Below are positions 1 to 64,000 of a stretch of 64,000 nucleotides of DNA, in pieces. Numbering within the stretch: position 1 is the first letter of the stretch; each line of letters opens with the position of its first letter. A model generated the notes under the pieces. That model was given only the letters and a program-made list of their open reading frames with translations, was not told the origin of the DNA and made no database searches. Origin of the DNA: Methanolacinia petrolearia DSM 11571 (GTDB lineage: Archaea; Halobacteriota; Methanomicrobia; Methanomicrobiales; Methanomicrobiaceae); the NCBI RefSeq assembly GCF_000147875.1, contig NC_014507.1:1488001-1552000 (forward strand). The letters are read 5' to 3'. The translations under genes were made by a program, and so were the position numbers.

Positions 1-210
1 TCCCCTTCCCTGTATTATTTAGATTTAGAATTTCTTTTTTTTGGAGATCTAAAGGGGCATATTTTTACTATTCATTATATTTGCTTTTTTAAATTGTCTA
101 TAAATTAGAATTATTATTACCATGGAGATAGCAATGAGCTACACAAATTGATTCTGTCATAATACTTGTAGGAGCCTTTGTTCCAATCGTCCGCAATAAT
201 TTGGCATGTT

Positions 211-1287
211 TCATTCATTTCCTTCCATGTAATCCACTCCCCACTGGTGCATAAAGCGGCAGATGAGATCACTTTTTTGATACAATTTCCGGCTATACGG
301 ATCGCCGTAACGACGGGTCAATTCAGAGATGGGCATACTCCGGTTCGCTCGCATACCCGGAGTAGTTTCGTCGCGGTACGCTTTCATTATCGTGTCCACT
401 CCGTCTCGTTTGAGATTGCCGAGCCGCCACCATTCGGTCGGTTCAGCGACGTTAGGGTAAACGTCGAAATCGGCATTCACCACAAGCGATTTAACATTCG
501 TATCAATATTAGGCGGAGAATCTGTTTTAACAAGTTCAACGTACAATTCGCTTTCCGGCTTGCCAAGCAGATAAAGACCGTTGCGACTCAATCTCGTCAT
601 TGCTTCGGGAATCAATGCCAAATCGTCCAGCTCAAGACGTTCTCTATCAAGTTCATACCCGTTGCCCTCCGGCGACATCCCGCCGATAAAGAAGTCGAAT
701 TTTTGCCCAATCAGAAGGCAGCGTTCGACGAGCTTCAGGTCCGATATGAGTTTTACAAATTCGTTCAACTCGTTCAGACACTTCTTCGTTATAAACAACT
801 GCCACCGCGGAGCAATTCCAGCTGCAAGCAGTTGCTCCGTAGCTAACAGATTGTCACGGAACGCGCCAGTTCTTCGCGTACCCCAATCCGTATTTCCCTC
901 CATACCGAAGAAGGTAATCTGACATACTTTCGGTCCAAGTGTCGCCGCCCACTTCGCGTAGCTTTCGTCACGTGCCATCCGCCAGATGGACAGCAATTCA
1001 AACCGCTGCGCCCGTCCGGGCGAAGATAATTCCTGTTCCAGGGCCCACAATTCACGATAGTCATCACAGAAATCCGGTTCGCGCCACCAACTGAAAAATC
1101 CAAGCTCACTTATGCCGTTGCCGTTTTCGTCACGCCAGTTTTTGAACTGGTCTGAAATTTCGCGAAATTCATCAACGCTAATATTGCCGTTTTTGTGAGA
1201 TCCAAGCCAGCAATGGCGGCAACGGTTCGGGCAACCCGCCAGATCGACCATGACATTGAGGTAATCCATGTTCTTATGCTCATTCAT
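211..1287 (-). CDS. Radical SAM domain protein
   Basis: A 358-residue protein. The radical SAM CxxxCxxC signature is at Cys19, Cys23 and Cys26 (CPNRCRHCW), so it should bind a 4Fe-4S cluster and cleave S-adenosylmethionine. The substrate cannot be read from sequence. A further Cys sits near the C-terminus (LICRF), but I see no clear SPASM cluster motif. The start at 1287 is supported by GGAG about 9 bases upstream on the minus strand. It has no operon partner: upstream is 300 bases without a gene and downstream is the window edge. It also looks more GC-rich than the AT-rich flanks, which could indicate transfer, but this was judged by eye. The family call is firm and the function unknown. Confidence 0.85.
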   Translation of the reverse strand: MNEHKNMDYLNVMVDLAGCPNRCRHCWLGSHKNGNISVDEFREISDQFKNWRDENGNGISELGFFSWWREPDFCDDYRELWALEQELSSPGRAQRFELLSIWRMARDESYAKWAATLGPKVCQITFFGMEGNTDWGTRRTGAFRDNLLATEQLLAAGIAPRWQLFITKKCLNELNEFVKLISDLKLVERCLLIGQKFDFFIGGMSPEGNGYELDRERLELDDLALIPEAMTRLSRNGLYLLGKPESELYVELVKTDSPPNIDTNVKSLVVNADFDVYPNVAEPTEWWRLGNLKRDGVDTIMKAYRDETTPGMRANRSMPISELTRRYGDPYSRKLYQKSDLICRFMHQWGVDYMEGNE

Positions 1288-1597
1288 TTTTTCAACTCCA
1301 TAGAATAAAATAGGGGAAGACTATGCCGGCCTCATGCATTGGCATACTGTATTTATGACAACATTTTCCGGCGAACCCCGTGAAGCAAAACTTCCCTGAT
1401 TAAGCTCCATTAAACGTCACGCAGATTATCTGTCTAAACGGAAACCCGAGATTGGGTTTATAAACGCCTAATATGAACATAGCAAACCCTCCGGTTGATA
1501 AAATTATAACAGGATAACATGGAAAATCACTATTTTTGGACAAAACTCCCTGATGAAAGTAAGCGGATTAAAGGCGCAGAAAAATATTTACGTTTCT
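1288..1597. other. Gene-free stretch
   Basis: This stretch between the radical SAM gene and the small repeated gene shows no convincing coding frame, RNA gene or repeat. It contains the ribosome-binding site of the radical SAM gene at its left edge. Confidence 0.6.
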
Positions 1598-1930
1598 GTC
1601 ATCTTAGACCAGCCTCCTTCATGTCATTATATACCTCAACCAACTTCTCGAACATCCTGTTCGCATCGGATAATTCAGGTATTGCTTTTTTCAGGGGATA
1701 TCTAAGCAACTTAAAAGTGTTTTCCTCAAAATCAGATTCATGCTTTACAATATCGTCATTAACTTCCAGGATCTGCTCCATAGCTCTTTTAAATTTTGCC
1801 GCCGTCTCTTCAATATCCAGTTTATCAGTGCTAATGTCCTGTCCCATTGTCCATCAGTTCCCGTTTAGTTATTTTTTTCATTGTCCGGGATAGTCTATAG
1901 AACTGACGATCCTGATGTGGAAAATCCTTC
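1598..1930. repeat. 333-bp duplicated block, copy 1
   Basis: This block aligns without gaps to 14949-15281, with about five substitutions in 333 bases. It covers the whole small gene on the minus strand plus about 80 bases upstream of its start. Both copies end at the same point (after GGAAAATCCTTC), and the flanks are unrelated. I see no inverted ends. Confidence 0.93.
1599..1847 (-). CDS. Small conserved hypothetical protein, copy 1
   Basis: An 82-residue acidic protein, predicted helical, starting MGQDISTDKLDI and ending DMKEAGLR. It has no signal peptide, membrane segment or recognised motif. The charge and hydrophobic pattern suggests a short coiled coil. It is almost identical to the protein at 14950-15198: two of the five base changes alter residues (Glu/Lys near position 14, Val/Leu near 34) and the rest are silent. 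That pattern, with an intact frame in both copies, supports a real gene. A short peptide frame beginning MKKITKREL overlaps the start region on the same strand and may be a leader. I do not recognise a function. Confidence 0.6.
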   Translation of the reverse strand: MGQDISTDKLDIEETAAKFKRAMEQILEVNDDIVKHESDFEENTFKLLRYPLKKAIPELSDANRMFEKLVEVYNDMKEAGLR

Positions 1931-1994
1931 CTCCACCAGATAAAAATTCAAAATAATGAAAATAAATCAGTAAAAATCAAAAAACGACTTTTCT

Positions 1995-2011
1995 CACATA
2001 AATCCCTTATT
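1995..2011 (+). promoter_or_regulatory. CACATAAATCCCTTATT box, copy 1
   Basis: This 17-base box lies 67 bases upstream of the first lipoprotein gene. It recurs at 9296-9312 (identical) and 4995-5011 (diverged), in both of those cases exactly 91 bases before the ATPase start. It is AT-rich and may include the TATA/BRE region. The role is inferred from conservation and position. Confidence 0.5.
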
Positions 2012-2061
2012 GAAAAATTTGAAAATCACTAAATCATCTCATATTCCGAACCGGTGATCCA

Positions 2062-3165
2062 ATGAAAAAACAACAAAAATTCATTGTAATCCTTTTAGTA
2101 GCATTATGCACGATTTTAGTTGTCCTGACAGCAGGATGCACTTATAACAGTCCAAATCAGCAGGAGAGCACTCAGGTCACACCGACGAATGCCGTAACAG
2201 CGGAAACCACTCAATCATCTCAACCAGGAAGCACACAGCCGACAGTCTCGTGGAAAGACTTCTATCCTGATCATACCGAACAGGAAAAATCGCAACTGAT
2301 CGAAGAAGCGAAAGACGAGATCATGAGAGTCTTTCCTGATATTGAAGAATCGACGCTTAATGGAGAGTGGATTGAACATACAAGAACTACAGATAACGGT
2401 TTGAAAGAGATCGGCAGTCCATATATAAGATTTGAAAATATCAAATCTACATCTGACGACAGAAAACATGCAATTTTCGTCGACCCGGAATCAATGGAGA
2501 TTACATATTATACTCCGTATAGCGCCAACTATAAAGAACCAGTAATATCCCTTGATGAAGGAAAGGAAAAGGCGACCGAATTTATAAAAAATGTCCAGGG
2601 AGAAGACTCGATCGTGTATGATCCTGATGCATACATGGTGGTCAGAGATTCATATGAAATAGATGAGAGGCCTGTTGCAAGTGTTAATTATTTTAAAACA
2701 TCAAGCGGTGTCATATATCAATATGATTATGTTTTTGCCGAATATGACATGAGCCATGACAGAATCGAAAGATATTCTAACGGTATAACAAGCCCCGACC
2801 TTTTATCGGGACTTACAACACTATCGGCAGAACCTGAAATCAGTTTCGATGAAGCAGTGAAGATTGTCGAGGACAAAATCGCTGAAAGATACGATTTAGA
2901 TGAGCTAGAACTGGAATATTCGAAAATCAGCTCCTATGACAATTACCTGTTCTGGTGGGATGATGACGATATTGTATATGCCGACGATCCTAATCCGATT
3001 CCACTTGTCTGGTGTGTAGGATATAGTGACAAAAAAACCCGTGAAGAAACAGACGAGGAGATAACGTATCCACGTTCCGGAGGATTCAGGGTAGATGCAC
3101 ACACCGGAGAGATTTATACTCTTACATATAGCAGCTACAATATCAGGAAATTCGATGAGAGATGA
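2062..3165 (+). CDS. PepSY/YcdB-like lipoprotein (paralogue 1)
   Basis: A 367-residue exported lipoprotein. An N-terminal hydrophobic segment ends in a lipobox (LTAGC, Cys26), followed by a Ser/Thr/Gln-rich linker to about residue 60. The body carries repeated PepSY-like units: ISLDEGKEKA near residue 155, ISFDEAVKIVEDK near 260, and a closing VDAHTGEIY motif. PepSY-type domains are known outside the cell as inhibitory or chaperone-like modules, and the role here is unknown. The start follows a strong archaeal ribosome-binding site (GGTGATCCAATG). It is the first of four intact paralogues interleaved with ABC-2 transporter genes, which points to a shared envelope function. Lipoprotein confidence is high; the domain call is moderate. 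Confidence 0.8.
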   Translation: MKKQQKFIVILLVALCTILVVLTAGCTYNSPNQQESTQVTPTNAVTAETTQSSQPGSTQPTVSWKDFYPDHTEQEKSQLIEEAKDEIMRVFPDIEESTLNGEWIEHTRTTDNGLKEIGSPYIRFENIKSTSDDRKHAIFVDPESMEITYYTPYSANYKEPVISLDEGKEKATEFIKNVQGEDSIVYDPDAYMVVRDSYEIDERPVASVNYFKTSSGVIYQYDYVFAEYDMSHDRIERYSNGITSPDLLSGLTTLSAEPEISFDEAVKIVEDKIAERYDLDELELEYSKISSYDNYLFWWDDDDIVYADDPNPIPLVWCVGYSDKKTREETDEEITYPRSGGFRVDAHTGEIYTLTYSSYNIRKFDER

Positions 3166-3210
3166 AATTTCAATAAAATAATACTTTTTCTTCCCTAATT
3201 TCATAAACAT

Positions 3211-3240
3211 GTAGACTATCGTTCAACAAGAGGTTTTAAT
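3211..3240 (+). promoter_or_regulatory. GTAGACGATCGTTCAACAAG box, copy 1
   Basis: This box reads GTAGACTATCGTTCAACAAG and continues AGGTTTTAAT. It lies about 113 bases upstream of the broken lipoprotein gene and about 45 bases after the preceding stop. Four variants of it occur in the cassette. The core of the best copy contains the palindrome ACGATCGT and is followed by an AT-rich stretch resembling a TATA element. Confidence 0.55.
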
Positions 3241-3323
3241 GAACATCTTAAATATTTGAATTATCAGAGTGCATCAGACCATTCTTTTGAATTAATTTCA
3301 ATATCGGGTTTACTGGTGATTGT

Positions 3324-3522
3324 ATGAAAAAAAGACAACTTCAATCTTTTTAGTAGCATTATGCACAATTTTCGTCATTCTAACAGCAGGATGCACATTT
3401 AACAGTTCAAACCAGCAGGAAAATACTCGGGTCACACACAGCCAACGGTGTCCCAGAATGACTTCGACCCCGATCATACCGACCAGGAAAAATCGGAAAA
3501 AATAAAATTTCCTACTACATAA
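3324..3522 (+). pseudogene. Broken PepSY-like lipoprotein gene
   Basis: This is a decayed paralogue of the neighbouring lipoprotein genes. From the ATG at 3324 the frame stops within ten codons. Shifting frame recovers the signal-peptide end (LTAGC) and the start of the linker. A second shift recovers the QPTVS and DPDHTDQEKSE segments, after which the gene ends. Roughly 15 linker codons are missing and everything after about residue 80 is absent. The upstream box and the leader resemble those of the intact gene at 3663, so the unit was probably duplicated and then lost. An alternative in-frame reading of 61 residues from a TTG is unlikely to be functional. Confidence 0.85.
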
Positions 3523-3545
3523 TTGGACATTCTGATATTCAATAT

Positions 3546-3574
3546 GTAGACGATCGTTCAACAAGAGGTTTTAA
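3546..3574 (+). promoter_or_regulatory. GTAGACGATCGTTCAACAAG box, copy 2
   Basis: The best copy of the box, continuing AGGTTTTAA, lies 117 bases upstream of the lipoprotein start at 3663. It is followed by a separate short inverted repeat, AGAGTG at 3602-3607 and CACTCT at 3616-3621, between the box and the gene. Confidence 0.58.
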
Positions 3575-3662
3575 GGAATATCTATAATATTTTGAAATAT
3601 TAGAGTGAAACAGATCACTCTTTTATATTAGTCTAAATTTCAGGTTTAATACTGGTGATCTA

Positions 3663-4802
3663 ATGAAAAAACAGCAAAAAGTTATTTCAACTCTCTTGGT
3701 GTCACTGTGTACGATTTTAATCATTCTTACAGCAGGATGCACTTATAACAGTCCAAACCAGCAGGAAAACACCCAGGTCACACAAACGGAATCAGTAACG
3801 GCTGAAACTACTCAGTCAGTTCAGTCAGGAAGCACACAGCCGACAGTCTCATGGAAGGACTTCTATCCTGAATACAGCGAATATAACGACCAGACCAGAG
3901 AGGAACTGATCGAAGAGGCAAAAGACGAGATTATGAGACTGTTCCCAAACGTTGACAGGTCAACTCTGAACGGTCAATGGCAGGAACACGTTTACACATA
4001 CACGAGTATTGCATACGGTTACCCGGTCATCGTTTTTGAAAATGCAGACTTCACATCTGATAATTTCATGGCTTTACAGGAGGAGATGTCAAACGGAGAT
4101 TCATCAAGGATTCAGAGAAATCTGGTGAGAATTGTTTATGATCCCAAATCAAAAAAAGTTCTTGATTTCGGCTCTTATGGCTATAGTACGCCTCCGGCAA
4201 GCGCAGAGAGACGAGTAACTTCTGAAGAGGCAAAAGAGAAATGTTTAAACTTAATCAAAAAAGTAAAAGGAGAAGATTTTGTTAACAACGAAATGAACGA
4301 TTATTCAATTATCTTTACAGATCTAGAAGCAGAAGATAATCAAGGAGAAGTAATCATTGAGTTAGAAGGTTATCCATATGAAAATGTCCCGTATCTCAAT
4401 GGTGGAATATTCGTTGATTATAATTTAGTCCTTGATGAAGTTCTTGGTTATTCAGATTACACCTATGATCCGGAACTTCTGGCAGCGCTGACTACACTAT
4501 CCCCAAACCCGGAAATTAAAACGCTTGAAGAGGCAAAGGGAATATTCGAAGCGAAAGTCGCGGAGAGATACCCCGGAGAGGTAGATATTGATTACAGAAC
4601 AGATGAAGGCTTTACAACAAACGCACTCGTATGGGATAATATTCCAAAGAATATTTTTTCAGACAATCCCGAGCCTTTCAAACTGGTATGGTATCTTGTA
4701 TTTAATTCAGGTAATGCCAGAAGGGAGGCGGTAATCGATGCTCACACGGGAGAGATCACTTACCTTAGGTACAAGGATATCGATATTGATACCTATGACT
4801 GA
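3663..4802 (+). CDS. PepSY/YcdB-like lipoprotein (paralogue 2)
   Basis: A 379-residue lipoprotein with its lipobox Cys at residue 26 (LTAGC), the same Gln/Ser/Thr linker as paralogue 1, and the shared QPTVSWKDFYPE entry into the mature domain. Two internal PepSY-like helices are visible (TSEEAKEKCLNLIKK and TLEEAKGIFEAKVAE), and it closes with IDAHTGEITYL. The ribosome-binding site is GGTGATCTAATG. The N-terminal 80 residues are nearly identical to the paralogues while the middle has diverged, suggesting recent duplication with a changing extracellular face. It lies 283 bases upstream of the ABC ATPase, with a box and probable promoter between, so it need not be co-transcribed with the transporter. 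The specific role is unknown. Confidence 0.78.
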   Translation: MKKQQKVISTLLVSLCTILIILTAGCTYNSPNQQENTQVTQTESVTAETTQSVQSGSTQPTVSWKDFYPEYSEYNDQTREELIEEAKDEIMRLFPNVDRSTLNGQWQEHVYTYTSIAYGYPVIVFENADFTSDNFMALQEEMSNGDSSRIQRNLVRIVYDPKSKKVLDFGSYGYSTPPASAERRVTSEEAKEKCLNLIKKVKGEDFVNNEMNDYSIIFTDLEAEDNQGEVIIELEGYPYENVPYLNGGIFVDYNLVLDEVLGYSDYTYDPELLAALTTLSPNPEIKTLEEAKGIFEAKVAERYPGEVDIDYRTDEGFTTNALVWDNIPKNIFSDNPEPFKLVWYLVFNSGNARREAVIDAHTGEITYLRYKDIDIDTYD

Positions 4803-4860
4803 AAACTTAAACTGAATCTCACTTTTTTTAACAATCTAAATTTCTTCCAGGCAGTGATAT

Positions 4861-4888
4861 GTAGACGATCGTTCAATAAGACGTTTAA
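4861..4888 (+). promoter_or_regulatory. GTAGACGATCGTTCAATAAG box, copy 3
   Basis: This is a box variant continuing ACGTTTAAATAATTATAT, so it overlaps a good TATA-like element. It is 225 bases upstream of the ATPase start. Copy 4 lies 221 bases upstream of the decayed ATPase. Confidence 0.55.
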
Positions 4889-4994
4889 ATAATTATATGC
4901 AATTTTTCACCGGGATAAGAAGTAATAATCTTTTTTCAATGGAGTGATGTCTCAGATAAACTGAATTCAGCCAAAATGAAAGTTCAACATTTGC

Positions 4995-5011
4995 CACATA
5001 AATCGCATATA
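4995..5011 (+). promoter_or_regulatory. CACATAAATCGCATATA box, copy 2
   Basis: This is a diverged copy of the 17-base box, 91 bases upstream of the ATPase ATG. The surrounding 60 bases (GTTCAACAT and later AAAATTGTTTG) also match the leader of the second module around 9285-9345. Confidence 0.5.
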
Positions 5012-5085
5012 AATGAAGTCAAAAATTGTTTGATCACATAAAGCAACCATTTACAATAAAATCCGATTGCATACGGGGGTAAAAA

Positions 5086-6009
5086 ATGATAAAAACTGAA
5101 AACCTCACCAAAGAATACAACGGAAAAAACGCAGTCGACAACCTCAACCTAGAAGTCGGAGACGGGGAAGTCTTCGGGTTCTTAGGCCCGAACGGGGCGG
5201 GAAAGAGTACGACCATCCTGATGCTCACGGGAATGATCGAACCCACATCCGGCACATGTACAATCGAAGGAGTAAACGTCGCACTAAATCCCTTAAAGGG
5301 AAAGGAGATCCTCGGGTATCTCCCCGAGGATGTCGGCTTCTACAGGAACCTTACAGGTTACGAGAACCTCGACTACCTCGGAAAATTCTACCCGATTGAA
5401 AAAAACGAGAGGGAGGACCGGATAGAGAGACTCCTGAAAAGCGTCAGGCTCAACGGGGTCACCCAGAAAGTCGGCGAATATTCTAGAGGGATGAACCAGA
5501 GGCTCGGGCTCGCCCTTGCACTTTTGAACGACCCGAAGGTCGTGATCCTCGATGAGCCGACCGCGAACCTGGACCCGGAAGGTGTACTCAGGTACAGGGA
5601 GATAATAAAAGAGCTTGAAAAAGAAGGAAAGACGGTCCTCATCTGCTCCCACATCCTCTCCGAAGTCCGGGCGGTCTGCACTACATTAGGGATCATCTCG
5701 CAGGGAAAACTCGTTGCAAAAGGATCTGTAGAGGAAGTCGAAGACGAACTCATCAGGCAGAGCGGCACAAGACAGAAGATCGTCATCAAATCCATAAACC
5801 CGGAACTTTACGAAGAGATCGAGTCGATCAAAAACCCCGACATCCTTGAAGTTGAAAGGACGAAGGACGGAATCGAGATCTCCGTCGAAAACGACATCCG
5901 GCCCCTACTTGCAGAAAAACTGAAAGATCACTGTTCAGGTATAACGGAGATGTATCTCGACCGCCCCGGGCTTGAAGACCTCTTCCTCAAGGTTTACAGG
6001 AGGGAATAG
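5086..6009 (+). CDS. ABC-2 type transporter ATP-binding protein
   Basis: A 307-residue cytoplasmic ABC ATPase of the NatA/NosF/CcmA type. The Walker A motif GPNGAGKS is at about 34-41, the signature YSRGMNQRLGLA near 135-146, Walker B VVILDEP near 155, and the switch His in CSHILSE. The C-terminal 80 residues are the regulatory tail typical of this class. It should power the two permeases that follow: the next gene begins three bases after its stop. It is the only intact ATPase in the duplicated cassette, so it may also serve the second permease pair. The substrate is unknown. Linkage to lipoproteins favours export or envelope remodelling, which is inference. Confidence 0.93.
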   Translation: MIKTENLTKEYNGKNAVDNLNLEVGDGEVFGFLGPNGAGKSTTILMLTGMIEPTSGTCTIEGVNVALNPLKGKEILGYLPEDVGFYRNLTGYENLDYLGKFYPIEKNEREDRIERLLKSVRLNGVTQKVGEYSRGMNQRLGLALALLNDPKVVILDEPTANLDPEGVLRYREIIKELEKEGKTVLICSHILSEVRAVCTTLGIISQGKLVAKGSVEEVEDELIRQSGTRQKIVIKSINPELYEEIESIKNPDILEVERTKDGIEISVENDIRPLLAEKLKDHCSGITEMYLDRPGLEDLFLKVYRRE

Positions 6010-6012
6010 GGA

Positions 6013-6999
6013 TTGGATCTCGCAAGACTCGCGATAATCTCGCAAAAGGAGTTGTCAGATCATGTAACAAGCAGGCGATTCCTCCTGATACTCATAATAA
6101 CATGCCTTGTACTTGGGGTTGCAGCTGCAAACGGTGTCACCGATTACAATAATGCCCTTGACAGGTATAAAGTCGGAGAAGGTGGTGATCTCTTCATGCC
6201 GTCAATCCTCTACGCGTTTGGAAAAATTACAGACTCAATTGGTCTTGAAGGTCTGGGGGCTATCATCGGAATTGCAATAGGTTTTGATCTCGTTGCAGGA
6301 GAGCGTGAGGGAAGATCCTTAAAGACCATACTCTCACAGCCGCTATACAGGGACGAACTAATAAACGGGAAGGCCATCGGCGGAATAACCACACTCGCAA
6401 TTATAACACTTGCAGGATTTTTAACAATTCTTGCCATATTCCTGGTTATAAGCATTGTTCCTTCTTTTGAAGAGGTTTTTTTAATCGGGGTGATTTGGTT
6501 TATAACCCTCCTATATATGATCTCATATTTTTCAATGGCGCTGATGTCTTCTGTTCTCGCAAAGTCCAGTAGCGGAGCCATGATAATATCACTGATCATC
6601 CTGTTCATAATGATGTATATAATCCCTGTCGGAGGGGGAGAATTTGGGACCTGTCTTCTCGGACCGGAACCTGAAGATATAGGGTATGACCATGATTCGC
6701 AACTACAGGAAAACTATGAAAGAGCGGTTTTGGATATATATGATTTTTTCAATCTCTTTTCGGCACAAAGTGTCTATAACAGTATAACCTCCCCGATAAC
6801 GAATCCATCGTTTTATGTGACGAACAGGATTTACCCTTCAGGACATTCACTTGATCCGGATATTACAGATAATATCGAAAAACCATCGCTTTTAGGGATT
6901 ATCGGTGACAAATGGGTAAAAATTATTGTTTTTATCATGTGGCCGGTTCTCTTCTTCGGTATAGCCTATGTGAAATTCATGCGTACAGACCTGAGGTGA
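6013..6999 (+). CDS. ABC-2 type permease, type A (module 1)
   Basis: A 328-residue integral membrane protein with about six hydrophobic segments: one near the N-terminus, four in the central half, and one at the C-terminus (WPVLFFGIAYVKFMR). A long extracytoplasmic loop follows the fifth. The first cytoplasmic stretch KELSDHVTSRRF and the motif YRDELINGKAIGG are shared with the other three permeases here. The start codon is TTG, with AGGAGGG just upstream inside the ATPase 3' end and a three-base intergenic gap. The same gap is preserved in the duplicate at 9485/9489. It probably forms a heterodimer with the type B permease at 7009. The substrate is unknown. Confidence 0.88.
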   Translation: MDLARLAIISQKELSDHVTSRRFLLILIITCLVLGVAAANGVTDYNNALDRYKVGEGGDLFMPSILYAFGKITDSIGLEGLGAIIGIAIGFDLVAGEREGRSLKTILSQPLYRDELINGKAIGGITTLAIITLAGFLTILAIFLVISIVPSFEEVFLIGVIWFITLLYMISYFSMALMSSVLAKSSSGAMIISLIILFIMMYIIPVGGGEFGTCLLGPEPEDIGYDHDSQLQENYERAVLDIYDFFNLFSAQSVYNSITSPITNPSFYVTNRIYPSGHSLDPDITDNIEKPSLLGIIGDKWVKIIVFIMWPVLFFGIAYVKFMRTDLR

Positions 7000-7008
7000 G
7001 GAAGAATT

Positions 7009-7995
7009 ATGGATTTTAAAAGAATCATTCTGATAGGTTACAAGGAATTCCAGGATCATATCACAAGCAGACGGTTCCTCGCCCTTTTGTTTTTGATGGT
7101 GACGATAACCGGGATCTTTGTATTCAAGGAGATAGGCAATTATCTTGAGGATCTGGAGGAATACAGCACACTCTATAGTTACTCCTTTTTTGGCCTTCCA
7201 AAATCTGTGAACATTTTCGAAGGTATAAAGTCCGGAGTTGCAGGCAGCTCGATATTCGGGTCGATAATTGCAATAGCTCTCGGATTTGATCTTATAACGA
7301 AAGAAAGAGAGACCGGATCGATCAAGGCGATCCTCTCGGTTCCTGTCTACAGGGACGAGGTTATAAACGGCAAGGCACTTGGAGGTATAATGGCAATAGC
7401 ACTTGCGATAACGATCGTCTTCGTGCTGACTCTTGGAATTATGTTGATATATAGCATTGTTCCGGGTCTTAATGAATTGGGCTTCTTATTCGTTTTCTGG
7501 TTAATAACGATCCTCTACCTGTCCGGGATCTTTATAATGTCAATAATGGTCTCGGCTTTTTCGAAGACAAGCGGAATCTCTTTTATATACTCATTACTGC
7601 TTCTTCTCATCCTGACAAGCGTCATATATTCAACAGGAGATTTTGCAGTTGACACGATAATGGGGCAAGATCCTTCGATAAACACGAACAATATGGGTGT
7701 ATCGGACCCAAAACACTACCAGGAGGAATCCGCTGCTTATTATCAAAGAAGAATAGAGCTTACAAATCTTGTATTTTATGTCTCTCTCGATACAAATTAC
7801 CGCAAAACTTCAATAGCCCTGACCAAGCCCAAATTATATCTAAGAACGCAATCCGAATATAATTCTGAGAGTCCCGATCCAACGCTTTCCGACATGCTGG
7901 GAAAAATCTGGGGCTACATTCTCTTCCTGATTGCATATCCCGTAGTCTTTTTCGGAATAGCTTATGTAAAGTTCATGAGGATGGATCTCAGGTGA
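7009..7995 (+). CDS. ABC-2 type permease, type B (module 1)
   Basis: A 328-residue polytopic membrane protein, homologous to but distinct from type A. It shares the N-terminal KEFQDHITSRRF stretch, YRDEVINGKALGG, and the C-terminal PVVFFGIAYVKFMRMDLR. The central membrane segments are followed by a polar outer loop (about residues 215-290) before the final helix. The start ATG follows GGTGAGGA, nine bases after the preceding stop, so it is translationally linked to permease A. The lipoprotein gene starts eight bases downstream, making ATPase, permease A, permease B and lipoprotein one operon. Confidence 0.88.
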   Translation: MDFKRIILIGYKEFQDHITSRRFLALLFLMVTITGIFVFKEIGNYLEDLEEYSTLYSYSFFGLPKSVNIFEGIKSGVAGSSIFGSIIAIALGFDLITKERETGSIKAILSVPVYRDEVINGKALGGIMAIALAITIVFVLTLGIMLIYSIVPGLNELGFLFVFWLITILYLSGIFIMSIMVSAFSKTSGISFIYSLLLLLILTSVIYSTGDFAVDTIMGQDPSINTNNMGVSDPKHYQEESAAYYQRRIELTNLVFYVSLDTNYRKTSIALTKPKLYLRTQSEYNSESPDPTLSDMLGKIWGYILFLIAYPVVFFGIAYVKFMRMDLR

Positions 7996-8002
7996 TTATG
8001 AT

Positions 8003-9136
8003 ATGAAAAAACAACAGAAGATAATTTCAATCTTTTTAGTAGCATTGTGCACGATTTTCGTCATCCTGACAGCAGGATGTACATACAATAATCCTGATCA
8101 GCAGGAGAACACCCAAGGCACACAAACGGAGTCAGTTACAGCTGAAAAAGCCCAATCAACACAATCAGGAAGTATGCAACCGACAGTATCGTGGAAGGAC
8201 TTCTACCCCGATCATACCGACCAGGAAAAATCGGAACTGATCGAAGACGCCAAAAACGAGATAATGAAAATCTTCCCTGATATATACAAATCAACGCTCA
8301 ATGGAGAATGGGTAGAGCATACGAGAATTACTGACGACGGTCTGGAAGAAATCGGCCGCCCGTATATTAATTTTGCCGATATAAAATCACAAACGGATGA
8401 CAGATCATACTACATTAAAGTCGATCCGGAATCAATGGAAGTAATATATTACAGTCCGGGAGGCACCAGCAACGCCGAAGAACCCGTAATCTCTTTTGAT
8501 GAGGCAACGCAAAGAGCGATCGATTTCATAAGAGAGGTACAGGGTGACGACTCAATAGCTGATGACCCCGATACGTACATGAATACTGCAAACTGTTATG
8601 AAACAGAAGCATTAGATGATGAAGATGATTACGCCCGCCCGGTCGCTGTGGTTGATTTCTACAAAACATACAATGGAGTGCCATATATGTCGGAATATGT
8701 TTTGGCCGAATATGAAATGAACAAAGAGGTTATTGAAAGATACAGCGACAATACAGCAAATTCAGCACTTCTTTCAGGACTAACAATTCTCCCGGCAGAA
8801 CCTGACATTACTTTTGATGAAGCAGTGGAGATGCTTGAGAACAATATCTCTGAAGAATATGACCTTGATGAAATAGATTTGGAATACTCCGAAGTTGGTT
8901 CATCCGGCAGTTATCTGAAATGGTGGGATAATGTCAATATTGTTTATGCTGACGATCCCGACCTGATTCCACTTGTCTGGCAGATTGGAATTAGTGATAA
9001 GGATAGCCGTGAATATTACCAGGAAAATGGTTTTGGTCTACAATGCGGGTCATTTTTAGTCGACGCACATACCGGTGAGATCTACACGATTGTATATGGG
9101 GACATAAAATTCAAAACATATGGTTATATGGGGTAA
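8003..9136 (+). CDS. PepSY/YcdB-like lipoprotein (paralogue 3)
   Basis: A 377-residue lipoprotein with lipobox LTAGC at Cys26 and the conserved QPTVSWKDFYPDHTDQEKSE segment. Two PepSY-like helical units (ISFDEATQRAIDFIREVQG, ITFDEAVEMLENNI) and the terminal VDAHTGEIYTI follow. It is closest to paralogue 1 along its full length. Its ribosome-binding site GGTGAT overlaps the end of permease B, so it is the last gene of the transporter operon. That placement is the best evidence that these lipoproteins work with the ABC-2 transporter, for example as an accessory or as cargo. The role is unproven. Confidence 0.8.
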   Translation: MKKQQKIISIFLVALCTIFVILTAGCTYNNPDQQENTQGTQTESVTAEKAQSTQSGSMQPTVSWKDFYPDHTDQEKSELIEDAKNEIMKIFPDIYKSTLNGEWVEHTRITDDGLEEIGRPYINFADIKSQTDDRSYYIKVDPESMEVIYYSPGGTSNAEEPVISFDEATQRAIDFIREVQGDDSIADDPDTYMNTANCYETEALDDEDDYARPVAVVDFYKTYNGVPYMSEYVLAEYEMNKEVIERYSDNTANSALLSGLTILPAEPDITFDEAVEMLENNISEEYDLDEIDLEYSEVGSSGSYLKWWDNVNIVYADDPDLIPLVWQIGISDKDSREYYQENGFGLQCGSFLVDAHTGEIYTIVYGDIKFKTYGYMG

Positions 9137-9165
9137 AAATCCTCAGTTGTCCTCTCTTTAATTTT

Positions 9166-9194
9166 TAGACGAACCTTCAACAAGACGTTTTAAT
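9166..9194 (+). promoter_or_regulatory. GTAGACGATCGTTCAACAAG box, copy 4
   Basis: A diverged copy, TAGACGAACCTTCAACAAG followed by ACGTTTTAAT. It sits 221 bases before the decayed ATPase, matching the 225-base spacing in module 1. It therefore marks the left part of the duplicated unit. Confidence 0.5.
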
Positions 9195-9295
9195 AACCGT
9201 CTTCAATTCATACCAGTGAAAATGAAAAGAAATCCTTCAATGAAGAATATTTTAAGACAATCAAAACCCGGACAAAATAAAAGATCAACATCTGT

Positions 9296-9312
9296 CACAT
9301 AAATCCCTTATT
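9296..9312 (+). promoter_or_regulatory. CACATAAATCCCTTATT box, copy 3
   Basis: This copy is identical to the one at 1995-2011 and lies 91 bases before the ATPase remnant start, as in module 1. It probably drives the second permease pair. Confidence 0.5.
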
Positions 9313-9386
9313 AAGGAAATTTAAAAGATTGTTTGTTCAGTCATAAATGACAAAACTGCAGGACCAAAACCCTCCACGGGGCAGAC

Positions 9387-9485
9387 ATGATAATTACAGA
9401 ATATATCACCAGGGAATACAACGGAAAAATCTTCGGCATTCCTGAGATCGCAGACTTATCCCCAAAAGTTTACAGGAGGAAATAA
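9387..9485 (+). pseudogene. ABC ATPase remnant (internal deletion)
   Basis: A 32-codon frame reads MIITEYITREYNGK, then an unrelated short joint, then KVYRRK and stop. The first part matches the N-terminus of the module 1 ATPase (MIKTENLTKEYNGK) and the end matches its C-terminus (KVYRRE). About 275 codons, including Walker A, signature and Walker B, are missing. The start, the stop and the three-base gap to the next gene are all preserved. This argues for one internal deletion after duplication. It cannot bind ATP; translation of the stub might still couple ribosomes to the next gene. Confidence 0.9.
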
Positions 9486-9488
9486 AAC

Positions 9489-10493
9489 CTGAATCTAAAC
9501 CGCCTGTTAACGATATCTGAAAAGGAATTTTTGGACCATCTCATCAGCAAAAGGTTCTTTGTCCTGCTGGCAATAATCTGTGTCATTCTTTGCGTATCCG
9601 CCATAAACGGGGTGAATAACTACAACAACGCACTGGACAGGTACAAGGCCGGCAGCGAGACCGAGGTATTCCAGCCCACCGCTGTTATGGTTTTTACGGA
9701 AATAACGAATTCAATCGGGGTGTACAGTCTCGGGGCAATAATCGGCCTTGCACTGGGTTTCGACCTGATATCAGGAGAAAGAGAAGCAGGATCATTAAAA
9801 ACAATATTATCGAGACCCCTCTATCGTGACGAACTTATAAACGGAAAAGCAATCGGCGGGATAATATCACTTGCAATCCTCACATTTGTCGGATTTGCAC
9901 TTGTTATTGCCACTATGCTCATTCTTGGTATCGTACCGGACTTAGAAGACATTTCAATGATCGGTATAGTTTGGCTTCTTACAATTTTGTTTATACTGAC
10001 GGCATTTTCCATTGCAGTCATGTCTTCTGTAATTGCAAAGACAAGCAGTGAGGCACTGATGATCGCTCTTGTCATCACATTCGTACTTTTTCTGATAATA
10101 CCCACAATCGGCGGGGATATAGGAACGAAAATTCTGATCGGAGATCCTCCTGAAGAGTCCGAATATTCATCAGGGTCGTCGGGATATAACGAAGATTTCC
10201 AGGAGATTCAACAGGAATATTACAGAAAAGAAGATTTCATTTCAGAATTCACAAACATGTTCTCTGCCCGGATTATCTATAACGATCTCGTAGCTCCCCT
10301 TACATGGCCGTCATTTTACGCTATTTCAAAATTAGATTTCAGCGATGATATATCCAGGCACGGAGAACTTGAAAAACCGTCGATCTGGGGAATAATGCAG
10401 GATAAATGGATTAAAATTATAGTGTTCCTTATGTGGCCGGTTCTTTTCTTCGGAATTGCATATGTGAAATTCATGAGGGCGGACCTGAGGTAG
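9489..10493 (+). CDS. ABC-2 type permease, type A (module 2)
   Basis: A membrane protein of 334 residues if begun at the CTG at 9489. From there LNLNRLLTISEKEFLDH aligns with the first 17 residues of the module 1 permease (MDLARLAIISQKELSDH), and the CTG sits exactly where module 1 has TTG. The first conventional start in frame is a TTG at 9531, which would remove these conserved residues and the AGGAGG site. It shares YRDELINGKAIGG and the C-terminal WPVLFFGIAYVKFMR. The frame is intact and conservative, so it is probably still used. Without its own ATPase it would need the protein from 5086-6009. The start is the main uncertainty. Confidence 0.82.
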   Translation: MNLNRLLTISEKEFLDHLISKRFFVLLAIICVILCVSAINGVNNYNNALDRYKAGSETEVFQPTAVMVFTEITNSIGVYSLGAIIGLALGFDLISGEREAGSLKTILSRPLYRDELINGKAIGGIISLAILTFVGFALVIATMLILGIVPDLEDISMIGIVWLLTILFILTAFSIAVMSSVIAKTSSEALMIALVITFVLFLIIPTIGGDIGTKILIGDPPEESEYSSGSSGYNEDFQEIQQEYYRKEDFISEFTNMFSARIIYNDLVAPLTWPSFYAISKLDFSDDISRHGELEKPSIWGIMQDKWIKIIVFLMWPVLFFGIAYVKFMRADLR

Positions 10494-10506
10494 AGGTGAC
10501 TGACAT

Positions 10507-11505
10507 ATGGATTTAAAACGAGTCAAAATGATTGCCATAAAAGAGATTCGTGATCATATAACCAGCCGCAGGTTTACAATTCTCCTGTTCCTGATGCTGG
10601 TAGTCTGCGGCTATTATGTAATAAACGAAATCGGGGATTATTACGATGCAATCGAATCCTATGCCCAATATGGAGATTTTTCCTATATCCCTTCAGTGAT
10701 GAATATATTTTTGGGAATCAACAGGGGAATCTCGGGCTATTCGATCTTCGGAATAATTATTGCAGTTGCACTCGGCTTTGATCTTTTCACAAAAGAAAGG
10801 GAGACAGGATCAATCAAGGCAATACTTTCAATGCCTGTGTACAGGGACGAAGTCATAAACGGAAAGGCTCTCGGGGGAATAATTACAATTGCAATTGCAA
10901 CGATGACAGTATTTGTAATAACGCTGGCAATTCTTCTTTTATGCAGCATAGTTCCTGAAATTAACGAATTTGGATATATATTTGTATTCTGGATAATTAC
11001 TACAATTTTTTTATCGGGCGTATTTCTTATGTCAATGATGGTTTCGACTTTTTCGAAGTCGAGCGGAATATCACTAATCTATTCTTTGCTCCTTTTACTG
11101 CTGATTACCAGTTTTATATATACTGTCGGAACTTCGGCAGTGGATTCCATACTCGGACCCACACCCATAATCACTGCGAATAATTCAGATATGACAAACT
11201 ACGATGCAATGAGGGAGCAATTGACATCATATAACGAAAAAAGGAGCAATATGATGGATTTTGTTCGCATGGTTTCTTTCGATAATAATTATTACCTGCT
11301 ATCAGACGCGATTATAAATCCACAGGAGAACCGGTTCTATGATTCGCTTCAATCGGGGGGTGATGATTCCGGCAAAGATAACGGAATCCCGGATCTCACC
11401 ACGATTTTGACGGACATGTGGGGCAATCTTGTTTTTTTGATATTCTATCCGGTTTTCTTCATGGGAATAGCTTACGTGAAGTTCATGAGGATCGATTTAC
11501 GGTGA
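10507..11505 (+). CDS. ABC-2 type permease, type B (module 2)
   Basis: A 332-residue polytopic membrane protein, paralogous to 7009-7995 along its length. It has KEIRDHITSRRF near the N-terminus, YRDEVINGKALGG in the middle, and PVFFMGIAYVKFMRIDLR at the C-terminus. The region between about residues 215 and 300, predicted to be outside the membrane, has diverged most from module 1. That suggests altered partner or substrate recognition. The start ATG follows GAGGTGACTGACAT, 13 bases after the previous stop, and the lipoprotein ATG lies five bases after its own stop. Confidence 0.87.
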   Translation: MDLKRVKMIAIKEIRDHITSRRFTILLFLMLVVCGYYVINEIGDYYDAIESYAQYGDFSYIPSVMNIFLGINRGISGYSIFGIIIAVALGFDLFTKERETGSIKAILSMPVYRDEVINGKALGGIITIAIATMTVFVITLAILLLCSIVPEINEFGYIFVFWIITTIFLSGVFLMSMMVSTFSKSSGISLIYSLLLLLLITSFIYTVGTSAVDSILGPTPIITANNSDMTNYDAMREQLTSYNEKRSNMMDFVRMVSFDNNYYLLSDAIINPQENRFYDSLQSGGDDSGKDNGIPDLTTILTDMWGNLVFLIFYPVFFMGIAYVKFMRIDLR

Positions 11506-11510
11506 TTGCG

Positions 11511-12605
11511 ATGAAAAATCAAAGCAGATATCTTTCTTACTTATTGATGACCGCCGGAATATTGCTCATATTATTATCGTTCTTTGGCGGGTGTACTACA
11601 ACCGGTTCCGTCCAGGATGACGGCAGCCAGTCAGGAACTACAGTCCCAACGGAAACTCCGGAAATTAACCGTTCTTATCAGCCCGAAAGCTCATCATCCC
11701 CAGTCTCGTGGAGAGATTATTATCCCGAATATGACGAACAGACAAAATCGGAACTGATCGAGGAAGCAAAGGATGAAATTCAGAGAGTATTTCCCAATGT
11801 GGAGAGGGATTCTCTTGAAGGAGTATGGAACGATGAGACCGACTTTATAATCGATCCTTACCCGAATATAAAATTCAATAATGTGACAAATGGTATTCGG
11901 TATATATGGATAGACCCCACTTCAAACCGGATTATCAACTATAACTCAAAAAGATATTCGACTTCAATGTCCGGGCCGAACGTCGTGTCGTTCAATACTG
12001 CCGTCAACAAATCGCTTAATTTTGCCAGGGAGATATTGGGGGATGAATTCATGAACAGAATTGGTGATGATCTTGTCCTCGAATCAAATAATGTTGATTC
12101 ATACCTTTACACAGGCGATGCTGCAATTTACATATATGAAACCTGTGGGGGAGTTAAATACGAAAGGAGCTACGTATCGGTAAGTTATAACCTGAGAGCT
12201 GGTGAAGTTCAGGCTTACGGAGACAATCGGGCAAACAAGAATCTCCTTACAGAGCTCACTACACTTTCCCCCGAGCCTGATATAACACTGGATATGGCAA
12301 AAGAGATCTTCGAATCGAAATTAAAAGAACAATATGGCTTAGACGATATTGGTATAGAATACGTGGACAAAGACAGATTTTACCCGTCATTATACTGGCT
12401 TGATCGCTATTCATACGTCTATTCGGAAAATCCCGTGCCTCTCAAACTTATATGGGAAATACCTTACACTACTGAAATACAACGTTCGGAAGACGGATAC
12501 GATGAGGATATCGATGCTCCAAAGGAAGTCATAATCGATGCACACACGGGAGAAATTCTTTTACTAACTTATAATGATGAACTTTTAATTTGTGAAATAG
12601 AATGA
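11511..12605 (+). CDS. PepSY/YcdB-like lipoprotein (paralogue 4)
   Basis: A 364-residue lipoprotein and the most diverged of the four. Its signal peptide ends FFGGC (Cys28). The linker differs from the other paralogues, but PVSWRDYYPEYDEQTKSELIEEAKDEI restores homology. One clear PepSY-like helix (ITLDMAKEIFESKLKE) and the closing IDAHTGEIL are present. I chose the ATG at 11511 because it follows GGTGATTGCG and yields a signal peptide. An upstream in-frame ATG at 11418 lies inside the permease gene and gives no signal sequence. It ends the module 2 operon, mirroring paralogue 3 in module 1. Confidence 0.8.
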   Translation: MKNQSRYLSYLLMTAGILLILLSFFGGCTTTGSVQDDGSQSGTTVPTETPEINRSYQPESSSSPVSWRDYYPEYDEQTKSELIEEAKDEIQRVFPNVERDSLEGVWNDETDFIIDPYPNIKFNNVTNGIRYIWIDPTSNRIINYNSKRYSTSMSGPNVVSFNTAVNKSLNFAREILGDEFMNRIGDDLVLESNNVDSYLYTGDAAIYIYETCGGVKYERSYVSVSYNLRAGEVQAYGDNRANKNLLTELTTLSPEPDITLDMAKEIFESKLKEQYGLDDIGIEYVDKDRFYPSLYWLDRYSYVYSENPVPLKLIWEIPYTTEIQRSEDGYDEDIDAPKEVIIDAHTGEILLLTYNDELLICEIE

Positions 12606-12693
12606 TTTTCATAGAGATATTCGGATGATCAATACTCGCCTATCCCTGCTGCGGCTTGCCGCCGTGGCGGCGGGTTGCCAGCCAGTCGCCCGG

Positions 12694-12725
12694 AACTATA
12701 TTTCAAATTTTGAAGAAGAGTATAA
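12694..12725. repeat. 32-bp intergenic repeat, copy 1
   Basis: The stretch AACTATATTTCAAATTTTGA plus 12 bases recurs at 15388-15419 with two mismatches. It is preceded by a GC-rich hairpin (GCCGCC/GGCGGC near 12658-12671). It appears to be a fragment of the same dispersed repeat that is fuller at 15.4 kb. Confidence 0.7.
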
Positions 12726-12821
12726 TCCTCTTATCTTCCAAAAATAATCTCAAAAAGGATCATAGCCCGGATCGACTACAGTAATTCCAGGTTTATTTCA
12801 GAATAATCAATTAAAAAGCAC

Positions 12822-14738
12822 TTATTTTTCAACAGTCCGATATTTCTGATTAGGATGTGTGGTTACGTTCTTATACATCTGCTCAATTTTTCCCTCTTTG
12901 AGCATTGGGCTGATATAATGAATCCTTAATGAATCTTTGTCCCGGTGCAGAATAGATGACAGATCCTCAAGTGTCAAATACCGCCCCTGGCATAATTGTA
13001 AAATTGTAGATTCCATAAGCTCTCTCGGGGCCTTCTTCATAGACCTTACTGGTTCGGCAATGGGGATCAATGTATCCAAATGTTCGGAGCTATTGTTCAA
13101 ATGTTCGGAGCTATGCCCCGAATGTATCGGCCGGTCAAATCCGGTTATATTGAATCCTCCTCTGTCTAAACCCCCGCGATCTAATCTTAATGCTCTGGAA
13201 CCCTGCAGCGGACCCACCCCTCCTGCTCCGAACATTTCATTCTTCATCGGGTGTCTTCCGGGCAAATAATAGAATGTGCCTCTCCCCATCCCCTCACTCA
13301 CTAAAAATCCTTTCTCCACCATGTCATGAAGCGACACAGTAATGTCATGAGGATGCTCTTTTGTAACCTCTTTCATCCTACTGTGGTTTACACATCCCTC
13401 GCAGAATGCAGTGACTAATGCCACTTTCTCTACATCTTTAAGCTCGTTGAAAGAATCCCCAAATACAACTTTAAGTTCCTCGATAGCATCTTCAGGAAGG
13501 AGACTTATCATCTTCATGATAAATACAGTCTGATTGCTTTCAACGCGGACTTCGAGCTCCGGTTCACGCCAGTGCTGTAATCTCCAGTTACGGTAAATTT
13601 TCGGGAACCCCGAACCCGCCTGTTCACCTAATCCAATCAATTGAAACATCTTTTGCAAGTTCCGGTTCCTGCAGTCACTTACGCCACCCCGGATTGCCTC
13701 AATTTTTGGAATTCTCATCAGGCCGGGATTCCTGAATCCAAATAAATCAGGACGTTTCACTATAAGAATCGAACAATTTCCCGAATAATCGGCATGGATA
13801 ATCGTATTCACCAGCGCCTCACGTAATGACTCATGAACAGGCGTATCCTCAATCCTTTTATCCCCCTGAAGTTTGAAAGGTACTTTCAATCCTGTAGTGA
13901 GTTTTTTTATGACTAACCTATAAAAATCGTACAAATTTCCTGACCAGGACCCATCATTAGTGACTCTGTCAATCCAACGTGCTTCACTATCCTCTCTTTC
14001 CTGGTAGTCTACAATATAATTCGGAACTTCATCAAGAATCGACCTGAACTTTCCAAACATCAGCAATCCTGCCAAGGTGAGACCTTCTTTTCCCGTATGC
14101 CTGTCTTTTGCCCATCCTCCGAGGTGCCTTAGAAACTCAATATCATCACATTCATTGAAGGGATGGTCGGGTTTACGGTTTGAAAATTGTTGACGATATA
14201 TCCTGAATGATTCATTATCAATATCTTTAAAATCAAAATGTTCAAGAATAACTGCATCCTGGGTATCATTTGCCTGTTCACCAAGCATCTGTTTCACAAG
14301 CTCATGAGGACATTTATAATCCCCCTCATTCTTTCTTAGATAAGTCCCGTCAAGAGGATTTGAACCGATATATACTGGCCGTTCCTTTCTTGAAGCCTGG
14401 AGGACATGAATAACAACACCAGTTTTATTATTATCCAATTTAAAAGGCCCGATATCCCTGCTCTGCAGAAGATTGGCGCTCACTTTATTTTTATTGTTGA
14501 GGATGTTCCAGATATCCTTAATAATTTTATTATATTCGGGCAGATCATGAAATATTAAATTATTTTGTTTTTCTTCCACACCTAAAATTATGAAACCCCC
14601 TTCTGTATTTGCCATTGCAGAATATGTCTCCCATACAGAGTTTGGAAGAGTCCCTCTCCCATCTCTTCCGAGTGCCTTTTTAAATTCTATGTCGTAACCT
14701 TCCTGAAGAGATTCCAGATCAAAAAAATCGTCATGCAT
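12822..14738 (-). CDS. AlbA_2 / RecG-like ATPase-fold regulator
   Basis: A 638-residue protein of the family annotated as putative transcriptional regulators with a Schlafen AlbA_2 domain. Residues about 10-130 form the AlbA_2 domain (DIEFKKALG, GGFIILGVEE). Residues about 290-390 carry the HATPase_c_4-like signature (REALVNTIIHADYS, NPGLMRIP, LGEQAGSGFPKIY). The C-terminal half has two winged-helix-like segments and a short duplicated SSEHL sequence near residue 570. Family members are often nucleic-acid-related regulators; its target is unknown. I start at 14738 (ATG after AGGTGCGGTGCAG) rather than an in-frame ATG 22 codons upstream, because only the former has a ribosome-binding site. It stands alone. 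Confidence 0.85.
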   Translation of the reverse strand: MHDDFFDLESLQEGYDIEFKKALGRDGRGTLPNSVWETYSAMANTEGGFIILGVEEKQNNLIFHDLPEYNKIIKDIWNILNNKNKVSANLLQSRDIGPFKLDNNKTGVVIHVLQASRKERPVYIGSNPLDGTYLRKNEGDYKCPHELVKQMLGEQANDTQDAVILEHFDFKDIDNESFRIYRQQFSNRKPDHPFNECDDIEFLRHLGGWAKDRHTGKEGLTLAGLLMFGKFRSILDEVPNYIVDYQEREDSEARWIDRVTNDGSWSGNLYDFYRLVIKKLTTGLKVPFKLQGDKRIEDTPVHESLREALVNTIIHADYSGNCSILIVKRPDLFGFRNPGLMRIPKIEAIRGGVSDCRNRNLQKMFQLIGLGEQAGSGFPKIYRNWRLQHWREPELEVRVESNQTVFIMKMISLLPEDAIEELKVVFGDSFNELKDVEKVALVTAFCEGCVNHSRMKEVTKEHPHDITVSLHDMVEKGFLVSEGMGRGTFYYLPGRHPMKNEMFGAGGVGPLQGSRALRLDRGGLDRGGFNITGFDRPIHSGHSSEHLNNSSEHLDTLIPIAEPVRSMKKAPRELMESTILQLCQGRYLTLEDLSSILHRDKDSLRIHYISPMLKEGKIEQMYKNVTTHPNQKYRTVEK

Positions 14739-14948
14739 CTGCACCGCACCTGTTACAATAATGTATTGTAGTATAATTTTAGGTAATGAGAATTTTGGGT
14801 TCAAGATGTTATACTGTTTTGCATTGCTATTTTGATAGTAGATGAAATTACTTTCATAAAAAGAATAGGTGCTTTCCGGTCGCCCAGTCCGGGGAAGAGA
14901 TTTAATGGAAAACGCAAAAAAAATTACTTAAAAAAAATCTGTCCTTTC

Positions 14949-15281
14949 GTCATCTTAGACCAGCCTCCTTCATGTCATTATATACCTCTACCAACTTCTC
15001 GAACATCCTGTTCGCATCGGATAATTCAGGTATTGCTTTTTTCAGGGGATATCTAAGCAACTTAAAAGTGTTTTCCTCAAAATCAGATTCATGCTTTAAA
15101 ATATCGTCATTAACTTCCAGGATCTGCTCCATAGCTCTTTTAAATTTTGCCGCCGTCTTTTCGATATCCAGTTTATCAGTGCTAATATCCTGTCCCATTG
15201 TCCATCAGTTCCCGTTTAGTTATTTTTTTCATTGTCCGGGATAGTCTATAGAACTGACGATCCTGATGTGGAAAATCCTTC
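14949..15281. repeat. 333-bp duplicated block, copy 2
   Basis: This is the partner of 1598-1930, in the same orientation, about 98.5% identical by eye and without gaps. The junctions with unrelated sequence are sharp on both sides. The right flank runs into the dispersed GC-rich repeats. Confidence 0.93.
14950..15198 (-). CDS. Small conserved hypothetical protein, copy 2
   Basis: An 82-residue protein nearly identical to that at 1599-1847, with Lys instead of Glu near residue 14 and Leu instead of Val near residue 34. It is helical, acidic, cytosolic and without known motifs. Both copies retain the same 80-base upstream region, so regulation is probably shared. It lies on the same strand as, and upstream of, the AlbA_2 gene, about 210 bases away. 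That leaves open, but does not show, a functional link. The function is unknown. Confidence 0.6.
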   Translation of the reverse strand: MGQDISTDKLDIEKTAAKFKRAMEQILEVNDDILKHESDFEENTFKLLRYPLKKAIPELSDANRMFEKLVEVYNDMKEAGLR

Positions 15282-15854
15282 AGCCTGAAAGATATTTGAA
15301 AAAAAGCGGGGGATGCTAGTCCATCCTGACCGCGACCCATCACCGCATAGAGGTGTTGCCGAAGATGCGCCTGATTTGCCACGCCGAAACTATATTTCAA
15401 ATTTTGAAGAAGGGCATAAGCCCCTAACGGGGCAGCCCTATGCTCGGTTCGCTATGCGAACTTTCGCAATCGCGATAACCCGCCCTGGGCGCTACCCGTT
15501 AGGGTAGCCCCGGCCGGGAGAGATAGCCTTTATAAAAAATAAAATAAGTTAAGAAATCAGGCCATGGATCATTCGAAATTCTCAGATAATAAAAAAATTC
15601 ATGGAGCGGGAGGGATGCTTGTCCATCCCGGATGTGACATATCACCACAGAGAGGCCCCGAGGTCGGGGCCGATCCGCGGGCTGTCCCCGGCGGCCCGCG
15701 GCAAGGGGTTGTCAACGATGTACCGATTACATATGGGTTACATATCAAAAAGCCGGGAAATCCTATATTTTCGTAGAAAAAATCCGATCTACAGTTTCAA
15801 AAAAAATATTGTTGTTGAGAAAAACACTTCAGTTACATATCACGATATTATTTT
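15282..15854. repeat. Intergenic region of dispersed GC-rich repeats
   Basis: No convincing gene. The region holds the 32-bp repeat at 15388-15419. Next is a partial copy of repeat family A (about 15405-15525: GGGCATAAGCCCC, GGGGCAGCCC, then GCGATAACCCG and GCCCCGGCCGGG). A partial copy of repeat family B follows (about 15600-15722: GAGAGGCCCCGAGGTCGGGG, GATCCGCGGGCTG and GGCGGCCCGCGG hairpins). Both families recur at 32-37, 40 and 51 kb. Short reading frames here are by-products of the repeats. Confidence 0.75.
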
Positions 15855-16862
15855 TTATCCCTGTTTCCCAGTCACATAATTGATAACATTCTCGCAGATA
15901 TCCGCCGAATAATCTCCCACTCTCCTCATACTATCAGAAATAGAAACGATGGAGATCGCAATATGAGCCTGGTAATTAATCGCCAGCTTATTGATCCCGC
16001 TGCATTTATCTTCAAAAATAAGCGAATCGTTGATTATATCGTTTGCCTCCTTAAGATCGTGATCGAAGAACGATTTGATGCTGCTCTTGAAGATCACGAT
16101 CGATTCTTCGTTCACCTTCCCGATCATATCAAGGATCTCTTCAGGCGGTTCGCATTCCCCGAGTTTGACCACGTTATGCGCAATCCTGCTCGCATGATCC
16201 CCTACACGCTCGATGATCCTGCTCACGAGGAAGTAATTCATGATCCCGTCGAGAGGCACGCTCATCTTCCTTGCAAGATTGATATCACCCAGTATGAGAT
16301 TCGTCTGGCGGCCGATAAGCCAGTGAAGACGATCGACATCGTTGTCTCTCGATATAACACTATGGGCAAGTTCGAGATCCCTGCTCTTTAAGGCCCGGAC
16401 CGCATCCTCGTGCATCTTCTGCACTATAACAGACATCCTGGATATCGTGTTTTCGAGAGGCATCTCCGCAGGATTCAGGAGATCCTTTATGACGATCTCG
16501 GTCTCGGTCTCGTCCACGACCTCCTGGCCGATCGCCATATTCGTAAATTCACGGATCTTCTCCGAGGCAAAAGGAGGAAGCCTCCCGTGCGCCCATATCC
16601 GCATCGTCGTATATCCCGCGAAATAAGCGCCGATAAGACTCCTGAGAAATAAAGTCTGGTCCGTTATGGCACTTACCTCATAATTCCAGACCTTCTGGAT
16701 CTGCTCGCCGGTCGTATTCGGCGTAATAAGAATAGTCCCGTCGTCCTGCTCGATAAGGCCGACAGGATCGTTTTTTGCGATTTTATTCCTGGTAATCCAT
16801 TTCTTAGGCAAAGATACGATATACGAGGACCCACCGCTCATCTGGATCTTTCTGATATCCAT
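15855..16862 (-). CDS. AbrB-like / PhoU domain phosphate regulator
   Basis: A 335-residue protein of the archaeal PhoU family with a DNA-binding head. Residues 1-48 form an AbrB/SpoVT-like swapped-hairpin domain (MDIRKIQMSGGSSYIVSLPK). The rest is helical and PhoU-like (about 115-330), with the repeated pattern seen in RIIERVGDHASRIAHNVV and SMRRVGDYSADICENV. Such proteins are thought to regulate phosphate uptake genes by combining DNA binding with a PhoU sensor. It is transcribed divergently from pstS across 129 bases, the usual place for a regulator of the pst operon. A TATA-like TTATATATATTTT on the minus strand lies about 24 bases before the ATG, so the transcript may be leaderless. Confidence 0.9.
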   Translation of the reverse strand: MDIRKIQMSGGSSYIVSLPKKWITRNKIAKNDPVGLIEQDDGTILITPNTTGEQIQKVWNYEVSAITDQTLFLRSLIGAYFAGYTTMRIWAHGRLPPFASEKIREFTNMAIGQEVVDETETEIVIKDLLNPAEMPLENTISRMSVIVQKMHEDAVRALKSRDLELAHSVISRDNDVDRLHWLIGRQTNLILGDINLARKMSVPLDGIMNYFLVSRIIERVGDHASRIAHNVVKLGECEPPEEILDMIGKVNEESIVIFKSSIKSFFDHDLKEANDIINDSLIFEDKCSGINKLAINYQAHIAISIVSISDSMRRVGDYSADICENVINYVTGKQG

Positions 16863-16991
16863 ATCAGTATTTTTACTCCAAAATATATATAAGAATATTG
16901 AAACGATATCCGACTATCTTGATAAATACAAAATATGATCTCTTTCGGGTAAAGTTTATATTTCAAATACCGATTTGATATCGGTGACCTA
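16863..16991. promoter_or_regulatory. Divergent promoter region, phosphate regulator and pstS
   Basis: On the plus strand, GTTTATATTT at 16954-16963 is a good TATA element, about 30 bases before an expected start site near 16984. On the minus strand, TTATATATATTTT at about 16879-16892 serves the regulator. A perfect inverted repeat, ACCGAT at 16969-16974 and ATCGGT at 16980-16985, sits over the expected pstS start site and touches its ribosome-binding site GGTGACC. That makes it a plausible operator for the AbrB-PhoU protein. Binding is inferred. Confidence 0.55.
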
Positions 16992-17879
16992 ATGAAGGAC
17001 AGCCATAGAAAATCAGGTCTGGTATTAGTCGCACTTGCAATTGTTGTCTTTTCTGCAATCTTTGTATGTGGATGTACCGGAAACAGCGGAGTTGATAATC
17101 CTTCCTCTACAACGGAAGCGACCAAAGCAACAGTTCAGACTCTCACGGTAACAGGGTCTACAACTGTTCTGCCCATCGCACAGGCAGCTGCCGAAGCATA
17201 TATGGAAACCAACAAGTACGCAGATATTCAGGTTTCCGGAGGAGGTTCCGGGGTTGGTGTTCAGGCAGTAGGAACAGGTACTGCCGATATCGGAATGGCA
17301 TCAAGAGATCTGAAAGCATCGGAATCCGAAGAATATCCGAATCTTGTTCAGCATGTCATCGCAGGTGACGGAATAGCTCTTGTAGTCTACAAAGACAATC
17401 CTGTAGACAGCCTTACACTCGCACAGATCAAATCGATATACAAAGGTGAGATCACAAACTGGAACCAGGTAGGCGGCAATGATATGGAGATCGTAGTCGT
17501 AGGCCGTGACTCATCATCAGGAACCAGAGAATTCTTCTATGAATCGGTAATGGACGAAGAGGACTTCGTATCCACACAGCTCGAGAAGAACTCGAACGGT
17601 GCCGTAGCACAAACCGTAAGTCAGACACCGGGAGCGATAGGCTACCTCAGTATGGGATACCTTGACGATTCGCTTAAAGCTCTCGACATAAATGTCGACG
17701 GAACTCTCATCGAAGCAACAGTCGACAACGTTCTTTCAGGAAAATACCCGGTTGCAAGAAACCTCAACATGTTCACCAACGGTGAAGCATCAGGACTTGC
17801 AGCAGACTTCTTAGCCTACATCCTCGGCAGTGACGGACAGGCAATCGTAGTCGAAGAGGGTTACGTCCCTGTAGCGTAA
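16992..17879 (+). CDS. pstS: Phosphate ABC transporter substrate-binding lipoprotein PstS
   Basis: A 295-residue lipoprotein with a signal peptide and a lipobox (FVCGC, Cys28), anchored outside the membrane. It captures phosphate for the Pst importer. Family hallmarks include TVTGSTTVLPIAQA, the glycine-rich GGGSGVGVQAV, GTADIGMASRDLK, and GRDSSSGTREFF, which contributes phosphate-binding Ser/Arg residues. Its length is normal. The ATG follows GGTGACCTA. It is the first gene of a tightly packed operon with pstCA, pstB and phoU, and is probably controlled by the divergent AbrB-PhoU regulator under phosphate limitation. Confidence 0.96.
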   Translation: MKDSHRKSGLVLVALAIVVFSAIFVCGCTGNSGVDNPSSTTEATKATVQTLTVTGSTTVLPIAQAAAEAYMETNKYADIQVSGGGSGVGVQAVGTGTADIGMASRDLKASESEEYPNLVQHVIAGDGIALVVYKDNPVDSLTLAQIKSIYKGEITNWNQVGGNDMEIVVVGRDSSSGTREFFYESVMDEEDFVSTQLEKNSNGAVAQTVSQTPGAIGYLSMGYLDDSLKALDINVDGTLIEATVDNVLSGKYPVARNLNMFTNGEASGLAADFLAYILGSDGQAIVVEEGYVPVA

Positions 17880-17924
17880 ACGAAAAAAACATTCGGGAGA
17901 CAATTCTCCCATTAATTTTTTATT

Positions 17925-19901
17925 ATGACATACGGTACAGATTTAAAAAAAAAGACTGTAAAGGATGAAAAATTTCCTTATAGTTCGAGTAATCTTTCGG
18001 ATCAAATCGTCCGGGGGATACTTTTCGCCGCAGCCGCTTTTGGCGTTCTCACCGTTTTTTTCATACTGCTTTTCCTCCTGAAAGACGGTATTCCTGCTTT
18101 TGCCTCCATCGGACTGTACGATTTTTTGTTTGGTAGCGTCTGGAATCCCGGGGGAGCAAATCCTACATACGGTACACTCCCGCTGTGGGTCGACACCCTT
18201 CTCGTAACACTGGGTGCGATGATTATAGCCGCACCTCTCGGAATAGGCAGTGCAATATATATCTCCGAGATCGCGTCATCCAGGATCAGATCGGTAATCA
18301 AACCCGCGGTCGAACTCCTTGCAGGAATCCCTTCGGTCGTCTACGGTTTCTTCGGTCTCGTAATACTGACGGACTGGCTGAGGATAACGTTCGATCTTGC
18401 CACCGGAGAATGCTGGCTTGCCGGCTCTATCCTTCTCGGCATAATGGCTCTTCCGACGATCATCAGCGTATCGGAAGATGCGATCAATGCGGTTCCCGAT
18501 AATTTCAGGCGGGGCTCGCTCGGGCTCGGCGCCACATACTGGCAGACGATAAGCAAGGTAATCGTCCCTGCGGCTCTCTCCGGGATCACTGCGGCCATCA
18601 TTCTCGGAATGGGCCGGGCGATAGGAGAGACTATGGCAGTGATGATGGTTACGGGTAACTCAGCCATAATACCGGACCCGATATACAATATATTCTCGCC
18701 GGTACGAACACTCACAGGAACACTGGGAATTGAGATGGGCGAGGTTGCGGTAGGAAGCGAGCACTATCATGCATTATTCGGCGTCGCACTGCTCCTTCTC
18801 GTGATAACTCTCGTAGTGAACCTGTCCGCCCGGCACATCATCAACAGGATCAGGCTCAAAGGAACGGGTTCCAACAACAAGGGCAGATCGAAATTTTCGC
18901 TCCCGAACAGGGATGCATTCAAATTATCAGAAAGATCGAAAGAGCGGCTGAAATACGCAGTAATAGTGGTTTTCCTTCTATGCCTGCTTTATATCAATAT
19001 ATTCCTGTGCACCGCCGCGGTCGCCCTGATACTTTTATGGAAGTTCTGGCTCCAGTCCCTCGACCCGAAAAAGATGCAGAAGCTCGCGTACGTGCTCCTG
19101 TACATGTCCATAGGAATCGTGCTGGTAGTGCTCGGCATAATCCTCTACGACATCATATCGAAGGGGCTTCCGGCAATGTCCTGGGAATTCCTGACAGGAT
19201 ATCCAAAGGATCTCGGAAGAGAGGGAGGAATATTCCCGGCGATCATTGGTACGCTGTATCTTGTCGGCGGAGCGATACTGTTCGCACTTCCGATCGGCGT
19301 CTGCGCCGCGATATATCTTGTCGAATATACTAAAGAGAGTCGAATCACCTCGATAATCAGATCGGGTGTCGATCTCCTGAACGGCACTCCTTCGATCGTC
19401 TTCGGTCTCTTCGGGTTCGCGTTCCTGGTATTGTTCCTCGACTTCGGGGTCTGCCTTCTCGCCGGAATGATAACGCTCGGCCTGATGGTCCTCCCGACGA
19501 TAATCAGGACCACTGAAGAGGCCTTAAAGAGCGTTCCCGATTCGTTGAGGCACGGGAGCCTCGCACTCGGGGCAACAAAATGGCAGACGATACGAAAAGT
19601 CGTCCTCTCCCCCGCAGCGCCGGGAATCATAACCGGAACGATCCTCTCAATAGGAAGGGCGGCAGGCGAGACGGCCCCGATCATGTTTACGGCCGTTGTG
19701 TTCACGACCCGTTTCCTGCCTTCATCGGTATTCGATCCCGTCATGGCACTGCCGTATCATCTCTTCATTCTCTCGACGAATGTGCCGGGGGCAACGACAA
19801 ACCAGTACGGGACGGCCCTCGTACTCCTGCTACTCGTAATGGCTGTATATTGTATTGCAATCCTGGTAAGGAACCATTATCAGAAATCCCTAAGGTGGTA
19901 A
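17925..19901 (+). CDS. pstCA: Fused phosphate permease PstC-PstA
   Basis: A 658-residue protein that joins two permeases usually made separately. The first half (about 30-320) is PstC-like, with EAA-type loop [22 protein letters not shown] and [14 protein letters not shown]. The second half (about 385-655) is PstA-like, with [22 protein letters not shown] and [13 protein letters not shown]. About 60 residues with two extra hydrophobic segments connect them. The frame is continuous. The fusion forces 1:1 pairing of the two halves in the membrane channel. It sits between pstS (45-base gap) and pstB (GGTGG ribosome site before the ATG). Confidence 0.95.
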
Positions 19902-19906
19902 TTCAG

Positions 19907-20671
19907 ATGTCAGATAAAGAAACAATACTTGAAACGAAGAAGCTCAATCTCTTCTACGGCGAAAAACAGGCCCTGACAGAGGTTGACGTTCAGGTTTACA
20001 AAAACCATGTAACCGCACTCATCGGCCCTTCGGGATGTGGAAAGTCCACTCTTCTCAGGTGCTTCAACAGGATGAACGACCTTGTCGCGAACTGCAGGAT
20101 CGACGGAGAGATCATATACCACGACCGGAATATCTACTCGCCGGGCACTGACGTCGTCCACATGAGAAAGAAGATCGGGATGGTATTCCAGCAGCCCAAC
20201 CCGTTCCCGAAATCGATCTATGACAATATCGCATACGGGCCGAGGATCCACGGGACAAAAGACAGGAAGAAACTCGACGAGATCGTAGAGAAAAGCCTGA
20301 AGCAGGCCGCATTATGGGAAGAAGTCCACGACAGGCTGGACGAACCTGCGATGGGACTATCCGGCGGACAGCAGCAGAGGCTCTGCATCGCAAGGACGCT
20401 TGCAGTCGAGCCTGAGATCATCCTGATGGACGAACCATGCTCTGCACTCGATCCGATAGCCACTTCGAAGATCGAGTCGCTGATAGACGATCTCAAGAAG
20501 ACCTACACTGTCATCATCGTTACGCACAGCATGTCGCAGGCTTCGAGGGTCTCCGATTATACGGGATTCATGTACCTCGGGAAGATGATCGAGTTCGGCG
20601 ATACGGAGAAGATATTCACGAGCCCGGACGAAGAGCTGACGAACAACTACATTACCGGAAGGTTCGGATAA
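19907..20671 (+). CDS. pstB: Phosphate ABC transporter ATPase PstB
   Basis: A 254-residue cytoplasmic ATPase driving phosphate import. Walker A GPSGCGKS is at about 40-47. The PstB-typical stretch [22 protein letters not shown], signature LSGGQQQRL, and Walker [13 protein letters not shown] follow, then the switch-region His in VTHSM. The start at 19907 is set by GGTGG eight bases upstream and by the family N-terminus. An in-frame extension back to 19580 overlaps pstCA and is spurious. It is followed 13 bases later by phoU, the standard pst order. Confidence 0.97.
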
Positions 20672-20684
20672 GGTGGGAAATTAA

Positions 20685-21335
20685 ATGAGCGATAAATTTC
20701 AGTCTGATTTGAAAAAATTAAAGGAATACACCATAGAGATGGGTGAATTCTCAATCACCATGTTCAGGGATTCACTTAAAGCATTAAACGACATGGACGA
20801 AAAGCTTGCAAACGACGTGATCGGGCGAAAGAGGAAGCTTGCAGAGTACAACAACAACATCGACGAGGAAACCCTGAGGGTTCTCACGCTCTACCATCCG
20901 GTCGCAAGCGATATCAGGTTCATATCGTGCATCTCGCAGATGAACACCTCGCTCTACAGGCTCGGGCGGAACGGGAAGGATATTGCCAAACTTATCACTA
21001 TTCTCCCCAATACGCCGCACCTGAACGTGTTCAAAAATATCTGCCATATGGGCGATTATGTCGCCAATATGATAGCCGACGTCCTCGAGGCGTTCAGGAC
21101 CGGCGATATCTCGAAGATCCTCGATCTCGGAAAGAGGGACAATTACGTCGACAATCTCCAAGAGACGATCTTCCGTGAGAGTTTTACGTATATGATGGAG
21201 GACAGCAGCAACATCTCCCGGTGCATCGAATATGTCATGGTCTCGAGATATCTCGAAAGGATGGGGGACCATGCATGCCTTATGGGAGAGAAGGTATATT
21301 TTATGATAGAAGGGAAGAAAATAGAGTTCCATTAA
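20685..21335 (+). CDS. phoU: Phosphate transport accessory protein PhoU
   Basis: A 216-residue, all-helical protein of the PhoU family: two three-helix bundles with metal-binding acidic motifs. Visible marks are DEETLRVLTLYHPVASDIRF in the first repeat and SRYLERMGDHACLMGEKV in the second. PhoU dampens Pst transport and signals phosphate sufficiency. Unlike the protein at 15855-16862, it lacks an AbrB head, so the locus encodes two PhoU-type proteins with presumably separate tasks. The ATG follows GGTGGGAAATTAA. The next gene, ppk, begins 13 bases downstream. Confidence 0.95.
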   Translation: MSDKFQSDLKKLKEYTIEMGEFSITMFRDSLKALNDMDEKLANDVIGRKRKLAEYNNNIDEETLRVLTLYHPVASDIRFISCISQMNTSLYRLGRNGKDIAKLITILPNTPHLNVFKNICHMGDYVANMIADVLEAFRTGDISKILDLGKRDNYVDNLQETIFRESFTYMMEDSSNISRCIEYVMVSRYLERMGDHACLMGEKVYFMIEGKKIEFH

Positions 21336-21348
21336 ACGGTCGTTTTAA

Positions 21349-23460
21349 ATGTCAAAAATAAGCCTGAATAATCCCGGTATTTTTATCAACCGCGAACTTT
21401 CATGGATAGAATTCAACAGGATGGTGCTTGAGGAAGCGCAGGACCAGAGACATCCGCTTCTCGAGAGAGTGAAATTTCTCTCCATCTTCTCGAGCAACCT
21501 CGACGAATTCATGATGATCCGTGTGTCGGGACTGAGGAGGCAGAAGAAAGCGGGAGCTTTAGAGTCCCCTCCCGACGGACTGACGCCGACCCGGCAGCTC
21601 TCGGCCATCCGCTCGGAGGTGAAGACGCAGATCCTCGAGTCCGATCAGATCTGGCGCGATATTCTTCTGCCCGACCTTAATAAGAAAGGCATATTCATCC
21701 ACCGCTTCAGGGAGCTGAATAAAAAGCAGAAGAGCTTCCTGAGAAAATATTTTGAAAAGGAGATCTTTCCCGCCCTGACCCCGATGGCGTTTGACCCGGG
21801 CCGCCCGTTTCCCTTCATATCGAACCTTAGCCTGAACCTCGCCGTAATCATCGACGATCCGCAGGAAGGAAATATCTTTTCGAGGCTCAAGATCCCAAGG
21901 GAGACCTTCCCGAGACTGATCAGGATACCGCCGGAATGTATCAAACTTTCCGAAGAATGCCCGGGTCTTGCAGATGAGTATCACTTTGTCTTCATCGAGG
22001 ATCTCGCCGCCGCGAATGTCGATCTCCTCTTCCCCGAGGAAAAGATCGTCAACTGTTATCCGTTCGTCGTATCGAGAGATGCCGACCTCGAGATCGAGGA
22101 GGACGAAGCAGCCGATCTCCTGACCGCGATCGAGGAGAGTGTCGAACTGAGACGGATCGGGTCACCAGTGAGACTTGAAGTTGACCGGTCCATGCCGAAA
22201 TGGGTACGAAATATCCTTGCAAAGAAGTTCGAGCTGGGTTCAAGTGATGTGTACACTGTAGACGAACACCTGAGAAAGTCGGACCTTATGCAGCTGATGG
22301 ATGTCGACCGGCCCGACCTGAAGGACAAGCCGTTCCTTCCCTCCTATCCGTGCGGACTTGAGGATGAAGATAAGAGCATCTTCCCGGAGATCAAAAAGGG
22401 GGATATTCTCTTTTACCATCCCTACGACAGCTTCACCCCGATCGTGAATTTCATACGGCAGGCGGCTGCGGACCCGGATGTAATCGCTATAAAGCAGACT
22501 CTCTACAGGACCGGCCCGAAATCGCCGATCGTCCAGGAGCTTATGAAAGCAAGGATGAACGGCAAGCAGGTCTCGGTGATGGTCGAGCTCAAGGCGAGAT
22601 TCGACGAACAGAACAATATCACCTGGGCGAAGGCGCTTGAGAGAACCGGGGTTCATGTCGTCTACGGGCTGATGGGAATCAAGGTCCACGCGAAGATGAC
22701 GATGGTCGTCAGGAGAGAGAAGGAAGGGCTTGAGACCTACATCCATATCGGGACCGGCAACTACAACCCTGTTACTGCAAGGATCTACACCGATATCGGC
22801 ATCATGACGTGCGACGAATCCATCGCCTCCGATGTCACCGATCTCTTCAATGCCTTAACAGGTCATTCAGGAAAACGCGAGTTCAACGATCTCATCGTCT
22901 CCTACGGCACAACCGGAAAGATGAAAGAGAAGATCCTGGGCCTGATCGAACAGGAGATCAAGGTCCATAAACAGGGCAAAGAGGGTTATATCGCGTTCAA
23001 ACTGAACCAGCTCGTGGACCCGGATATCATTCTCGCACTCTACAGGGCTTCGAAAGCAGGTGTCAAAATCGTTCTCCAGGTGAGGGGCATCTGCTGCCTC
23101 AGACCTGGAATGAAGGATATCAGCGAGAATATCGTATGCACGTCCATAGTGGGGCGATTCCTCGAACATTCGAGGATACTTTACTTCAGGAACGACGGCA
23201 ACGATATCCTTCTTACAGGAAGCGCGGACATGATGCAGAGGAATCTCAACCGGAGAGTCGAGATCCTGATGGAGATTAAAGACGAAAACGTCAAATCCGA
23301 GATAAAAAAGATCCTGGATATTCACCTGAGGGACAATGTAAATTCGAGAGACCTTCGCCCTGACGGCAGCTATGTCAAGAAAGAAGCGTCAGGGGAGAGA
23401 TGCGATGCACAGCAGTGGATGATAGATCACAGGGGTGTCTGGAATGAAGGGCACCCATAA
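21349..23460 (+). CDS. ppk1: Polyphosphate kinase 1
   Basis: A 703-residue cytoplasmic enzyme that reversibly transfers the ATP gamma-phosphate onto polyphosphate chains. The length is normal for PPK1. The N-terminal domain begins with FINRELSWIEFNRMVLEEA. The two phospholipase-D-like catalytic domains carry the expected histidines: GIKVHAKMTMV (the autophosphorylated His equivalent) and GRFLEHSRILYF. IKQTLYRTG is also conserved. Being in the pst-phoU operon, it couples uptake directly to storage. It is followed by polyphosphate-binding and -degrading genes. Confidence 0.97.
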   Translation: MSKISLNNPGIFINRELSWIEFNRMVLEEAQDQRHPLLERVKFLSIFSSNLDEFMMIRVSGLRRQKKAGALESPPDGLTPTRQLSAIRSEVKTQILESDQIWRDILLPDLNKKGIFIHRFRELNKKQKSFLRKYFEKEIFPALTPMAFDPGRPFPFISNLSLNLAVIIDDPQEGNIFSRLKIPRETFPRLIRIPPECIKLSEECPGLADEYHFVFIEDLAAANVDLLFPEEKIVNCYPFVVSRDADLEIEEDEAADLLTAIEESVELRRIGSPVRLEVDRSMPKWVRNILAKKFELGSSDVYTVDEHLRKSDLMQLMDVDRPDLKDKPFLPSYPCGLEDEDKSIFPEIKKGDILFYHPYDSFTPIVNFIRQAAADPDVIAIKQTLYRTGPKSPIVQELMKARMNGKQVSVMVELKARFDEQNNITWAKALERTGVHVVYGLMGIKVHAKMTMVVRREKEGLETYIHIGTGNYNPVTARIYTDIGIMTCDESIASDVTDLFNALTGHSGKREFNDLIVSYGTTGKMKEKILGLIEQEIKVHKQGKEGYIAFKLNQLVDPDIILALYRASKAGVKIVLQVRGICCLRPGMKDISENIVCTSIVGRFLEHSRILYFRNDGNDILLTGSADMMQRNLNRRVEILMEIKDENVKSEIKKILDIHLRDNVNSRDLRPDGSYVKKEASGERCDAQQWMIDHRGVWNEGHP

Positions 23461-23513
23461 TAATAAACGCTTTTCTCCTTCAAGTACTGATTATAAATCA
23501 CGGAGCAGTGAAG

Positions 23514-25484
23514 ATGTCAGGGAAATATAAATGTCCTGACAAAGGGTATTGCCTTTATGCCGCAGAATATATGACTTCCCTTCTCTCGGCGCTTGCTGCA
23601 GAGACGGAGGGTGTGAAATATTCGGATGACATCGAATACGTCCACCGCTGCAGGGTTGCGACGAGAAGACTTCGTGCGGCGATGTCTGTATTCGAGGAAT
23701 GTTTTCCCAAAAAAGAGTTCGGGGTCTGGCTGAAACAGATCAAAGGGATCACCGGCTCGCTCGGCGAGGCAAGGGACCTGGATGTTCAGGTAGATTTCCT
23801 CAAAGGGTTCCTCTCATCCGAAGAGCAGCATGGAAGTAAGGTTTTTTTTATCGCCGGGGATGCTGCGGGAAAGACAAATCAGGCAAACGTTTCCGAGACT
23901 GCGATAATCCCGGTCTATTCTGAAGAAGACGACGACCGGGCAGGGGTGTCGGTCGTATCAAGGATCGTGAACTTCTTCAGGCATATCTTTTCGCCGGGGA
24001 CTGTCGAAGATAAAAACGGGGAGACTGCACTCGCCCCGGAATATAATTTCAGGGCTTCCGATCCTTATACGGCAGGAATCGAATGCCTGATTACGAGACT
24101 GGAACAGAAGAGGAAGAGCATCCAGCCGGAGGTCATAAAGTCCATCGAATCTTTCGAGAAGTCGAAGACGGCCGAGAAGATGGGGACTTACCTGAGGGCG
24201 ATGATCGTCGAAGCGGACCTGAACCAGACGGATATCCACTCCCCTTATTCCTTCGAGAAGGCATTTTACAACATAACGCTTGCAGAGGAGGGCCTGTACT
24301 GGTACGAGAGGTTCCTGAAAGATCCGTCCCTGGTTAAAAGGCATCACGAGATGAGGATCTCGGCGAAGAAGTTCCGGTATACGATCGAGACATATTCCGG
24401 ACTGTACGAGGGGGAGCTGAAAGACCAGATCAAGGTTATGAAAAAGCTGCAGGACTATCTCGGCGATATGCACGACTGCGATGTCTGGGCGGCCTTTCTC
24501 GATGACTTCATCGACGAGGAGAGGAAGAGGAACATAGAATTCTTCGGAAACGACCGCTTTTTCATGTTCGTTCTTCCGGGTCTCAACTTCCTCAAAGAGA
24601 ACAGGATCTCGAAGAGGACGGAACTGTATACCAAACTTCTCGAATACTGGGACGGTATGAAGAAGGAGCATTTCCGCGAGGACCTGGGATCGGTGATCTC
24701 TCTTCCTCTTCAATCCTCTCTGAACCGTATCATCGACAGCTCGCCTGAAGACTCGCCCATCCATATCGCACTAATAGGAGATGTCCATGCGAACCTCCCC
24801 GCACTCGAGGCTGTTCTCGCTGACGCGAAAGAACGCGGTGCAGCGGCTGTTATCAACACCGGCGATTTTATCGGCTACGGCGCTTTTCCAGACCAGACAG
24901 TATCGAAGATCAGGGCCGAGCATATCATCAGTGTCATCGGGAACTATGATCTTTCTGTACTGAAGTCCAAGACGAAGAAGAAGAGCCTCCCGAAGAACAG
25001 GCATAAACGTTTCGCCATGGAATGGGCGTATAAAGAGCTCTCGGATGAGAACAAGAGGTATCTAAAGCTGCTTCCTAAAAATCTCAGCCTCATGGTGAAG
25101 GGTATGTCTTTGTATGTCACACACGGGTCGCCGGATTCGATTAAGGATTACATAAACGAGACCACACCCGACGATCTTCTCAGGTCGTATATCAGCGGGA
25201 CGGGAGCGGATTTCATCATCACCGGACACACCCATACGCAGTACGCAAAGAAGATCGATGATACGTGGTTTATCAATACCGGCAGCGTGGGAAGACCGGA
25301 TGACGGAGATCCGAGGGCATGCTATGCCATGCTGAGCCTGAATCCTTTCTCCCTGTATCATGTCAGGGTGCCGTACGACGTGGAGAGGGCTGTCGAGGAG
25401 ATCTACAGGAAGAACCTGCCAGAATCATTCGCAAGGATATTCCGGGAAGGAAAACCGCTGGATATAATTATGTACTCGGATTGA
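23514..25484 (+). CDS. CHAD domain - metallophosphoesterase fusion
   Basis: A protein of about 656 residues joining two modules. Residues about 10-385 are a CHAD domain, a helical, basic, polyphosphate-binding fold (VHRCRVATRRLRAAMSVFEE, GSLGEARDLDVQ, EMRISAKKFRYTIE, LGDMHDCDVW). It is interrupted by an insert at about 105-180. Residues about 415-640 are a calcineurin-like phosphoesterase of the YfcE/MJ0936 type with GDVHANLPALEAV, GDFIGYG, GNYD and GHTHTQ metal-ligand motifs. I infer a polyphosphate- or nucleotide-directed phosphatase recruited to polyphosphate. The substrate is not proven. The ATG at 23514 has GGAG eight bases upstream; a GTG at 23508 is too close. It lies between ppk1 and HD/ppx genes, which supports a polyphosphate role. 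Confidence 0.9.
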   Translation: MSGKYKCPDKGYCLYAAEYMTSLLSALAAETEGVKYSDDIEYVHRCRVATRRLRAAMSVFEECFPKKEFGVWLKQIKGITGSLGEARDLDVQVDFLKGFLSSEEQHGSKVFFIAGDAAGKTNQANVSETAIIPVYSEEDDDRAGVSVVSRIVNFFRHIFSPGTVEDKNGETALAPEYNFRASDPYTAGIECLITRLEQKRKSIQPEVIKSIESFEKSKTAEKMGTYLRAMIVEADLNQTDIHSPYSFEKAFYNITLAEEGLYWYERFLKDPSLVKRHHEMRISAKKFRYTIETYSGLYEGELKDQIKVMKKLQDYLGDMHDCDVWAAFLDDFIDEERKRNIEFFGNDRFFMFVLPGLNFLKENRISKRTELYTKLLEYWDGMKKEHFREDLGSVISLPLQSSLNRIIDSSPEDSPIHIALIGDVHANLPALEAVLADAKERGAAAVINTGDFIGYGAFPDQTVSKIRAEHIISVIGNYDLSVLKSKTKKKSLPKNRHKRFAMEWAYKELSDENKRYLKLLPKNLSLMVKGMSLYVTHGSPDSIKDYINETTPDDLLRSYISGTGADFIITGHTHTQYAKKIDDTWFINTGSVGRPDDGDPRACYAMLSLNPFSLYHVRVPYDVERAVEEIYRKNLPESFARIFREGKPLDIIMYSD

Positions 25485-25485
25485 T

Positions 25486-26094
25486 ATGAACTTTGAAGAC
25501 TCTGCAGAGATACAAAACTGCCTTGGGATACTAGAGGCCTACGGTGTCGATACCGTGCACCCGGCGCATGTGACAAAGACCGCAGCTGTACTCTTCGACT
25601 GCCTCAAAGAGCTCCATCACCTTGGCGAATCTGAAAGGAGGCTTCTTATCTACGGGTCCCTTCTTCACGACATCGGCTGGAGCATATCCGAAAAGAAACA
25701 TCACAGGCATTCGATGGATATCATACTGGGGGACAAGTCCCTGAATTTAAATGACCGGGAGAGGACGATCGTCGCCAATATCGCGAGGTACCACAGGAAG
25801 GCACTTCCCTCGGACGAGCACGAAAACTTCTCGGGTTTAAGCCCGGAGGAGAAAAATATGATTCTCGTGAATTCCTCGATCCTCAGGATCGCCGACGCCC
25901 TCGACAGGATGCATATGTCGAGGATCGAAGTGGCCGGGTGCACGGTTAGCGGGGATTCGGTAATAATAAAATGCAGAGCTTCCGGGATCTCGATGTACGA
26001 GATCACCGCGTTGGAAAAGAAGAGCGACCTGTTCAAACAAGTTTTTAACAAGAATGTGAGGCCGGTATGCCTGATAGAACAGAAGAAAAAATAA
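25486..26094 (+). CDS. HD domain protein (Ppx C-terminal-like)
   Basis: A 202-residue protein consisting mainly of an HD phosphohydrolase-type domain. The metal-binding motif LLHDIGW is near residue 65, followed by HHRHSMDII and ARYHRK. These match the HD region of the next gene product (YLHDIGQF, NHSCYMIM, ANFHRK), so it looks like a free-standing version of the Ppx C-terminal domain. It starts one base after the preceding stop, and its 3' end overlaps the next gene by 28 bases, indicating translational coupling. It may hydrolyse a nucleotide or oligophosphate, or modulate Ppx. The activity is inferred from context. Confidence 0.85.
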   Translation: MNFEDSAEIQNCLGILEAYGVDTVHPAHVTKTAAVLFDCLKELHHLGESERRLLIYGSLLHDIGWSISEKKHHRHSMDIILGDKSLNLNDRERTIVANIARYHRKALPSDEHENFSGLSPEEKNMILVNSSILRIADALDRMHMSRIEVAGCTVSGDSVIIKCRASGISMYEITALEKKSDLFKQVFNKNVRPVCLIEQKKK

Positions 26095-27629
26095 TATCAT
26101 TTATCGATCTCGGGACAAATTCTGCAAGGCTGCTTATCGCAAGGATATATTCCAATCATTCGTTCTCCGTCCTGCGGCGGCAGAAAGAGATAATAAGACT
26201 TGGAGAGGGCAGTTTTGCGCAGGGAGTAATATCCGAATATGCAATTGAAAGGGCAATCGATCTCTGCAGGAAATACGTCGAGATCTCGCAGAACTTTAAT
26301 GTGGACGAGATCCACGCGGTCGCGACATCGGCGGCGAGGGATGCGGTCAACGGCCAGGATCTCATACACAGGATCAGGCTGGAGACGGGCCTTGACATAA
26401 AGATAATATCGGGAGAGGAAGAGGCGAGACTGATCTATCTCGGGGTTTCGAACAATCTCAGCATGGACGACAGGTTATGCCTTTTTATAGATATCGGCGG
26501 AGGAAGCACCGAGATAATCGTCGGCAGCCGCTTCGATTATGTCTATATAAAAAGCCTGAAACTTGGCGCCCTGAGGACGCATTTCCGGTTCCTGGACAAC
26601 TCGGGTACCGGGGTAATAGACCAGGACAAGAGAGAGAAGATCCGGAAATTTGTCGAGAGCAAGATCTCGTATACGAAGACCGAGGTGCTCAGCCAGCCGG
26701 TAGAGAAAGTATACGGGAGTTCGGGAACGATAAAGGCGCTGATATCGCTTGCTGAAAAGTACAGGAATAAGAACTCCTCATCAAATGGCGAAAATTCTGC
26801 CGATATCGCAGAGATCGAGAACGTTATGCTCAGGCTGTGCGGCATGAGCCTTGAAGAGAGAAGGAATATTCCCGGACTTAATCCCGCTCGTTCGGATATC
26901 GTTGCAACGGGTGCGATAATCCTTCATACGCTGATGAAGGAGATGAAGATCGCGAGGATCTATTCGACCGACAGTAGTCTAAGGGACGGGCTGCTGTTCG
27001 ATTATATGCTGAAGCAGCCTGGATTTAAGTCGGCCCTCGATATCCCGGTAAAGGAGAAGAGCGTCAGGCATCTCGGCAGGTCGTGCAGGATCGACGAGGA
27101 CCATGCAGAGCATGTCACGAAACTTTCGAGGGATCTCTTCGAGAGTGCAAAGGAATGCGGGCTTCATAACTACGGCCCGGATGAACTGGAGATGCTGGAA
27201 TATGCCGCATATCTTCATGATATCGGGCAGTTCGTAGCGTTTTCCGGGCACCAGAATCATTCATGCTACATGATCATGAATAAATCGCTCCTGGGGTTCA
27301 ACCAGGAAGAACTGAGAATTATCGGCCTTATCGCAAATTTCCACAGGAAGAAAGTGCCCAAATTAAAGGATGAAATATTCAGCGGCCTTGAAGAGGAGAC
27401 TGTAAAATACATAATTGTCCTCTCTCTTTTCCTGAGAATCGCTGAGCATCTTGAAAGAAGCCACGACGGAAGGGTGAAGAGAGCGTGGTTTTCAAAAAGC
27501 GATAAAAAGCTGCTGGTTAATATCGAGCCAGTGAAGGACTGCACGATCGAACTGCGGGCGATGGAGGACGATCTCGCCGTTTTGGAGAATACGTTCGGTC
27601 TGAAGGCGGAGATCAATGAGATCAAATAA
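26067..27629 (+). CDS. ppx: Exopolyphosphatase Ppx/GppA with HD domain
   Basis: A 520-residue enzyme. Residues about 5-310 form the Ppx/GppA actin-like phosphatase fold: FIDLGTNSARLLIARI, GEEEARLIYLGV, and the nucleotide-binding LFIDIGGGSTEIIVG and YGSSGTIKAL. Residues about 330-510 form a C-terminal HD domain (YLHDIGQFVAFSGHQNHS). Such proteins release phosphate from polyphosphate ends, or act on guanosine pentaphosphate in bacteria. In an archaeon next to ppk1, polyphosphate is the likelier substrate. It closes the phosphate/polyphosphate cluster, and a sensor kinase gene converges 12 bases beyond it. Confidence 0.94.
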   Translation: MPDRTEEKIISFIDLGTNSARLLIARIYSNHSFSVLRRQKEIIRLGEGSFAQGVISEYAIERAIDLCRKYVEISQNFNVDEIHAVATSAARDAVNGQDLIHRIRLETGLDIKIISGEEEARLIYLGVSNNLSMDDRLCLFIDIGGGSTEIIVGSRFDYVYIKSLKLGALRTHFRFLDNSGTGVIDQDKREKIRKFVESKISYTKTEVLSQPVEKVYGSSGTIKALISLAEKYRNKNSSSNGENSADIAEIENVMLRLCGMSLEERRNIPGLNPARSDIVATGAIILHTLMKEMKIARIYSTDSSLRDGLLFDYMLKQPGFKSALDIPVKEKSVRHLGRSCRIDEDHAEHVTKLSRDLFESAKECGLHNYGPDELEMLEYAAYLHDIGQFVAFSGHQNHSCYMIMNKSLLGFNQEELRIIGLIANFHRKKVPKLKDEIFSGLEEETVKYIIVLSLFLRIAEHLERSHDGRVKRAWFSKSDKKLLVNIEPVKDCTIELRAMEDDLAVLENTFGLKAEINEIK

Positions 27630-27641
27630 ATCCCGATTCTT

Positions 27642-29525
27642 TTAGAATTTATCCGGGGTAAACCTGAAGCTGCCTTTTGGTACGGTAATTTCGAAGTTTA
27701 CTCCTTTACCTTCTTTTCCGTTTTCAGCAATCAGGATGCCGGTTATCGAGAGAATTTCACGTGAAAGGAACAGTCCGAGCCCCGTATTCTTGCCGAAACC
27801 TCTCTGGAAGAGTTTCTCTCTGTCCTTATCGGCGATCCCGACACCGTTGTCCCTGTAAGAGATGACGAGGTTCTCATTTTCATCTGAATATGAAAGCGAG
27901 ATTTCGGTTACGCTGCCTCCGTGTCGAAAAGAATTTTCCATCAGGTTATAGAACACTTTCTCGATAAGGGGGTCGCAGAATATTTCAAGTCCTTTCAGCT
28001 TGTTTTCAAATTTGATCCCTTCCATATCCAGCATTCCGGCGCACTGGTCAGCTATGATGCCGACATTCTGCCATTTCGGTTCGTTGACCCCGATATCCTG
28101 GTATTGCCGGGTGAATTCGATCTGGCGCTGGATTAAATTGACTGCTTCGGTCTCTTTAGCGATGAATTTCTGAAGGTCGGGATCTTCAGCAATATCTTTT
28201 GACATTTCAAGATATCCGGTGACGGCCATAATCGAATTCAGGATATCGTGCCTGGTAATAGAAGAGAGCATATTGAGTTTCTTGTTGGCTAGAGAGAGGG
28301 CATCTTCGGCTTTTTTGCGATCGGTGAAATCCGTTATGATGAAATTGAATCCTGTCTGGTCATTTTCATGAACGGTGAAGGTCCTGTTCATTCTTATGTG
28401 CCTGACCGATCCGTCCCTGGAAAAGACCCTGAATATATTGTCGCCGGGTTCTTCATCATCTTTTTTCCGGAGGATATCCCTAGCATGCAGGAGGTCTTCC
28501 GGATGCACATAATTCAGAATGTTCATACCGATTACTTCTTCGGGGGTGTAGCCATAGATCTTTTCAATAATTTTATTTATAAACAGGATTTTTCCGTCCA
28601 GATCGGTCGTTAATATTACATCGCTTATATTCTCCACGAGATTCCTGTATTTTTTTTCGCTCTCCACAAGAGCTTTTTCGGCTTTTTTGATTTCTGTTAC
28701 ATCATCATATATTGCGACAATCTCTCCCGAAGGAAGCCGATAGACAAAATTCTCTCTCCAGCTTTCGATCTGTTTGTCCTTATACTGTGAGACCGGATGA
28801 CTCTGCGGTGTTCCGGTATTCCAGACCGTGCGAAAAACCTGGAGTAATCCGAATTCCTTTATTCCGGGAAAAACCTTGGTGACCCTCTTTCCGATTAATT
28901 CATTTTTATCGATATTCTCAATAATTTCCGCACCGCGATTTAGATCGACGAATTCGAAATCTTTTCCGTCGTCAACGGCTTTGTAAACCGCTACACCGCT
29001 TTTCATCGAGTTGAAGAGCTCCCTGAAACGGTCTTCGCTCTTTTTGAGTTCTTCTTCCGCTTTCCTTATCTCGGTGATGTCTCCAAGTGTCTCAACCGCA
29101 CCGATTATCGAGCCGCTCTTATCTTTTATTAGCGAAGAGGTAAAATAGAGCCATTTCCCTGATTCTTTCATATGAGGAAAAAAGTCGACCGCTTCATATG
29201 CACCCTCGATGAATTGCGATCTATCATATTTTCCTTTATACAACTCCGGGATACGATCTTCTTCTCCGTCAATAAGTAAATCGGGGAGGGTGGGCCTTTT
29301 TTTCGGGTAGAATGCCTTCCAGTGACGGTTTGTCCCCATAACCTCATTTGATTTTATCCCGCTGTATTTCTCAAGAGCTTCGCTCCAGAAGAGAACTTTA
29401 TGATCGCGATCTATGACAAATTGCGGGATTGGAGACCCGTCGACTATGGCCTCAATCCATGTTTCGCAGGGGGCGTATTTTTCAATCTCCCTTTCAGGGG
29501 TCTTAACAGTATTTTTAGGACACAT
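27642..29525 (-). CDS. Multi-PAS sensor histidine kinase
   Basis: A 627-residue soluble-looking sensor kinase with no clear membrane span. Three PAS domains are visible (about 25-160, 165-280, 290-405), each ending in the typical DITEIRKAEEEL or DVTEIKKAEKAL linker. A dimerisation helix follows with phospho-acceptor His in SITRHDILNSI (about 425). The HATPase domain has NLMENSFRHGG, DNGVGIADKDREKLFQRGFG and TGLGLFL. It should autophosphorylate in response to a cytoplasmic redox or small-molecule cue. No response regulator is adjacent. It converges with ppx, leaving open a link to phosphate state. Confidence 0.93.
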   Translation of the reverse strand: MCPKNTVKTPEREIEKYAPCETWIEAIVDGSPIPQFVIDRDHKVLFWSEALEKYSGIKSNEVMGTNRHWKAFYPKKRPTLPDLLIDGEEDRIPELYKGKYDRSQFIEGAYEAVDFFPHMKESGKWLYFTSSLIKDKSGSIIGAVETLGDITEIRKAEEELKKSEDRFRELFNSMKSGVAVYKAVDDGKDFEFVDLNRGAEIIENIDKNELIGKRVTKVFPGIKEFGLLQVFRTVWNTGTPQSHPVSQYKDKQIESWRENFVYRLPSGEIVAIYDDVTEIKKAEKALVESEKKYRNLVENISDVILTTDLDGKILFINKIIEKIYGYTPEEVIGMNILNYVHPEDLLHARDILRKKDDEEPGDNIFRVFSRDGSVRHIRMNRTFTVHENDQTGFNFIITDFTDRKKAEDALSLANKKLNMLSSITRHDILNSIMAVTGYLEMSKDIAEDPDLQKFIAKETEAVNLIQRQIEFTRQYQDIGVNEPKWQNVGIIADQCAGMLDMEGIKFENKLKGLEIFCDPLIEKVFYNLMENSFRHGGSVTEISLSYSDENENLVISYRDNGVGIADKDREKLFQRGFGKNTGLGLFLSREILSITGILIAENGKEGKGVNFEITVPKGSFRFTPDKF

Positions 29526-29707
29526 CTTCGCAATTCCGACAGGTGATAATAGTTAAAAAATAATATATATACTTATCCGAGTTGCTATCAGAATCCAAAA
29601 ATTTGATCCGGATTATCTTAGAAAGGGAGGGGGACGAGCGTCCCTCCGGGACAGCACACCTTGAATTCATAAAGATGCAAAATAAATTATTAAAGATCAA
29701 ATGATAT

Positions 29708-30175
29708 TTATTCAAAATCTGAATAGATTAAACAGTAGCTGTTAGAGCCACCCGAATTATAACTCCCAGCTTCAGGAATAAATTCTTCAAGTCCGGGATC
29801 GTATCTGATCGCGTTTTCAAAGGAGAGCTCCGCTTCGCTCACGTTACCAGTGTTCAAAAGGACGTACCCTCTTAATAGCCATGCTAATCCATATTCAGGA
29901 TCTATTTCGAGTGCTCTATTTGAACTTTCCAGGGCTTCTTCATCTTGATTGAAGTTCCCGTTATTGTAATACATCCCCCTGATGCACCATGCCGTTGCAT
30001 TATTTGGATCAGATTCAACCATTTGATCATAATATTCTCTACTTGAATTTACTTTGGCTGCAAATTCTTTGATCTTTTCCTGATCATTCTCCCCTGAGTC
30101 CCCGAGACACCCACAACACAGGAATAAAAGGAGCATCAGAAAAAATAAAGAGTATATTATTGTGAATTTTTTCAT
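29708..30175 (-). CDS. TPR-repeat lipoprotein
   Basis: A 155-residue exported protein. The N-terminal hydrophobic segment ends in a Cys cluster (LCCGC, likely lipidated Cys23). The mature part carries two to three tetratricopeptide repeats: DPNNATAWCIRGMYYNNGN, ESSNRALEIDPEYGLAWLLRGYVLLNTGN, then AELSFENAIRYDPGLEEF. TPR proteins mediate protein-protein contact, here presumably outside the cytoplasmic membrane. It stands alone. It may associate with an envelope complex, but no partner is encoded nearby. Confidence 0.85.
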   Translation of the reverse strand: MKKFTIIYSLFFLMLLLFLCCGCLGDSGENDQEKIKEFAAKVNSSREYYDQMVESDPNNATAWCIRGMYYNNGNFNQDEEALESSNRALEIDPEYGLAWLLRGYVLLNTGNVSEAELSFENAIRYDPGLEEFIPEAGSYNSGGSNSYCLIYSDFE

Positions 30176-30244
30176 AAGATCTTATTTCTGGCATATAAAA
30201 ATAAAGGTAACTCTTCAGCCAATCATCTCCAGCGAGGTAATTAA

Positions 30245-30866
30245 TTATCCTGCTACCACTCTTCTAATTGCCTCAAAGATCAACCTTCCATTTTTTCTTG
30301 CAGTTGATACGTGTCCTACATTCCCGTGAACACATAAATATGGGAAAGAGAAAAAGATATTATATTGGTTTGATTATTATTTAATTGATATAATGTCCGT
30401 ATTCCAATATGGACCAACATCGCTATATATCACTCCAAGTACCTAACGAGTGCTATCATATTCACCGAGGAAACTCATTCCGTTTACAATTTAAGTCAAA
30501 ATAGAGGCATTTTGAACGTAACTCATTATGAATTATCAGGAATGTAAGATGTGTGTACCCGCTTCTCCTTCCAAACATTATCGCCCCTTCAAACGATCTG
30601 AATGTCCCTGATATTTTCTGCTGAACCTTCATCATTCTCACGTTACGTTCTGCGAGATTATTTGTAAAAGGAACTATCGAATTGTACATAAACCTCAGAA
30701 TATCTCCACGATACTTTTTAAGCCAGACAAGCAAGTTAAAAGGTTTTGATTTCTTTTTTGATCCTCTTTTTCCCTTATTCTCTTGTTCATCAGATGGAAG
30801 ATTCACTTTCATTCCTTCTTCGATTATTGTCTTGTATTTTTCTTCGAATTCAGTAATTTTTAACAT
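30245..30866 (-). pseudogene. IS66-family transposase remnant
   Basis: A C-terminal fragment of an IS66-type transposase. The frame from 30866 gives FEEKYKTIIEEG, a basic linker, and the family hallmark VPFTNNLAERNVRMMKVQQK followed by ISGTFRSFEGA. After FGRRSGYT the match is lost. It resumes about 230 bases further on, in a separate stretch ending at 30245, which reads VSTARKNGRLIFEAIRRVVAG and stop, the expected C-terminus. The two parts are separated by inserted sequence (30316-30548). The N-terminal two thirds, including the DDE Asp residues, and the element ends are absent. It is not functional. Confidence 0.88.
30316..30548. mobile_element. Small inserted element with imperfect inverted ends
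   Basis: About 230 bases interrupt the IS66 remnant. The left end CTACATTCCCGTGAACACATAA (30316-30337) and the inverted right end (30526-30548, TACATTCCTGATAATTCATAA on the minus strand) match at about 16 of 21 positions. The interior is AT-rich without a coding frame of its own. Size, ends and position inside a transposase suggest a MITE-like element. I could not establish a clear target-site duplication. Confidence 0.6.
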
Positions 30867-30954
30867 ATTACGGCTTACTAAACAGGCTTTAATTTTTATG
30901 AGAATTTATTAATACATAGATTAGTGAAAAAAAAAGATTTTTACCTATTTTGAT

Positions 30955-31572
30955 CTAGGAGTAATACAAAGTATTGGAAGTAAGAGTATCTAAATATGCA
31001 GTACCTCCAGGAGCATGACCCCAATGGGTTGATACAACTTTATAATACCCCGTCGAAGGTAAAAATTTGTACTTGGAAATCTCTACATAACTTGTTGCAC
31101 TTCCACTTTTAGATTCTTTATCATCTTCTTCCCATGAATTTTCATCATCGCTATAAAACAATTGGGCAGCAACATTTATATCTTGAAATATAGCTGTAGT
31201 CTCTGTATAAGCAAGCCAGTCTAATCCCAAAAGTGCGGGAGTTACTCCATTGTGGTTATGTACTGCATACTCTATTCGACTTCCTAAAGATTCCCTTATT
31301 TCGATTATACTGGAATCTTTCCCGACATCTTGGGAAAGATCAGGAACTACAACTTTCATTGAATAAAACTGATATTTCTGTTCTTCAGTCAGGTTATAAA
31401 AATTGCCTGGGTCAACAATTTCTAAATATTCTCCTGCGCTTATTTCGGTTCCGCCCTTTTCGTTAAAAAGGGTGCTGATACTTGTTTTCTCTGCACTTCC
31501 TGGCATAATAACTATATTAACCAGTAAAAAAACCGTGAGTAAAAACATCGTTAATGCTTTAGATTTCTTCAT
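30955..31572 (-). CDS. Secreted hypothetical protein
   Basis: A 205-residue protein with a clear signal peptide (MKKSKALTMFLLTVFLLVNI, likely cleaved after GSA near residue 28) and no further membrane segment. The mature domain is rich in Ser, Thr, Tyr and acidic residues. The C-terminal part, with a polar segment, KFLPSTGYYKVVSTHWG and GGTAYLDT, looks like a beta-rich extracellular domain. I do not recognise a family with confidence. It is flanked by the IS66 remnant and a long non-coding stretch, which suggests an accessory gene. Confidence 0.65.
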   Translation of the reverse strand: MKKSKALTMFLLTVFLLVNIVIMPGSAEKTSISTLFNEKGGTEISAGEYLEIVDPGNFYNLTEEQKYQFYSMKVVVPDLSQDVGKDSSIIEIRESLGSRIEYAVHNHNGVTPALLGLDWLAYTETTAIFQDINVAAQLFYSDDENSWEEDDKESKSGSATSYVEISKYKFLPSTGYYKVVSTHWGHAPGGTAYLDTLTSNTLYYS

Positions 31573-32107
31573 TTTTTCACCATTTTCTAAATTTTTTTAC
31601 CGGCAGCAAACTTTAATCTGCTTTAACGCTGAAATAGGTTATGCCGGTATTTCTAGTCGGCAAATGAAGGATCAGGCAACAGGGTTTGACGTCGAAATCT
31701 AAGCCCTGCAAGCCGATCCTTTATTTACCTTTGGTTTGATTTTTTTAAAAGGGATTTTAGCGGAGTTGCACTCCTCATCCACCCCCAGTTAAAAATTAGG
31801 TGTTAAATCTTTAATAATGATTTTCACCATACTCTTGAACAATCATCAAAAAAGTCGAAAAAATTGTTTTATTGAACGGCGATTCTTTTACCTAGGATTT
31901 CGCGGGACAGGCATTTGAGAATTTGCCAGGAAAATTCACGCGATTATCACAGATCTTTTCCCCTGCGCTGTTGAGATCCGAAAAAATGTCCCGAATTTTC
32001 TCTAATTCGGTCTCCCGGAGATAATAGCAAATCCTCATGATGGAGAGCCCATCACACAGGAATGATGAAACTCACGGGGACTTTTACAGCAAAAAATAAT
32101 TTACTAG
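31573..32107. other. Gene-free stretch
   Basis: It holds the promoter region of the secreted protein gene and otherwise no supported gene. A 48-codon frame on the minus strand (31892-32038, MRICYYLRETELEK) lacks a convincing ribosome-binding site and a recognised relative. The hairpin-like GCCGGTATTTCTAGTCGGC is near 31641-31663. Confidence 0.5.
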
Positions 32108-32440
32108 ATTTTCAGGAGAGGGGGACGATTCCCCCTCCCTGTGACCCTCCCCCTCGTCGCGATAGGTCGCACCCGGGACGGACGAGCGTCCCTCCCGCTC
32201 CGGTAAACTTCATTTTTGTTTTCTCCCGGTTTATCTCAGAAAAGTAATTCCCCAGCCGAGGCAACCGAAGGGCTGTCGCCCTTTCGATACCTAAGGCGAC
32301 CTTCGGTCACCAGTTCATTTCATGAAATTTTTTCCCGAGAGGGTTGCGTCCAGGCCGGGTTATCACGATTGCGAAAGTTCGCGTAGCGAACTGAGCCAGG
32401 GCTGCCCCGAAGGGGCTTATGCCCCCTCAAACGAATCCAG
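32108..32440 (-). repeat. Dispersed repeat family A, minus-strand copy
   Basis: This block is the reverse complement of 36390-36745, with roughly 90% identity in the best parts. Shared landmarks on its minus strand are GGGCATAAGCCCCTTCGGGG, CGATAACCCGGCCTGGACGC (here GTGATAACC), CTCGGGAAAAAATTTCATGA, GGTGACCGAAGGTCGCCTTA and GAGGGGGAGGGTCACAGGGA. It is full of short hairpins (GCCCCTTCGGGGC, GACCGAAGGTC, GGGCGACAGCCC). The frames are broken. Together with the other copy it brackets the genes at 32463-36286. Confidence 0.88.
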
Positions 32441-32462
32441 ATTATACCCTCTAAAAACCCAT

Positions 32463-33962
32463 TTATTTATCCGGGTACTGGATCGGGATGTTGTCCGGCT
32501 GATCGAAGTCGTAATGCTTCTTAAGGAACTCCCGGATCTTATTCGATTCGAGCCATCTCTTGTCCAGCCGGTTTACAAGTTTGTCTATCGTATCGATCTG
32601 GGCAAGTATCTCCTTTGAATAGGCAAAGTCTTCAAGGAGGACGTATCCTTTTATTACCTGGAGAGGATTTCTTATTTCATCGTTCAGTATCGCAAGATCT
32701 TCGAAGTTCCTGTTGATCTGTTCGAGAGAAACTTTCTGTTCTTTTTTCAGCTTCACAAGATCCGTTATATCCGAATATATCGCGGCAAACGTCCCTCTCT
32801 TGGGGCTATAGATATATATGCTGTGATATTGGTTCAATGCGGGATTATAATCCACAAAGCTGTCGTCTCCACCGTTGAGTGCAATATTACCGAATCTCTC
32901 AATAATGGTTTTCCTACCCCCGGGAAAATATTCAAGATATCTTTTTCCGATGATCTCCGAAGATTTTATCCCGGTCATCTTCTCGAATGCAGGATTTACC
33001 CTGAGATATCTGAAATCAGAAGGATTGCCGTTTCCATCGGTGATAACCTCGTGATAAGCGAATGCATTCGTCATAGTTGTGAAGAGCTCCAGGTACTGCC
33101 TTTCACTTTCCTTAAGCGCGTCTTCGGTCTTCTTCCTCTCCGTGATATCAAGGATTGATTCGACGGCACCCTTAACCTTTCCTGAGCTGTTGAAGACAGG
33201 ATAGCCCGAGATCTCGACCCACCTCCCGCTCGACTTCTGCTTCTCCTCGGTAATGGAGGTCCCGGTTTTTATCACTTTTTTTATTGTGCATTCGTCGCAA
33301 AAATCCTCTCCCAAGCCCCAGAAAGAATAGCATTTTTTTCCTATCAGGTCTTCGAGTTTTTTACCGGGGGTTGCGGCGGGCTTGTCGTTTATCCACCTTA
33401 CCGAAAGGTCGGTATCGTAATAGATGACGTTTTCGTGAACGGCATTTATTATCGCGGTTTTCTCATTCTCGTAATCCGCCAAAACGGCATCGTCTTTCTT
33501 CTCTTCCGGAACCGGGCGGGAGCAGATACCGATTACCGACATGCCATTATAGCTGATGAATCCGGCTTCCGATTGGACATCGTAAAAAGTATTATCGGCT
33601 CTTTTGTGCCTCGAATCGTAGATTAATGTGCCAGTTGAATCTTTCAGCCCGGATCTCAGGTCATCAAAAGAAAGGGAGCCTTCTTTGGCCTCTTCTATTT
33701 CGCCCAGATTTTTTCCGGGAAGATCTCCAGGTTTGTATCCAAGCTTTGAGCAGGCCGTATTATTGGCAAATAATATTTTACCGGTATCATTGACCCAGTA
33801 TAACTCACCGGGGCAGTCAAGAAGCGATGAACATACAAGGCCGGGCAGATCTGATTCGGCCCCCGGGTATTTTTCTTTTATAAATTCTAGAACCGGATCA
33901 AATAGCTCCCGGTATTCGCCATTATGTTCTTTATCGTATTTTCCGGGATAGGGTTCTGACAT
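32463..33962 (-). CDS. PAS-domain sensor protein with degenerate kinase region
   Basis: A 499-residue cytoplasmic protein with three PAS domains (about 45-165, 165-280, 285-400). The second contains a Cys-rich stretch (KKCYSFWG, EDFCDECTIKK) that could bind a metal or cluster. The third ends in YSDITDLVKLKKEQ. The C-terminal segment resembles a histidine kinase dimerisation helix (ILNDEIRNPLQVIKGYVLLE). The phospho-acceptor His position is Asp, and no ATPase domain follows. It is therefore probably not a kinase but a sensor that partners with other proteins. Similar truncated forms are common in methanogens. Confidence 0.87.
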   Translation of the reverse strand: MSEPYPGKYDKEHNGEYRELFDPVLEFIKEKYPGAESDLPGLVCSSLLDCPGELYWVNDTGKILFANNTACSKLGYKPGDLPGKNLGEIEEAKEGSLSFDDLRSGLKDSTGTLIYDSRHKRADNTFYDVQSEAGFISYNGMSVIGICSRPVPEEKKDDAVLADYENEKTAIINAVHENVIYYDTDLSVRWINDKPAATPGKKLEDLIGKKCYSFWGLGEDFCDECTIKKVIKTGTSITEEKQKSSGRWVEISGYPVFNSSGKVKGAVESILDITERKKTEDALKESERQYLELFTTMTNAFAYHEVITDGNGNPSDFRYLRVNPAFEKMTGIKSSEIIGKRYLEYFPGGRKTIIERFGNIALNGGDDSFVDYNPALNQYHSIYIYSPKRGTFAAIYSDITDLVKLKKEQKVSLEQINRNFEDLAILNDEIRNPLQVIKGYVLLEDFAYSKEILAQIDTIDKLVNRLDKRWLESNKIREFLKKHYDFDQPDNIPIQYPDK

Positions 33963-34100
33963 TTTTTCCCATTAAGACTGTACAACGATATATATTATAT
34001 GAACTGACAGTCCCGCCTGTCTGGAATTCGGCCATATATAATATTCCTGATCACAAATCCGAAAGTTGTAGTCTAAACGCAATGACCTGAATGAAATCGG

Positions 34101-34583
34101 TCAGATCAACTCTTTTTCACGAATTACTTTTTCAACCGCCCCGAGCCCGCCGTCAAGATATACAGCGCCGGCGAGAGCTTCGCATAACTCCGCCATGACC
34201 CTTCCCGATGTCCAGATGTGACTGGCTTCTTCGCCCTTTCCCCAGTGCACGTACCTGAAAAGCTCGATACTCTCCGCGGCCTTTCGGAGGCGGGTCATGT
34301 TTACGATATCCGATTTTGCAACAGAGAGCTCGCCTTTGCTGTACAGTCCGGATTTCATTAGGGATTCCAGGACGATCACGTCTATCACTGCATCTCCCAG
34401 CGTCGCAAGGGCATCCATATGGAATCCTTCGGGAAGGTCGTTTTCAAGCGAATATGCAAGCCTGGTCAGTGCACGTGTAAGGAGTTCGTGGTTTTTGAAC
34501 CTGTAGCCGATGATCTCCTCGAGTTCATCGGGAGGACGGGCAAGGCCGTTGTTTTTTACAGGCTTTGCGTTCCCGGCGGTCAT
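34101..34583 (-). CDS. RNase III-like protein without dsRNA-binding domain
   Basis: A 160-residue protein covering one RNase III domain (about 17-155). It keeps FKNHELLTRALTRLAYS, LGDAV (Asp64) and CEALAGAVYLDGG (Glu135). Two catalytic-site positions differ from the bacterial consensus HNERLEFLGD: the second Glu is Ala (Ala60) and the first is Asp (Asp57). The Asp three residues before Glu135 is Glu132. There is no dsRNA-binding domain. RNA cleavage may be weakened or altered. The start at 34583 forms an ATGA overlap with the upstream ABC-class ATPase, so the two are co-translated. A longer start at 34622 would lie inside that gene. Confidence 0.85.
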   Translation of the reverse strand: MTAGNAKPVKNNGLARPPDELEEIIGYRFKNHELLTRALTRLAYSLENDLPEGFHMDALATLGDAVIDVIVLESLMKSGLYSKGELSVAKSDIVNMTRLRKAAESIELFRYVHWGKGEEASHIWTSGRVMAELCEALAGAVYLDGGLGAVEKVIREKELI

Positions 34584-36286
34584 ATTATCCCCAGTGTCCG
34601 GAGCCTGTCCATAGCTGCACATAATTCCTCTTTCCTGAAAGATTCCAGATCTCCTCTTATTCCGGGCGAGATTATGTCAATACCAAAATCCCGGATATCG
34701 TCTTCAACAAGCCCGGCGATTTCTGAAAGATCTCTCATGCCGTCCATGTATTTAAGCGAATAATTTATTGCATACCCTATTGCTCTCAGCTGGCTTCTTC
34801 CCGAAACCTGTTCGATCGCCGTCATATCGATTCTTTCATAACCGAACTCGATCTTGCCTGCCTCCTTTACAGATATCTTTACAGGTCTTTTTCCTTTTGC
34901 AGGGTTAATACTTTTTTTGTCGGGAATTCTCGATATGTACGGATCAAAGATGCCGCCTTCCGCAAAGGATCTCCCGGCCTGATTCCCTGCTGCGATTTTT
35001 TTTGCCCTCTCGGTGACATCGAAGGCGCTGTACTCTTTCATGCAGACGACAATGTCGGCCACGTCGATATAATCCCCGCACCCGCCGGCAATTATTATAG
35101 AAGAGATCCCGCATTTTTCGTACAGGTCGCGGACTTTGTCGATGAAAGGGGTGATCGGCTCGTTCTCTTTCGAGATCAGCTCCTGCATCCTCTTGTCGCG
35201 TATCATGAAATTGGTCGCGGATGTGTCTTCATCGATTAAAAGCGCCTTTGCCCCGGCTTCGACAGATTCGATGATATTTGCAGCCTGTGATGTACTCCCG
35301 CTTGCATTGTCGGTTGAAAAATGCTCCGTGCTTCCGCCGAAAGGCAGGTTTTTGATGAACGGGGAGATATCAACCGATTCGATCCTTCTTCCGTCCTCGG
35401 ACCTGATCTTCACCGCATCCTGGTTTGTTATGACGAACTCCCTCCCGTCGCCCGGGATGTGGGCATATATGCCTCTCTCTATTGCTTTAAGCAGGGTGGA
35501 CTTGCCGTGATAGCCTCCTCCGGTTATGAGCGTCACGCCTTTTGGAATTCCCATACCGGAGATCTCCCCGGAATTCGGCGTTTGAAAGGTTACCCTGAGG
35601 CTTTCCGGACTTCTGAAGGAGACGGCTTTTTCAAAAGAAAGAGGTCTCTCATCGATTCCGCTTGTTCTCGGGAGATAGGAACCGTCTGCGACGAATGCAA
35701 TGAGTCCGGCGTCATCGAGTTTCGACCGGATATATTCAGAGTCTTCATAATGCCTGATATGACCCCTGAGCGCCTCTTCATCCAGGTTTTCATAATAGAG
35801 CGAAGCGAATACCGCCGCCGGAATTATTTCGAAAAGCATCTTTGATGCGGCGGATGAATCTATCCTCCTCCCCCTGGCCGGAAGGCCGATGAAAAATCTG
35901 ACTTCAATAGAATCGGAAGTTTTTACAACGGAAGATCGCCGCAGTATCTCCTGGCCGGGAGGCTCGATCTCTATCAGCCCGCTCTTCCCACTGCCCTTTC
36001 TTCCCCCTGAATGCTTCTTCAGGTTTTCTTCAAACACTCTTGCGATAAAATCCTCGAATGCGGTTTTCCTCTCGACACTATTAGACAGAGATTCGTAAAA
36101 TCCTGAAATTTTATCGGGTATCCTTACCCGGATCCTGCTGGGGGAAGCGAAAGGATCGCCCTGTATGTGATCCATTATTAGCTGGAAATCTCCGAAATTA
36201 TGAGGGCCTTTGATGTCCCTGTACGCGGGATATCCCCTGTTATCTATCTTTTGAAGGATGCTTCTCAGTCCGGGGCAGTCAGACAT
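34580..36286 (-). CDS. Predicted ATPase of the ABC class
   Basis: A 568-residue protein matching the family named predicted ATPase of the ABC class (COG3044 type), which is not a membrane transporter. The N-terminal part includes RDIKGPHNFGDFQLIMDHIQ and GLPARGRRID. A central P-loop GGGYHGKSTLL lies at about 255-265. KALLIDEDTSATNFMIRD is a Walker B-like segment, and SIIIAGGCGDYIDVADIVV follows. The C-terminal 100 residues end with VSGRSQLRAIGYAINYSLKY. It is cytosolic with unknown function. Its stop overlaps the RNase III-like start, suggesting a nucleic-acid-related pair. Confidence 0.88.
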   Translation of the reverse strand: MSDCPGLRSILQKIDNRGYPAYRDIKGPHNFGDFQLIMDHIQGDPFASPSRIRVRIPDKISGFYESLSNSVERKTAFEDFIARVFEENLKKHSGGRKGSGKSGLIEIEPPGQEILRRSSVVKTSDSIEVRFFIGLPARGRRIDSSAASKMLFEIIPAAVFASLYYENLDEEALRGHIRHYEDSEYIRSKLDDAGLIAFVADGSYLPRTSGIDERPLSFEKAVSFRSPESLRVTFQTPNSGEISGMGIPKGVTLITGGGYHGKSTLLKAIERGIYAHIPGDGREFVITNQDAVKIRSEDGRRIESVDISPFIKNLPFGGSTEHFSTDNASGSTSQAANIIESVEAGAKALLIDEDTSATNFMIRDKRMQELISKENEPITPFIDKVRDLYEKCGISSIIIAGGCGDYIDVADIVVCMKEYSAFDVTERAKKIAAGNQAGRSFAEGGIFDPYISRIPDKKSINPAKGKRPVKISVKEAGKIEFGYERIDMTAIEQVSGRSQLRAIGYAINYSLKYMDGMRDLSEIAGLVEDDIRDFGIDIISPGIRGDLESFRKEELCAAMDRLRTLGII

Positions 36287-36389
36287 TGTAAAAAATATGA
36301 TACAAGGTGGCTTATCATTTTTTGATAAAATTTACTTTCAGGGAGGGGAGTTTATTGAAGGGCATAAACTCTTCCGTCAATAAAAAATT

Positions 36390-36745
36390 AGGATAGATAA
36401 AAGGGCATAAGCCCCTTCGGGGCAGCCCAGGCGCTAAGTTTGCTCCGCAAAATTGCGCAATCACGATAACCCGGCCTGGACGCTACCATCTCGGGAAAAA
36501 ATTTCATGAAATGAACTGGTGACCGAAGGTCGCCTTAGGTATCGAAAGGGCGAAGCCCTTCGGTTGCCTCGGCCGGGGGAAGAACAAGGGCCGAGATTAC
36601 GATAAAAATCTACCACAATTTTGAATTGAATAAAATTCTTCACGGAACGGGAGGGATGCTCGACCATCCCGACCGCGACCTATCGCCATGAGGGGGAGGG
36701 TCACAGGGAGGGGGAATCTTCCCCCTCCCTTCAAAAGACCTGAAA
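36390..36745 (+). repeat. Dispersed repeat family A, plus-strand copy
   Basis: The counterpart of 32108-32440 in opposite orientation. It starts AAGGGCATAAGCCCCTTCGG and runs through CACGATAACCCGGCCTGG, a shared ATTTCATGAAATGAACTGG segment, GGTGACCGAAGGTCGCCTTA, and the GAGGGGGAGGGTCACAGGGA and GGGGGAATCTTCCCCC ends. A 60-base AT-rich stretch (about 36590-36640) lies within it. No coding frame is conserved between copies. Confidence 0.88.
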
Positions 36746-36750
36746 ATAAA

Positions 36751-37143
36751 TTATCCGTACCCGGTTATCTCATATTTTATCTCGGTGGACTTTTCCACGC
36801 ACTCTGCCCCGTGTTCGATCATCTCGGCAATTCTCTTCTCGATAATATTCGGGTATACCGCCCCGACCATCTCCTGAACGGGCCGCCCTCCGCAGAAAAA
36901 TTTGAATGTCGGGGTCGCCATAACCCCGAATTTTTCACTGAGCCAGATTGCATCACTGATATTCAGCAGGCCGAATCTCATCTTTTCATGATATTTTCCG
37001 GCATATTCCTCAAAATAAGGCATTATTGTCCTGCAGTGAGGGCATTTTTCGCTGTAAAACATCACGATTACAGGTTTTTCGGTCTTTTCGACGAAATTTT
37101 CCCAGTTGAGATCGTTTAACTCCATTGTTACAGGTGAAGACAT
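36751..37143 (-). CDS. Thioredoxin-like protein
   Basis: A 130-residue cytoplasmic thioredoxin-fold protein. The active site is SEKCPHCRT (Cys34 and Cys37), with the cis-proline loop ATPTFKFF near residue 78 and the usual strand VIVMFYS before the active site. CPHC rather than CGPC suggests a glutaredoxin- or DsbA-like potential, so it may act as a disulfide reductase or isomerase. The start at 37143 follows GGAGTGATAACGG. It is a single gene between two repeat copies. Confidence 0.92.
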   Translation of the reverse strand: MSSPVTMELNDLNWENFVEKTEKPVIVMFYSEKCPHCRTIMPYFEEYAGKYHEKMRFGLLNISDAIWLSEKFGVMATPTFKFFCGGRPVQEMVGAVYPNIIEKRIAEMIEHGAECVEKSTEIKYEITGYG

Positions 37144-37329
37144 CCGTTATCACTCCGTGCAAAAGTCGATATCAGAGATAACTTAGTCTCCCGGTAAAAA
37201 ATATTTTCCATACCTGCAAAAATGGAATTTTTTTCATTCCTGCAAAAATGGAATTTTTTTAAACCTGCAAGATTAAAATAATTGACTTTTCTCTGTTTCA
37301 TGCGGGTAAATAATTTTGAGATATTAAAC

Positions 37330-37600
37330 ATCTTCACGTACGTTCAGATATTGCATACACGGCACTGCTGTATTGCTTACAGATCATACTCAGGCAACCC
37401 CCGCACCGGCGGCTAATCCGCCGGACGGCCCCTACCCAGGGGCCTTGCCTTAAGATAGCCATCCCAAGGCACGCTCGGGGGATACTCGCCTGTCCCCCGA
37501 GCGGTCTATCACCATAGAGAGGCCCCGAGATCGGGGCCGATCCGTCAGCCTGCGAAGCGGCTGGCGGCGAGAGGTGCCAAAGATGCGCCAAATTACTTGG
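37330..37600 (+). repeat. Multi-hairpin repeat family B, copy 1
   Basis: It begins with CTTCACGTACGTTCAGATAT, also present in copy 3. GC-rich inverted repeats follow in order: CCGGCGG/CCGCCGG (37410s), GGCCCC/GGGGCC, CTCGGGGGA/TCCCCCGAG, GGCCCCG/CGGGGCC, and AGCCTGCG/GCGGCTGG. Compared with copies 2 and 3 it lacks the CCCGGGGACC hairpin. It is intergenic, and no reading frame is shared across copies. A structured RNA or a mobile repeat are both possible. Confidence 0.85.
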
Positions 37601-37667
37601 AGAGGCTATAATATCTACAATTAAGACAGACGGACGTAAAACCCGGGATGAAAAATGAAAAGGGAGT

Positions 37668-38144
37668 TCAGAGATTCTTAAGAGCTACGATATCGGTAAC
37701 TCCCGTCAACTTCCAGATATTCGATCTCTCCTCCGTCGCGATAGACTCGATCGGGTCCGAAGGAGCATGACCAAGTGCGGCAAGAATATTTGGAGAAAGT
37801 TTGTTCTTCACGATCATATCGACAAACATCTCCCGGACCTGCTTCTTGGTTATGGAGTCCTCCTCCTGGACAAGGTATCCCTGCATGGTCACAAAGTCAT
37901 AACACGAAAGATCGGACGAATATCTCTCGACCTCCACGCAGACATAAGGATTCAGCCTGTAAAGATCGTTCTTTCTCCCGTATTTTGTAGACAGGAAATA
38001 CAGAAATTTTCCGTCAAAAACATAGAGGAACGGGGCCATATACGGATATTTTTCCCCCTGAAAAGCTATCCGGCATATATACCCCTCCTCAATCAGTCTG
38101 TTATACTCTTCCTTTTCCATATGAGGTATTTTGACAACTTCCAT
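37668..38144 (-). CDS. PNPOx-like flavin-binding protein
   Basis: A 158-residue protein of the pyridoxamine 5'-phosphate oxidase-like split-barrel family. Visible features are the N-terminal HMEKEEYNRLIEEGYICRIAF, then YPYMAPFLYVFDGKFLYFLS and GRKNDLYRLNPYVCVEVER, and the closing IWKLTGVTDIVALK. Such proteins bind FMN or F420 as dimers. In methanogens many are uncharacterised flavin reductase-like or nitroimidazole-resistance-like proteins. It is monocistronic, after a family B repeat. The substrate is unknown. Confidence 0.85.
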   Translation of the reverse strand: MEVVKIPHMEKEEYNRLIEEGYICRIAFQGEKYPYMAPFLYVFDGKFLYFLSTKYGRKNDLYRLNPYVCVEVERYSSDLSCYDFVTMQGYLVQEEDSITKKQVREMFVDMIVKNKLSPNILAALGHAPSDPIESIATEERSNIWKLTGVTDIVALKNL

Positions 38145-38706
38145 TCTTATTACCCCTGCAACAACAATGAAGTGTCAGTACAATGAGAAATAAATATTTG
38201 CATTGGTCTTTTTATAAAATCTTTTTTATCCAGATCCCTGCCTGAAAATAAATTACAGAACAGCAAAACGGCATCATCGATTGCAAATGAAATAATCCGT
38301 TCAGGGAATTGCAAATAAAACAATGCGTCTTCCTGTCGGAATAAAATACTGAAAGGACGACAGGCCATGAGATTCCAAAACCGCCGGAGAGATCAGATGG
38401 GGGGCACCACCATGTGAGAACGAAAATATTCCTTTGTTGTATGAATAATTTTTATTAACTCATCACTTTCCGGCAGCAGTCATCACATAAACCCGTCATA
38501 ACTTATTATAAGTTATATGAGATATAACGGTTTCCCTGCACCGGCCCACACGAACAAATTTCGTACACTCCTGTCGATATACAGTCAGGTACAGATGCCT
38601 CCCGGGAAATTTTAAAACTCCGTCCTCCTCCATAAAAATTACACCGGGAAAAAGGTGATATTAACCGGGATCAATTCTTATATGGACGAAGATTCCGGGA
38701 ACAATT
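38145..38706. other. Gene-free stretch with a perfect inverted repeat
   Basis: No supported gene. An inverted repeat with 8-base arms (ATAACTTA/TAAGTTAT, loop TTA) lies at 38498-38516, about 190 bases before the pyrophosphatase gene, and is a possible operator. The region just before 38707 has TATA-like AATTCTTATATGG near 38671-38683. Confidence 0.5.
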
Positions 38707-40323
38707 ATGAATGAAATCTATGTAATCGGGCACAGGAATCCCGATACCGATTCGATATGCAGCGTCATAGCATATGCCGAATTATTGAATTCAAAGGGAA
38801 ACGGAACCTATATCCCTGCAAGATGCGGGCCCGTGACCGAGGAGACCGGTTATGCGCTCGATTATTTCGGGATTGAAGAACCGCGCTACATCGAAAGTGT
38901 AGAGGCATCAATATCCGACCTTCCGCAGATCTACTCGATCAGCGCCGAAGAGAGTGTTCCTACGATAGACATCGTTAAAATAATGGACGAGAACAATGTC
39001 CGCAACGTCCCGATAACAGACTCCGAAGGCTTTCTCAAAGGACTCATCAGCGAGTACGGTCTCGCCCAGGCCTATGTCCGGCGCGATAAGATCGAACAGC
39101 TCTCGATAACCCCGATCAAGCTGGACACTCTCAAGAGAATACTTCACGCGGAAATTCTCGTTCCCTCCTGCGACCTTCTCGAAGGACGTGTCTATATCGC
39201 GATCGACGCCCTCCACGTGACATTATCAAAACTGACCAAAAACGATGTCGCGATCGTCGGCGACAACGAACCGGCACAGCTCGCACTGATAGCCGCAGGA
39301 ATTGCCGCGCTCATCCTCGCAGACGGAGCACCGGCCGGCGAACGTGTACGGAAAGCCGCAGAGGCAAAAGGAGTCGCCGTTCTTTCAACGAAACTCGACG
39401 CATTCGGTGTCGGAAAGATGATCAACCTCTCTCTTCCGGCCAGCCAGATAATGGCCACCGACGTCCCGACCGTATCGATGGAGGATTCGACGGATTACGC
39501 CAAGCAGCTGGTCTCGAATTCGAGATACAGGACGGCCTGCGTAACCGGCAAAGACGGAAAATACCAGGGGATGATCTCGCGGAACACATTCCTCGACGAT
39601 ATATCGAAGAACGTGATCCTGCTCGACCACAACGAATTCGGACAGGCGGTCGAGGGAATCGAGAAGGCCGAGATCCTCGAGATCATCGACCACCACAGGA
39701 TCGGGACGATATCGACATTAAAACCCATATGCTTCATAAACGAACCCGTAGGCTCGACATGCACGATCATCGCCTCAAGATACCTCAGGAGCAAAACAGA
39801 GATCAGCCGCGGGATCGCCGGGATACTTCTATCGGGAATCCTGTCGGATACGATGGTCCTCCGCCTTTCGACAACCACCGACAGGGACAGGGAGATCGTG
39901 GACCGGCTCTCGAAAATTGCGGGGGTCGATCCGATCGAATACGGCACGGAACTGATAAAGAGAGGCATGAATCTTGAGGGTGAGGATCTTGAAACTCTTC
40001 TCATGAGAGATACGAAAAGTTACGAACTCTATGGGAAGAAGATAATCATCTCCCAGATCATGGTTCCGACATTCGAGTTCTCGCATGAAAATTCGCAGGA
40101 GATAATCAGCACTTCAAAAAAGATCAAAAAGTCCTCGGGAGTAGATATCTTCGCCGTCCTCCTGACAAGCGTCTTTGAAAATTCAAGCGAACTCTACCTT
40201 GTGGCAGACGAGATCGTTCTCTCGAATACGGGTGCGGAAAAACAGCCGCTCCTCCTTGAAGGGATGATGTCGAGGAAGAACGATTTCATCCCATGGTTCG
40301 GCCATATTCTGAAGAACCTGTAG
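38707..40323 (+). CDS. ppaC: CBS-type manganese-dependent inorganic pyrophosphatase
   Basis: A 538-residue family II pyrophosphatase with a regulatory insert. The DHH catalytic domain is split: GHRNPDTDSICS at the N-terminus, then LLDHNEF (about 308) and EIIDHHRIGT (about 328), with the phosphate-binding PVGSTCTIIA, and the DHHA2 domain at the C-terminus. Between them are CBS domain 1 (about 70-125), a DRTGG domain (about 155-245) and CBS domain 2 (about 250-300). In characterised relatives, adenine nucleotides bound to the CBS pair regulate activity. It converts pyrophosphate to phosphate in the cytosol. It is monocistronic and not in the polyphosphate cluster 11 kb away. Confidence 0.95.
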   Translation: MNEIYVIGHRNPDTDSICSVIAYAELLNSKGNGTYIPARCGPVTEETGYALDYFGIEEPRYIESVEASISDLPQIYSISAEESVPTIDIVKIMDENNVRNVPITDSEGFLKGLISEYGLAQAYVRRDKIEQLSITPIKLDTLKRILHAEILVPSCDLLEGRVYIAIDALHVTLSKLTKNDVAIVGDNEPAQLALIAAGIAALILADGAPAGERVRKAAEAKGVAVLSTKLDAFGVGKMINLSLPASQIMATDVPTVSMEDSTDYAKQLVSNSRYRTACVTGKDGKYQGMISRNTFLDDISKNVILLDHNEFGQAVEGIEKAEILEIIDHHRIGTISTLKPICFINEPVGSTCTIIASRYLRSKTEISRGIAGILLSGILSDTMVLRLSTTTDRDREIVDRLSKIAGVDPIEYGTELIKRGMNLEGEDLETLLMRDTKSYELYGKKIIISQIMVPTFEFSHENSQEIISTSKKIKKSSGVDIFAVLLTSVFENSSELYLVADEIVLSNTGAEKQPLLLEGMMSRKNDFIPWFGHILKNL

Positions 40324-40439
40324 ACAATCATAATTTTATAACTTTTTTCACCGCAGAAAACTCGGAAACGGTCGAATCTAATTGTTAATCCGGCAGCATA
40401 CTATGGTACCCCGAATTTATTTGCTATGAAAATTTGAGT

Positions 40440-40800
40440 CCGGGTTCTTTGCTGTCTCATATCTTTCTCCGGCAACCCCGGCACCGGCGGCCAAGCCGCC
40501 GGACGGCCCCTGCCCAGGGGCCTTGCCCTAGGATAGTTCTCTCATTGCACGCCCGGGGACCGGCAAGAGTCTCCCGGGCTGTTGAATTTAGTTTTTTTTA
40601 TGAAACAGTGCATGAAAACTTTGTTTCAGGAACGTTTTAACACATCCCGTTCCGTACACGCCATGAATCTACCGCGTCTCTCCGCTCGGGGTACACTCGC
40701 CTGTCCCCTGAGCGGTCTATCACCATAGAGAGGCCCCGAGGCCGGGGCCGATCCGCGGGCTGTCTCCGGCGGCCCGCGGCGGGGGGTTATCAAAAATGTG
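40440..40800 (+). repeat. Multi-hairpin repeat family B, copy 2
   Basis: Same order of elements as the copy at 51195-51490: CCGGCGGC/GCCGCCGG, GGCCCC/GGGGCC, GCCCGGGGA/TCTCCCGGGC, CTCGGGG/CCCCTGAG, GGCCCCG/CGGGGCC, CCGCGGGC/GCCCGCGG. An AT-rich insert of about 90 bases (40589-40675) splits it. Conserved text includes GAGCGGTCTATCACCATAGA. It is not coding in a shared frame. Confidence 0.85.
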
Positions 40801-40898
40801 ATCGAGAGATATCTGTTCCGGGCCGCCGATTAATCTATCTTAGCATATATAGCTGATGCCAAATTTTTCGGGACACCTCAGGTAAACAAAAATTGATT

Positions 40899-40935
40899 TA
40901 ACTAAAATTAATAGTTAGATTTTTAACAGTTGCAT
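40899..40935 (+). promoter_or_regulatory. Operator-like sequence before binding-protein operon
   Basis: The inverted repeat TAACTA (40899-40904) and TAGTTA (40912-40917) is followed by GATTTTTAACAGTTGC. The right half, AATAGTTAGATTTTTAACAG, resembles the shared operator before the FeoA gene (minus strand) and the PadR gene. It lies about 20-50 bases before the ATG at 40951. Confidence 0.5.
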
Positions 40936-40950
40936 ATCAAACCATTGCTG

Positions 40951-42084
40951 ATGAAAAACAACTTCCGCTTATGCATAATTGCCGGACTGATATTGATCAT
41001 AGCAATATTATGCATCTTTTTTTCTTTGCGGCCTGATACCGGCCCTTTGGAAAATAATACGACAGCAGAAAAAATCGTAATCACGGACGCTCCCGGCAGG
41101 GTGATTACACTTGATGAGCCCGCCCAAAGAATTGCGTGTACCCATTATTCCGTATCCGAAGCAATCCAGCTCGCCGGAGCATGGGACAAGGTAGTTGCAA
41201 GAGACGGATACTTATCGAATGAGAAATTTTATCCCGGTGTCGAAGACCTGCCTGTTATCTGCCCTGCCAGGAATCCGATGGATATCAATTACGAGGAGAT
41301 CATCGCGATCCATCCGGATGTTTTAATTCTGCCGAACTTCAGCTGGCTCGGAGATACCGACGAGATAATCGGCAAGCTTGAACCTGATGTGCACGTTGTC
41401 TTCGTCGATACATTAAACCCGGATACATTCTGCGACACTATCGAGACTATCGGAAAGATCGCCGGGACGGAGGACGAAGCCGGGGAATATATCGAATTTT
41501 ACAGGAGCATCTATGATCCTGTCGTGAGCATTACATCCGACATTTCGAAAGAAGATCGTCCTAATGTCTTCTTCAAGGCTTTTTCAGATGAAATTGACGA
41601 GATCAAGACGTACGGCAGTGAATTCCCCGGGGGAAATGAGCTCTTCAATGCCGCAGGCGTCAGGAATGTCGCGGAAGATCTGCCGATAAATTGTGCGGAT
41701 GTTGACGAAGAATGGCTTTTGGAGCAGGACATCGATGCCATTGCAGCCATATGCTGGGACAAAAAATATCCCGAGACGTTCGGGTATAATGTTTCGGACC
41801 CTTCCGCCGCGAGAATTCAGGCAGAAGAGATCAAAGACGAGATCGGTGAACTGGACGTCTTTTCAAATTCGAAGGCGGTTGAAGACGACGAGATCTATCT
41901 CCTGAACAATGAGATGACCTCCACTCCCAGGTATATTATTACGATAGCATACATGGCGAAATGGTTCCATCCCGACCTTTTCGAAGACCTCGACCCGAAG
42001 GCGCTCCACCAGGAATACCTGGACCGGTTCATACCCGGCGACTACAACCTATCGGAATGCGGACTGATGGTCTATCCCGATTAA
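40951..42084 (+). CDS. FecB/BtuF-type ABC substrate-binding protein 1
   Basis: A 377-residue protein anchored outside the membrane by an N-terminal hydrophobic helix. There is no lipobox Cys at a usual position. The mature part is a two-lobed periplasmic-binding fold of the iron-chelate/cobalamin type: ITDAPGRVITLDEPAQRIA at the entry, YEEIIAIHPDVLILP, DIDAIAAICWDKKYPE, and IAYMAKWFHPDLF near the end. It is about 45% similar by eye to the protein at 43252 and shares a partner permease. The ligand could be a metal chelate, corrinoid or other metal complex. The ATG at 40951 is preferred over an in-frame TTG at 40930; neither has a strong ribosome site. Confidence 0.85.
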   Translation: MKNNFRLCIIAGLILIIAILCIFFSLRPDTGPLENNTTAEKIVITDAPGRVITLDEPAQRIACTHYSVSEAIQLAGAWDKVVARDGYLSNEKFYPGVEDLPVICPARNPMDINYEEIIAIHPDVLILPNFSWLGDTDEIIGKLEPDVHVVFVDTLNPDTFCDTIETIGKIAGTEDEAGEYIEFYRSIYDPVVSITSDISKEDRPNVFFKAFSDEIDEIKTYGSEFPGGNELFNAAGVRNVAEDLPINCADVDEEWLLEQDIDAIAAICWDKKYPETFGYNVSDPSAARIQAEEIKDEIGELDVFSNSKAVEDDEIYLLNNEMTSTPRYIITIAYMAKWFHPDLFEDLDPKALHQEYLDRFIPGDYNLSECGLMVYPD

Positions 42085-42096
42085 ATGGTGAATAAA

Positions 42097-43122
42097 ATGA
42101 AAGAATTACCTGAAATCAAAGAATCACTTACAGGGATCTACGATATATCCCTGTCGCCGGTAAGGGCAAACGCTCTTGCGGCAGGTGCCGAACTCAGAAT
42201 ATTCGATCACCTGAACAGCCCGGTGACAGCGAAAAAAATTGCGGAAGAATGCAACTATTGTGCAGAAACGACCGAAGAATTCCTGAACGTACTTGTGGCA
42301 TGCGGTCTGCTCGAAAAGAAGAACAGCGAGTATCTCAACCGCCCGGACACAAGGCAGTTCCTCGTATCCGACAGCCCCACTTATTACGGCAAAATTCTGC
42401 TGCGTGAATACCACCGAATCTCGATGACCCCGGCGGAGATTATTGAAACCGTTAAAGGCGGTCCGGCCGGCCCGAAGGAAGAGGACGATATGGGCCTTGA
42501 GGAATTCTGGTCGGACTACGCCCGCTCGATTGCCAACTGGGAGCGTTCGGGTTCTGCGCAAAAACTCGGTGAGATAATTTCAAAACTCCCTCAATTCGAC
42601 TCCTTCGAACATATGCTCGATCTCGGAGGCGGGCCGGGACTGATGGGAATAGCGGTTCTGCAACATCACCCGTCAATGACCGGGGTCGTATTCGATCAGC
42701 CTGCCGTTGCGAAAGTAGCCGGAGAATTCATCAGCTATTACGGGCTGGACGCGAGAATGACAGTTATGGGAGGCAATTACCTGCAGGACTCTTTTGGAAC
42801 CGGCTACGATCTGATCCTCTGCAGTTGTACGCTGAACTTCGCTCTCGGGTGCATGGACGAGATGGTCCAAAAGATATATTATGCCCTGAATCCGGGCGGA
42901 GTATTCGCAAGCCTCCACGACGGGATCTTCAACGAAGGAACGGCCCCGGAATTTCACATTCTGAATATGATGTCAAGTGCATTTTCAGGATTCAACTGGG
43001 GGATCAAAAAAGGTCTTATCGCCGAATCGATGAAGAAAGCAGGGTTTGAAGAAGTAACCTCCGAATCGATCGATCTCGATGTCGGACCGTTCGATCTCGA
43101 CATAGCTGTAAAGGGATCATAA
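42097..43122 (+). CDS. SAM-dependent methyltransferase (O-methyltransferase fold)
   Basis: About 341 residues. The N-terminal winged-helix dimerisation domain (about 10-100: ALAAGAELRIFDHL, TAKKIAEECN, GLLEKKNSEY) precedes a class I methyltransferase domain with the SAM motif MLDLGGGPGLMGIAV (near 170-185) and ALNPGGVFASLHDG. The architecture matches O-methyltransferases of the hydroxyindole/caffeate type, but the substrate is unknown. It sits directly after binding protein 1 and before binding protein 2. That suggests it modifies the imported or exported ligand. GGTGA lies before the ATG at 42097; an ATG at 42085 abutting the preceding stop is the alternative. Confidence 0.85.
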   Translation: MKELPEIKESLTGIYDISLSPVRANALAAGAELRIFDHLNSPVTAKKIAEECNYCAETTEEFLNVLVACGLLEKKNSEYLNRPDTRQFLVSDSPTYYGKILLREYHRISMTPAEIIETVKGGPAGPKEEDDMGLEEFWSDYARSIANWERSGSAQKLGEIISKLPQFDSFEHMLDLGGGPGLMGIAVLQHHPSMTGVVFDQPAVAKVAGEFISYYGLDARMTVMGGNYLQDSFGTGYDLILCSCTLNFALGCMDEMVQKIYYALNPGGVFASLHDGIFNEGTAPEFHILNMMSSAFSGFNWGIKKGLIAESMKKAGFEEVTSESIDLDVGPFDLDIAVKGS

Positions 43123-43164
43123 AAGGCTCATAATATCCCAATTTAGGAATTTTAGTTAAAACCA

Positions 43165-43203
43165 AAAATGGTTGACCATGGTTAAAATGGTTAATCATGG
43201 TTA
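43165..43203 (+). promoter_or_regulatory. Tandem 19-bp operator-like repeats
   Basis: Two adjacent 19-base units, AAAATGGTTGACCATGGTT and AAAATGGTTAATCATGGTT, lie 50-85 bases before the second binding-protein gene. Each is itself near-palindromic (ATGGT/ACCAT). Exact tandem spacing of two helical turns suggests cooperative binding by a regulator. Confidence 0.65.
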
Positions 43204-43251
43204 AAATCCTCGGGATATCGCTTATACCGACCGAACAGCTAATAAAAAAGG

Positions 43252-44403
43252 ATGTTTCAAAAACCAGGAATATTCATAGCCATCTTTTTGGTTGTCGTTG
43301 CAATGACTGCAGCTATACTGTTGTTGACTACAGGTGAAGAAGAGAACGAAGCACTTCAGGCGGAAGACAGGATCACGATCACCGATGCATACGGGAGAGA
43401 GGTTACACTCGACGGCCCGGCCGAAAGAGTTGCATACTCGCATCACTCTCTAAGCGACTCGCTCAGGCTGATCGGGGCCTGGGACCAGGTCGTGGGGAGA
43501 GACGCGAATATAGACGACGAACACCTCTTCCCCGGCTTCGAGGATATTCCTGAAATATCCCAGAAAATGAATGCCATGGATCTCAACTATGAGGAGATCG
43601 TTGAAATTCATCCCGACGTCCTGATCCTCCCGAAATTCGACTGGTATACAGGGGCCGACGATATAATTCAGACACTCGAACCCGACATTCCGGTCGTCTT
43701 CCTTAACACTCTCGATCCGAGTCCGGAGATCTTCAACGAAACGATCCAGAAGCTCGGATTAATTACAGGAAATGAAGAGAGAGCAGACGAGTACCTGGAA
43801 TTTTATAACGGCGTCTACGATACGATCGTATCGAAAACCTCGCTTGTCGATCCTGAAGATCGTCCGCGTGTATTCTTCAGGGGAATCGGAAAAACATCTG
43901 CCGACCAGATTGTAACATACGGGAAAGACATGGAATGGTTCCAAAATTTTCTCGATGCGGCAGGTGCGGAGAATGTGGCAAAAGATCTGCCAATATCTTA
44001 CGGCGATGTCGATCGCGAGTGGCTGCTCGAACAGGATATCGACGTGATCGTTGTCAAATGCTGGGAAGAACGTTATCCCGGTGTTTTCGGTTATTCTGCA
44101 ACAGACCGCGGGGAAGCTATTGCAGGTGCCGAAGAGATTCGCAACGCGATCATGGAGATGGATGTCTTTTCAAATACCGATGCGGTCAGAAACGGCGACG
44201 TGTACCTTTTTGATGATTCGATGGACGCCACGCAGCGGAATATCGTCGGACTGGCCTATCTTGCAAAATGGCTTTATCCCGAAGAGTTCAGCGACCTCGA
44301 CCCCGAAGCAGTTCACCAGGAATATATCAGCCGTTTCATGGAGGCGGACTATAATCTCTCACAATCGGGACTGTTTGCATACCCGGCGGAGGCTGTGGTA
44401 TAG
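43252..44403 (+). CDS. FecB/BtuF-type ABC substrate-binding protein 2
   Basis: A 383-residue paralogue of the protein at 40951, with an uncleaved N-terminal anchor (IFIAIFLVVVAMTAAILLL) and an extracytoplasmic binding fold: ITDAYGREVTLDGPAERVA, YEEIVEIHPDVLILP, DIDVIVVKCWEERYPG, LAYLAKWLYPEEF. It lies upstream of the permease and ATPase and is probably the primary partner. Having two binding proteins for one permease widens or tunes ligand range. The tandem repeats just upstream indicate its own regulated promoter. Confidence 0.87.
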   Translation: MFQKPGIFIAIFLVVVAMTAAILLLTTGEEENEALQAEDRITITDAYGREVTLDGPAERVAYSHHSLSDSLRLIGAWDQVVGRDANIDDEHLFPGFEDIPEISQKMNAMDLNYEEIVEIHPDVLILPKFDWYTGADDIIQTLEPDIPVVFLNTLDPSPEIFNETIQKLGLITGNEERADEYLEFYNGVYDTIVSKTSLVDPEDRPRVFFRGIGKTSADQIVTYGKDMEWFQNFLDAAGAENVAKDLPISYGDVDREWLLEQDIDVIVVKCWEERYPGVFGYSATDRGEAIAGAEEIRNAIMEMDVFSNTDAVRNGDVYLFDDSMDATQRNIVGLAYLAKWLYPEEFSDLDPEAVHQEYISRFMEADYNLSQSGLFAYPAEAVV

Positions 44404-44450
44404 AGAATGAAAAAGACGGAGAATACTGGAGAATAACGGAGATTTACCTA

Positions 44451-45527
44451 ATGGAAACAAATTTGAAAGGAAACGACGGCGGTTTTGACATATGCGAAGG
44501 CTATCACAGCTACAGGAGTAGAAAAACATTATTCATCATCGGACTTGTGGCTGCCATAATAATATGCATAGGAATAGCTGCATCCAGCGGTTCTGCCGAT
44601 GTGGCGCTGGCGGATGCATATAACTCAATTCTCGGAAAGATATTCCCCGAAAGTTTCGAGAGTTCATGGACGGCGGAGATCTGCCTGTGGAAACTCCGCT
44701 TCCCGAGAATATTCATGGCGCTTTTTACCGGAATTGCACTCGGCGTTGCAGGCTGTGCAATGCAGGCGACACTGAAGAACCCGCTTGCCGATCCCTATAT
44801 GCTCGGCGTGGCCTCGGCCGCAGGACTCGGGGCGACTATCGCGATCGTCTTCGGGGCGGGAATTCTTGCAGGGACATACGCTATTATCGGAAACGCATTT
44901 CTGTTTTCACTTATCGCCGCAGGAATTATTATCCTGATCGGCGAGAAGAAGGACGGTTCCGCGGAGGCGATGATCCTCACGGGAATAGCACTGATGTTCT
45001 TCTTCCAGGCGGTCACCACGTTTATCGCGTACTTCGCGGATTCGGAAGCGGTAAAGAGCGCTATGTTCTGGATGGTGGGAGATCTCGGTAAAGTCTCATG
45101 GGGCGATTTCTATTTCGTAATTCCCATCGTAGCAGTTGTCGTTCCCGTAATCGTATGGAAATCATGGGACCTGAATATTCTCGGCGGGGGCGACGAGAGT
45201 GCAACAAGTCTCGGGATAAACGTCAAGCATTTCAGGATCATGATCGTCGCCCTGTCCTCTCTCCTTGTGGCAGGAGTCGTAAGTTTTGTAGGTGCGATCG
45301 GCTTCATCGGCCTGGTTTCGCCCCATATCTGCCGGCTTATAATCGGAGGCGACAACAGGTTTCTGATACCGGCCTCGGGTCTTATGGGAGCGGTCTTCCT
45401 GATTATCGCCGATACTATTGCACGGACTGCCCTCTCGCCGGTAATTATTCCGGTCGGCGTAATCACCGCCTTTCTGGGGGTTCCGTTCTTTGTCTACCTG
45501 ATATTGTTCGGGAGGGCGAAATGCTGA
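44451..45527 (+). CDS. FecCD-type ABC permease
   Basis: A 358-residue inner membrane permease of the iron-chelate/cobalamin class (BtuC/FecCD). About ten hydrophobic segments follow a polar 30-residue N-terminus. Family hallmarks are LRFPRIFMALFTGIALGVAG, NPLADPYMLGVASAAGLGA, and VSFVGAIGFIGLVSPHICR, the coupling region that contacts the ATPase. It imports the ligand supplied by the upstream binding proteins. GGAG precedes the ATG by nine bases. Its last codons overlap the ATPase start by seven bases. Confidence 0.93.
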   Translation: METNLKGNDGGFDICEGYHSYRSRKTLFIIGLVAAIIICIGIAASSGSADVALADAYNSILGKIFPESFESSWTAEICLWKLRFPRIFMALFTGIALGVAGCAMQATLKNPLADPYMLGVASAAGLGATIAIVFGAGILAGTYAIIGNAFLFSLIAAGIIILIGEKKDGSAEAMILTGIALMFFFQAVTTFIAYFADSEAVKSAMFWMVGDLGKVSWGDFYFVIPIVAVVVPVIVWKSWDLNILGGGDESATSLGINVKHFRIMIVALSSLLVAGVVSFVGAIGFIGLVSPHICRLIIGGDNRFLIPASGLMGAVFLIIADTIARTALSPVIIPVGVITAFLGVPFFVYLILFGRAKC

Positions 45528-46291
45528 AGCTGAAGATTGAAAACCTCTCGCTTTCGTATGGGACGGAAAAGGTCCTGAAGAACATTTCGATGGAATTCGA
45601 AGAACCGGGAATAGTGGGCATCATCGGCCCCAATGGGGCGGGTAAGAGTACACTCCTCCGGTGCATCAACAATATACTTAAACCGCAGGCAGGAAGAGTG
45701 CTAATCGACGACAAGGATATCAGCAGGATGGAAGCAACGGAGATCGCGGGAAAGCTCGGGTACGTCCCGCAGGAATTTCCGGTGTCGTTCCTTTCGACTG
45801 TCTTCGATACCGTTCTGACCGGTCGCCGCCCGTACACCTCGTGGAGAATCGGACAGAAAGATCTGAAGATTGCAGCGGATGTCATAAAAATGCTGGATCT
45901 CGAAGATATCGCACTCAGGAATATATCCGAACTGTCGGGGGGCCAGCAGCAGCGGGTAATGATCGCGAGGGCATTAGCACAGCAGACCGGGATTCTGCTA
46001 CTTGACGAACCCACATCGAAACTGGATATCAGGCACCAGCTTGAGGTTATGGATATCATCAAAAAACTCTCGGCGGAAAAACAACTTCTCTCCATAATCG
46101 TCATGCACGACCTGAACCTGGCGTCGAGGTACACCGATAAAATCCTGATGCTGAAGTCGGGGCGGATTGCATATTCGGGAAGCCCGGCAGATGTCCTTAC
46201 ACGGGAAAATATCGGAGACGTCTACGGAGTCGATGCAAAAATAATTATTGAAGACGACCTGCCCCATGTAATTCCCGTCCAGCCGATCTGA
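45521..46291 (+). CDS. FecE/BtuD-type ABC ATPase
   Basis: A 256-residue cytoplasmic ATPase with Walker A GPNGAGKS (36-43), Q-loop VPQEF, signature LSGGQQQRV, Walker B ILLLDEPTSKLD and switch VMHDLNLA. The order and spacing match the iron-chelate/B12 importer group. It overlaps the permease stop (ATGCTGA), so the two are translated together. Upstream in-frame codons within the permease are not part of this gene. It completes importer 1 of the region. Confidence 0.95.
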   Translation: MLKLKIENLSLSYGTEKVLKNISMEFEEPGIVGIIGPNGAGKSTLLRCINNILKPQAGRVLIDDKDISRMEATEIAGKLGYVPQEFPVSFLSTVFDTVLTGRRPYTSWRIGQKDLKIAADVIKMLDLEDIALRNISELSGGQQQRVMIARALAQQTGILLLDEPTSKLDIRHQLEVMDIIKKLSAEKQLLSIIVMHDLNLASRYTDKILMLKSGRIAYSGSPADVLTRENIGDVYGVDAKIIIEDDLPHVIPVQPI

Positions 46292-46405
46292 TTTTTACCA
46301 GACTTTTCTTCCGTTTTTACAATTTCTTGCCATCCGGCACAAATTATTTTTAAATTAACTGTCGGCCTCACCTCCTTTTCGGGCATCTTTCTATAATCTA
46401 AATTT

Positions 46406-46484
46406 TTTAGGCACTTGTTTTTACAAACCTAAAACCAACATAAGTACAATAGTTTGTTAACCAACCGTTGTAAAAACAACTATT
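46406..46484 (+). promoter_or_regulatory. Stacked inverted repeats before feoA-activase operon
   Basis: Three nested signals are visible. First, TTTAGG (46406-46411) and CCTAAA (46428-46433), which resembles DtxR/MntR-type metal-regulator boxes. Second, TTGT-N4-ACAA at 46415-46426 and again at 46468-46479. Third, AATAGTT (46448-46454) and AACTATT (46478-46484). On the minus strand, the part from about 46484 to 46446 aligns with the PadR upstream operator. Metal-responsive control fits the FeoA gene that follows but is inferred. Confidence 0.6.
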
Positions 46485-46532
46485 GACGAACTGCATATGA
46501 TGAGACCAGCAATACCGGTCAAAGGAGAAAAA

Positions 46533-46775
46533 ATGCTCAAGAAATTCATAGAACTGAAATACGGAGAAGAAGGGATTATCACGGATATCACCGGATTTGC
46601 GGCTGAGTTAAATGACATCGGAATCTACAAAGGCAAAACGATCCGGATGCTTTCAGTACTGCCGATCAGGAAGAACGTCATCGTGGCGATAATGGGACAA
46701 AGGATCATTCTGTCTCCGGAAATGGCCTCGGATATCCTTGTAGAACCGGCTATGGAGACGGAATTTGCGAGGTGA
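46533..46775 (+). CDS. feoA: FeoA-domain protein
   Basis: An 80-residue SH3-like FeoA protein (YGEEGIITDITG, LNDIGIYKGKTIRMLS, VAIMGQRIILSPEMASDI). FeoA normally assists the iron transporter FeoB, and FeoA-like domains also occur in metal regulators. No feoB is present: the next gene, seven bases later, encodes a large activase-type iron-sulfur ATPase. That pairing suggests a role in iron supply or regulation for that enzyme. I start at 46533, where GGAG lies five bases upstream. An ATG at 46497 has no ribosome site and would add 12 residues. Confidence 0.85.
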   Translation: MLKKFIELKYGEEGIITDITGFAAELNDIGIYKGKTIRMLSVLPIRKNVIVAIMGQRIILSPEMASDILVEPAMETEFAR

Positions 46776-46781
46776 TGAATT

Positions 46782-49700
46782 ATGGATCAGGCAGTAACAG
46801 GGATAAAAGATAACCAGGCGGCAGCATTTGAAAACAATGTCATTTCAGGAATAAATCCGTCATACAGCATAGGAATCGATATAGGCTATTCATCTGTAAA
46901 GATCGCACTGGTCGACGACTACAATGACGTCGTATACACGGATTACGTCCTGCACAAGGGAAAGATCAGGGAAAAACTTACAAAAGTTCTGGCGAGGCTT
47001 TCGGAACTGTATGAAACCGGCGATATAATCTACGGCGGCATAACGGGAAGCGAAAGCAGAATACTCTCACCGATCTACGGTAAAAATCATGTAAAGGACA
47101 TCCCGGCGTTAATCGAAGGATGCACCAGGCAGGAACACGGTGCATGCTCGATTATGGATATAGGGGGGGAGAACGCCAGGTATATAACCGGTTTCGGGGA
47201 CGGCAGCAGATCAAACGTTGAAATATCGATGAACCCGAACTGCTCTGCAGGAACCGGTTCCTTCCTCGAAGAGCAGGTTTCAAGACTCAATCTTGATATC
47301 GGGGACTATTCGGCCTGTGCCGCCAAAAGCAAAACCATCCCGCGGATTGCAGGGAGATGCAGCGTCTTTGCGAAGACCGACATTATCCATCACCAGCAGG
47401 AAGGAGTTCCGGTTGAAGATATTCTCCAGGGGCTTGCCTATGCACTTGTAAGAAATTATCGCGGAGCGGTCGTCAGAAAACTGCCTGTCAGGGCCCCGGT
47501 CGTATTCACCGGGGGAGTTGCATTAAACGAGGCAATTGAAAAGGCAATCAAAGATGTCTTCAACCTGGGAGACGGAGAGCTTATTGTTCCCGGGATGTGC
47601 GCCGAAACCCAGGCAATCGGAGCAGCTATAATCGCCAAAAAAGACTGTCTCGGGTTGAATCTCAAGGCACTGAGAGGCGATCCCCGGCTCCTGAACGAAT
47701 GCAATAGTTACGAAGACCAGGATGTGAAACTTCCAGCCCTCGGAATTTTTGGAAATAACGACAGCAGAGAAAAGCATATCTGCAAACCCTTCAACCGCAG
47801 TAACGGAAAGATCAGGTGTTTTCTCGGGGTCGATACGGGTTCGACAAGCACGAATCTTGTATTGATCGACGAGGATAACGAGATCATCGCATACAGGTAC
47901 CTGCGTACACTCGGCGATCCTGTGAAGGCGGTCTTCACCGGCCTAAGGGAACTCGGAGACGAGTTAACCGGGACGGGAGACAACATCGAGATCGCCGGAG
48001 TAGGAACAACCGGGTCCGGACGATATATGATCGCCAGGACCATAGGAGCCGACGTAATAAAGGACGAGATTACTGCACAGGCGAAGGCGGCCTCGACAAT
48101 AGACAACACCACGGATACAATCTTTGAAATCGGAGGGCAGGATTCGAAGTTCATCAGCCTTAATGACGGAAGGGTAACCGATTTCCAGATGAACAAGATC
48201 TGTGCCGCAGGAACGGGATCATTCATTGAAGAGCAGTCGAACAAGTTCGAGATTCCCATAGACGAGTTCGGGGAGATCGCATTAAAAAGTAAAAAACCAG
48301 TCAACCTCGGGGAAAGGTGCACCGTTTTCATAGAGACGAGCATCGCATCCCGGCTTGCAGGCGGCACTCCTACGGAAGATATAGTATCCGGCCTGTGCTA
48401 TTCGATCGCAAAAAATTACCTCAACAGGGTCGTGGGACAGAAGAAGATCGGCGATAAAATCTTCCTGCAGGGCGGGATCGCATACAACCAGGGTGTCGTA
48501 AACGCCTTCAGGGCGCTGACAGGAAAAGAGGTGACCGTCCCCCCGTTCTTCAGCGTCACCGGGGCCTACGGCTCCGCACTGCTTACCAAAGAAGAGATCG
48601 GCACGAAAAAAACCGGCTTTAAGGGATTTTACCAGGACGAATCAGGGGATGTCAATGAAGCATCAAAAGAGCAGGAACCGGCCGTCGACAACGAACCCGA
48701 ATTCAGCAGAGCCGTAAACGACATCATCTTCGAAGGGTACGACGGAAAGATCGACCCGGCGAAGAAGACGATCGGAATGCCACGGGCCCTGTTCACCTAC
48801 GGGATGTACCCGATGTTCAGCGCATTCTTCAGGGCCCTCGGGTATAATGTCGTCCTCTCCGATCCCACTAATGAAGAGACGGTAAGACTGGGGCAGGAAT
48901 ACTCGCTGGACGAGACCTGCTACCCGGTCAAACTGGTAAACGGCCATGTGGCAGAGCTCATGAACAAAAACGTGGACTACATCTTTTTCCCGGATCTGTA
49001 CACTGTTCTTCACCCGGGCTCGCACTCGCGGCAGGATTTCGGCTGCCCGTACATGCAGCTCGCCTTCAAACTCGTAAACAGGGCGATGGAGCTCGACAAA
49101 AAAGGAATAAAACTCCTTTCGCCGACAATCGGCTTCAGTCTCGGGGAGGAATTCATGAAAAAGGGCTTCATGGATCTCGGCAGGCAGCTTGACAGGAGTC
49201 CTGAAGAAACAGGCAGAGGACTGGGATGCGGAATGGAAGCTTTCAATGCATTTGAAAAGAGGGTTGAAGAGAAAGGCAGGGAGATGGTTAAGGATCTAAA
49301 ACCGGACGAGAAGGCCTTCGTTCTGATCTCGAAGACATACGGAGTGGCAGATCCCGCACTGAATCTCGGGATTCCCGAAAAACTCAAAGAAATGGGTTAC
49401 AAAGTTCTTGCTTTCTACAATCTTCCGGAAAGCGACATCTCGAAAGAGCACCCGAATATGTTCTGGCCGTTCGGACAGCATATACTGGAGGCCGCACAGG
49501 TCGTACGCAGTCACCCGAATCTCTACGCAATATTCCTGACCCACCACGGCTGCGGACCGGACACTGTGTTCACGCATTATTTCAGGGATATTATGGGGGA
49601 TAAGCCCTACCTGAACATAGAAATCGACGAACATTCGTCGGGTGTCGGCGTAACTACGAGGCTTGAAGCATTCGTAAACAGCCTGAGGCACATCAGCGAA

Positions 49701-50870
49701 GGAGACGCAGAAGATATGAATGTATACCCCGGCCGTGTTGCCCATAATGAAACGGATATCAAAACGGACATTTCGGATCTTCCCGAAAATGCAAGGGTTT
49801 ACATTCCAAACGTTTACCCCTATTCGCAATTATTTTGCGAATTCCTGAAGACATCGGGGATCGACTGCAGGATTATCCCGGAAACCGACGGACGATCGCT
49901 CGATGAAGGGCGAAAACACATAATGACCAATGAATACCTCTCCATGACCGCTCTTATAGGAGATGTGCTGAGCATACCGGGAATCCGTGAACACGATATG
50001 AACCCGGGATTCATTTATATTCCCCAGGCGGAGGGTGCCGAAGTGGACGGGCAGTACAACCGTATGATAAGAACAGTCCTCGACAGGGAAAGATTAAGGG
50101 GAGTTGGAATCATCGCCCCGTATTATGAGGATCTTATATCGGGAAACAAAAGGCATCTCGACCAGATCTTCCTGATCCTTGTTGCAGGAGATCTTATCCG
50201 GACTGCACATTATGCTTCGAGGGATAATTACCTCAAAAAGATTACCCGGATGATTGACGACGGAAATCTGAACATCGAATCGCTGCTTGCTCTTTCGAAA
50301 AAGATTCTCTCCGAACTGAGAGTGAGTGAATTCAAAGGGGCGATATTCGCCGGCGGAGAATTGTTCGTCCTCTATAATGATTACCTGAATGCCTTTACCT
50401 TCAGGGAAATCGAAGACAAAGGCTACCGGGTTGCTTATGCACCACTAAGCGAGTGCATGTGGCATTTCTGGACTGATATCATTAAACGGGCGGACGAGGA
50501 GAAAAGAGAACTTCTGCTGCCGATGATCGATCTCCTTGAAAGCTACATCTCGGAGATGAACATCTCGCTTGAAGAGATGAGTCCCTTTGAAGACAACCCG
50601 TCAGGTCTCATAGAGAGAGCGGATGCATCCACCGGCTATTACGCAGGGGCTTTCGGAAGATACAGGGAGTCCAAAATTCTCGGGGAGATGAAAGGCATAG
50701 ACGGCATCATCAATGTCTCATCGCTGTATGAAAATACGGCGATCACTCTCAATACACTTCACAAGGGATTTGACGGCAGGAATTCCCTGCCGGTGTTAAA
50801 CCTTTCATTCGACGGAAATGAAAACGAGAACGACAAGGTCAGGATCGAATCGTTCCTGTATTATCTCTAA
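46782..50870 (+). CDS. Acyl-CoA dehydratase activase-type fusion protein
   Basis: A 1362-residue cytosolic protein. Two actin-like BadF/BcrA/HgdC ATPase domains are in tandem: about 28-295 (SIGIDIGYSSVKIALVDD, NCSAGTGSFLEEQ) and about 345-610 (GVDTGSTSTNLVLIDEDN, CAAGTGSFIEEQ, GGQDSKF). Then come a DUF2229-like region (about 660-870: IGMPRALFTYGMYPMFSAFF, DETCYPVKLVNGH) and an HgdB/double-cubane-like region (about 880-1360, with THHGCGPD and ECMWHFW). Known relatives hydrolyse ATP to inject low-potential electrons into a partner, or into their own FeS cluster. All parts appear to be in one chain here. The substrate is unknown. It is in an operon with feoA and a small Cys protein. Confidence 0.9.
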   Translation: MDQAVTGIKDNQAAAFENNVISGINPSYSIGIDIGYSSVKIALVDDYNDVVYTDYVLHKGKIREKLTKVLARLSELYETGDIIYGGITGSESRILSPIYGKNHVKDIPALIEGCTRQEHGACSIMDIGGENARYITGFGDGSRSNVEISMNPNCSAGTGSFLEEQVSRLNLDIGDYSACAAKSKTIPRIAGRCSVFAKTDIIHHQQEGVPVEDILQGLAYALVRNYRGAVVRKLPVRAPVVFTGGVALNEAIEKAIKDVFNLGDGELIVPGMCAETQAIGAAIIAKKDCLGLNLKALRGDPRLLNECNSYEDQDVKLPALGIFGNNDSREKHICKPFNRSNGKIRCFLGVDTGSTSTNLVLIDEDNEIIAYRYLRTLGDPVKAVFTGLRELGDELTGTGDNIEIAGVGTTGSGRYMIARTIGADVIKDEITAQAKAASTIDNTTDTIFEIGGQDSKFISLNDGRVTDFQMNKICAAGTGSFIEEQSNKFEIPIDEFGEIALKSKKPVNLGERCTVFIETSIASRLAGGTPTEDIVSGLCYSIAKNYLNRVVGQKKIGDKIFLQGGIAYNQGVVNAFRALTGKEVTVPPFFSVTGAYGSALLTKEEIGTKKTGFKGFYQDESGDVNEASKEQEPAVDNEPEFSRAVNDIIFEGYDGKIDPAKKTIGMPRALFTYGMYPMFSAFFRALGYNVVLSDPTNEETVRLGQEYSLDETCYPVKLVNGHVAELMNKNVDYIFFPDLYTVLHPGSHSRQDFGCPYMQLAFKLVNRAMELDKKGIKLLSPTIGFSLGEEFMKKGFMDLGRQLDRSPEETGRGLGCGMEAFNAFEKRVEEKGREMVKDLKPDEKAFVLISKTYGVADPALNLGIPEKLKEMGYKVLAFYNLPESDISKEHPNMFWPFGQHILEAAQVVRSHPNLYAIFLTHHGCGPDTVFTHYFRDIMGDKPYLNIEIDEHSSGVGVTTRLEAFVNSLRHISEGDAEDMNVYPGRVAHNETDIKTDISDLPENARVYIPNVYPYSQLFCEFLKTSGIDCRIIPETDGRSLDEGRKHIMTNEYLSMTALIGDVLSIPGIREHDMNPGFIYIPQAEGAEVDGQYNRMIRTVLDRERLRGVGIIAPYYEDLISGNKRHLDQIFLILVAGDLIRTAHYASRDNYLKKITRMIDDGNLNIESLLALSKKILSELRVSEFKGAIFAGGELFVLYNDYLNAFTFREIEDKGYRVAYAPLSECMWHFWTDIIKRADEEKRELLLPMIDLLESYISEMNISLEEMSPFEDNPSGLIERADASTGYYAGAFGRYRESKILGEMKGIDGIINVSSLYENTAITLNTLHKGFDGRNSLPVLNLSFDGNENENDKVRIESFLYYL

Positions 50871-50890
50871 GTATGCCGTGGTGCGATGAA

Positions 50891-51151
50891 ATGAAAAAAT
50901 ATCATTCTCCCCCGTTCGAATCCGGATATCATTCAGGAGAAATTAAAGAGGGAAATGAGACTATTTCGATCGAAGGCTGCAAAATGACATGCAGAAAGAA
51001 AGTGATCGATCATACCGGCAATATTGTGCAAAAAGAGGTATCGATAACGGATTTGGGAGTGAAAAAGAAGAACGGACATTGTTACCGTTTATATGATGTA
51101 GAAGAGACCGAAACGGCAGCAGAGGTGATCAAAAGAGACAGCGAAATATGA
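50891..51151 (+). CDS. Small Cys-containing hypothetical protein
   Basis: An 86-residue soluble protein (92 if the ATG at 50873 is used; GGTG before 50891 favours the shorter form). It contains CKMTC and a later Cys in NGHCYRLYDVEE, with mainly polar residues and no signal peptide. It immediately follows the activase-type gene and is surely in the same operon. I do not recognise a family. The Cys pair might bind metal or act in electron transfer with the activase, which is only suggested by position. Confidence 0.6.
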   Translation: MKKYHSPPFESGYHSGEIKEGNETISIEGCKMTCRKKVIDHTGNIVQKEVSITDLGVKKKNGHCYRLYDVEETETAAEVIKRDSEI

Positions 51152-51194
51152 ATCTGATGTCATTTACCTCATAATTATTGACCCGGGTTTTTTT

Positions 51195-51490
51195 CCCACA
51201 TCCTCACGTACGTTTAGATATTGCCAGCAGATCTTTCTCTGACAACCCCGGCACCGGCGGCCTAGCCGCCGGACGGCCCCCGCCCAGGGGCCTTGCCCTG
51301 AGAGAGTTCTCTCTCTTTGCACGCCCGGGGACCGGCGAGGGTCCCCCGGGCTGTTGAATATAAGCATCTCTCCGTTCAGGGGACACTTGTCTGTCCCCTG
51401 AGCGGCTATCTCAACATAGAGGCCCCGAGGCCGGGGCCGATCCGCGGGCTGTCTCCGGCGGCCCGCGGCGAGAGGTTGCCAACAATGTGC
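51195..51490 (+). repeat. Multi-hairpin repeat family B, copy 3
   Basis: The best-preserved copy. It has six consecutive inverted repeats: CCGGCGGC/GCCGCCGG (51254-51272, loop CTA), GGCCCC/GGGGCC (51275-51292), GCCCGGGGACC/GGTCCCCCGGGC (about 51322-51351), TCAGGGGACA/TGTCCCCTGA (about 51376-51401), GGCCCCG/CGGGGCC (51421-51438, loop AGGC), and CCGCGGGC/GCCCGCGG (about 51442-51468). The left end has CTCACGTACGTTTAGATAT as in copy 1. It lies between the activase operon and the PadR gene. Confidence 0.87.
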
Positions 51491-51557
51491 TTAATGGATA
51501 TCGATCCCGAATCGATATTAACAATCCAGAAATTCTGTCTCAATAATCATAACTTTT

Positions 51558-51634
51558 ATACCATAGTTAATACCATAGTTATTATTCAACGGTTTGAAAA
51601 CCAACTGTGTGCTTTTGAACAGTTTGAATAATAA
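51558..51634 (+). promoter_or_regulatory. Operator/leader region of the padR operon
   Basis: A direct repeat, ATACCATAGTTA twice (51558-51580), is followed by a perfect 11-base inverted repeat, TTATTATTCAA (51579-51589) and TTGAATAATAA (51624-51634). A perfect inner repeat GGTTT/AAACC lies at 51591-51602. The span 51575-51606 also aligns with the FeoA upstream operator. It ends 26 bases before the PadR ATG, as expected for autoregulation. Confidence 0.65.
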
Positions 51635-51659
51635 CACATGGACCGCAATATTATTTGTT

Positions 51660-52139
51660 ATGAAAGAAGTATGGAAATTTGCTCCTGAAAACGGGAAAGA
51701 GAGAGGATTTCTGACAATCCTCATACTTCATTCACTCGACAGGGAGCCCAAATCCGGTTACGATCTCCTGAAAGAGATTGAAGAAAAAACAAACGGGGCA
51801 TGGGTTCCGAACAAGGGAACTTTATATCCCATATTAAAATCTCTTGAAGAAGAGGGGCAGATCCAGGTAAAAGAGATCGGGAAACGCTCCAAGAGGATCT
51901 ACGAACTGACGGATTCGGGAAGGCAGACCATATCTGATCTAAGGGATAAAAAAGAAGTATCCGAGGCACGTGTTAATTTCTTCAAAAAAATGCACCTGGA
52001 AATCTTCGGGGAAGAGAACATCTCGTTTATCAATCTCATGATGGACATGAGATTCTATGTCGAGGATCTACCCGCAGAAAAAAAAGAGAAAGCAATCGGG
52101 ATGATTTCCAGTACTTTTGAAGAGATTAAACGGCTTTAA
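51660..52139 (+). CDS. PadR-family transcriptional regulator
   Basis: A 159-residue protein with an N-terminal winged helix of the PadR type: ILHSLDREPKSGYDLLKEIEEKT, GTLYPILKSLEEEGQIQV and RSKRIYELTDSGRQTI. A helical C-terminal dimerisation part follows. PadR proteins usually repress their own operon and release DNA on binding a ligand. The ATG at 51660 gives the family-typical N-terminus; an extension to 51594 overlaps the operator. It is the first gene of the run TrmO-like, FmdE, methyltransferase and ABC importer, so it probably controls them. Confidence 0.92.
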   Translation: MKEVWKFAPENGKERGFLTILILHSLDREPKSGYDLLKEIEEKTNGAWVPNKGTLYPILKSLEEEGQIQVKEIGKRSKRIYELTDSGRQTISDLRDKKEVSEARVNFFKKMHLEIFGEENISFINLMMDMRFYVEDLPAEKKEKAIGMISSTFEEIKRL

Positions 52140-52187
52140 GAGAAAAATAACAATAACATATTGCGGCCATCGGAGATTTCACCAGAT

Positions 52188-52754
52188 ATGAACGATGAAG
52201 CCGCCGTACAGGCAGGATGCCTGAATGAATTTGTTTTAAACCCCGTGGGAATCATAAAAAACGGGATTAAAACTCCGCCGCTTGTTGCCGGAGAACAGGG
52301 ACTGACCGTCAATGAATCATGCGAATCCGCGATTGAAAAGATGGCGAACTCCCCTGAAACCCTTTCCGAAATCATACTGAATGACGAACTGGAGGAACTT
52401 CTCGACGGAATAGACGACTATTCTCACCTGGTTATCGTCTACTGGGGGCATGAAATCGGAGATCAGGGAAGGAAGCTCAAAAGAATCCATCCTGCAGGTC
52501 AGGAGGATTACCCGCTTAAAGGAATATACTCCACTTTCAGCCCGGCAAGACCTAACCCTGTACTGGTTACGGTAGTAAAGCTAATCGAAAGAGACGGCCC
52601 CAGGCTGACGGTCCGGGGGCTGGATGCAATAGACAACAGCCCTGTCCTCGACATCAAACCGTATGTCGCTGAATTATTCTCTTTTAAAAACACTCAAATC
52701 CCCGGTTGGATTACAAAAATTCTCGAAGAATTCGTAGATGAAAGCAGGAAGTGA
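52188..52754 (+). CDS. TrmO/TsaA-like (UPF0066) protein
   Basis: A 188-residue protein of the TrmO/UPF0066 beta-barrel family, with LNPVGIIKNG at the N-terminus and the conserved YSHLVIVYWGH, GIYSTFSPARPNPVLVTVVKL and LDIKPYVAEL. Characterised members methylate the t6A nucleotide of tRNA using S-adenosylmethionine. Others, found next to metal or molybdopterin genes, have unknown substrates. Its setting in a metal-type ABC operon makes a non-tRNA substrate conceivable. I prefer the ATG at 52188 (GGAG 12 bases upstream) over a TTG at 52161. Its stop lies four bases before the FmdE start. Confidence 0.88.
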   Translation: MNDEAAVQAGCLNEFVLNPVGIIKNGIKTPPLVAGEQGLTVNESCESAIEKMANSPETLSEIILNDELEELLDGIDDYSHLVIVYWGHEIGDQGRKLKRIHPAGQEDYPLKGIYSTFSPARPNPVLVTVVKLIERDGPRLTVRGLDAIDNSPVLDIKPYVAELFSFKNTQIPGWITKILEEFVDESRK

Positions 52755-52758
52755 TCTT

Positions 52759-53592
52759 ATGACGGCTATTAAGGAAATGACAATGGGAGAAGAATTTTGT
52801 TCGGATTTTTTCAACGACGAAGATCTTGAAGACCTGAAACAAAATCCCCGCTCAAAGTTTATCGAAGCGATTCGGAATATGGATGCGGCGACATGCCTCG
52901 TCAAAACCGCCGAGATACACGGCCATTTCTGCCCGGGAAGCGCTCTCGGCGTGATGGCATCCCTTTATGGATTCTCCCTCCTCGGGGACGAAGCAATCAG
53001 TTCGGACGGGATAATGGAAGACCTGCTCGCGATCGCAGAAGTAAATGCATGCTTCGCAGACGGCATACAGGCAGTCTCGGGCTGTACGCTCGGAAACAAC
53101 TCTCTAATCTACCGTGATCTCGGTAAACATGCGGTAACCTTCGCAGTTCGCGGAAAAGAAGAAGGAATACGAATAAGAGTTCGCCCTGAATTCATGGACT
53201 ACATCATTAAAGAAGTCCCCGAATTCTACCCCCTGATGGAGAAGGTCATAATGAGACGCGAGGGCGGCCCTTCGGAACTTAAAAGATTCAGGCAAAAAGG
53301 CCGCGAAGCAGCTTTCGTAATAATAAAAAAACCGTTCGAAGATCTTTTCGAGGCGAAAACCGTGGTCCCCGACATCCCGGACTATGCACCGATTACAGGC
53401 AGTTTCGTCTGCCCCGAATGCGGAGAACAGGTCATGGCAACAAAGGTCTGGAAGACCGGCCTGCATAAAAGAAAATGCTTCGATTGTATCGGAAGATATT
53501 TTGAACTTGACGGAAGCGGAATCAGAAAAAAAGACCTCCGGCCGGAGAAGAAAGTCAAAAAACAGAATCACGGACCGGATAAATTCCTGTAG
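52759..53592 (+). CDS. FmdE family protein
   Basis: A 277-residue protein. The N-terminal FmdE domain has the diagnostic HGHFCPGSALGVMASLYGF (about 54-72) and later VNACFADGIQAVSGCTLGNN, whose Cys/His residues can hold a metal. The C-terminus bears a four-Cys zinc-ribbon-like motif (CPEC with CFDC about 25 residues later). FmdE was named for co-purification with formylmethanofuran dehydrogenase, but its function is not settled. Many homologues neighbour molybdate, tungstate or metal-chelate transporters, as here. The start at 52759 follows AGGAAGTGA. It is tightly linked to the TrmO-like and methyltransferase genes. Confidence 0.92.
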   Translation: MTAIKEMTMGEEFCSDFFNDEDLEDLKQNPRSKFIEAIRNMDAATCLVKTAEIHGHFCPGSALGVMASLYGFSLLGDEAISSDGIMEDLLAIAEVNACFADGIQAVSGCTLGNNSLIYRDLGKHAVTFAVRGKEEGIRIRVRPEFMDYIIKEVPEFYPLMEKVIMRREGGPSELKRFRQKGREAAFVIIKKPFEDLFEAKTVVPDIPDYAPITGSFVCPECGEQVMATKVWKTGLHKRKCFDCIGRYFELDGSGIRKKDLRPEKKVKKQNHGPDKFL

Positions 53593-53603
53593 GAGGGCTG
53601 TTT

Positions 53604-54221
53604 ATGGATTCTGCTAATAATCGCTCTCATAACTGCCGGACGGGTGAGAGAGATCACCACCGTGGAAGAGGCCCGACCAGCTTCTGGATGCAAGATCCCG
53701 AACTTATTTTTACGGAACTGGATTTAAAGCATGGAGACGTCTTTCTCGATCTCGGGTGCGGTACCGGCGACTACTCGATCTGTGCCGCCGAAGAGATCGG
53801 AGAATCGGGCATCGTTTATGCTGCGGACATAAACCGGAACCTGATAGACGACCTGCTCGAAAATTCAGGACAACTCGGGTTGAACAACATAAAAGGAGTC
53901 ATAAGCGATATCCACGAAACCCTGCCGTTTGAAGATTCTTCAATAGATGTATGCCTGATCTCGACGGTTCTTCACTCGGTAGATCTTGAAAACTGCGGGA
54001 AAGCTCTATTCACCGAAATCGCCAGGATATTAAAACCGCAGGGACGTCTGTTCGTGATCGAATGCAAAAAGGAAGAGACCGGTTTCGGTCCCCCGCTCCA
54101 GATGCGGCTCTCACCGGAAGCGATTAAATCTTATGCATCTTCCTGCGGCTTAAACTGGATCTCAATGACGGATCTCGGCTATAATTACATGATTCGATTC
54201 TCACCGGAAGAGGGGCCGTAA
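53604..54221 (+). CDS. Class I SAM-dependent methyltransferase
   Basis: A 205-residue methyltransferase of the UbiE/type 11 kind. The SAM motif FLDLGCGTGDYSICAA is near 48-63, followed by YAADINRN, LPFEDSSIDVCLISTVLHSV and ILKPQGRLFVIECKK. The N-terminal 30 residues are His/Arg/Asn-rich (DHHRGRGPTSFW), a feature seen in transporter-linked members. The substrate is unknown. Its stop and the next start share a base (TAATG), so it is coupled to the binding-protein gene. The first importer cluster also contains a methyltransferase. Confidence 0.9.
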   Translation: MDSANNRSHNCRTGERDHHRGRGPTSFWMQDPELIFTELDLKHGDVFLDLGCGTGDYSICAAEEIGESGIVYAADINRNLIDDLLENSGQLGLNNIKGVISDIHETLPFEDSSIDVCLISTVLHSVDLENCGKALFTEIARILKPQGRLFVIECKKEETGFGPPLQMRLSPEAIKSYASSCGLNWISMTDLGYNYMIRFSPEEGP

Positions 54222-55447
54222 TGAAGCAGGCGATGTTCTTAATCCTCGTAATCCTCCTGATCTTTGCAGCCGTTCCGGGTTGCACGCAGACCGGCGGAAC
54301 CGGGGATATCCAACAGGTTTCCGATGATGACTACAGGATTGTCACCGACAGCAGGGGAGTCGAAGTAAAACTACCCGTCGATATCGAAAGGGTTGCAACG
54401 GTATCCGACGGTCTCATCGAAGAAGTGATGTACATTCTCGGAGTCGACGACAGGATCGTCGCCATCGGATCGGAAGGCCTTCTTTCATCCGCAAAATCCG
54501 GGTATTCATATCCACTTGACGACGGGACGAATGTAACCGCTGCCGGAGGGAACAATGTCGCAACAGTTCTTTCACCGGGGCTGGACGACCTTCCCCTCTT
54601 CGTCGATTACGGCGTTGCCATGAACTACGAAACTCTCGCGGCTGCCGATCCCGATGTAGTCATCCTTCGTCTCGGCAGTTCCGCATTCCTTTCATGCGAG
54701 GATGAGAATGCAGAGAAGAGCATCGAAAAGATTGAGTCGCTCGGAATACCGGTAGTCGTCCTCTACAGCCCCAACTGCTATGAAGATTCAGATCCTACAG
54801 CGATATCCGACGAGATCGAAATAATCGGCCGGGTCTTCGGGAAAGAAGACGAAGCAGAAGATATTGCAGCAATCCTTGAATCGATGAAGAACGACATACA
54901 GGAAAGAACCGCATCCGTCGGCGAAGACGAGAAAAAAGACGTCCTCGTACTCGGCCTCTCATCCTCGTACAGGACGGAGACCGCGGCAGGAATCGCATGG
55001 GGACTGAAAACGACCGAGTCCTACATGATTGAAAACCTGATAAATGCAAGGAATGCATTCCGCTCCGATGCAGGGAGTTTCCAGGTTATCAACACGGAAC
55101 AGATCCTTTCCATGGACCCCGACGTAATAATTCTCGGGACCGCATCAGGATATCACCCGCCGGGAGAACTCTATAATGCGACCTATTACAAGAACCTCCG
55201 TGAATTGCGGGCCGTTAAAGATCATAACGTTTCATCGCTCCCATACGCACCAAGGAACGCCGCAAAAAGACTGGAGTATCCCATCGACCTGATGGTGACG
55301 GCAAAAGCGGTGTATCCCGAACTCTTCGAAGATATCGATCTCAACGAATGGATTCTTTCATTCTACCAGGATGTCTACGGGGTCGATTCCGGTAAAGCGG
55401 CCGAACTGCGTTCCGCACAGCTTATGGACTGGTGTATCGGTGAGTAA
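54221..55447 (+). CDS. FecB/BtuF-type ABC substrate-binding lipoprotein
   Basis: A 408-residue lipoprotein (lipobox AAVPGC, Cys21) with a chelate-binding fold: IVTDSRGVEVKLPVDIERVA, YETLAAADPDVVILRLG and LSMDPDVIILGTASG. It is only distantly similar to the two binding proteins at 40.9 and 43.2 kb and is longer, so the ligand probably differs. Its FmdE and TrmO neighbours hint at a molybdenum-, tungsten- or other metal-related ligand, but this is not shown by sequence. Confidence 0.9.
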   Translation: MKQAMFLILVILLIFAAVPGCTQTGGTGDIQQVSDDDYRIVTDSRGVEVKLPVDIERVATVSDGLIEEVMYILGVDDRIVAIGSEGLLSSAKSGYSYPLDDGTNVTAAGGNNVATVLSPGLDDLPLFVDYGVAMNYETLAAADPDVVILRLGSSAFLSCEDENAEKSIEKIESLGIPVVVLYSPNCYEDSDPTAISDEIEIIGRVFGKEDEAEDIAAILESMKNDIQERTASVGEDEKKDVLVLGLSSSYRTETAAGIAWGLKTTESYMIENLINARNAFRSDAGSFQVINTEQILSMDPDVIILGTASGYHPPGELYNATYYKNLRELRAVKDHNVSSLPYAPRNAAKRLEYPIDLMVTAKAVYPELFEDIDLNEWILSFYQDVYGVDSGKAAELRSAQLMDWCIGE

Positions 55448-55509
55448 CGACTCTACATCCGCAGGCCGTTCGCAGAGATGAAACAGGTTGCACGGGGAAA
55501 TTAACAGAA

Positions 55510-56589
55510 ATGACCGAAACCACGGAGTTCAGGCAGCATATAACAGACCTGGGATATGATATAAAGAACGGGTTTGTCGAAGGGAGAAAGATAGCGGTTT
55601 TACTTGTTATCTTCTTCATTTTAATTATATCCGCATCGGTTGCCGTAATTCTCGGTACCTACGACATAACGATTCCGGAAGTCGCCCGGACCATCTTAAC
55701 GCACCTCACCTTCGGGAACGTCGAAGAAATCCCGAAAACACAGGACACGATTATATGGGATATCAGGCTTCCGAGAGTTCTTCTTGCTATATTCGTTGGC
55801 GGAGCTCTCGCAATCTCGGGCGCAGTCTTCCAGGGTGTGTTCAGGAATCCGCTCGTCGAGCCGTATATCCTGGGTGTTTCGTCAGGTGCTGCATTCGGTG
55901 CGGCTCTCGCGATCGTTTTCCCTGCAATATTTTTCTCGGTTCAGCTCTCCGCATTTGCATTCGGATCTATGGCAGTCGGCATGGCATACCTGCTCTCGCG
56001 TGTAAGAGGTGAAACCCCGGTCGTAACGCTTGTGCTTGCGGGAATTATAATCGGGTCCATCTTTTCCGCACTGGTATCCCTGCTGAAGTACATCTCGGAC
56101 GATTCGGCACTGAGAGAGATCGTCTTCTGGCTCATGGGCGGATTTTATTATGCGTCATGGAGCGACGTATCGCTACTCGCTCCGGCCGTCGTCATATGCC
56201 TTATTATAATCTGGATACTGGGCTGGAAACTGAATATCCTGTCAATGGGAGACGAAGAGGCAATTACTCTCGGGATAAACCCGGAAAAATACAAACTCAT
56301 ATTAATCGCACTTGCGACGGCAATTACCGCATTTGCAGTATCTTTCGTAGGAATTATTGCATGGGTGGGGCTCATGATGCCTCATGCATCGAGGCTGATC
56401 CTCGGCCCTGACAACAGGTTCGTGATCCCCGCCGCATTCATGATGGGCGGATTCTACCTGATAGTCTGCGATACACTTGCAAGAACTCTTACAAGTGCCG
56501 AGGTCCCCGTGGGAATCATCGCTTCGATCCTCGGGGCCCCGTACCTGTGCTATCTCCTTAGAAACAAAGGAAAAGAGATATTCGGGTGA
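55510..56589 (+). CDS. FecCD-type ABC permease
   Basis: A 359-residue membrane permease with about ten hydrophobic segments. Hallmarks are IRLPRVLLAIFVGGALAISGAV, NPLVEPYILGVSSGAAFGAAL, LMGGFYYASWSDV and VSFVGIIAWVGLMMPHASR. It follows the binding-protein gene by 62 bases and precedes the ATPase by four. It belongs to the same class as the permease at 44451 but is clearly separate in sequence. Confidence 0.93.
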   Translation: MTETTEFRQHITDLGYDIKNGFVEGRKIAVLLVIFFILIISASVAVILGTYDITIPEVARTILTHLTFGNVEEIPKTQDTIIWDIRLPRVLLAIFVGGALAISGAVFQGVFRNPLVEPYILGVSSGAAFGAALAIVFPAIFFSVQLSAFAFGSMAVGMAYLLSRVRGETPVVTLVLAGIIIGSIFSALVSLLKYISDDSALREIVFWLMGGFYYASWSDVSLLAPAVVICLIIIWILGWKLNILSMGDEEAITLGINPEKYKLILIALATAITAFAVSFVGIIAWVGLMMPHASRLILGPDNRFVIPAAFMMGGFYLIVCDTLARTLTSAEVPVGIIASILGAPYLCYLLRNKGKEIFG

Positions 56590-56593
56590 ATTC

Positions 56594-57400
56594 ATGATCG
56601 ACGCAGACGATATTCGATTCTCGTACGGCAACCACCCTGTTCTCTCCGGCGTCTCTTTTCACGTGGACGAAGGAGAACTCTGCGGACTCTTCGGGCCCAA
56701 CGGTGCAGGCAAGACGACACTTTTCAGGTGCTGCCTGGGATTTCTGGAATTGCAGGGAGGAAGGATCTCCATCAACGGTGAACCGACCACCGGCAAAAGA
56801 ATTGAAGACCTGGCAAAGATCGTATCCTATGTCCCGCAGGAGCATAAACCGCCGTTCCCGTATCTTGTAAAGGAGATCGTTCTCATGGGCAGGACTCCCC
56901 ACATGGGAGGAATATTCGGCTTGAAACGAAGAGACAAGGAGATCGCAATGGACAATCTTGATATCCTGGGGATCCCGGATCTCTCCGATCGGCCCTACAA
57001 TCAGCTCTCGGGCGGCCAGCGCCAGATGGTCCTGATGGCACGGGCGCTTGCACAGGATACTCCGGTACTATTTCTCGACGAACCGACAAGCTCTCTTGAT
57101 TTTCAGAACCAGATGAAGATCTGGAGACTGATGCGTGAGATCGCAGAGGACGGAAAGACAATCATCGCATGCAGCCACGACCCGAACCATGTATCCTGGT
57201 TCTGCGACAGGGTGGTGGTAATAGGAAACGGCGGAGTTGTTGCGAACGGTGCACCTTCGGACGTTATCTGCGAGGATGTCCTGTCAAAGATCTACGGGAA
57301 CAGCTGTTCGGTTAGCACTGTCGACAATATCAGGATTGTGATACCCGGCGATCTCCTGCGGAAAAATGAAACTGCTAAAAAATTATCGCGTTTTGGTTAG
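56594..57400 (+). CDS. FecE/BtuD-type ABC ATPase
   Basis: A 268-residue ATPase with Walker A GPNGAGKT (34-41), Q-loop VPQEHKPPF, signature LSGGQRQMV, Walker B VLFLDEPTSSLD and switch ACSHDPNHV. The start at 56594 (ATG four bases after the permease stop) fits the family. In-frame codons further upstream lie inside the permease. It is the last gene of the padR operon and converges with carB, with a 24-base gap. Confidence 0.95.
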   Translation: MIDADDIRFSYGNHPVLSGVSFHVDEGELCGLFGPNGAGKTTLFRCCLGFLELQGGRISINGEPTTGKRIEDLAKIVSYVPQEHKPPFPYLVKEIVLMGRTPHMGGIFGLKRRDKEIAMDNLDILGIPDLSDRPYNQLSGGQRQMVLMARALAQDTPVLFLDEPTSSLDFQNQMKIWRLMREIAEDGKTIIACSHDPNHVSWFCDRVVVIGNGGVVANGAPSDVICEDVLSKIYGNSCSVSTVDNIRIVIPGDLLRKNETAKKLSRFG

Positions 57401-57424
57401 ACTGAAATCAGATTAATAAAAAAA

Positions 57425-60400
57425 TTAATTTTCATGATAATGCGAAAGCGGCTCGATCGTGATATCGCCCTTCTTCATCGACTCAATCGCCATCGCCGCC
57501 GCCTTTGCAGCCTGGATTGTCGTGATGTACGGGGTATTGTAGTCGAGTGCCGCCCTCATTATCTGCATGTGATCCTGCCGCGAGTATTTGCCCGACGGGG
57601 TGTTGATGATCAGGTTGATCTCGCCTCTCCTCATGAAGTCTATGACATTGGGAGAGCCTTCCTGGACCTTTCTTACAAGATCGGCCTCGATTCCGTTCTC
57701 ACGAAGGGTCTCGACAGTCCCTTTCGTCCCGACGATCGATAAGCCGAGAGAGCAGAGCTTCTTCGCTATCGGAACGAAGTCCTGCTTGAACTCGCTTCCG
57801 GCCGAGATGAATACCTTCCCTTCAAGCGGAAGCTGGTTTTCAGCTGAGATGCAGGCCTTGTAATACGCCCGCCCGAAGTCGTAATCGATTCCCATTACCT
57901 CGCCGGTACTCTTCATCTCAGGACTCAGGGTGATGTCGACGCCCGGAAGCTTGTTGAACGGAAGCAGGACTTCCTTTACGGATACATGCGAGAGCTTCTT
58001 CTCTGTGATCCCGTAGGTCTTCAGCTTCCCGTCCGTCATCACCCTCGCAGCGATCTTTGCAAGCGGAATCCCGGTCGCCTTCGAGACGAACGGAACAGTG
58101 CGGCTTGCACGCGGGTTTGCCTCTAGGACATATACGACCTCGTCCTTCACCGCATACTGTATATTGATCAGGCCCACGACGCCGATACCGAGCGCAAGCT
58201 TCCTCGTGTAGTCCTTCACCGTCGCAATGACATTCTTCGACAGCGACTGGGACGGAATAACGCATGCCGAATCGCCGCTGTGAACACCGGCCTCCTCGAT
58301 ATGCTCCATTATTCCGCCGATGAGGACATCCTCGCCGTCGCATACCGCATCGACATCGATCTCGATCGCGTTCTGTAGGAACGAGTCGAGCAGTACCGGG
58401 TGCTTCCGGCTGACCTTCACGGCCTCCTTGATATAATTCCTGAGCTCGATGTCGTCGTGGACAAGCTCCATCGCCCTTCCGCCGAGGACATACGACGGCC
58501 TTACGAGAAGCGGGTAGCCGATCTTCTTTGCGACCTGCATGGCCTCGGTCTCCGAATGTGCCGATCCGTTCGCAGGAGAAGGTATATCCAGCCTTTCAAG
58601 GAGTCTGCTGAACTGGTCCCGATCCTCCGCAAGATCCATAGCTGCAGGCGATGTCCCGAGAATCTTCGTCTTCAGCCCGTACTCTTTGATCTTCTCCTCG
58701 ATGGAGGTAGCAAGGTTTACGGAGTTCTGGCCGCCGAACTGGACCATGACACCGTAATAGTCGTCCTTCCTGAGAATGTTCATGACATCCTCGAGCTTCA
58801 TCGGCTCGAAGAAGAGACGGTCGGAGGTGTCGAAGTCTGTGGAGACGGTCTCCGGATTATTGTTGACTATATGAACCTCGATTCCTTCTTCACGGAGCGC
58901 CATTACCGCGTGAACGGTACAGTAATCGAACTCGATTCCCTGTCCGATCCTGATCGGGCCCGAACCGAGTATCAGGATCTTCTGCTTTCCGTCCCTGTCG
59001 ATCTCGCAGCCTTCGTCCCTTGTCGAGTAGAAGTACGGGGTCTTTGCAGGGAACTCTGCGGCACAGGTATCGACCAGTTTGTAAACCGGCAGCCCTGCGA
59101 TCGCTTCGATCTCCTTCTCCGGCTTTCCGGTCAGCTCGCCGATCTCGGTCACAGAAAATCCGTAGTGAACCGCGTTGCGGATGTCGTCTTCTGATACGCT
59201 TCCGCTCTTGAGCTTCTTCTCGATCTCCACGAGGTTTTCGATCTTCTGGAGGAAGAATACGTCGATAAACGTAAGGGCCGATACCTCCTCCACAGTGAAA
59301 CCCTGCCTGAATGCGTCGAAGAGGCAGCCAAACCTCTCGTCGGTCGGGTTCTGGAGAAGCATCCGGATCTCGTCCTTGTCGGTATGCGAATTGATATCCG
59401 TATCCAGCGAACGCATCGCCTTCATGAACGCCTCTTCGAGCGTCCTCCCGATTGACATTACCTCGCCAGTGCTCTTCATAGCGGTAGTAAGCGTCCGGTC
59501 GGCATTCTTGAACTTGTCGAAAGGCCACCTCGGGATCTTCACGACCACGTAATCGATAGACGGTTCGAACGATGCCGGGGTGCAGCCCGTGACAGAGTTC
59601 ATGATCTCGTCGAGCCTGAGACCGATCGCGATCTTCGCCGCAACCCTTGCGATCGGGTAGCCGGTCGCCTTCGATGCGAGGGCTGAAGACCTCGATACAC
59701 GCGGGTTGACCTCGATGATCCTGTAGTCCCCGTCCTTGAACGCCATCTGGATGTTGCATCCGCCCTGGACGTCGAGTGCACGGATGATCTTTATCGCGGC
59801 CGTCCTCAGGAGATGGAACTCCTCGTCGGTAAGGGTCAGGATCGGGGCGACGACGACGCTCTCCCCGGTGTGTATGCCCATCGCGTCTACGTTCTCCATA
59901 CCGCAGACAATCAGGCAGGTATCGAACGAGTCCCTCATGACCTCGTACTCGATCTCCTTCCATCCCATGACGCTCTCTTCGATAAGAACCTGGTGAATAC
60001 GCGAGCGCTGGAGGCCGATCTCGACGATCTTCCTCAGCTCCTCGGGAGTATGTGCGACACCACCGCCGGCACCGCCGAGAGTATACGCAGGACGGATGAT
60101 CGCCGGAAGGCCGACGATCTCGAGCGCATTGTCGAGCTGGTCCATCGACCTGAGGATCATGCTCCTCGGTATCGGCTCGCCGATATCGTTCATGAGATCG
60201 CGGAACTTCTCCCTGTCCTCGCCCTTATAGATCGCTTCGAGTGGGGTTCCGAGGATCTCGACATCCTCCAGTGCACCCATCTCCGCGAGTTCGGCGGTAA
60301 GGTTCAGGCCGGTCTGGCCGCCCATTCCGCTTAAAATTCCGTCCGGCTTCTCCTTCTCGATGATCTTCGCGATTATCCCTGCCTTCAGCGGCTCGACGTA

Positions 60401-60592
60401 CACAACGTCAGCCGTATCGGGATCGGTCTGTATGGTTGCAGGATTGGAGTTGACGAGGACGACCTCTACGCCCTCCTCCCTCAATGCCCTGCATGCCTGC
60501 GAACCGGAGAAGTCGAACTCGGCCGCCTGGCCGATCTGGATCGGGCCGGAGCCGATCAGTATTACCTTTTTGATATCTTCACGCCGCGGCAT
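57425..60592 (-). CDS. carB: Carbamoyl-phosphate synthase large subunit
   Basis: A 1055-residue subunit that makes carbamoyl phosphate from bicarbonate, ammonia and two ATP for arginine and pyrimidine synthesis. It has two homologous ATP-grasp halves, the first beginning ILIGSGPIQIGQAAEFDFSG and the second ILGSGPIRIGQGIEFDYC. Each has its ATP-binding loop (AYTLGGAGGGV and SYVLGGRAMELV), and a C-terminal MGS-like allosteric domain follows. Length is normal. Its start overlaps the carA stop by one base. Confidence 0.98.
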   Translation of the reverse strand: MPRREDIKKVILIGSGPIQIGQAAEFDFSGSQACRALREEGVEVVLVNSNPATIQTDPDTADVVYVEPLKAGIIAKIIEKEKPDGILSGMGGQTGLNLTAELAEMGALEDVEILGTPLEAIYKGEDREKFRDLMNDIGEPIPRSMILRSMDQLDNALEIVGLPAIIRPAYTLGGAGGGVAHTPEELRKIVEIGLQRSRIHQVLIEESVMGWKEIEYEVMRDSFDTCLIVCGMENVDAMGIHTGESVVVAPILTLTDEEFHLLRTAAIKIIRALDVQGGCNIQMAFKDGDYRIIEVNPRVSRSSALASKATGYPIARVAAKIAIGLRLDEIMNSVTGCTPASFEPSIDYVVVKIPRWPFDKFKNADRTLTTAMKSTGEVMSIGRTLEEAFMKAMRSLDTDINSHTDKDEIRMLLQNPTDERFGCLFDAFRQGFTVEEVSALTFIDVFFLQKIENLVEIEKKLKSGSVSEDDIRNAVHYGFSVTEIGELTGKPEKEIEAIAGLPVYKLVDTCAAEFPAKTPYFYSTRDEGCEIDRDGKQKILILGSGPIRIGQGIEFDYCTVHAVMALREEGIEVHIVNNNPETVSTDFDTSDRLFFEPMKLEDVMNILRKDDYYGVMVQFGGQNSVNLATSIEEKIKEYGLKTKILGTSPAAMDLAEDRDQFSRLLERLDIPSPANGSAHSETEAMQVAKKIGYPLLVRPSYVLGGRAMELVHDDIELRNYIKEAVKVSRKHPVLLDSFLQNAIEIDVDAVCDGEDVLIGGIMEHIEEAGVHSGDSACVIPSQSLSKNVIATVKDYTRKLALGIGVVGLINIQYAVKDEVVYVLEANPRASRTVPFVSKATGIPLAKIAARVMTDGKLKTYGITEKKLSHVSVKEVLLPFNKLPGVDITLSPEMKSTGEVMGIDYDFGRAYYKACISAENQLPLEGKVFISAGSEFKQDFVPIAKKLCSLGLSIVGTKGTVETLRENGIEADLVRKVQEGSPNVIDFMRRGEINLIINTPSGKYSRQDHMQIMRAALDYNTPYITTIQAAKAAAMAIESMKKGDITIEPLSHYHEN

Positions 60593-61656
60593 TATTTGAT
60601 CCTCCCGTACATCATATCGAATATCGGTGCTTCGGTGTCCCTCGGCCCTCCGAACGCTTCGGGGTGGAACTGGACGCAGTATACGTCAAGGTCCGGCACA
60701 CAGAATCCCTCGAGGGTTCCGTCGTTAACATTCTCGAAGTAGAGTTCGCACTCACCGGGGAGACTGTCCTGATCGACGGCGAACCCGTGATTCTGGGTCG
60801 TTATGAATATCCTGCCGTCCGATCTCCGGACCGGCTGGTTGGAGCCCCTGTGCCCGAACTTCATCTTGTATGTCTTCGCACCGAACGCGAGTCCGAGAAC
60901 CTGGTTGCCCATGCAGATCCCGAAGACGGGTTTTTTCCCGATGAAGTATTTGGCGCATTCGATCGCGTCTGTCGCAAGTTCCGGGTCGCCCGGACCGTTC
61001 GTGATGAATATCGCATCGGGATCGCACGCTTCGATATCAGAGGGTTTTGAATTGTAAGGAAAGATATAGAGATCGGCGCCGCGGCGCAAAAGAGAGATTG
61101 CAATGTTTTTCTTTATTCCCAGATCGATTACCGCTATCTTCTTCCCTTTGCCTGGAATATGATAGGGCTCTTTACAGGAGACCGAACTTAGAAGATCGAT
61201 CTCCGATATAGGTTTCAGCTTTTTCGCGAGATCGACGGCATACTCACCGTTGTCGTCGCCAACGACAAGGGCCGAGCGTAATGTGCCGTCCACACGGGTT
61301 TTTATGGTAAGCTGCCTCGTGTCGATCCCCTCTATGCCGAGAAGACCGTTCTCCTCGAAGAACTGGCCGAGAGGCGTATTCGCGGTCGGCCTTTTGCAGA
61401 GTTCGTGGACGACGCATCCCATCGCGTTGACCTTCGGACTCTGGAAATTGTGGAAATCGACACCGTAATTTCCGATCAGGGGATAGGTGAACATCAGGAT
61501 CTGGCCTGCATAGCTCGGATCGGTCAGCGCTTCCATATACCCGCTCATTTGCGTGGTAAAGACGAGTTCGCCGCCGCAGGAGCCCTCGGCACCAAAACCC
61601 CTGCCCGTAACGAATTCCCCGTTTTCAAAACCCAGAACAGCTTTTAACTCCTTCAT
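60592..61656 (-). CDS. carA: Carbamoyl-phosphate synthase small subunit
   Basis: A 354-residue glutaminase subunit that supplies ammonia to CarB. The N-terminal CarA domain (AVLGFENGEFVTGRGFGAEG, MSGYMEALTDPSYAGQ) precedes a class I glutamine amidotransferase domain with nucleophile Cys in GICMGNQVLGLAFG and catalytic His in YCVQFHPEAFGGP. I start at the ATG at 61656 (MKELKAVLG), which fits homologues. An ATG seven codons upstream (61677) is possible. A TATA-like TTATAATTAA lies about 65 bases upstream on the minus strand. Confidence 0.97.
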   Translation of the reverse strand: MKELKAVLGFENGEFVTGRGFGAEGSCGGELVFTTQMSGYMEALTDPSYAGQILMFTYPLIGNYGVDFHNFQSPKVNAMGCVVHELCKRPTANTPLGQFFEENGLLGIEGIDTRQLTIKTRVDGTLRSALVVGDDNGEYAVDLAKKLKPISEIDLLSSVSCKEPYHIPGKGKKIAVIDLGIKKNIAISLLRRGADLYIFPYNSKPSDIEACDPDAIFITNGPGDPELATDAIECAKYFIGKKPVFGICMGNQVLGLAFGAKTYKMKFGHRGSNQPVRRSDGRIFITTQNHGFAVDQDSLPGECELYFENVNDGTLEGFCVPDLDVYCVQFHPEAFGGPRDTEAPIFDMMYGRIK

Positions 61657-61677
61657 TTTATTGCAATCATTTCCCAA

Positions 61678-62748
61678 AGTATCCCGGCGTACAGCACCTG
61701 CCGTCCTCGAATACTTTTTGTTGTTAATTATAAGCAGAGATACTCAAAAAAGGTTATCTTGGAGGTATAAAAAAAGATGAAACTCGTGCCGGCAGTATTA
61801 TATGCCGGTTTGTTATCCGGCCGAGATTGTGAGCTTCCTCCGGCTCCGCGGGATTTCCTTTTTCATCCCGCAGTCATTTTAGTTTTCAAAAAAATTGAGC
61901 AGGAATCAAAACTTTGGATCTGCACAGGATCAGATAATCATAGCCTGATTTGATAATTATGAAACTCCTGCCCTTAACTTAACTTTAAGGCAGTACTTAA
62001 CTGCCCGAATTACTAGTCATCATTATGCATTTTGAGTCTCTGCATCAGCCGGAAAAGCATCTAAGAAGATATACAGGGATTCATAAAAGTCACAAAACCG
62101 GTCCAAAGCCCCCGAAGATCATCAGAAGATAATAGCAGAGAGTCCTGCACGTGAAGATGATATTCCGGGAACACGAAACAGAACCCAAAGAATCATATTT
62201 GGCTGACTAAGAAAAGGACAAAGAAAAAAAGCAGCTAAAAATATGGCCCCCCGTATTCCGGAGAAAGGAGACAAACTATCTGTTAATATTGTTCCATATG
62301 AAAAACAGAGACATTGGTGAATGAAACAGTGAAGAAAGCAATAGGATAATCTATCGTTAAAAAAATACAATTCCACTATTTTTTGTATATTTAACCATCT
62401 GAATACCGATCATAGATACAGAGTCTCAAAAGATGAATTCTGTATTACACCGGGTAAATATCGCAGAATAAGAGATTCATACAAAATTCGTACGGTTTGA
62501 ACAAAAACGAATGGAAAATTTAATATAATTGATTGTCTTTTTTAATTATAAGACTGGAAAACAAACGCAGGTCATACTCTAACTGCTGTTGTTACTGGCC
62601 GAAATTTGTTTTCTGGGGGACGGTTATTACGAATGCCAACATTAAGTCTAGCTCTGCCCATGCCGGGCGGCGAACTTTTTAGTAAGTCATACCAGCGACT
62701 ACCCGACGACATGGAATCTGCCCGTCACCTGACAGGGAGGGATGTTGA
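61678..62748. other. Gene-free stretch of about 1.1 kb
   Basis: No supported gene. It holds the carA promoter region at its left end, a short perfect hairpin (GGCAGT-ACTTA-ACTGCC, 61989-62005), a GCCGGCAG/GCCGG cluster near 61791-61822, and at its right end the GGGAGGG ribosome-binding site of the surface-protein gene. An 84-codon frame at 62122-62376 on the minus strand has no ribosome site, and I discounted it. Confidence 0.6.
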
Positions 62749-64000
62749 GTGATACCGGACAGAGGGGAACGGACCATTGCATTAATCCTTTTCATTTCGG
62801 TTTTTGTCCTGGCTGTGCCCGTCGCCGGTGAGACTATCACAATCGACAATTCTTCTTCGATTGCCAGTGCTCTTCTTTGTGTCGGCGACAGCGGGACTCT
62901 CATCCTCCAGCCGGGTATATATTTCGAAAATTCGATAACCCTGACGAACAACACCACAATTACTGCCAACATATCGGCCGGCGGCAGTGCGGCGGATACG
63001 ATCATCGACGCGGTGATGGGTGGAAGGATCTTTGATACCGGTGCCTATTCGATCTCAGTCGACAGCCTGAGTCTAAGGAACGGGTATGCAGATATCGGCG
63101 GTGCGATCTACACCACCACCGGTGAAGTAAGCATCAATTCATCCGAGTTCACAAACTGCTCGGCCAGCCAGCATGGCGGTGCAATCGATTCCAACGACAT
63201 CGTAACCGTCAACTCTTCCGCATTCACAGACTGTTCGGCTGCAAACGACGGCGGCGCGATATATTCCTACGGCTCTGAAACTGCCGTACATGCTGACAAC
63301 TCTACATTCACGCGCTGTTCCGGCAGAAACGGCGGCGCAATATTTTCCGGCCTGGACGATAATCCAGAGATCATAACCTCATCCACGTTCATAAACTGTA
63401 CAGCTACAAATAAAGGCGGTGCGGTCTATACCAATACCGGCGGCGGCACAACCTTCGAATCGTCCACATTCACGGACTGCACTGCCGGAAGTGGCAGGGG
63501 CGGTGCAATATTTTCCGGCGGCAACTCTCTTTTAACTATTGCCTCATCGGGTTTTACAAACTGCACAGCCGGACAAGGAGGTGCGATCCTGTCCAACTCT
63601 CTTAATTTAACAACCATTACATCATCAACATTCACAAACTGCTCGGCTACAAACGGCGGCACGATCCAAACCGGCGAAGCAGTCACCCTAACCATCAGCG
63701 TATCCACGTTCACGGGCTGTTCGGCCACCGGCAACGGGAGCGCAGTCAACTCCGACGGCGCCGGTACCGTAACAGTTACCTCCTCCGTATTCTCGGACTG
63801 CTCGGCCGGCCTGCACGGCGGCGTAATTTTTTCTGCCAACGATACCATAACTGTGGATTCTTCCGTGTTCACAGGCTGTTCGGCTACAAACGGCGGCGCG
63901 ATATATTCCTATCTTAACACTGTAACCGTCAACGCCTCGACTTTCACGGGCTGCTCGGCAGACAGGGGCGGTGCGATCTTTTCCGCCAATGATAACGTGA
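62749..64000 (+). CDS. Adhesin-like surface protein with PMP-type repeats (partial)
   Basis: The frame is open from a GTG at 62749 to the window end (417 codons and continuing), with GGGAGGG seven bases upstream. A signal peptide (about residues 10-27, IALILFISVFVLAVPVAG) precedes a GDSGTLILQPGIYFE entry typical of right-handed beta-helix surface proteins. At least ten imperfect repeats of about 25-30 residues follow, with the pattern FTxCSAxxGGAI and a central Ser/Asn/Thr-rich strand. This resembles the polymorphic-membrane-protein repeats of bacterial adhesins and the adhesin-like proteins of methanogens. It is secreted and probably cell-surface. The C-terminus and anchor are outside the window. 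Confidence 0.92.
   Translation, partial: MIPDRGERTIALILFISVFVLAVPVAGETITIDNSSSIASALLCVGDSGTLILQPGIYFENSITLTNNTTITANISAGGSAADTIIDAVMGGRIFDTGAYSISVDSLSLRNGYADIGGAIYTTTGEVSINSSEFTNCSASQHGGAIDSNDIVTVNSSAFTDCSAANDGGAIYSYGSETAVHADNSTFTRCSGRNGGAIFSGLDDNPEIITSSTFINCTATNKGGAVYTNTGGGTTFESSTFTDCTAGSGRGGAIFSGGNSLLTIASSGFTNCTAGQGGAILSNSLNLTTITSSTFTNCSATNGGTIQTGEAVTLTISVSTFTGCSATGNGSAVNSDGAGTVTVTSSVFSDCSAGLHGGVIFSANDTITVDSSVFTGCSATNGGAIYSYLNTVTVNASTFTGCSADRGGAIFSANDNV

Follow-up and report, generated by a model that had tools for sequence, protein, structure and literature searches.

What does a methanogen do with a 1362-residue protein that joins two ATPase activase domains to a dehydratase-like region and is encoded amid importer genes? 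The gene lies in a 64,000-nucleotide stretch of the Methanolacinia petrolearia DSM 11571 genome (the window, at 1488-1552 kb of a single contig of 2,843,290 bases). An earlier note had described a FeoA gene, an activase fusion and a small cysteine-containing protein at 46533-51151, and ORF and Pfam checks confirm all three:

46533 (ATG) to 46775 (stop), + strand: FeoA-domain protein (Pfam FeoA 46.2 bits, cut-off 23), not conserved with the activase
46782 to 50870, + strand: 1362-aa protein, a predicted all-in-one ATP-dependent reductase (Pfam, fold models, cysteine pattern)
50873 to 51151, + strand: truncated DGC-domain protein of 92 aa with a GCxxxC motif (Pfam DGC 40.6 bits, cut-off 27; homologues 3′ of the activase in loci L086, L031 and L088)

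The genes are separated by gaps of 6 bp and then 2 bp, all on the + strand, and because of this spacing feoA, the activase gene and the DGC gene are likely carried on one transcript.

That two activase domains and a dehydratase-like region share one chain, as the earlier note had read it, is borne out by Pfam, with BcrAD_BadFG matching in two stretches (230 bits) and DUF2229 at 207 bits, and by the predicted folds; CoA_E_activ matches at 285 bits. Activase 1 spans about residues 28-300 and activase 2 residues 348-601, followed by reductase unit 1 (about 660-970, with three cysteines) and reductase unit 2 (about 993-1362, with no conserved cysteine). A sequence search of the PDB matched the activase half alone, to structures of the HgdC/HadI type, and a sequence profile of the reductase part found no match there, so we turned to structure prediction. 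The AlphaFold2 model of residues 660-1362, made with 47 homologues, has a mean pLDDT of 91.4, and that of residues 993-1362 reaches 92.4. The best structural match to the unit 1 model (660-970) is HadC (3o3n_B; Z 15.8, rmsd 3.9 over 264 residues), followed closely by BzdN and DCCP, with the first unrelated row at Z 8.2, while the unit 2 model matches DCCP (Z 12.8, rmsd 4.4 over 264 residues) and HadC (Z 12.3), with the first unrelated row at 5.8. Profile comparison agrees: unit 1 is related to the HGD-D family with a probability of 95.8% (E 6.7e-9), and the two units are related to each other with a probability of 91.6% (E 8.1e-7). Because both units have reductase folds in the models and two activases precede them, the single chain would contain a counterpart for each of the four class I benzoyl-CoA reductase subunits. 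Activase domain 2 keeps a GGQDSK motif where domain 1 has GGENAR, so that the ATP sites of the two domains may be non-equivalent. Overall, the modelled architecture is supported as that of an ATP-driven low-potential reductase of the BCR/HAD/DCCP superfamily.

The cysteines narrow the choice of clusters. Exactly seven are invariant in 69 full-length homologues, with two in each activase domain (154/193 and 474/513), three in unit 1 (713, 755 and 924) and none in unit 2. The profile alignment places Cys713 and Cys924 on conserved cysteines of HGD-D, while Cys755 is unaligned and fits by order alone. In BzdO, a three-cysteine [4Fe-4S] site is formed by Cys95/128/380, while the double cubane of BzdN has six cysteine ligands (PMC11971306). 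Two cysteines per activase domain predict one bridging [4Fe-4S] cluster, and the three of unit 1, fitting a BzdO-type site, predict one substrate-side [4Fe-4S] cluster. A double cubane, which the earlier note had suggested, was rejected on this count: with three conserved cysteines in unit 1, against six in BzdN, and none in unit 2, such a cluster is unlikely in the 1362-aa protein.

Set beside known systems, the protein resembles the class I benzoyl-CoA reductases (BzdNOPQ, MbdONPQ, BcrABCD) in fold and in having two activase-type ATPase units and two reductase-type units. Those enzymes consist of four separate subunits, however, with a six-cysteine double cubane in BzdN, whereas the window protein is one chain with three conserved cysteines in unit 1 and none conserved in unit 2. 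It shares HgdC/HadI-type activase domains with the (R)-2-hydroxyacyl-CoA dehydratases (HadBC with HadI, HgdC), and HadC is the best structural match to unit 1; both Had subunits contain a cluster, in contrast to unit 2, which lacks conserved cysteines, and no acyl-CoA context was recognised for the window protein. DCCP (6ENO) with its reductase is alike in the fold of both units and in ATP-driven low-potential reduction, which is predicted for the window protein, but in DCCP six cysteines hold the cluster and the reductase is a subunit of its own, where the window protein has three cysteines and fused activases.

Which partners belong to this enzyme? The earlier note had linked FeoA, as a FeoA without FeoB, to the activase. 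At the locus this stands, as the feoA operon contains no FeoB partner; the genome has two FeoB genes outside the window, near 306 kb and 2735 kb, each adjoining other FeoA copies. The proposed co-occurrence of feoA with the activase is not kept, as a 74%-identical orthologue lacks FeoA. A tblastn search with FeoA among the activase-homologue loci matches the window's own locus alone, and FeoA is absent from the 25 Pfam families listed for 88 small neighbours, beyond which one or two cases are possible. In L086 a 74-aa ORF with no Pfam match occupies its place. We rejected FeoA linkage as the core of the system on these three results, and FeoA is incidental to it. Compared with FeoAB ferrous iron transport, the island shares one FeoA-domain gene but differs in lacking FeoB and in that its FeoA is not conserved with the activase. 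The small protein has the CxxxC pair that was reported for it, present as GCKMTC, and its match covers positions 46-102 of the 106 in the DGC profile, the C-terminal half of the domain rather than all of it. Four archaeal genomes (the window's, L086, L031 and L088) have a DGC gene 3′ of the activase, and the relatives in L031 and L088 are full length.

The activase operon is flanked by two chelate-type ABC importers, of which the second forms an operon with PadR, TrmO_N, FmdE and methyltransferase genes:

40930 to 42084, + strand: Peripla_BP_2 substrate-binding protein of a chelate-type ABC importer (Pfam 124.3 bits; same place in L086)
42085 to 43122, + strand: O-methyltransferase-like protein (Pfam Dimerisation + Methyltransf_2)
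43252 to 44403, + strand: second Peripla_BP_2 binding protein (Pfam 125.8 bits; PDB relatives are iron/siderophore-type binding proteins)
44451 to 45527, + strand: FecCD-type importer permease (Pfam FecCD 302.5 bits)
45098 to 46291 (ORF as listed), + strand: importer ATPase (Pfam ABC_tran 121.9 bits); because the ABC domain begins at residue 144, translation probably starts near 45.5 kb
46445 to 46483, unstranded: operator-like site GTT-N8-AACCGTT-N8-AAC, 5′ of the feoA-activase unit
51578 to 51605, unstranded: operator-like site GTT-N7-AACGGTT-N7-AAC, 5′ of padR
51660 to 52139 (likely ATG 51660; ORF listed from 51594), + strand: PadR-family regulator (Pfam PadR 69.6 bits)
52161 to 52754, + strand: TrmO_N/TsaA-domain protein (Pfam 85.7 bits)
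52738 to 53592, + strand: FmdE-domain protein (Pfam FmdE 121.5 bits)
53604 to 54221, + strand: class I SAM methyltransferase, UbiE/ArsM-like (Pfam; family near 23/77 activase loci)
54221 to 55447, + strand: Peripla_BP_2 binding protein, second importer (Pfam 73.6 bits)
55510 to 56589, + strand: FecCD-type permease, second importer (Pfam 314.5 bits)
56477 to 57400 (listed ORF, with the real start probably further in), + strand: ATPase, second importer (Pfam ABC_tran 107.7 bits)

Solved structures related to these binding proteins do not reveal which metal is concerned. The O-methyltransferase-like gene sits between two chelate-type binding-protein genes, a position kept in L086. A dispersed, GC-rich repeat about 280-360 bp long occurs before the first importer (40458-40820) and in the interval between the DGC and PadR genes (51228-51509); the genome holds 62 matching stretches, many being pieces of one copy, and as RNA the repeat folds far better than shuffles (z -8.1), with no Rfam family match.

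The operator-like sites follow one plan, an AACSGTT core with GTT and AAC flanks about one helical turn out. The pattern GTTTGNNAACCAAC occurs twice in the genome, at the activase-unit and padR promoters only, with 0 matches to the reversed control, and four of eight genomic matches to the looser AACSGTTN{7,9}AACNRT lie at the same promoters. The core is present in 18 of 21 archaeal upstream regions where shuffles predict 0.7 in all, a figure that is descriptive, since the shuffles keep base composition only and the motif was first spotted by eye. That the motif recurs in other genera supports the site independently. From this pattern we infer that the local PadR would bind the sites and co-regulate both transcription units.

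The same block recurs in other archaea as activase-(DGC)-PadR-TrmO-FmdE-methyltransferase. The order activase-PadR-TrmO-FmdE-methyltransferase is found, complete or partial, in Methanolobus, Methanospirillum, Methanogenium and additional archaeal genomes; the PadR gene 3′ of archaeal activases is conserved, and TrmO and FmdE apparently form one ORF in L086, L089 and the bacterial locus L033. The activase gene itself is patchy, being present in 6 of the order's 199 genomes and in 7 of the 393 sampled across the phylum. In Methanogenium cariaci (L026, 7908-12050) it is split into three ORFs with two TGA and one TAA codon inside, reflecting either a decayed gene or sequencing errors. In a maximum-likelihood tree the methanogen activases form one clade inside the bacteria, which fits a single acquisition of the gene by methanogens.

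One scan recovered 78 homologue loci from bacteria and archaea, with carriers among methanogens, sulfate reducers, clostridia, Bacteroidota and Synergistota. No functional study or characterised member of the family was found in the literature covered, which mostly excludes subscription papers. A 2024 paper, offering no functional evidence, describes a two-ATPase/DUF2229 fusion in Ruminococcus bins, adjoining a further HGD-D-like gene, as a proposed acyl-CoA reductase (PMC11362221). An ordinary acyl-CoA reductase or dehydratase would suit the superfamily membership, and the database names the family acyl-CoA dehydratase activase. We nevertheless consider this reading very improbable for the window protein: the genome encodes no separate HGD-D protein, whereas the Ruminococcus fusion adjoins one, and no acyl-CoA metabolism genes were recognised among the annotated recurrent neighbours at 77 loci. 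A setting mostly among such genes was what the earlier note had named as speaking against its own proposal.

To see what does surround the activases, genes within 3.5 kb were compared with those further out at 77 loci, the counts being approximate because ORF calls were greedy and clusters single-linkage. Enriched close by are CRP/FNR regulators (36 loci vs 4 further out), SsuA-like binding proteins (28 vs 1), small methyltransferases (23 vs 2), cupins (10 vs 2) and Fur (8 vs 2). These associations divide by clade. In a quick maximum-likelihood tree the window's activase falls in a 31-member clade (SH-aLRT 100), whose 30 other members have a methyltransferase nearby in 20 cases (vs 1/38 outside), Fur or DtxR in 8 (vs 1/38) and an SsuA-like protein in 3 (vs 23/38). 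TonB receptors, FmdE, FecCD importers and ArsP-like permeases are also neighbours in this clade. A second, more distant clade is accompanied by SsuABC-like importers, CRP/FNR regulators and cupins. Two unrelated types of ATP-driven reductase, activase fusion and nitrogenase-like, also lie curiously close together: L012 has NifH-like and NifD/E-like genes (15079-18488), with a relative of its NifD/E-like gene in L031 (1-684) and of its NifH-like gene in L074 (18122-18880).

The importers of the second clade raise the possibility of an organic substrate. Here a small molecule from the neighbouring importers, such as a sulfonate, thio- or aromatic compound, would be reduced, and the metal regulators would reflect Fe-S demand or shared neighbourhoods. 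The SsuA-like proteins near the activase belong mainly to this clade, a plasmid has the order CRP-activase-SsuABC-cupin, and the known substrates of the superfamily are organic CoA esters (PMC11971306). That plasmid, from Paraclostridium bifermentans (L124, 5122-13444), carries two cupin genes, followed on the opposite strand by a hydroxylamine reductase (Hcp) gene. For the window's own clade, where SsuA-like proteins are rare and Fur/DtxR, TonB, FecCD and FmdE occur, we regard an organic substrate as rather unlikely.

A tetrapyrrole is a further candidate: an imported corrinoid or relative might be reductively activated or remodelled (to Co(I), for instance), and the methyltransferase and the CbiX/FmdE-like neighbours would act in that pathway too. 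BtuCDF-like importers belong to the FecCD family, a CbiX-like protein lies 5′ of the activase in L003, and L036 and L080 contain cobalamin riboswitches. However, no riboswitch of L036, L080 or L025 is directly 5′ of the activase, none was found in the window or in eight loci, and the regulators adjoining the homologues are of Fur/DtxR/PadR types. The two TonB receptors that were tested fit a siderophore-receptor model best, ahead of the B12 model, at 197 and 215 bits (below the cut-off of 223.5). We judge the corrinoid reading unlikely.

A metal complex as substrate is the reading that the flanking FecCD importers and the FmdE of the archaeal block favour, as do the Fur/DtxR regulators, TonB receptors and RhtX/FptX-like transporters that adjoin homologues of the same clade. 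FmdE genes mostly adjoin metal-ion transporters (PMC2954224). MFS proteins at the two TonB loci resemble RhtX/FptX siderophore and AmpG transporters, and these matches, like those of the receptors, are below curated cut-offs, which counts against the metal reading. So do the FecCD importers, near only 7 of 77 activase homologues, and the neighbours of the second clade, and the reading gives no role to the methyltransferase or the TrmO-like protein. Siderophore-type and metal-regulated genes beside the homologues nonetheless suggest a role in handling imported metal complexes. Of the metal-coupled, ATP-driven electron transfer proposed in the earlier note, the reductase architecture, the metal-importer island and the clade's metal- and siderophore-type neighbours thus stand, while the part given to FeoA does not. 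The reduction potentials of Fe(III)-siderophores are very negative and reduction is often needed to release the iron (PMC11965169), and the BCR/HAD/DCCP superfamily delivers very low-potential electrons (PMC11971306), which makes metal-chelate reduction chemically reasonable. For the window's clade this reading is favoured but unproven.

The best explanation, which we put forward tentatively and short of probable, is a one-chain ATP-dependent reductase that processes an imported metal complex in the window's island. What is computed are the domains, the predicted folds, the pattern of cysteines, the gene context and the operator-like sites; from these we infer, in the following scheme, which clusters are present, how electrons travel, that PadR binds and, most of all, what the substrate is. 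The two activase domains would pair within the chain around a [4Fe-4S] cluster, and ATP use would pass very low-potential electrons to the three-cysteine [4Fe-4S] site of reductase unit 1, while unit 2 would keep the fold but hold no cluster. Most likely, a metal complex from the adjacent FecCD-type importers, or its ligand, would be reduced and the metal released, with DGC, FmdE and possibly FeoA as metal-handling helpers and both transcription units under the local PadR.

The ferric-siderophore reductases FhuF and SIP/YqjH are unrelated proteins, alike in the proposed task of reductive metal release only, and use [2Fe-2S] or flavin and no ATP. ATP-driven low-potential electron transfer of this type is known from CoA-thioester chemistry and, in vitro, from DCCP. 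New here are an architecture that unites all four parts and has one predicted substrate-side cluster, the operator-like sites common to both transcription units, and a clade linked to metals. One gene suffices for expression, and the two-cluster prediction is directly checkable by spectroscopy. It is conceivable, and more doubtful than the scheme for this island, that anaerobes generally spend ATP in this way, under local PadR, Fur or DtxR control, to free metal from chelates whose stability puts them beyond flavin- or NAD(P)H-dependent reductases. If true, ATP-driven low-potential chemistry would extend to metal acquisition, through a widespread one-chain version of the enzyme with one metal-linked clade.

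Follow-up and report, generated by a model that had tools for sequence, protein, structure and literature searches.

A putatively PadR-controlled operon

The window, a 64,000-nucleotide stretch of Methanolacinia petrolearia DSM 11571 (NC_014507.1, positions 1,488,001 to 1,552,000), carries at 51660-57400 one operon with genes for a PadR regulator, a TrmO-like protein, FmdE, a methyltransferase (MT) and the FecB, FecCD and ATPase components of an importer:

51660..52139, + strand: PadR-family regulator (Pfam PadR, 1.7e-19)
52188..52754, + strand: TrmO_N-like beta-barrel protein, AdoMet arginine replaced by Phe (Pfam TrmO_N, 3.3e-24)
52759..53592, + strand: FmdE with metal site H55/H57/C59/C99 (numbered from 52756) and four-Cys zinc finger (Pfam FmdE, 3.4e-35)
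53604..54221, + strand: MT, class I SAM methyltransferase (Pfam Methyltransf_31, 2.2e-20)
54221..55447, + strand: BP3, FecB-type lipoprotein binding protein (Pfam Peripla_BP_2, 2.1e-20)
55510..56589, + strand: PERM3, FecCD permease (Pfam FecCD, 8.8e-94)
56594..57400, + strand: ATP3, FecE/BtuD-type ATPase (Pfam ABC_tran, 6.9e-31)

The Pfam matches of all seven proteins exceeded the curated cut-offs. The preliminary description had recognized a single, tightly spaced operon but counted six enzyme and transport parts, where we find seven genes, all on the forward strand. With the TrmO-like start at ATG 52188, the gap to padR is 48 bp; FmdE follows after 4 bp if it starts at ATG 52759, or overlaps by 17 bp from the alternative ATG 52738. 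FmdE and MT are 11 bp apart, MT and FecB overlap by 1 bp, and gaps of 62 and 4 bp precede the FecCD and ATPase genes. On the opposite strand, a long ORF (57425-60592) lies 24 bp past the operon end. Since the same gene order was found in other genera, it is not a product of chance. BP3, PERM3 and ATP3 bring Peripla_BP_2, FecCD and ABC_tran together in one operon, as expected of a FecBCD/BtuCD-F type II ABC importer. For MT, Methyltransf_31 was the top match among several methyltransferase models, Methyltransf_11 included; an assignment as arsenite methyltransferase was rejected (score 69.7, far under the cut-off of 263).

Two upstream units share the operator

As judged from sequence, the operon is apparently one third of a larger PadR-controlled cluster of ~16 kilobases (40951-57400), and the limits first drawn around it were too narrow, the regulon beginning at 40951. 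The upstream genes and the candidate operators are:

40910..40946, + strand: operator triad, three AACNGTT-like 7-mers with a 15-bp period, 4 bp upstream of the BP1 start
40951..42084, + strand: BP1, FecB-type binding protein (Pfam Peripla_BP_2, 6.3e-36)
42085..43122, + strand: O-methyltransferase with dimerisation domain (Pfam Methyltransf_2)
43252..44403, + strand: BP2, FecB-type binding protein (homology; a close relative adjoins PERM1 in L037)
44439..45527 (start approximate), + strand: PERM1, FecCD-type permease (homology)
45521..46291, + strand: ATP1, FecE/BtuD-type ATPase (homology)
46448..46484, + strand: operator triad, 12 bp upstream of the FeoA-like gene
46497..46775, + strand: FeoA-domain protein (Pfam, 5e-12)
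46782..50870, + strand: ACT, 1362 aa, in which two BadF-type activase domains (ATP-driven) are fused to a DUF2229/dehydratase-like part (domain matches, E 3.6e-68)
50873..51151, + strand: DGC-domain protein (Pfam, 2.9e-10)
51588..51624, + strand: operator triad, within the padR leader

Pfam was run on 12 of the 15 cluster proteins; the other three, BP2, PERM1 and ATP1, were identified through homologues. The sequence between 40951 and 57400 thus holds three adjacent transcription units with one common operator, two FecBCD importers and three binding proteins. Across the whole 2.84-Mb genome, triads with zero mismatches occur only at 40910, 46448 and 51588, and an 18-position score of at least 16 gave three matches in the window against none in 3.2 Mb of Markov-random sequence. 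Because the genome-wide pattern at up to one mismatch did not exceed its reversed control (3+5 vs 5+4), our claim rests on the zero-mismatch sites and the 18-position score; a still looser pattern was likewise not enriched over control (102/126 vs 112/129). Similar operators lie upstream of the ACT and padR genes in L036 and L037, of BP1 in L184 (the same genome as L037) and of padR in L075 and L076. Gene order is kept in related methanogens, and so are the operators where checked. Given the shared operator and the conserved neighborhood, the two units at 40951-51151 belong with the PadR operon, whose regulator gene has a conserved palindromic predicted operator in its own promoter, the arrangement of an autoregulated PadR-type operon. 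An Rfam scan of the window returned no matches, and a sigma-70 promoter and terminator scan, a method ill-suited to archaea, stayed near chance level.

In ACT, eight cysteines are invariant across 11 sequences, among them the pairs C154/C193 and C474/C513, one per BadF domain, which we take to be the [4Fe-4S] cluster ligands of the activase domains. By these pairs, ACT would be a CoA-dehydratase activase (archerase)-type protein: like the activases of 2-hydroxyacyl-CoA dehydratases and benzoyl-CoA reductases it has two BadF domains, both activase cysteine pairs and a DUF2229/HGD-D-like part. Unlike them, it is a single 1362-aa chain inside a putative metal-import regulon and scores under the cut-off of every equivalog model; the CoA_E_activ domain model is the one whose cut-off it passes. 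Of 246 genomes in the phylum, four yielded a full-length ACT, and all four are among the six that carry a window-type FmdE. Relatives of the DGC protein (35-67%) lie behind ACT in L076 and L037, and several genomes of family f9 have a relative of the O-methyltransferase in their FmdE-FecBCD loci.

The TrmO-like protein and FmdE

The TrmO-like protein scored 95.2 against the bacterial TrmO model (cut-off 93.25). It shares with the bacterial tRNA m6t6A methyltransferase TrmO (YaeB) the beta-barrel family and the AdoMet-site Asp and Lys (E. coli D125 and K136), kept in all aligned rows; it differs in having lost the AdoMet arginine (E. coli R92) and in being tied to FmdE. This position is Phe in the window and Cys or Tyr in 17/17 window-type rows, which amount to 15 independent ones because two genomes were counted twice (L035/L075 and L039/L081), whereas Arg occupies it in 56/58 other rows. 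The QGRF stretch with the AdoMet Gln (E. coli Q25) was found in six non-window-type rows only. Consequently, the window protein does not present the four AdoMet contacts of the tRNA methyltransferase (Q25, R92, D125 and K136), of which the arginine is described as essential in E. coli in the available text of PMC4132733; the same text states that m6t6A had so far gone undetected in the archaea analysed. The alignment left out L083 and one L041 TrmO, both without the motif (L083 shows Cys in a separate alignment), and the frameshifted L099 was used solely for the padR leader alignment, a TrmO row and context. A predicted TrmO~FmdE model (pTM 0.57) was excluded from the evidence. With the essential arginine replaced, SAM use by this branch is doubtful and its TrmO-like domain is probably no ordinary SAM methyltransferase, so that the earlier statement that the TrmO-like protein and MT both use SAM becomes questionable for the former.

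FmdE (PF02663) has the FHGHxC-type motif and later Cys of the metal site and a C-terminal Cys4 zinc finger. The His/His/Cys/Cys ligands are retained in 116-117 of 118 sequences, and the same ligands held Zn or Ni in crystals of homologues, as far as the available text of PMC2954224 describes them. Of the structures reported there, 2gvi shares the metal ligands and the zinc finger, 2glz the ligands without the finger, and 3d00 lacks the ligands; the TrmO fusion and the PadR, MT and ACT context do not appear in the parts of that description available. The view that the function is undescribed largely stands, except that the 2010 structure paper already noted, in the same available text, that the majority of FmdE genes adjoin metal-ion transporters (PMC2954224). 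This gene combination was not found in the accessible parts of the literature on FmdE, TsaA/TrmO, NikR, molybdate, metal transport and metallophores.

Relatives are surrounded by nickel genes

Neighborhood comparison bore out the expected conservation in anaerobes, with the combination present in methanogens and sulfate-reducing bacteria. The fusions TrmO~FmdE, PadR~FmdE and MT~TrmO found in relatives link the cytoplasmic proteins as parts of a single module, and TrmO~FmdE is the final gene of FecBCD operons across phyla. The proposed metal link also held: FmdE ligands are conserved, and nickel genes surround relatives. Many loci stop at contig ends, so neighbor-gene counts are lower bounds: among 59 sister loci, which belong to branches other than that of the window, at least 22 carry NikR; LarB and LarC occur in at least four loci and LarE in at least three. 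The nickel-pincer cofactor genes share one unbroken operon in L108 (FecBCD-TrmO~FmdE-LarC-LarE-LarB) and lie nearby in L101, L122 and L126, whereas no lar gene was found beside the window operon or beside relatives of the window type. Moreover, in Methanolobus vulcani, Nik/Opp-type ABC genes and a third copy of the nickelochelatase CfbA lie upstream of ACT, and Methanothrix-type loci contain NikA/CntA-like proteins; in the present genome, a CooC-like ATPase is encoded in one operon with the BP3 paralogues. The metal identity is inferred from sister branches because none of the 21 named window-type loci has a flanking NikR gene; nor does the window operon, the single NikR of this genome being at C1:103104. 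Exact 6-mer palindromes 5' of the sister operons revealed no common NikR-like operator, and GTGTTA-N15-TAACAC, upstream in two sister loci, fell inside the shuffle range.

What the regulon may import

We give about even chances to the regulon at 40951-57400 serving PadR-controlled uptake and processing of a metal chelate, most likely of nickel, or of nickel and cobalt as in Helicobacter pylori NiuBDE. PadR would bind the triads and repress until a signal arrives; the binding proteins would capture the metal-ligand complex and the FecBCD complexes bring it into the cell. ACT might then give low-potential electrons, while MT, and perhaps the O-methyltransferase, might alkylate the ligand so that the metal is let go, both roles being guesses. 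The His-x-His-x-Cys...Cys site of FmdE would accept the metal for delivery to nickel enzymes, with the TrmO-like domain as partner or binding domain of FmdE. No gene for chelator synthesis was identified, which counts against this reading. Of the uptake and modification of a metal-containing or methylated ligand first proposed, the operon, its conservation and the metal link are supported; molybdate or tungstate gained nothing specific beyond a likeness in fold, TrmO as a SAM enzyme is doubtful, and the boundaries were too narrow. In a bolder version, which has a real but minor chance of being right, methanogens and sulfate reducers would import a neighbor-made Ni- or Co-bearing organic compound and dismantle it with ACT as ATP-driven iron-sulfur reductase, the methyltransferase and FmdE/TrmO-like as metal acceptor, a new O2-free release of metal from a chelate.

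Iron scavenging is rather unlikely. An imported Fe(III)-siderophore would be reduced by ACT, whose low-potential electrons are driven by ATP; the methyltransferases would act on the ligand, and ferrous iron would be handled by the FeoA-like protein. The FeoA domain inside the regulon, the DtxR-type regulator adjoining the module in L075 and L088, and the similarity of BP3 to Fe-siderophore binders are consistent with this, as are the TonB receptors of the sulfate reducers, closest to siderophore receptors and accompanied by RhtX/FptX-type MFS carriers. Nevertheless, dissolved Fe(II) is usually at the disposal of methanogens, the sister loci carry NikR and Lar genes, the FmdE homologues contained Zn or Ni, and siderophore synthesis genes were not recognised among the genes examined.

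Salvage of a corrinoid or other metallo-tetrapyrrole is quite unlikely as well. Here a BtuCD-like FecBCD would import a cobamide or F430-like compound, ACT would reduce the metal or ring, MT would modify it and FmdE would take the freed metal. In Desulfonema magnum, cobalamin riboswitches stand at the flanks of MFS-FmdE-ACT-MT and of its TonB receptor, but at the Rfam gathering threshold none occurs in the 23 remaining bacterial loci, and a laxer threshold revealed no riboswitch in L085, L087, L093 and L100. PERM3 and ATP3 scored best with BtuC and corrinoid-ATPase models, yet under the cut-off. The additional CfbA of Methanolobus and the large cleft of FmdE dimers (PMC2954224, available text) would suit a tetrapyrrole, whereas the NikR/Lar association of the sister loci speaks against it.

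By fold, BP3 is about as close to MolA as to CeuE and YiuA (Z 26.0-27.5; for MolA 3psa, E 4.3e-19, Z 27.3, rmsd 3.2, 306 aligned), so that in model and fold searches its likeness covers molybdate, iron and nickel binders alike, and the one specific pointer to the molybdate or tungstate suggested earlier is nearly matched by nickel- and iron-binding proteins. A MolBCA-type importer with FmdE for formylmethanofuran dehydrogenase is very unlikely: the founding FmdE member is co-transcribed with the Mo enzyme (available texts of PMC2954224 and PMC3087415), but fmd genes neighbor just 13 of 208 FmdE genes (PMC2954224, available text), none of the 12 Pfam-searched cluster proteins is an Fmd/Fwd subunit as an fmdECB operon would have, and the Moco riboswitch downstream of TrmO~FmdE in L122, the one case in 24 bacterial loci, lies ahead of other genes.

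For the nickel chelate reading, NiuBDE (CeuE/FecDE type), which takes up nickel and cobalt according to the available descriptions, offers the closest comparison: both have a FecBCD-type importer, several binding proteins and, here by inference, nickel/cobalt cargo, and CeuE-Ni structures are among the fold neighbors of BP3. In those descriptions NiuB (ceuE) is under NikR control and the TrmO/FmdE/MT/ACT set does not appear. According to the available text of a survey published in 2011 on two Methanothermobacter genomes, the nickel ABC transporter had not been identified (PMC3087415); for methanogen nickel acquisition our work delineates a regulon whose operator can be checked, and together with the recurrent TrmO~FmdE fusion beside NikR and lar genes this gives FmdE and archaeal TrmO-like proteins a first testable function.

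Operon structure and a shared putative operator

The preliminary description had proposed that genes for a PadR regulator, a TrmO-like protein, FmdE, a methyltransferase (MT) and FecB/FecCD import components form one operon, and this is borne out: seven same-strand genes occupy positions 51660-57400, spaced 4-62 bp apart except for one pair that overlaps by 1 bp, and match PadR, TrmO_N, FmdE, class I methyltransferase, Peripla_BP_2, FecCD and ABC_tran, every Pfam match being above cut-off. On the 5' side lie BP1 (a FecB-type binding protein), an O-methyltransferase, BP2 (a second FecB), a FecCD permease and an ATPase, then a FeoA domain, ACT and a DGC domain. ACT is a 1362-aa fusion of two BadF activase domains and DUF2229; both activase domains carry Cys pairs, and three more invariant Cys lie in the DUF2229/dehydratase-like half.

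Alignment of the PadR leaders of related methanogens outlined a conserved block in which three AACNGTT-like palindromes recur every 15 bp. We scanned the whole genome, a single contig of 2,843,290 bases on which the window begins at 1488001, and found the three-part pattern with zero mismatches only at window positions 40910, 46448 and 51588, which are 4 bp ahead of the start of BP1, 12 bp ahead of that of the FeoA-like gene and 35 bp ahead of that of PadR. When sites scoring 16 or more out of 18 positions were counted, the window gave three and 3.2 Mb of Markov-random sequence gave none; with one mismatch permitted, the pattern performed no better than the control in this genome. Among the one-mismatch sites is a four-part version ahead of a paralogous PadR gene that is accompanied by an ABC exporter (G000:C1:493890-493940 of the same genome, locus L178), which fits the identification of the triad as a PadR operator. 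Similar operators precede PadR and ACT in the related loci L036 and L037, PadR in L075 and L076, and BP1 in L184, from the same genome as L037. From the sequence we infer that 40951-57400 would constitute a single PadR regulon made up of three transcription units. A GC-rich repeat, parts of which are 74-93% alike, is dispersed in several intergenic copies (window 15639, 37380-37544, 40458-40820 and 51228-51509) and lies directly ahead of the PadR promoter and ahead of BP1.

Conservation and gene fusions

ACT directly 5' of PadR, followed 3' by TrmO, FmdE and MT, is the order in L035, L036 and L037, and the same arrangement occurs in Methanolobus vulcani (L075), Methanospirillum stamsii (L076) and Methanogenium cariaci (L099), L035 and L075 being the same genome. 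Window-type FmdE (at least 59% identity) was found in 6 of 246 phylum genomes, four of which are also the only ones with a full-length ACT; two further genomes gave only a partial match of 31-32%. In an FmdE tree of 118 sequences from the fetched loci (80 named), the window belongs to a group of methanogens and sulfate reducers that has an SH-aLRT support of 98 and is surrounded by TrmO~FmdE fusions from other phyla; its 26 rows include two same-genome pairs. Genes near FmdE in the 21 named window-type loci were MT in 15, TrmO in 13, PadR in 9 and ACT in 8. A second TrmO-FmdE pair is present in the window's genome at G000:C1:42910-43918 (L067); that genome has four matches each to TrmO_N and FmdE in total. 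In M. vulcani a further full-length ACT gene overlaps a FecCD gene (L205:4752-11078, G152:C3).

Of the 59 named sister loci (those of other FmdE branches), 49 encode TrmO and FmdE as a single protein, as do L089, L036, L037 and other loci of the phylum. L038, L080 and L086 each have PadR and FmdE in one continuous reading frame, and five Methanothrix-type loci have MT and TrmO so joined. The importer is the part that can be exchanged across lineages: most methanogens have FecBCD, Methanolobus has Nik/Opp-type ABC genes, Methanothrix-type loci have NikA/CntA-like binding proteins, and sulfate reducers have a TonB receptor with an RhtX/FptX-like carrier. Because the cytoplasmic set stays constant while the importers change, it suggests the processing of an imported compound. 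The parts and their linkage are what is observed; we propose a sequence of import, reduction, alkylation and transfer, in which a metal chelate would be imported, reduced by ACT and alkylated by MT, and its metal handed to FmdE.

The AdoMet site of the TrmO-like protein

Four residues hold AdoMet in E. coli TrmO, as that report describes it, and R92A and K136A abolish its activity (PMC4132733). When placed on the AF_0241 alignment, the R92 counterpart is Cys or Tyr in 17/17 window-type rows and Phe in the window, against Arg in 56 of the other 58; the AdoMet-site Asp and Lys are kept. Loss of this Arg makes SAM use by the TrmO-like protein, stated in the preliminary description, doubtful for the window's branch. 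As far as the same report goes, m6t6A is unknown in archaea (PMC4132733).

The imported metal

Several linkages point toward nickel. Of the 59 sister loci, 22 have NikR close to FmdE (Bacteroidota, Spirochaetota, Bacillota, Bipolaricaulota, one Pacearchaeota MAG and one haloarchaeon), with the order NikR-TonB-FecBCD-TrmO~FmdE in L117, L131 and L151. In the spirochaete locus L108, the nickel-pincer cofactor genes LarC, LarE and LarB continue FecBCD-TrmO~FmdE with no gaps in between (Pfam identified the Lar families in L122, and sequence clustering assigned them to L108). M. vulcani carries a gene for the sirohydrochlorin nickelochelatase CfbA, the third copy in its genome, between the Nik/Opp-type genes and ACT. 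A paralogue operon of the importer genes BP3, PERM3 and ATP3 in the window's own genome (L200:7730-17195, G000:C1:511-521 kb) comprises FecBCD, four BP3-like binding proteins, SAM methyltransferases and a CooC-like ATPase (best PDB match 3kje, E 2.2e-14). FmdE residues H55, H57, C59 and C99 are kept in 116-117 of 118 sequences, and a homologue with the same ligands is described as holding zinc and nickel (PMC2954224); the FecBCD-type NiuBDE of H. pylori is reported as a proven importer of nickel and cobalt (PMC5140060).

Other points count against nickel: the absence of NikR near FmdE in 21 window-type loci; two cobalamin riboswitches in Desulfonema magnum (L078:5803-5986 and 13549-13732), flanking MFS-FmdE-ACT-MT and a TonB receptor, with none beside the module in the remaining bacterial loci scanned; and FeoA, DtxR-type regulators and siderophore-type receptors. 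Proteins that bind molybdate, iron or nickel are all about equally similar to the BP3 model (pLDDT 83.6). We therefore put the chance that the cargo is nickel, or nickel and cobalt, at about one half.

Our literature search found no paper on this gene combination. Metal import by FecBCD and the proximity of FmdE to metal transporters are already known; the PadR triad regulon, the three kinds of fusion, the AdoMet Arg loss and the NikR/lar linkage are undescribed as far as that search goes.

Elsewhere in the window, a secreted lipoprotein gene is present at 2050-8236 in three or four diverged copies alternating with ABC-exporter-like genes. Inverted repeats lie at 32109-32396 and 36433-36736 with ~4 kb between them; they measure 121 and 94 nt and are 92% and 86% complementary.
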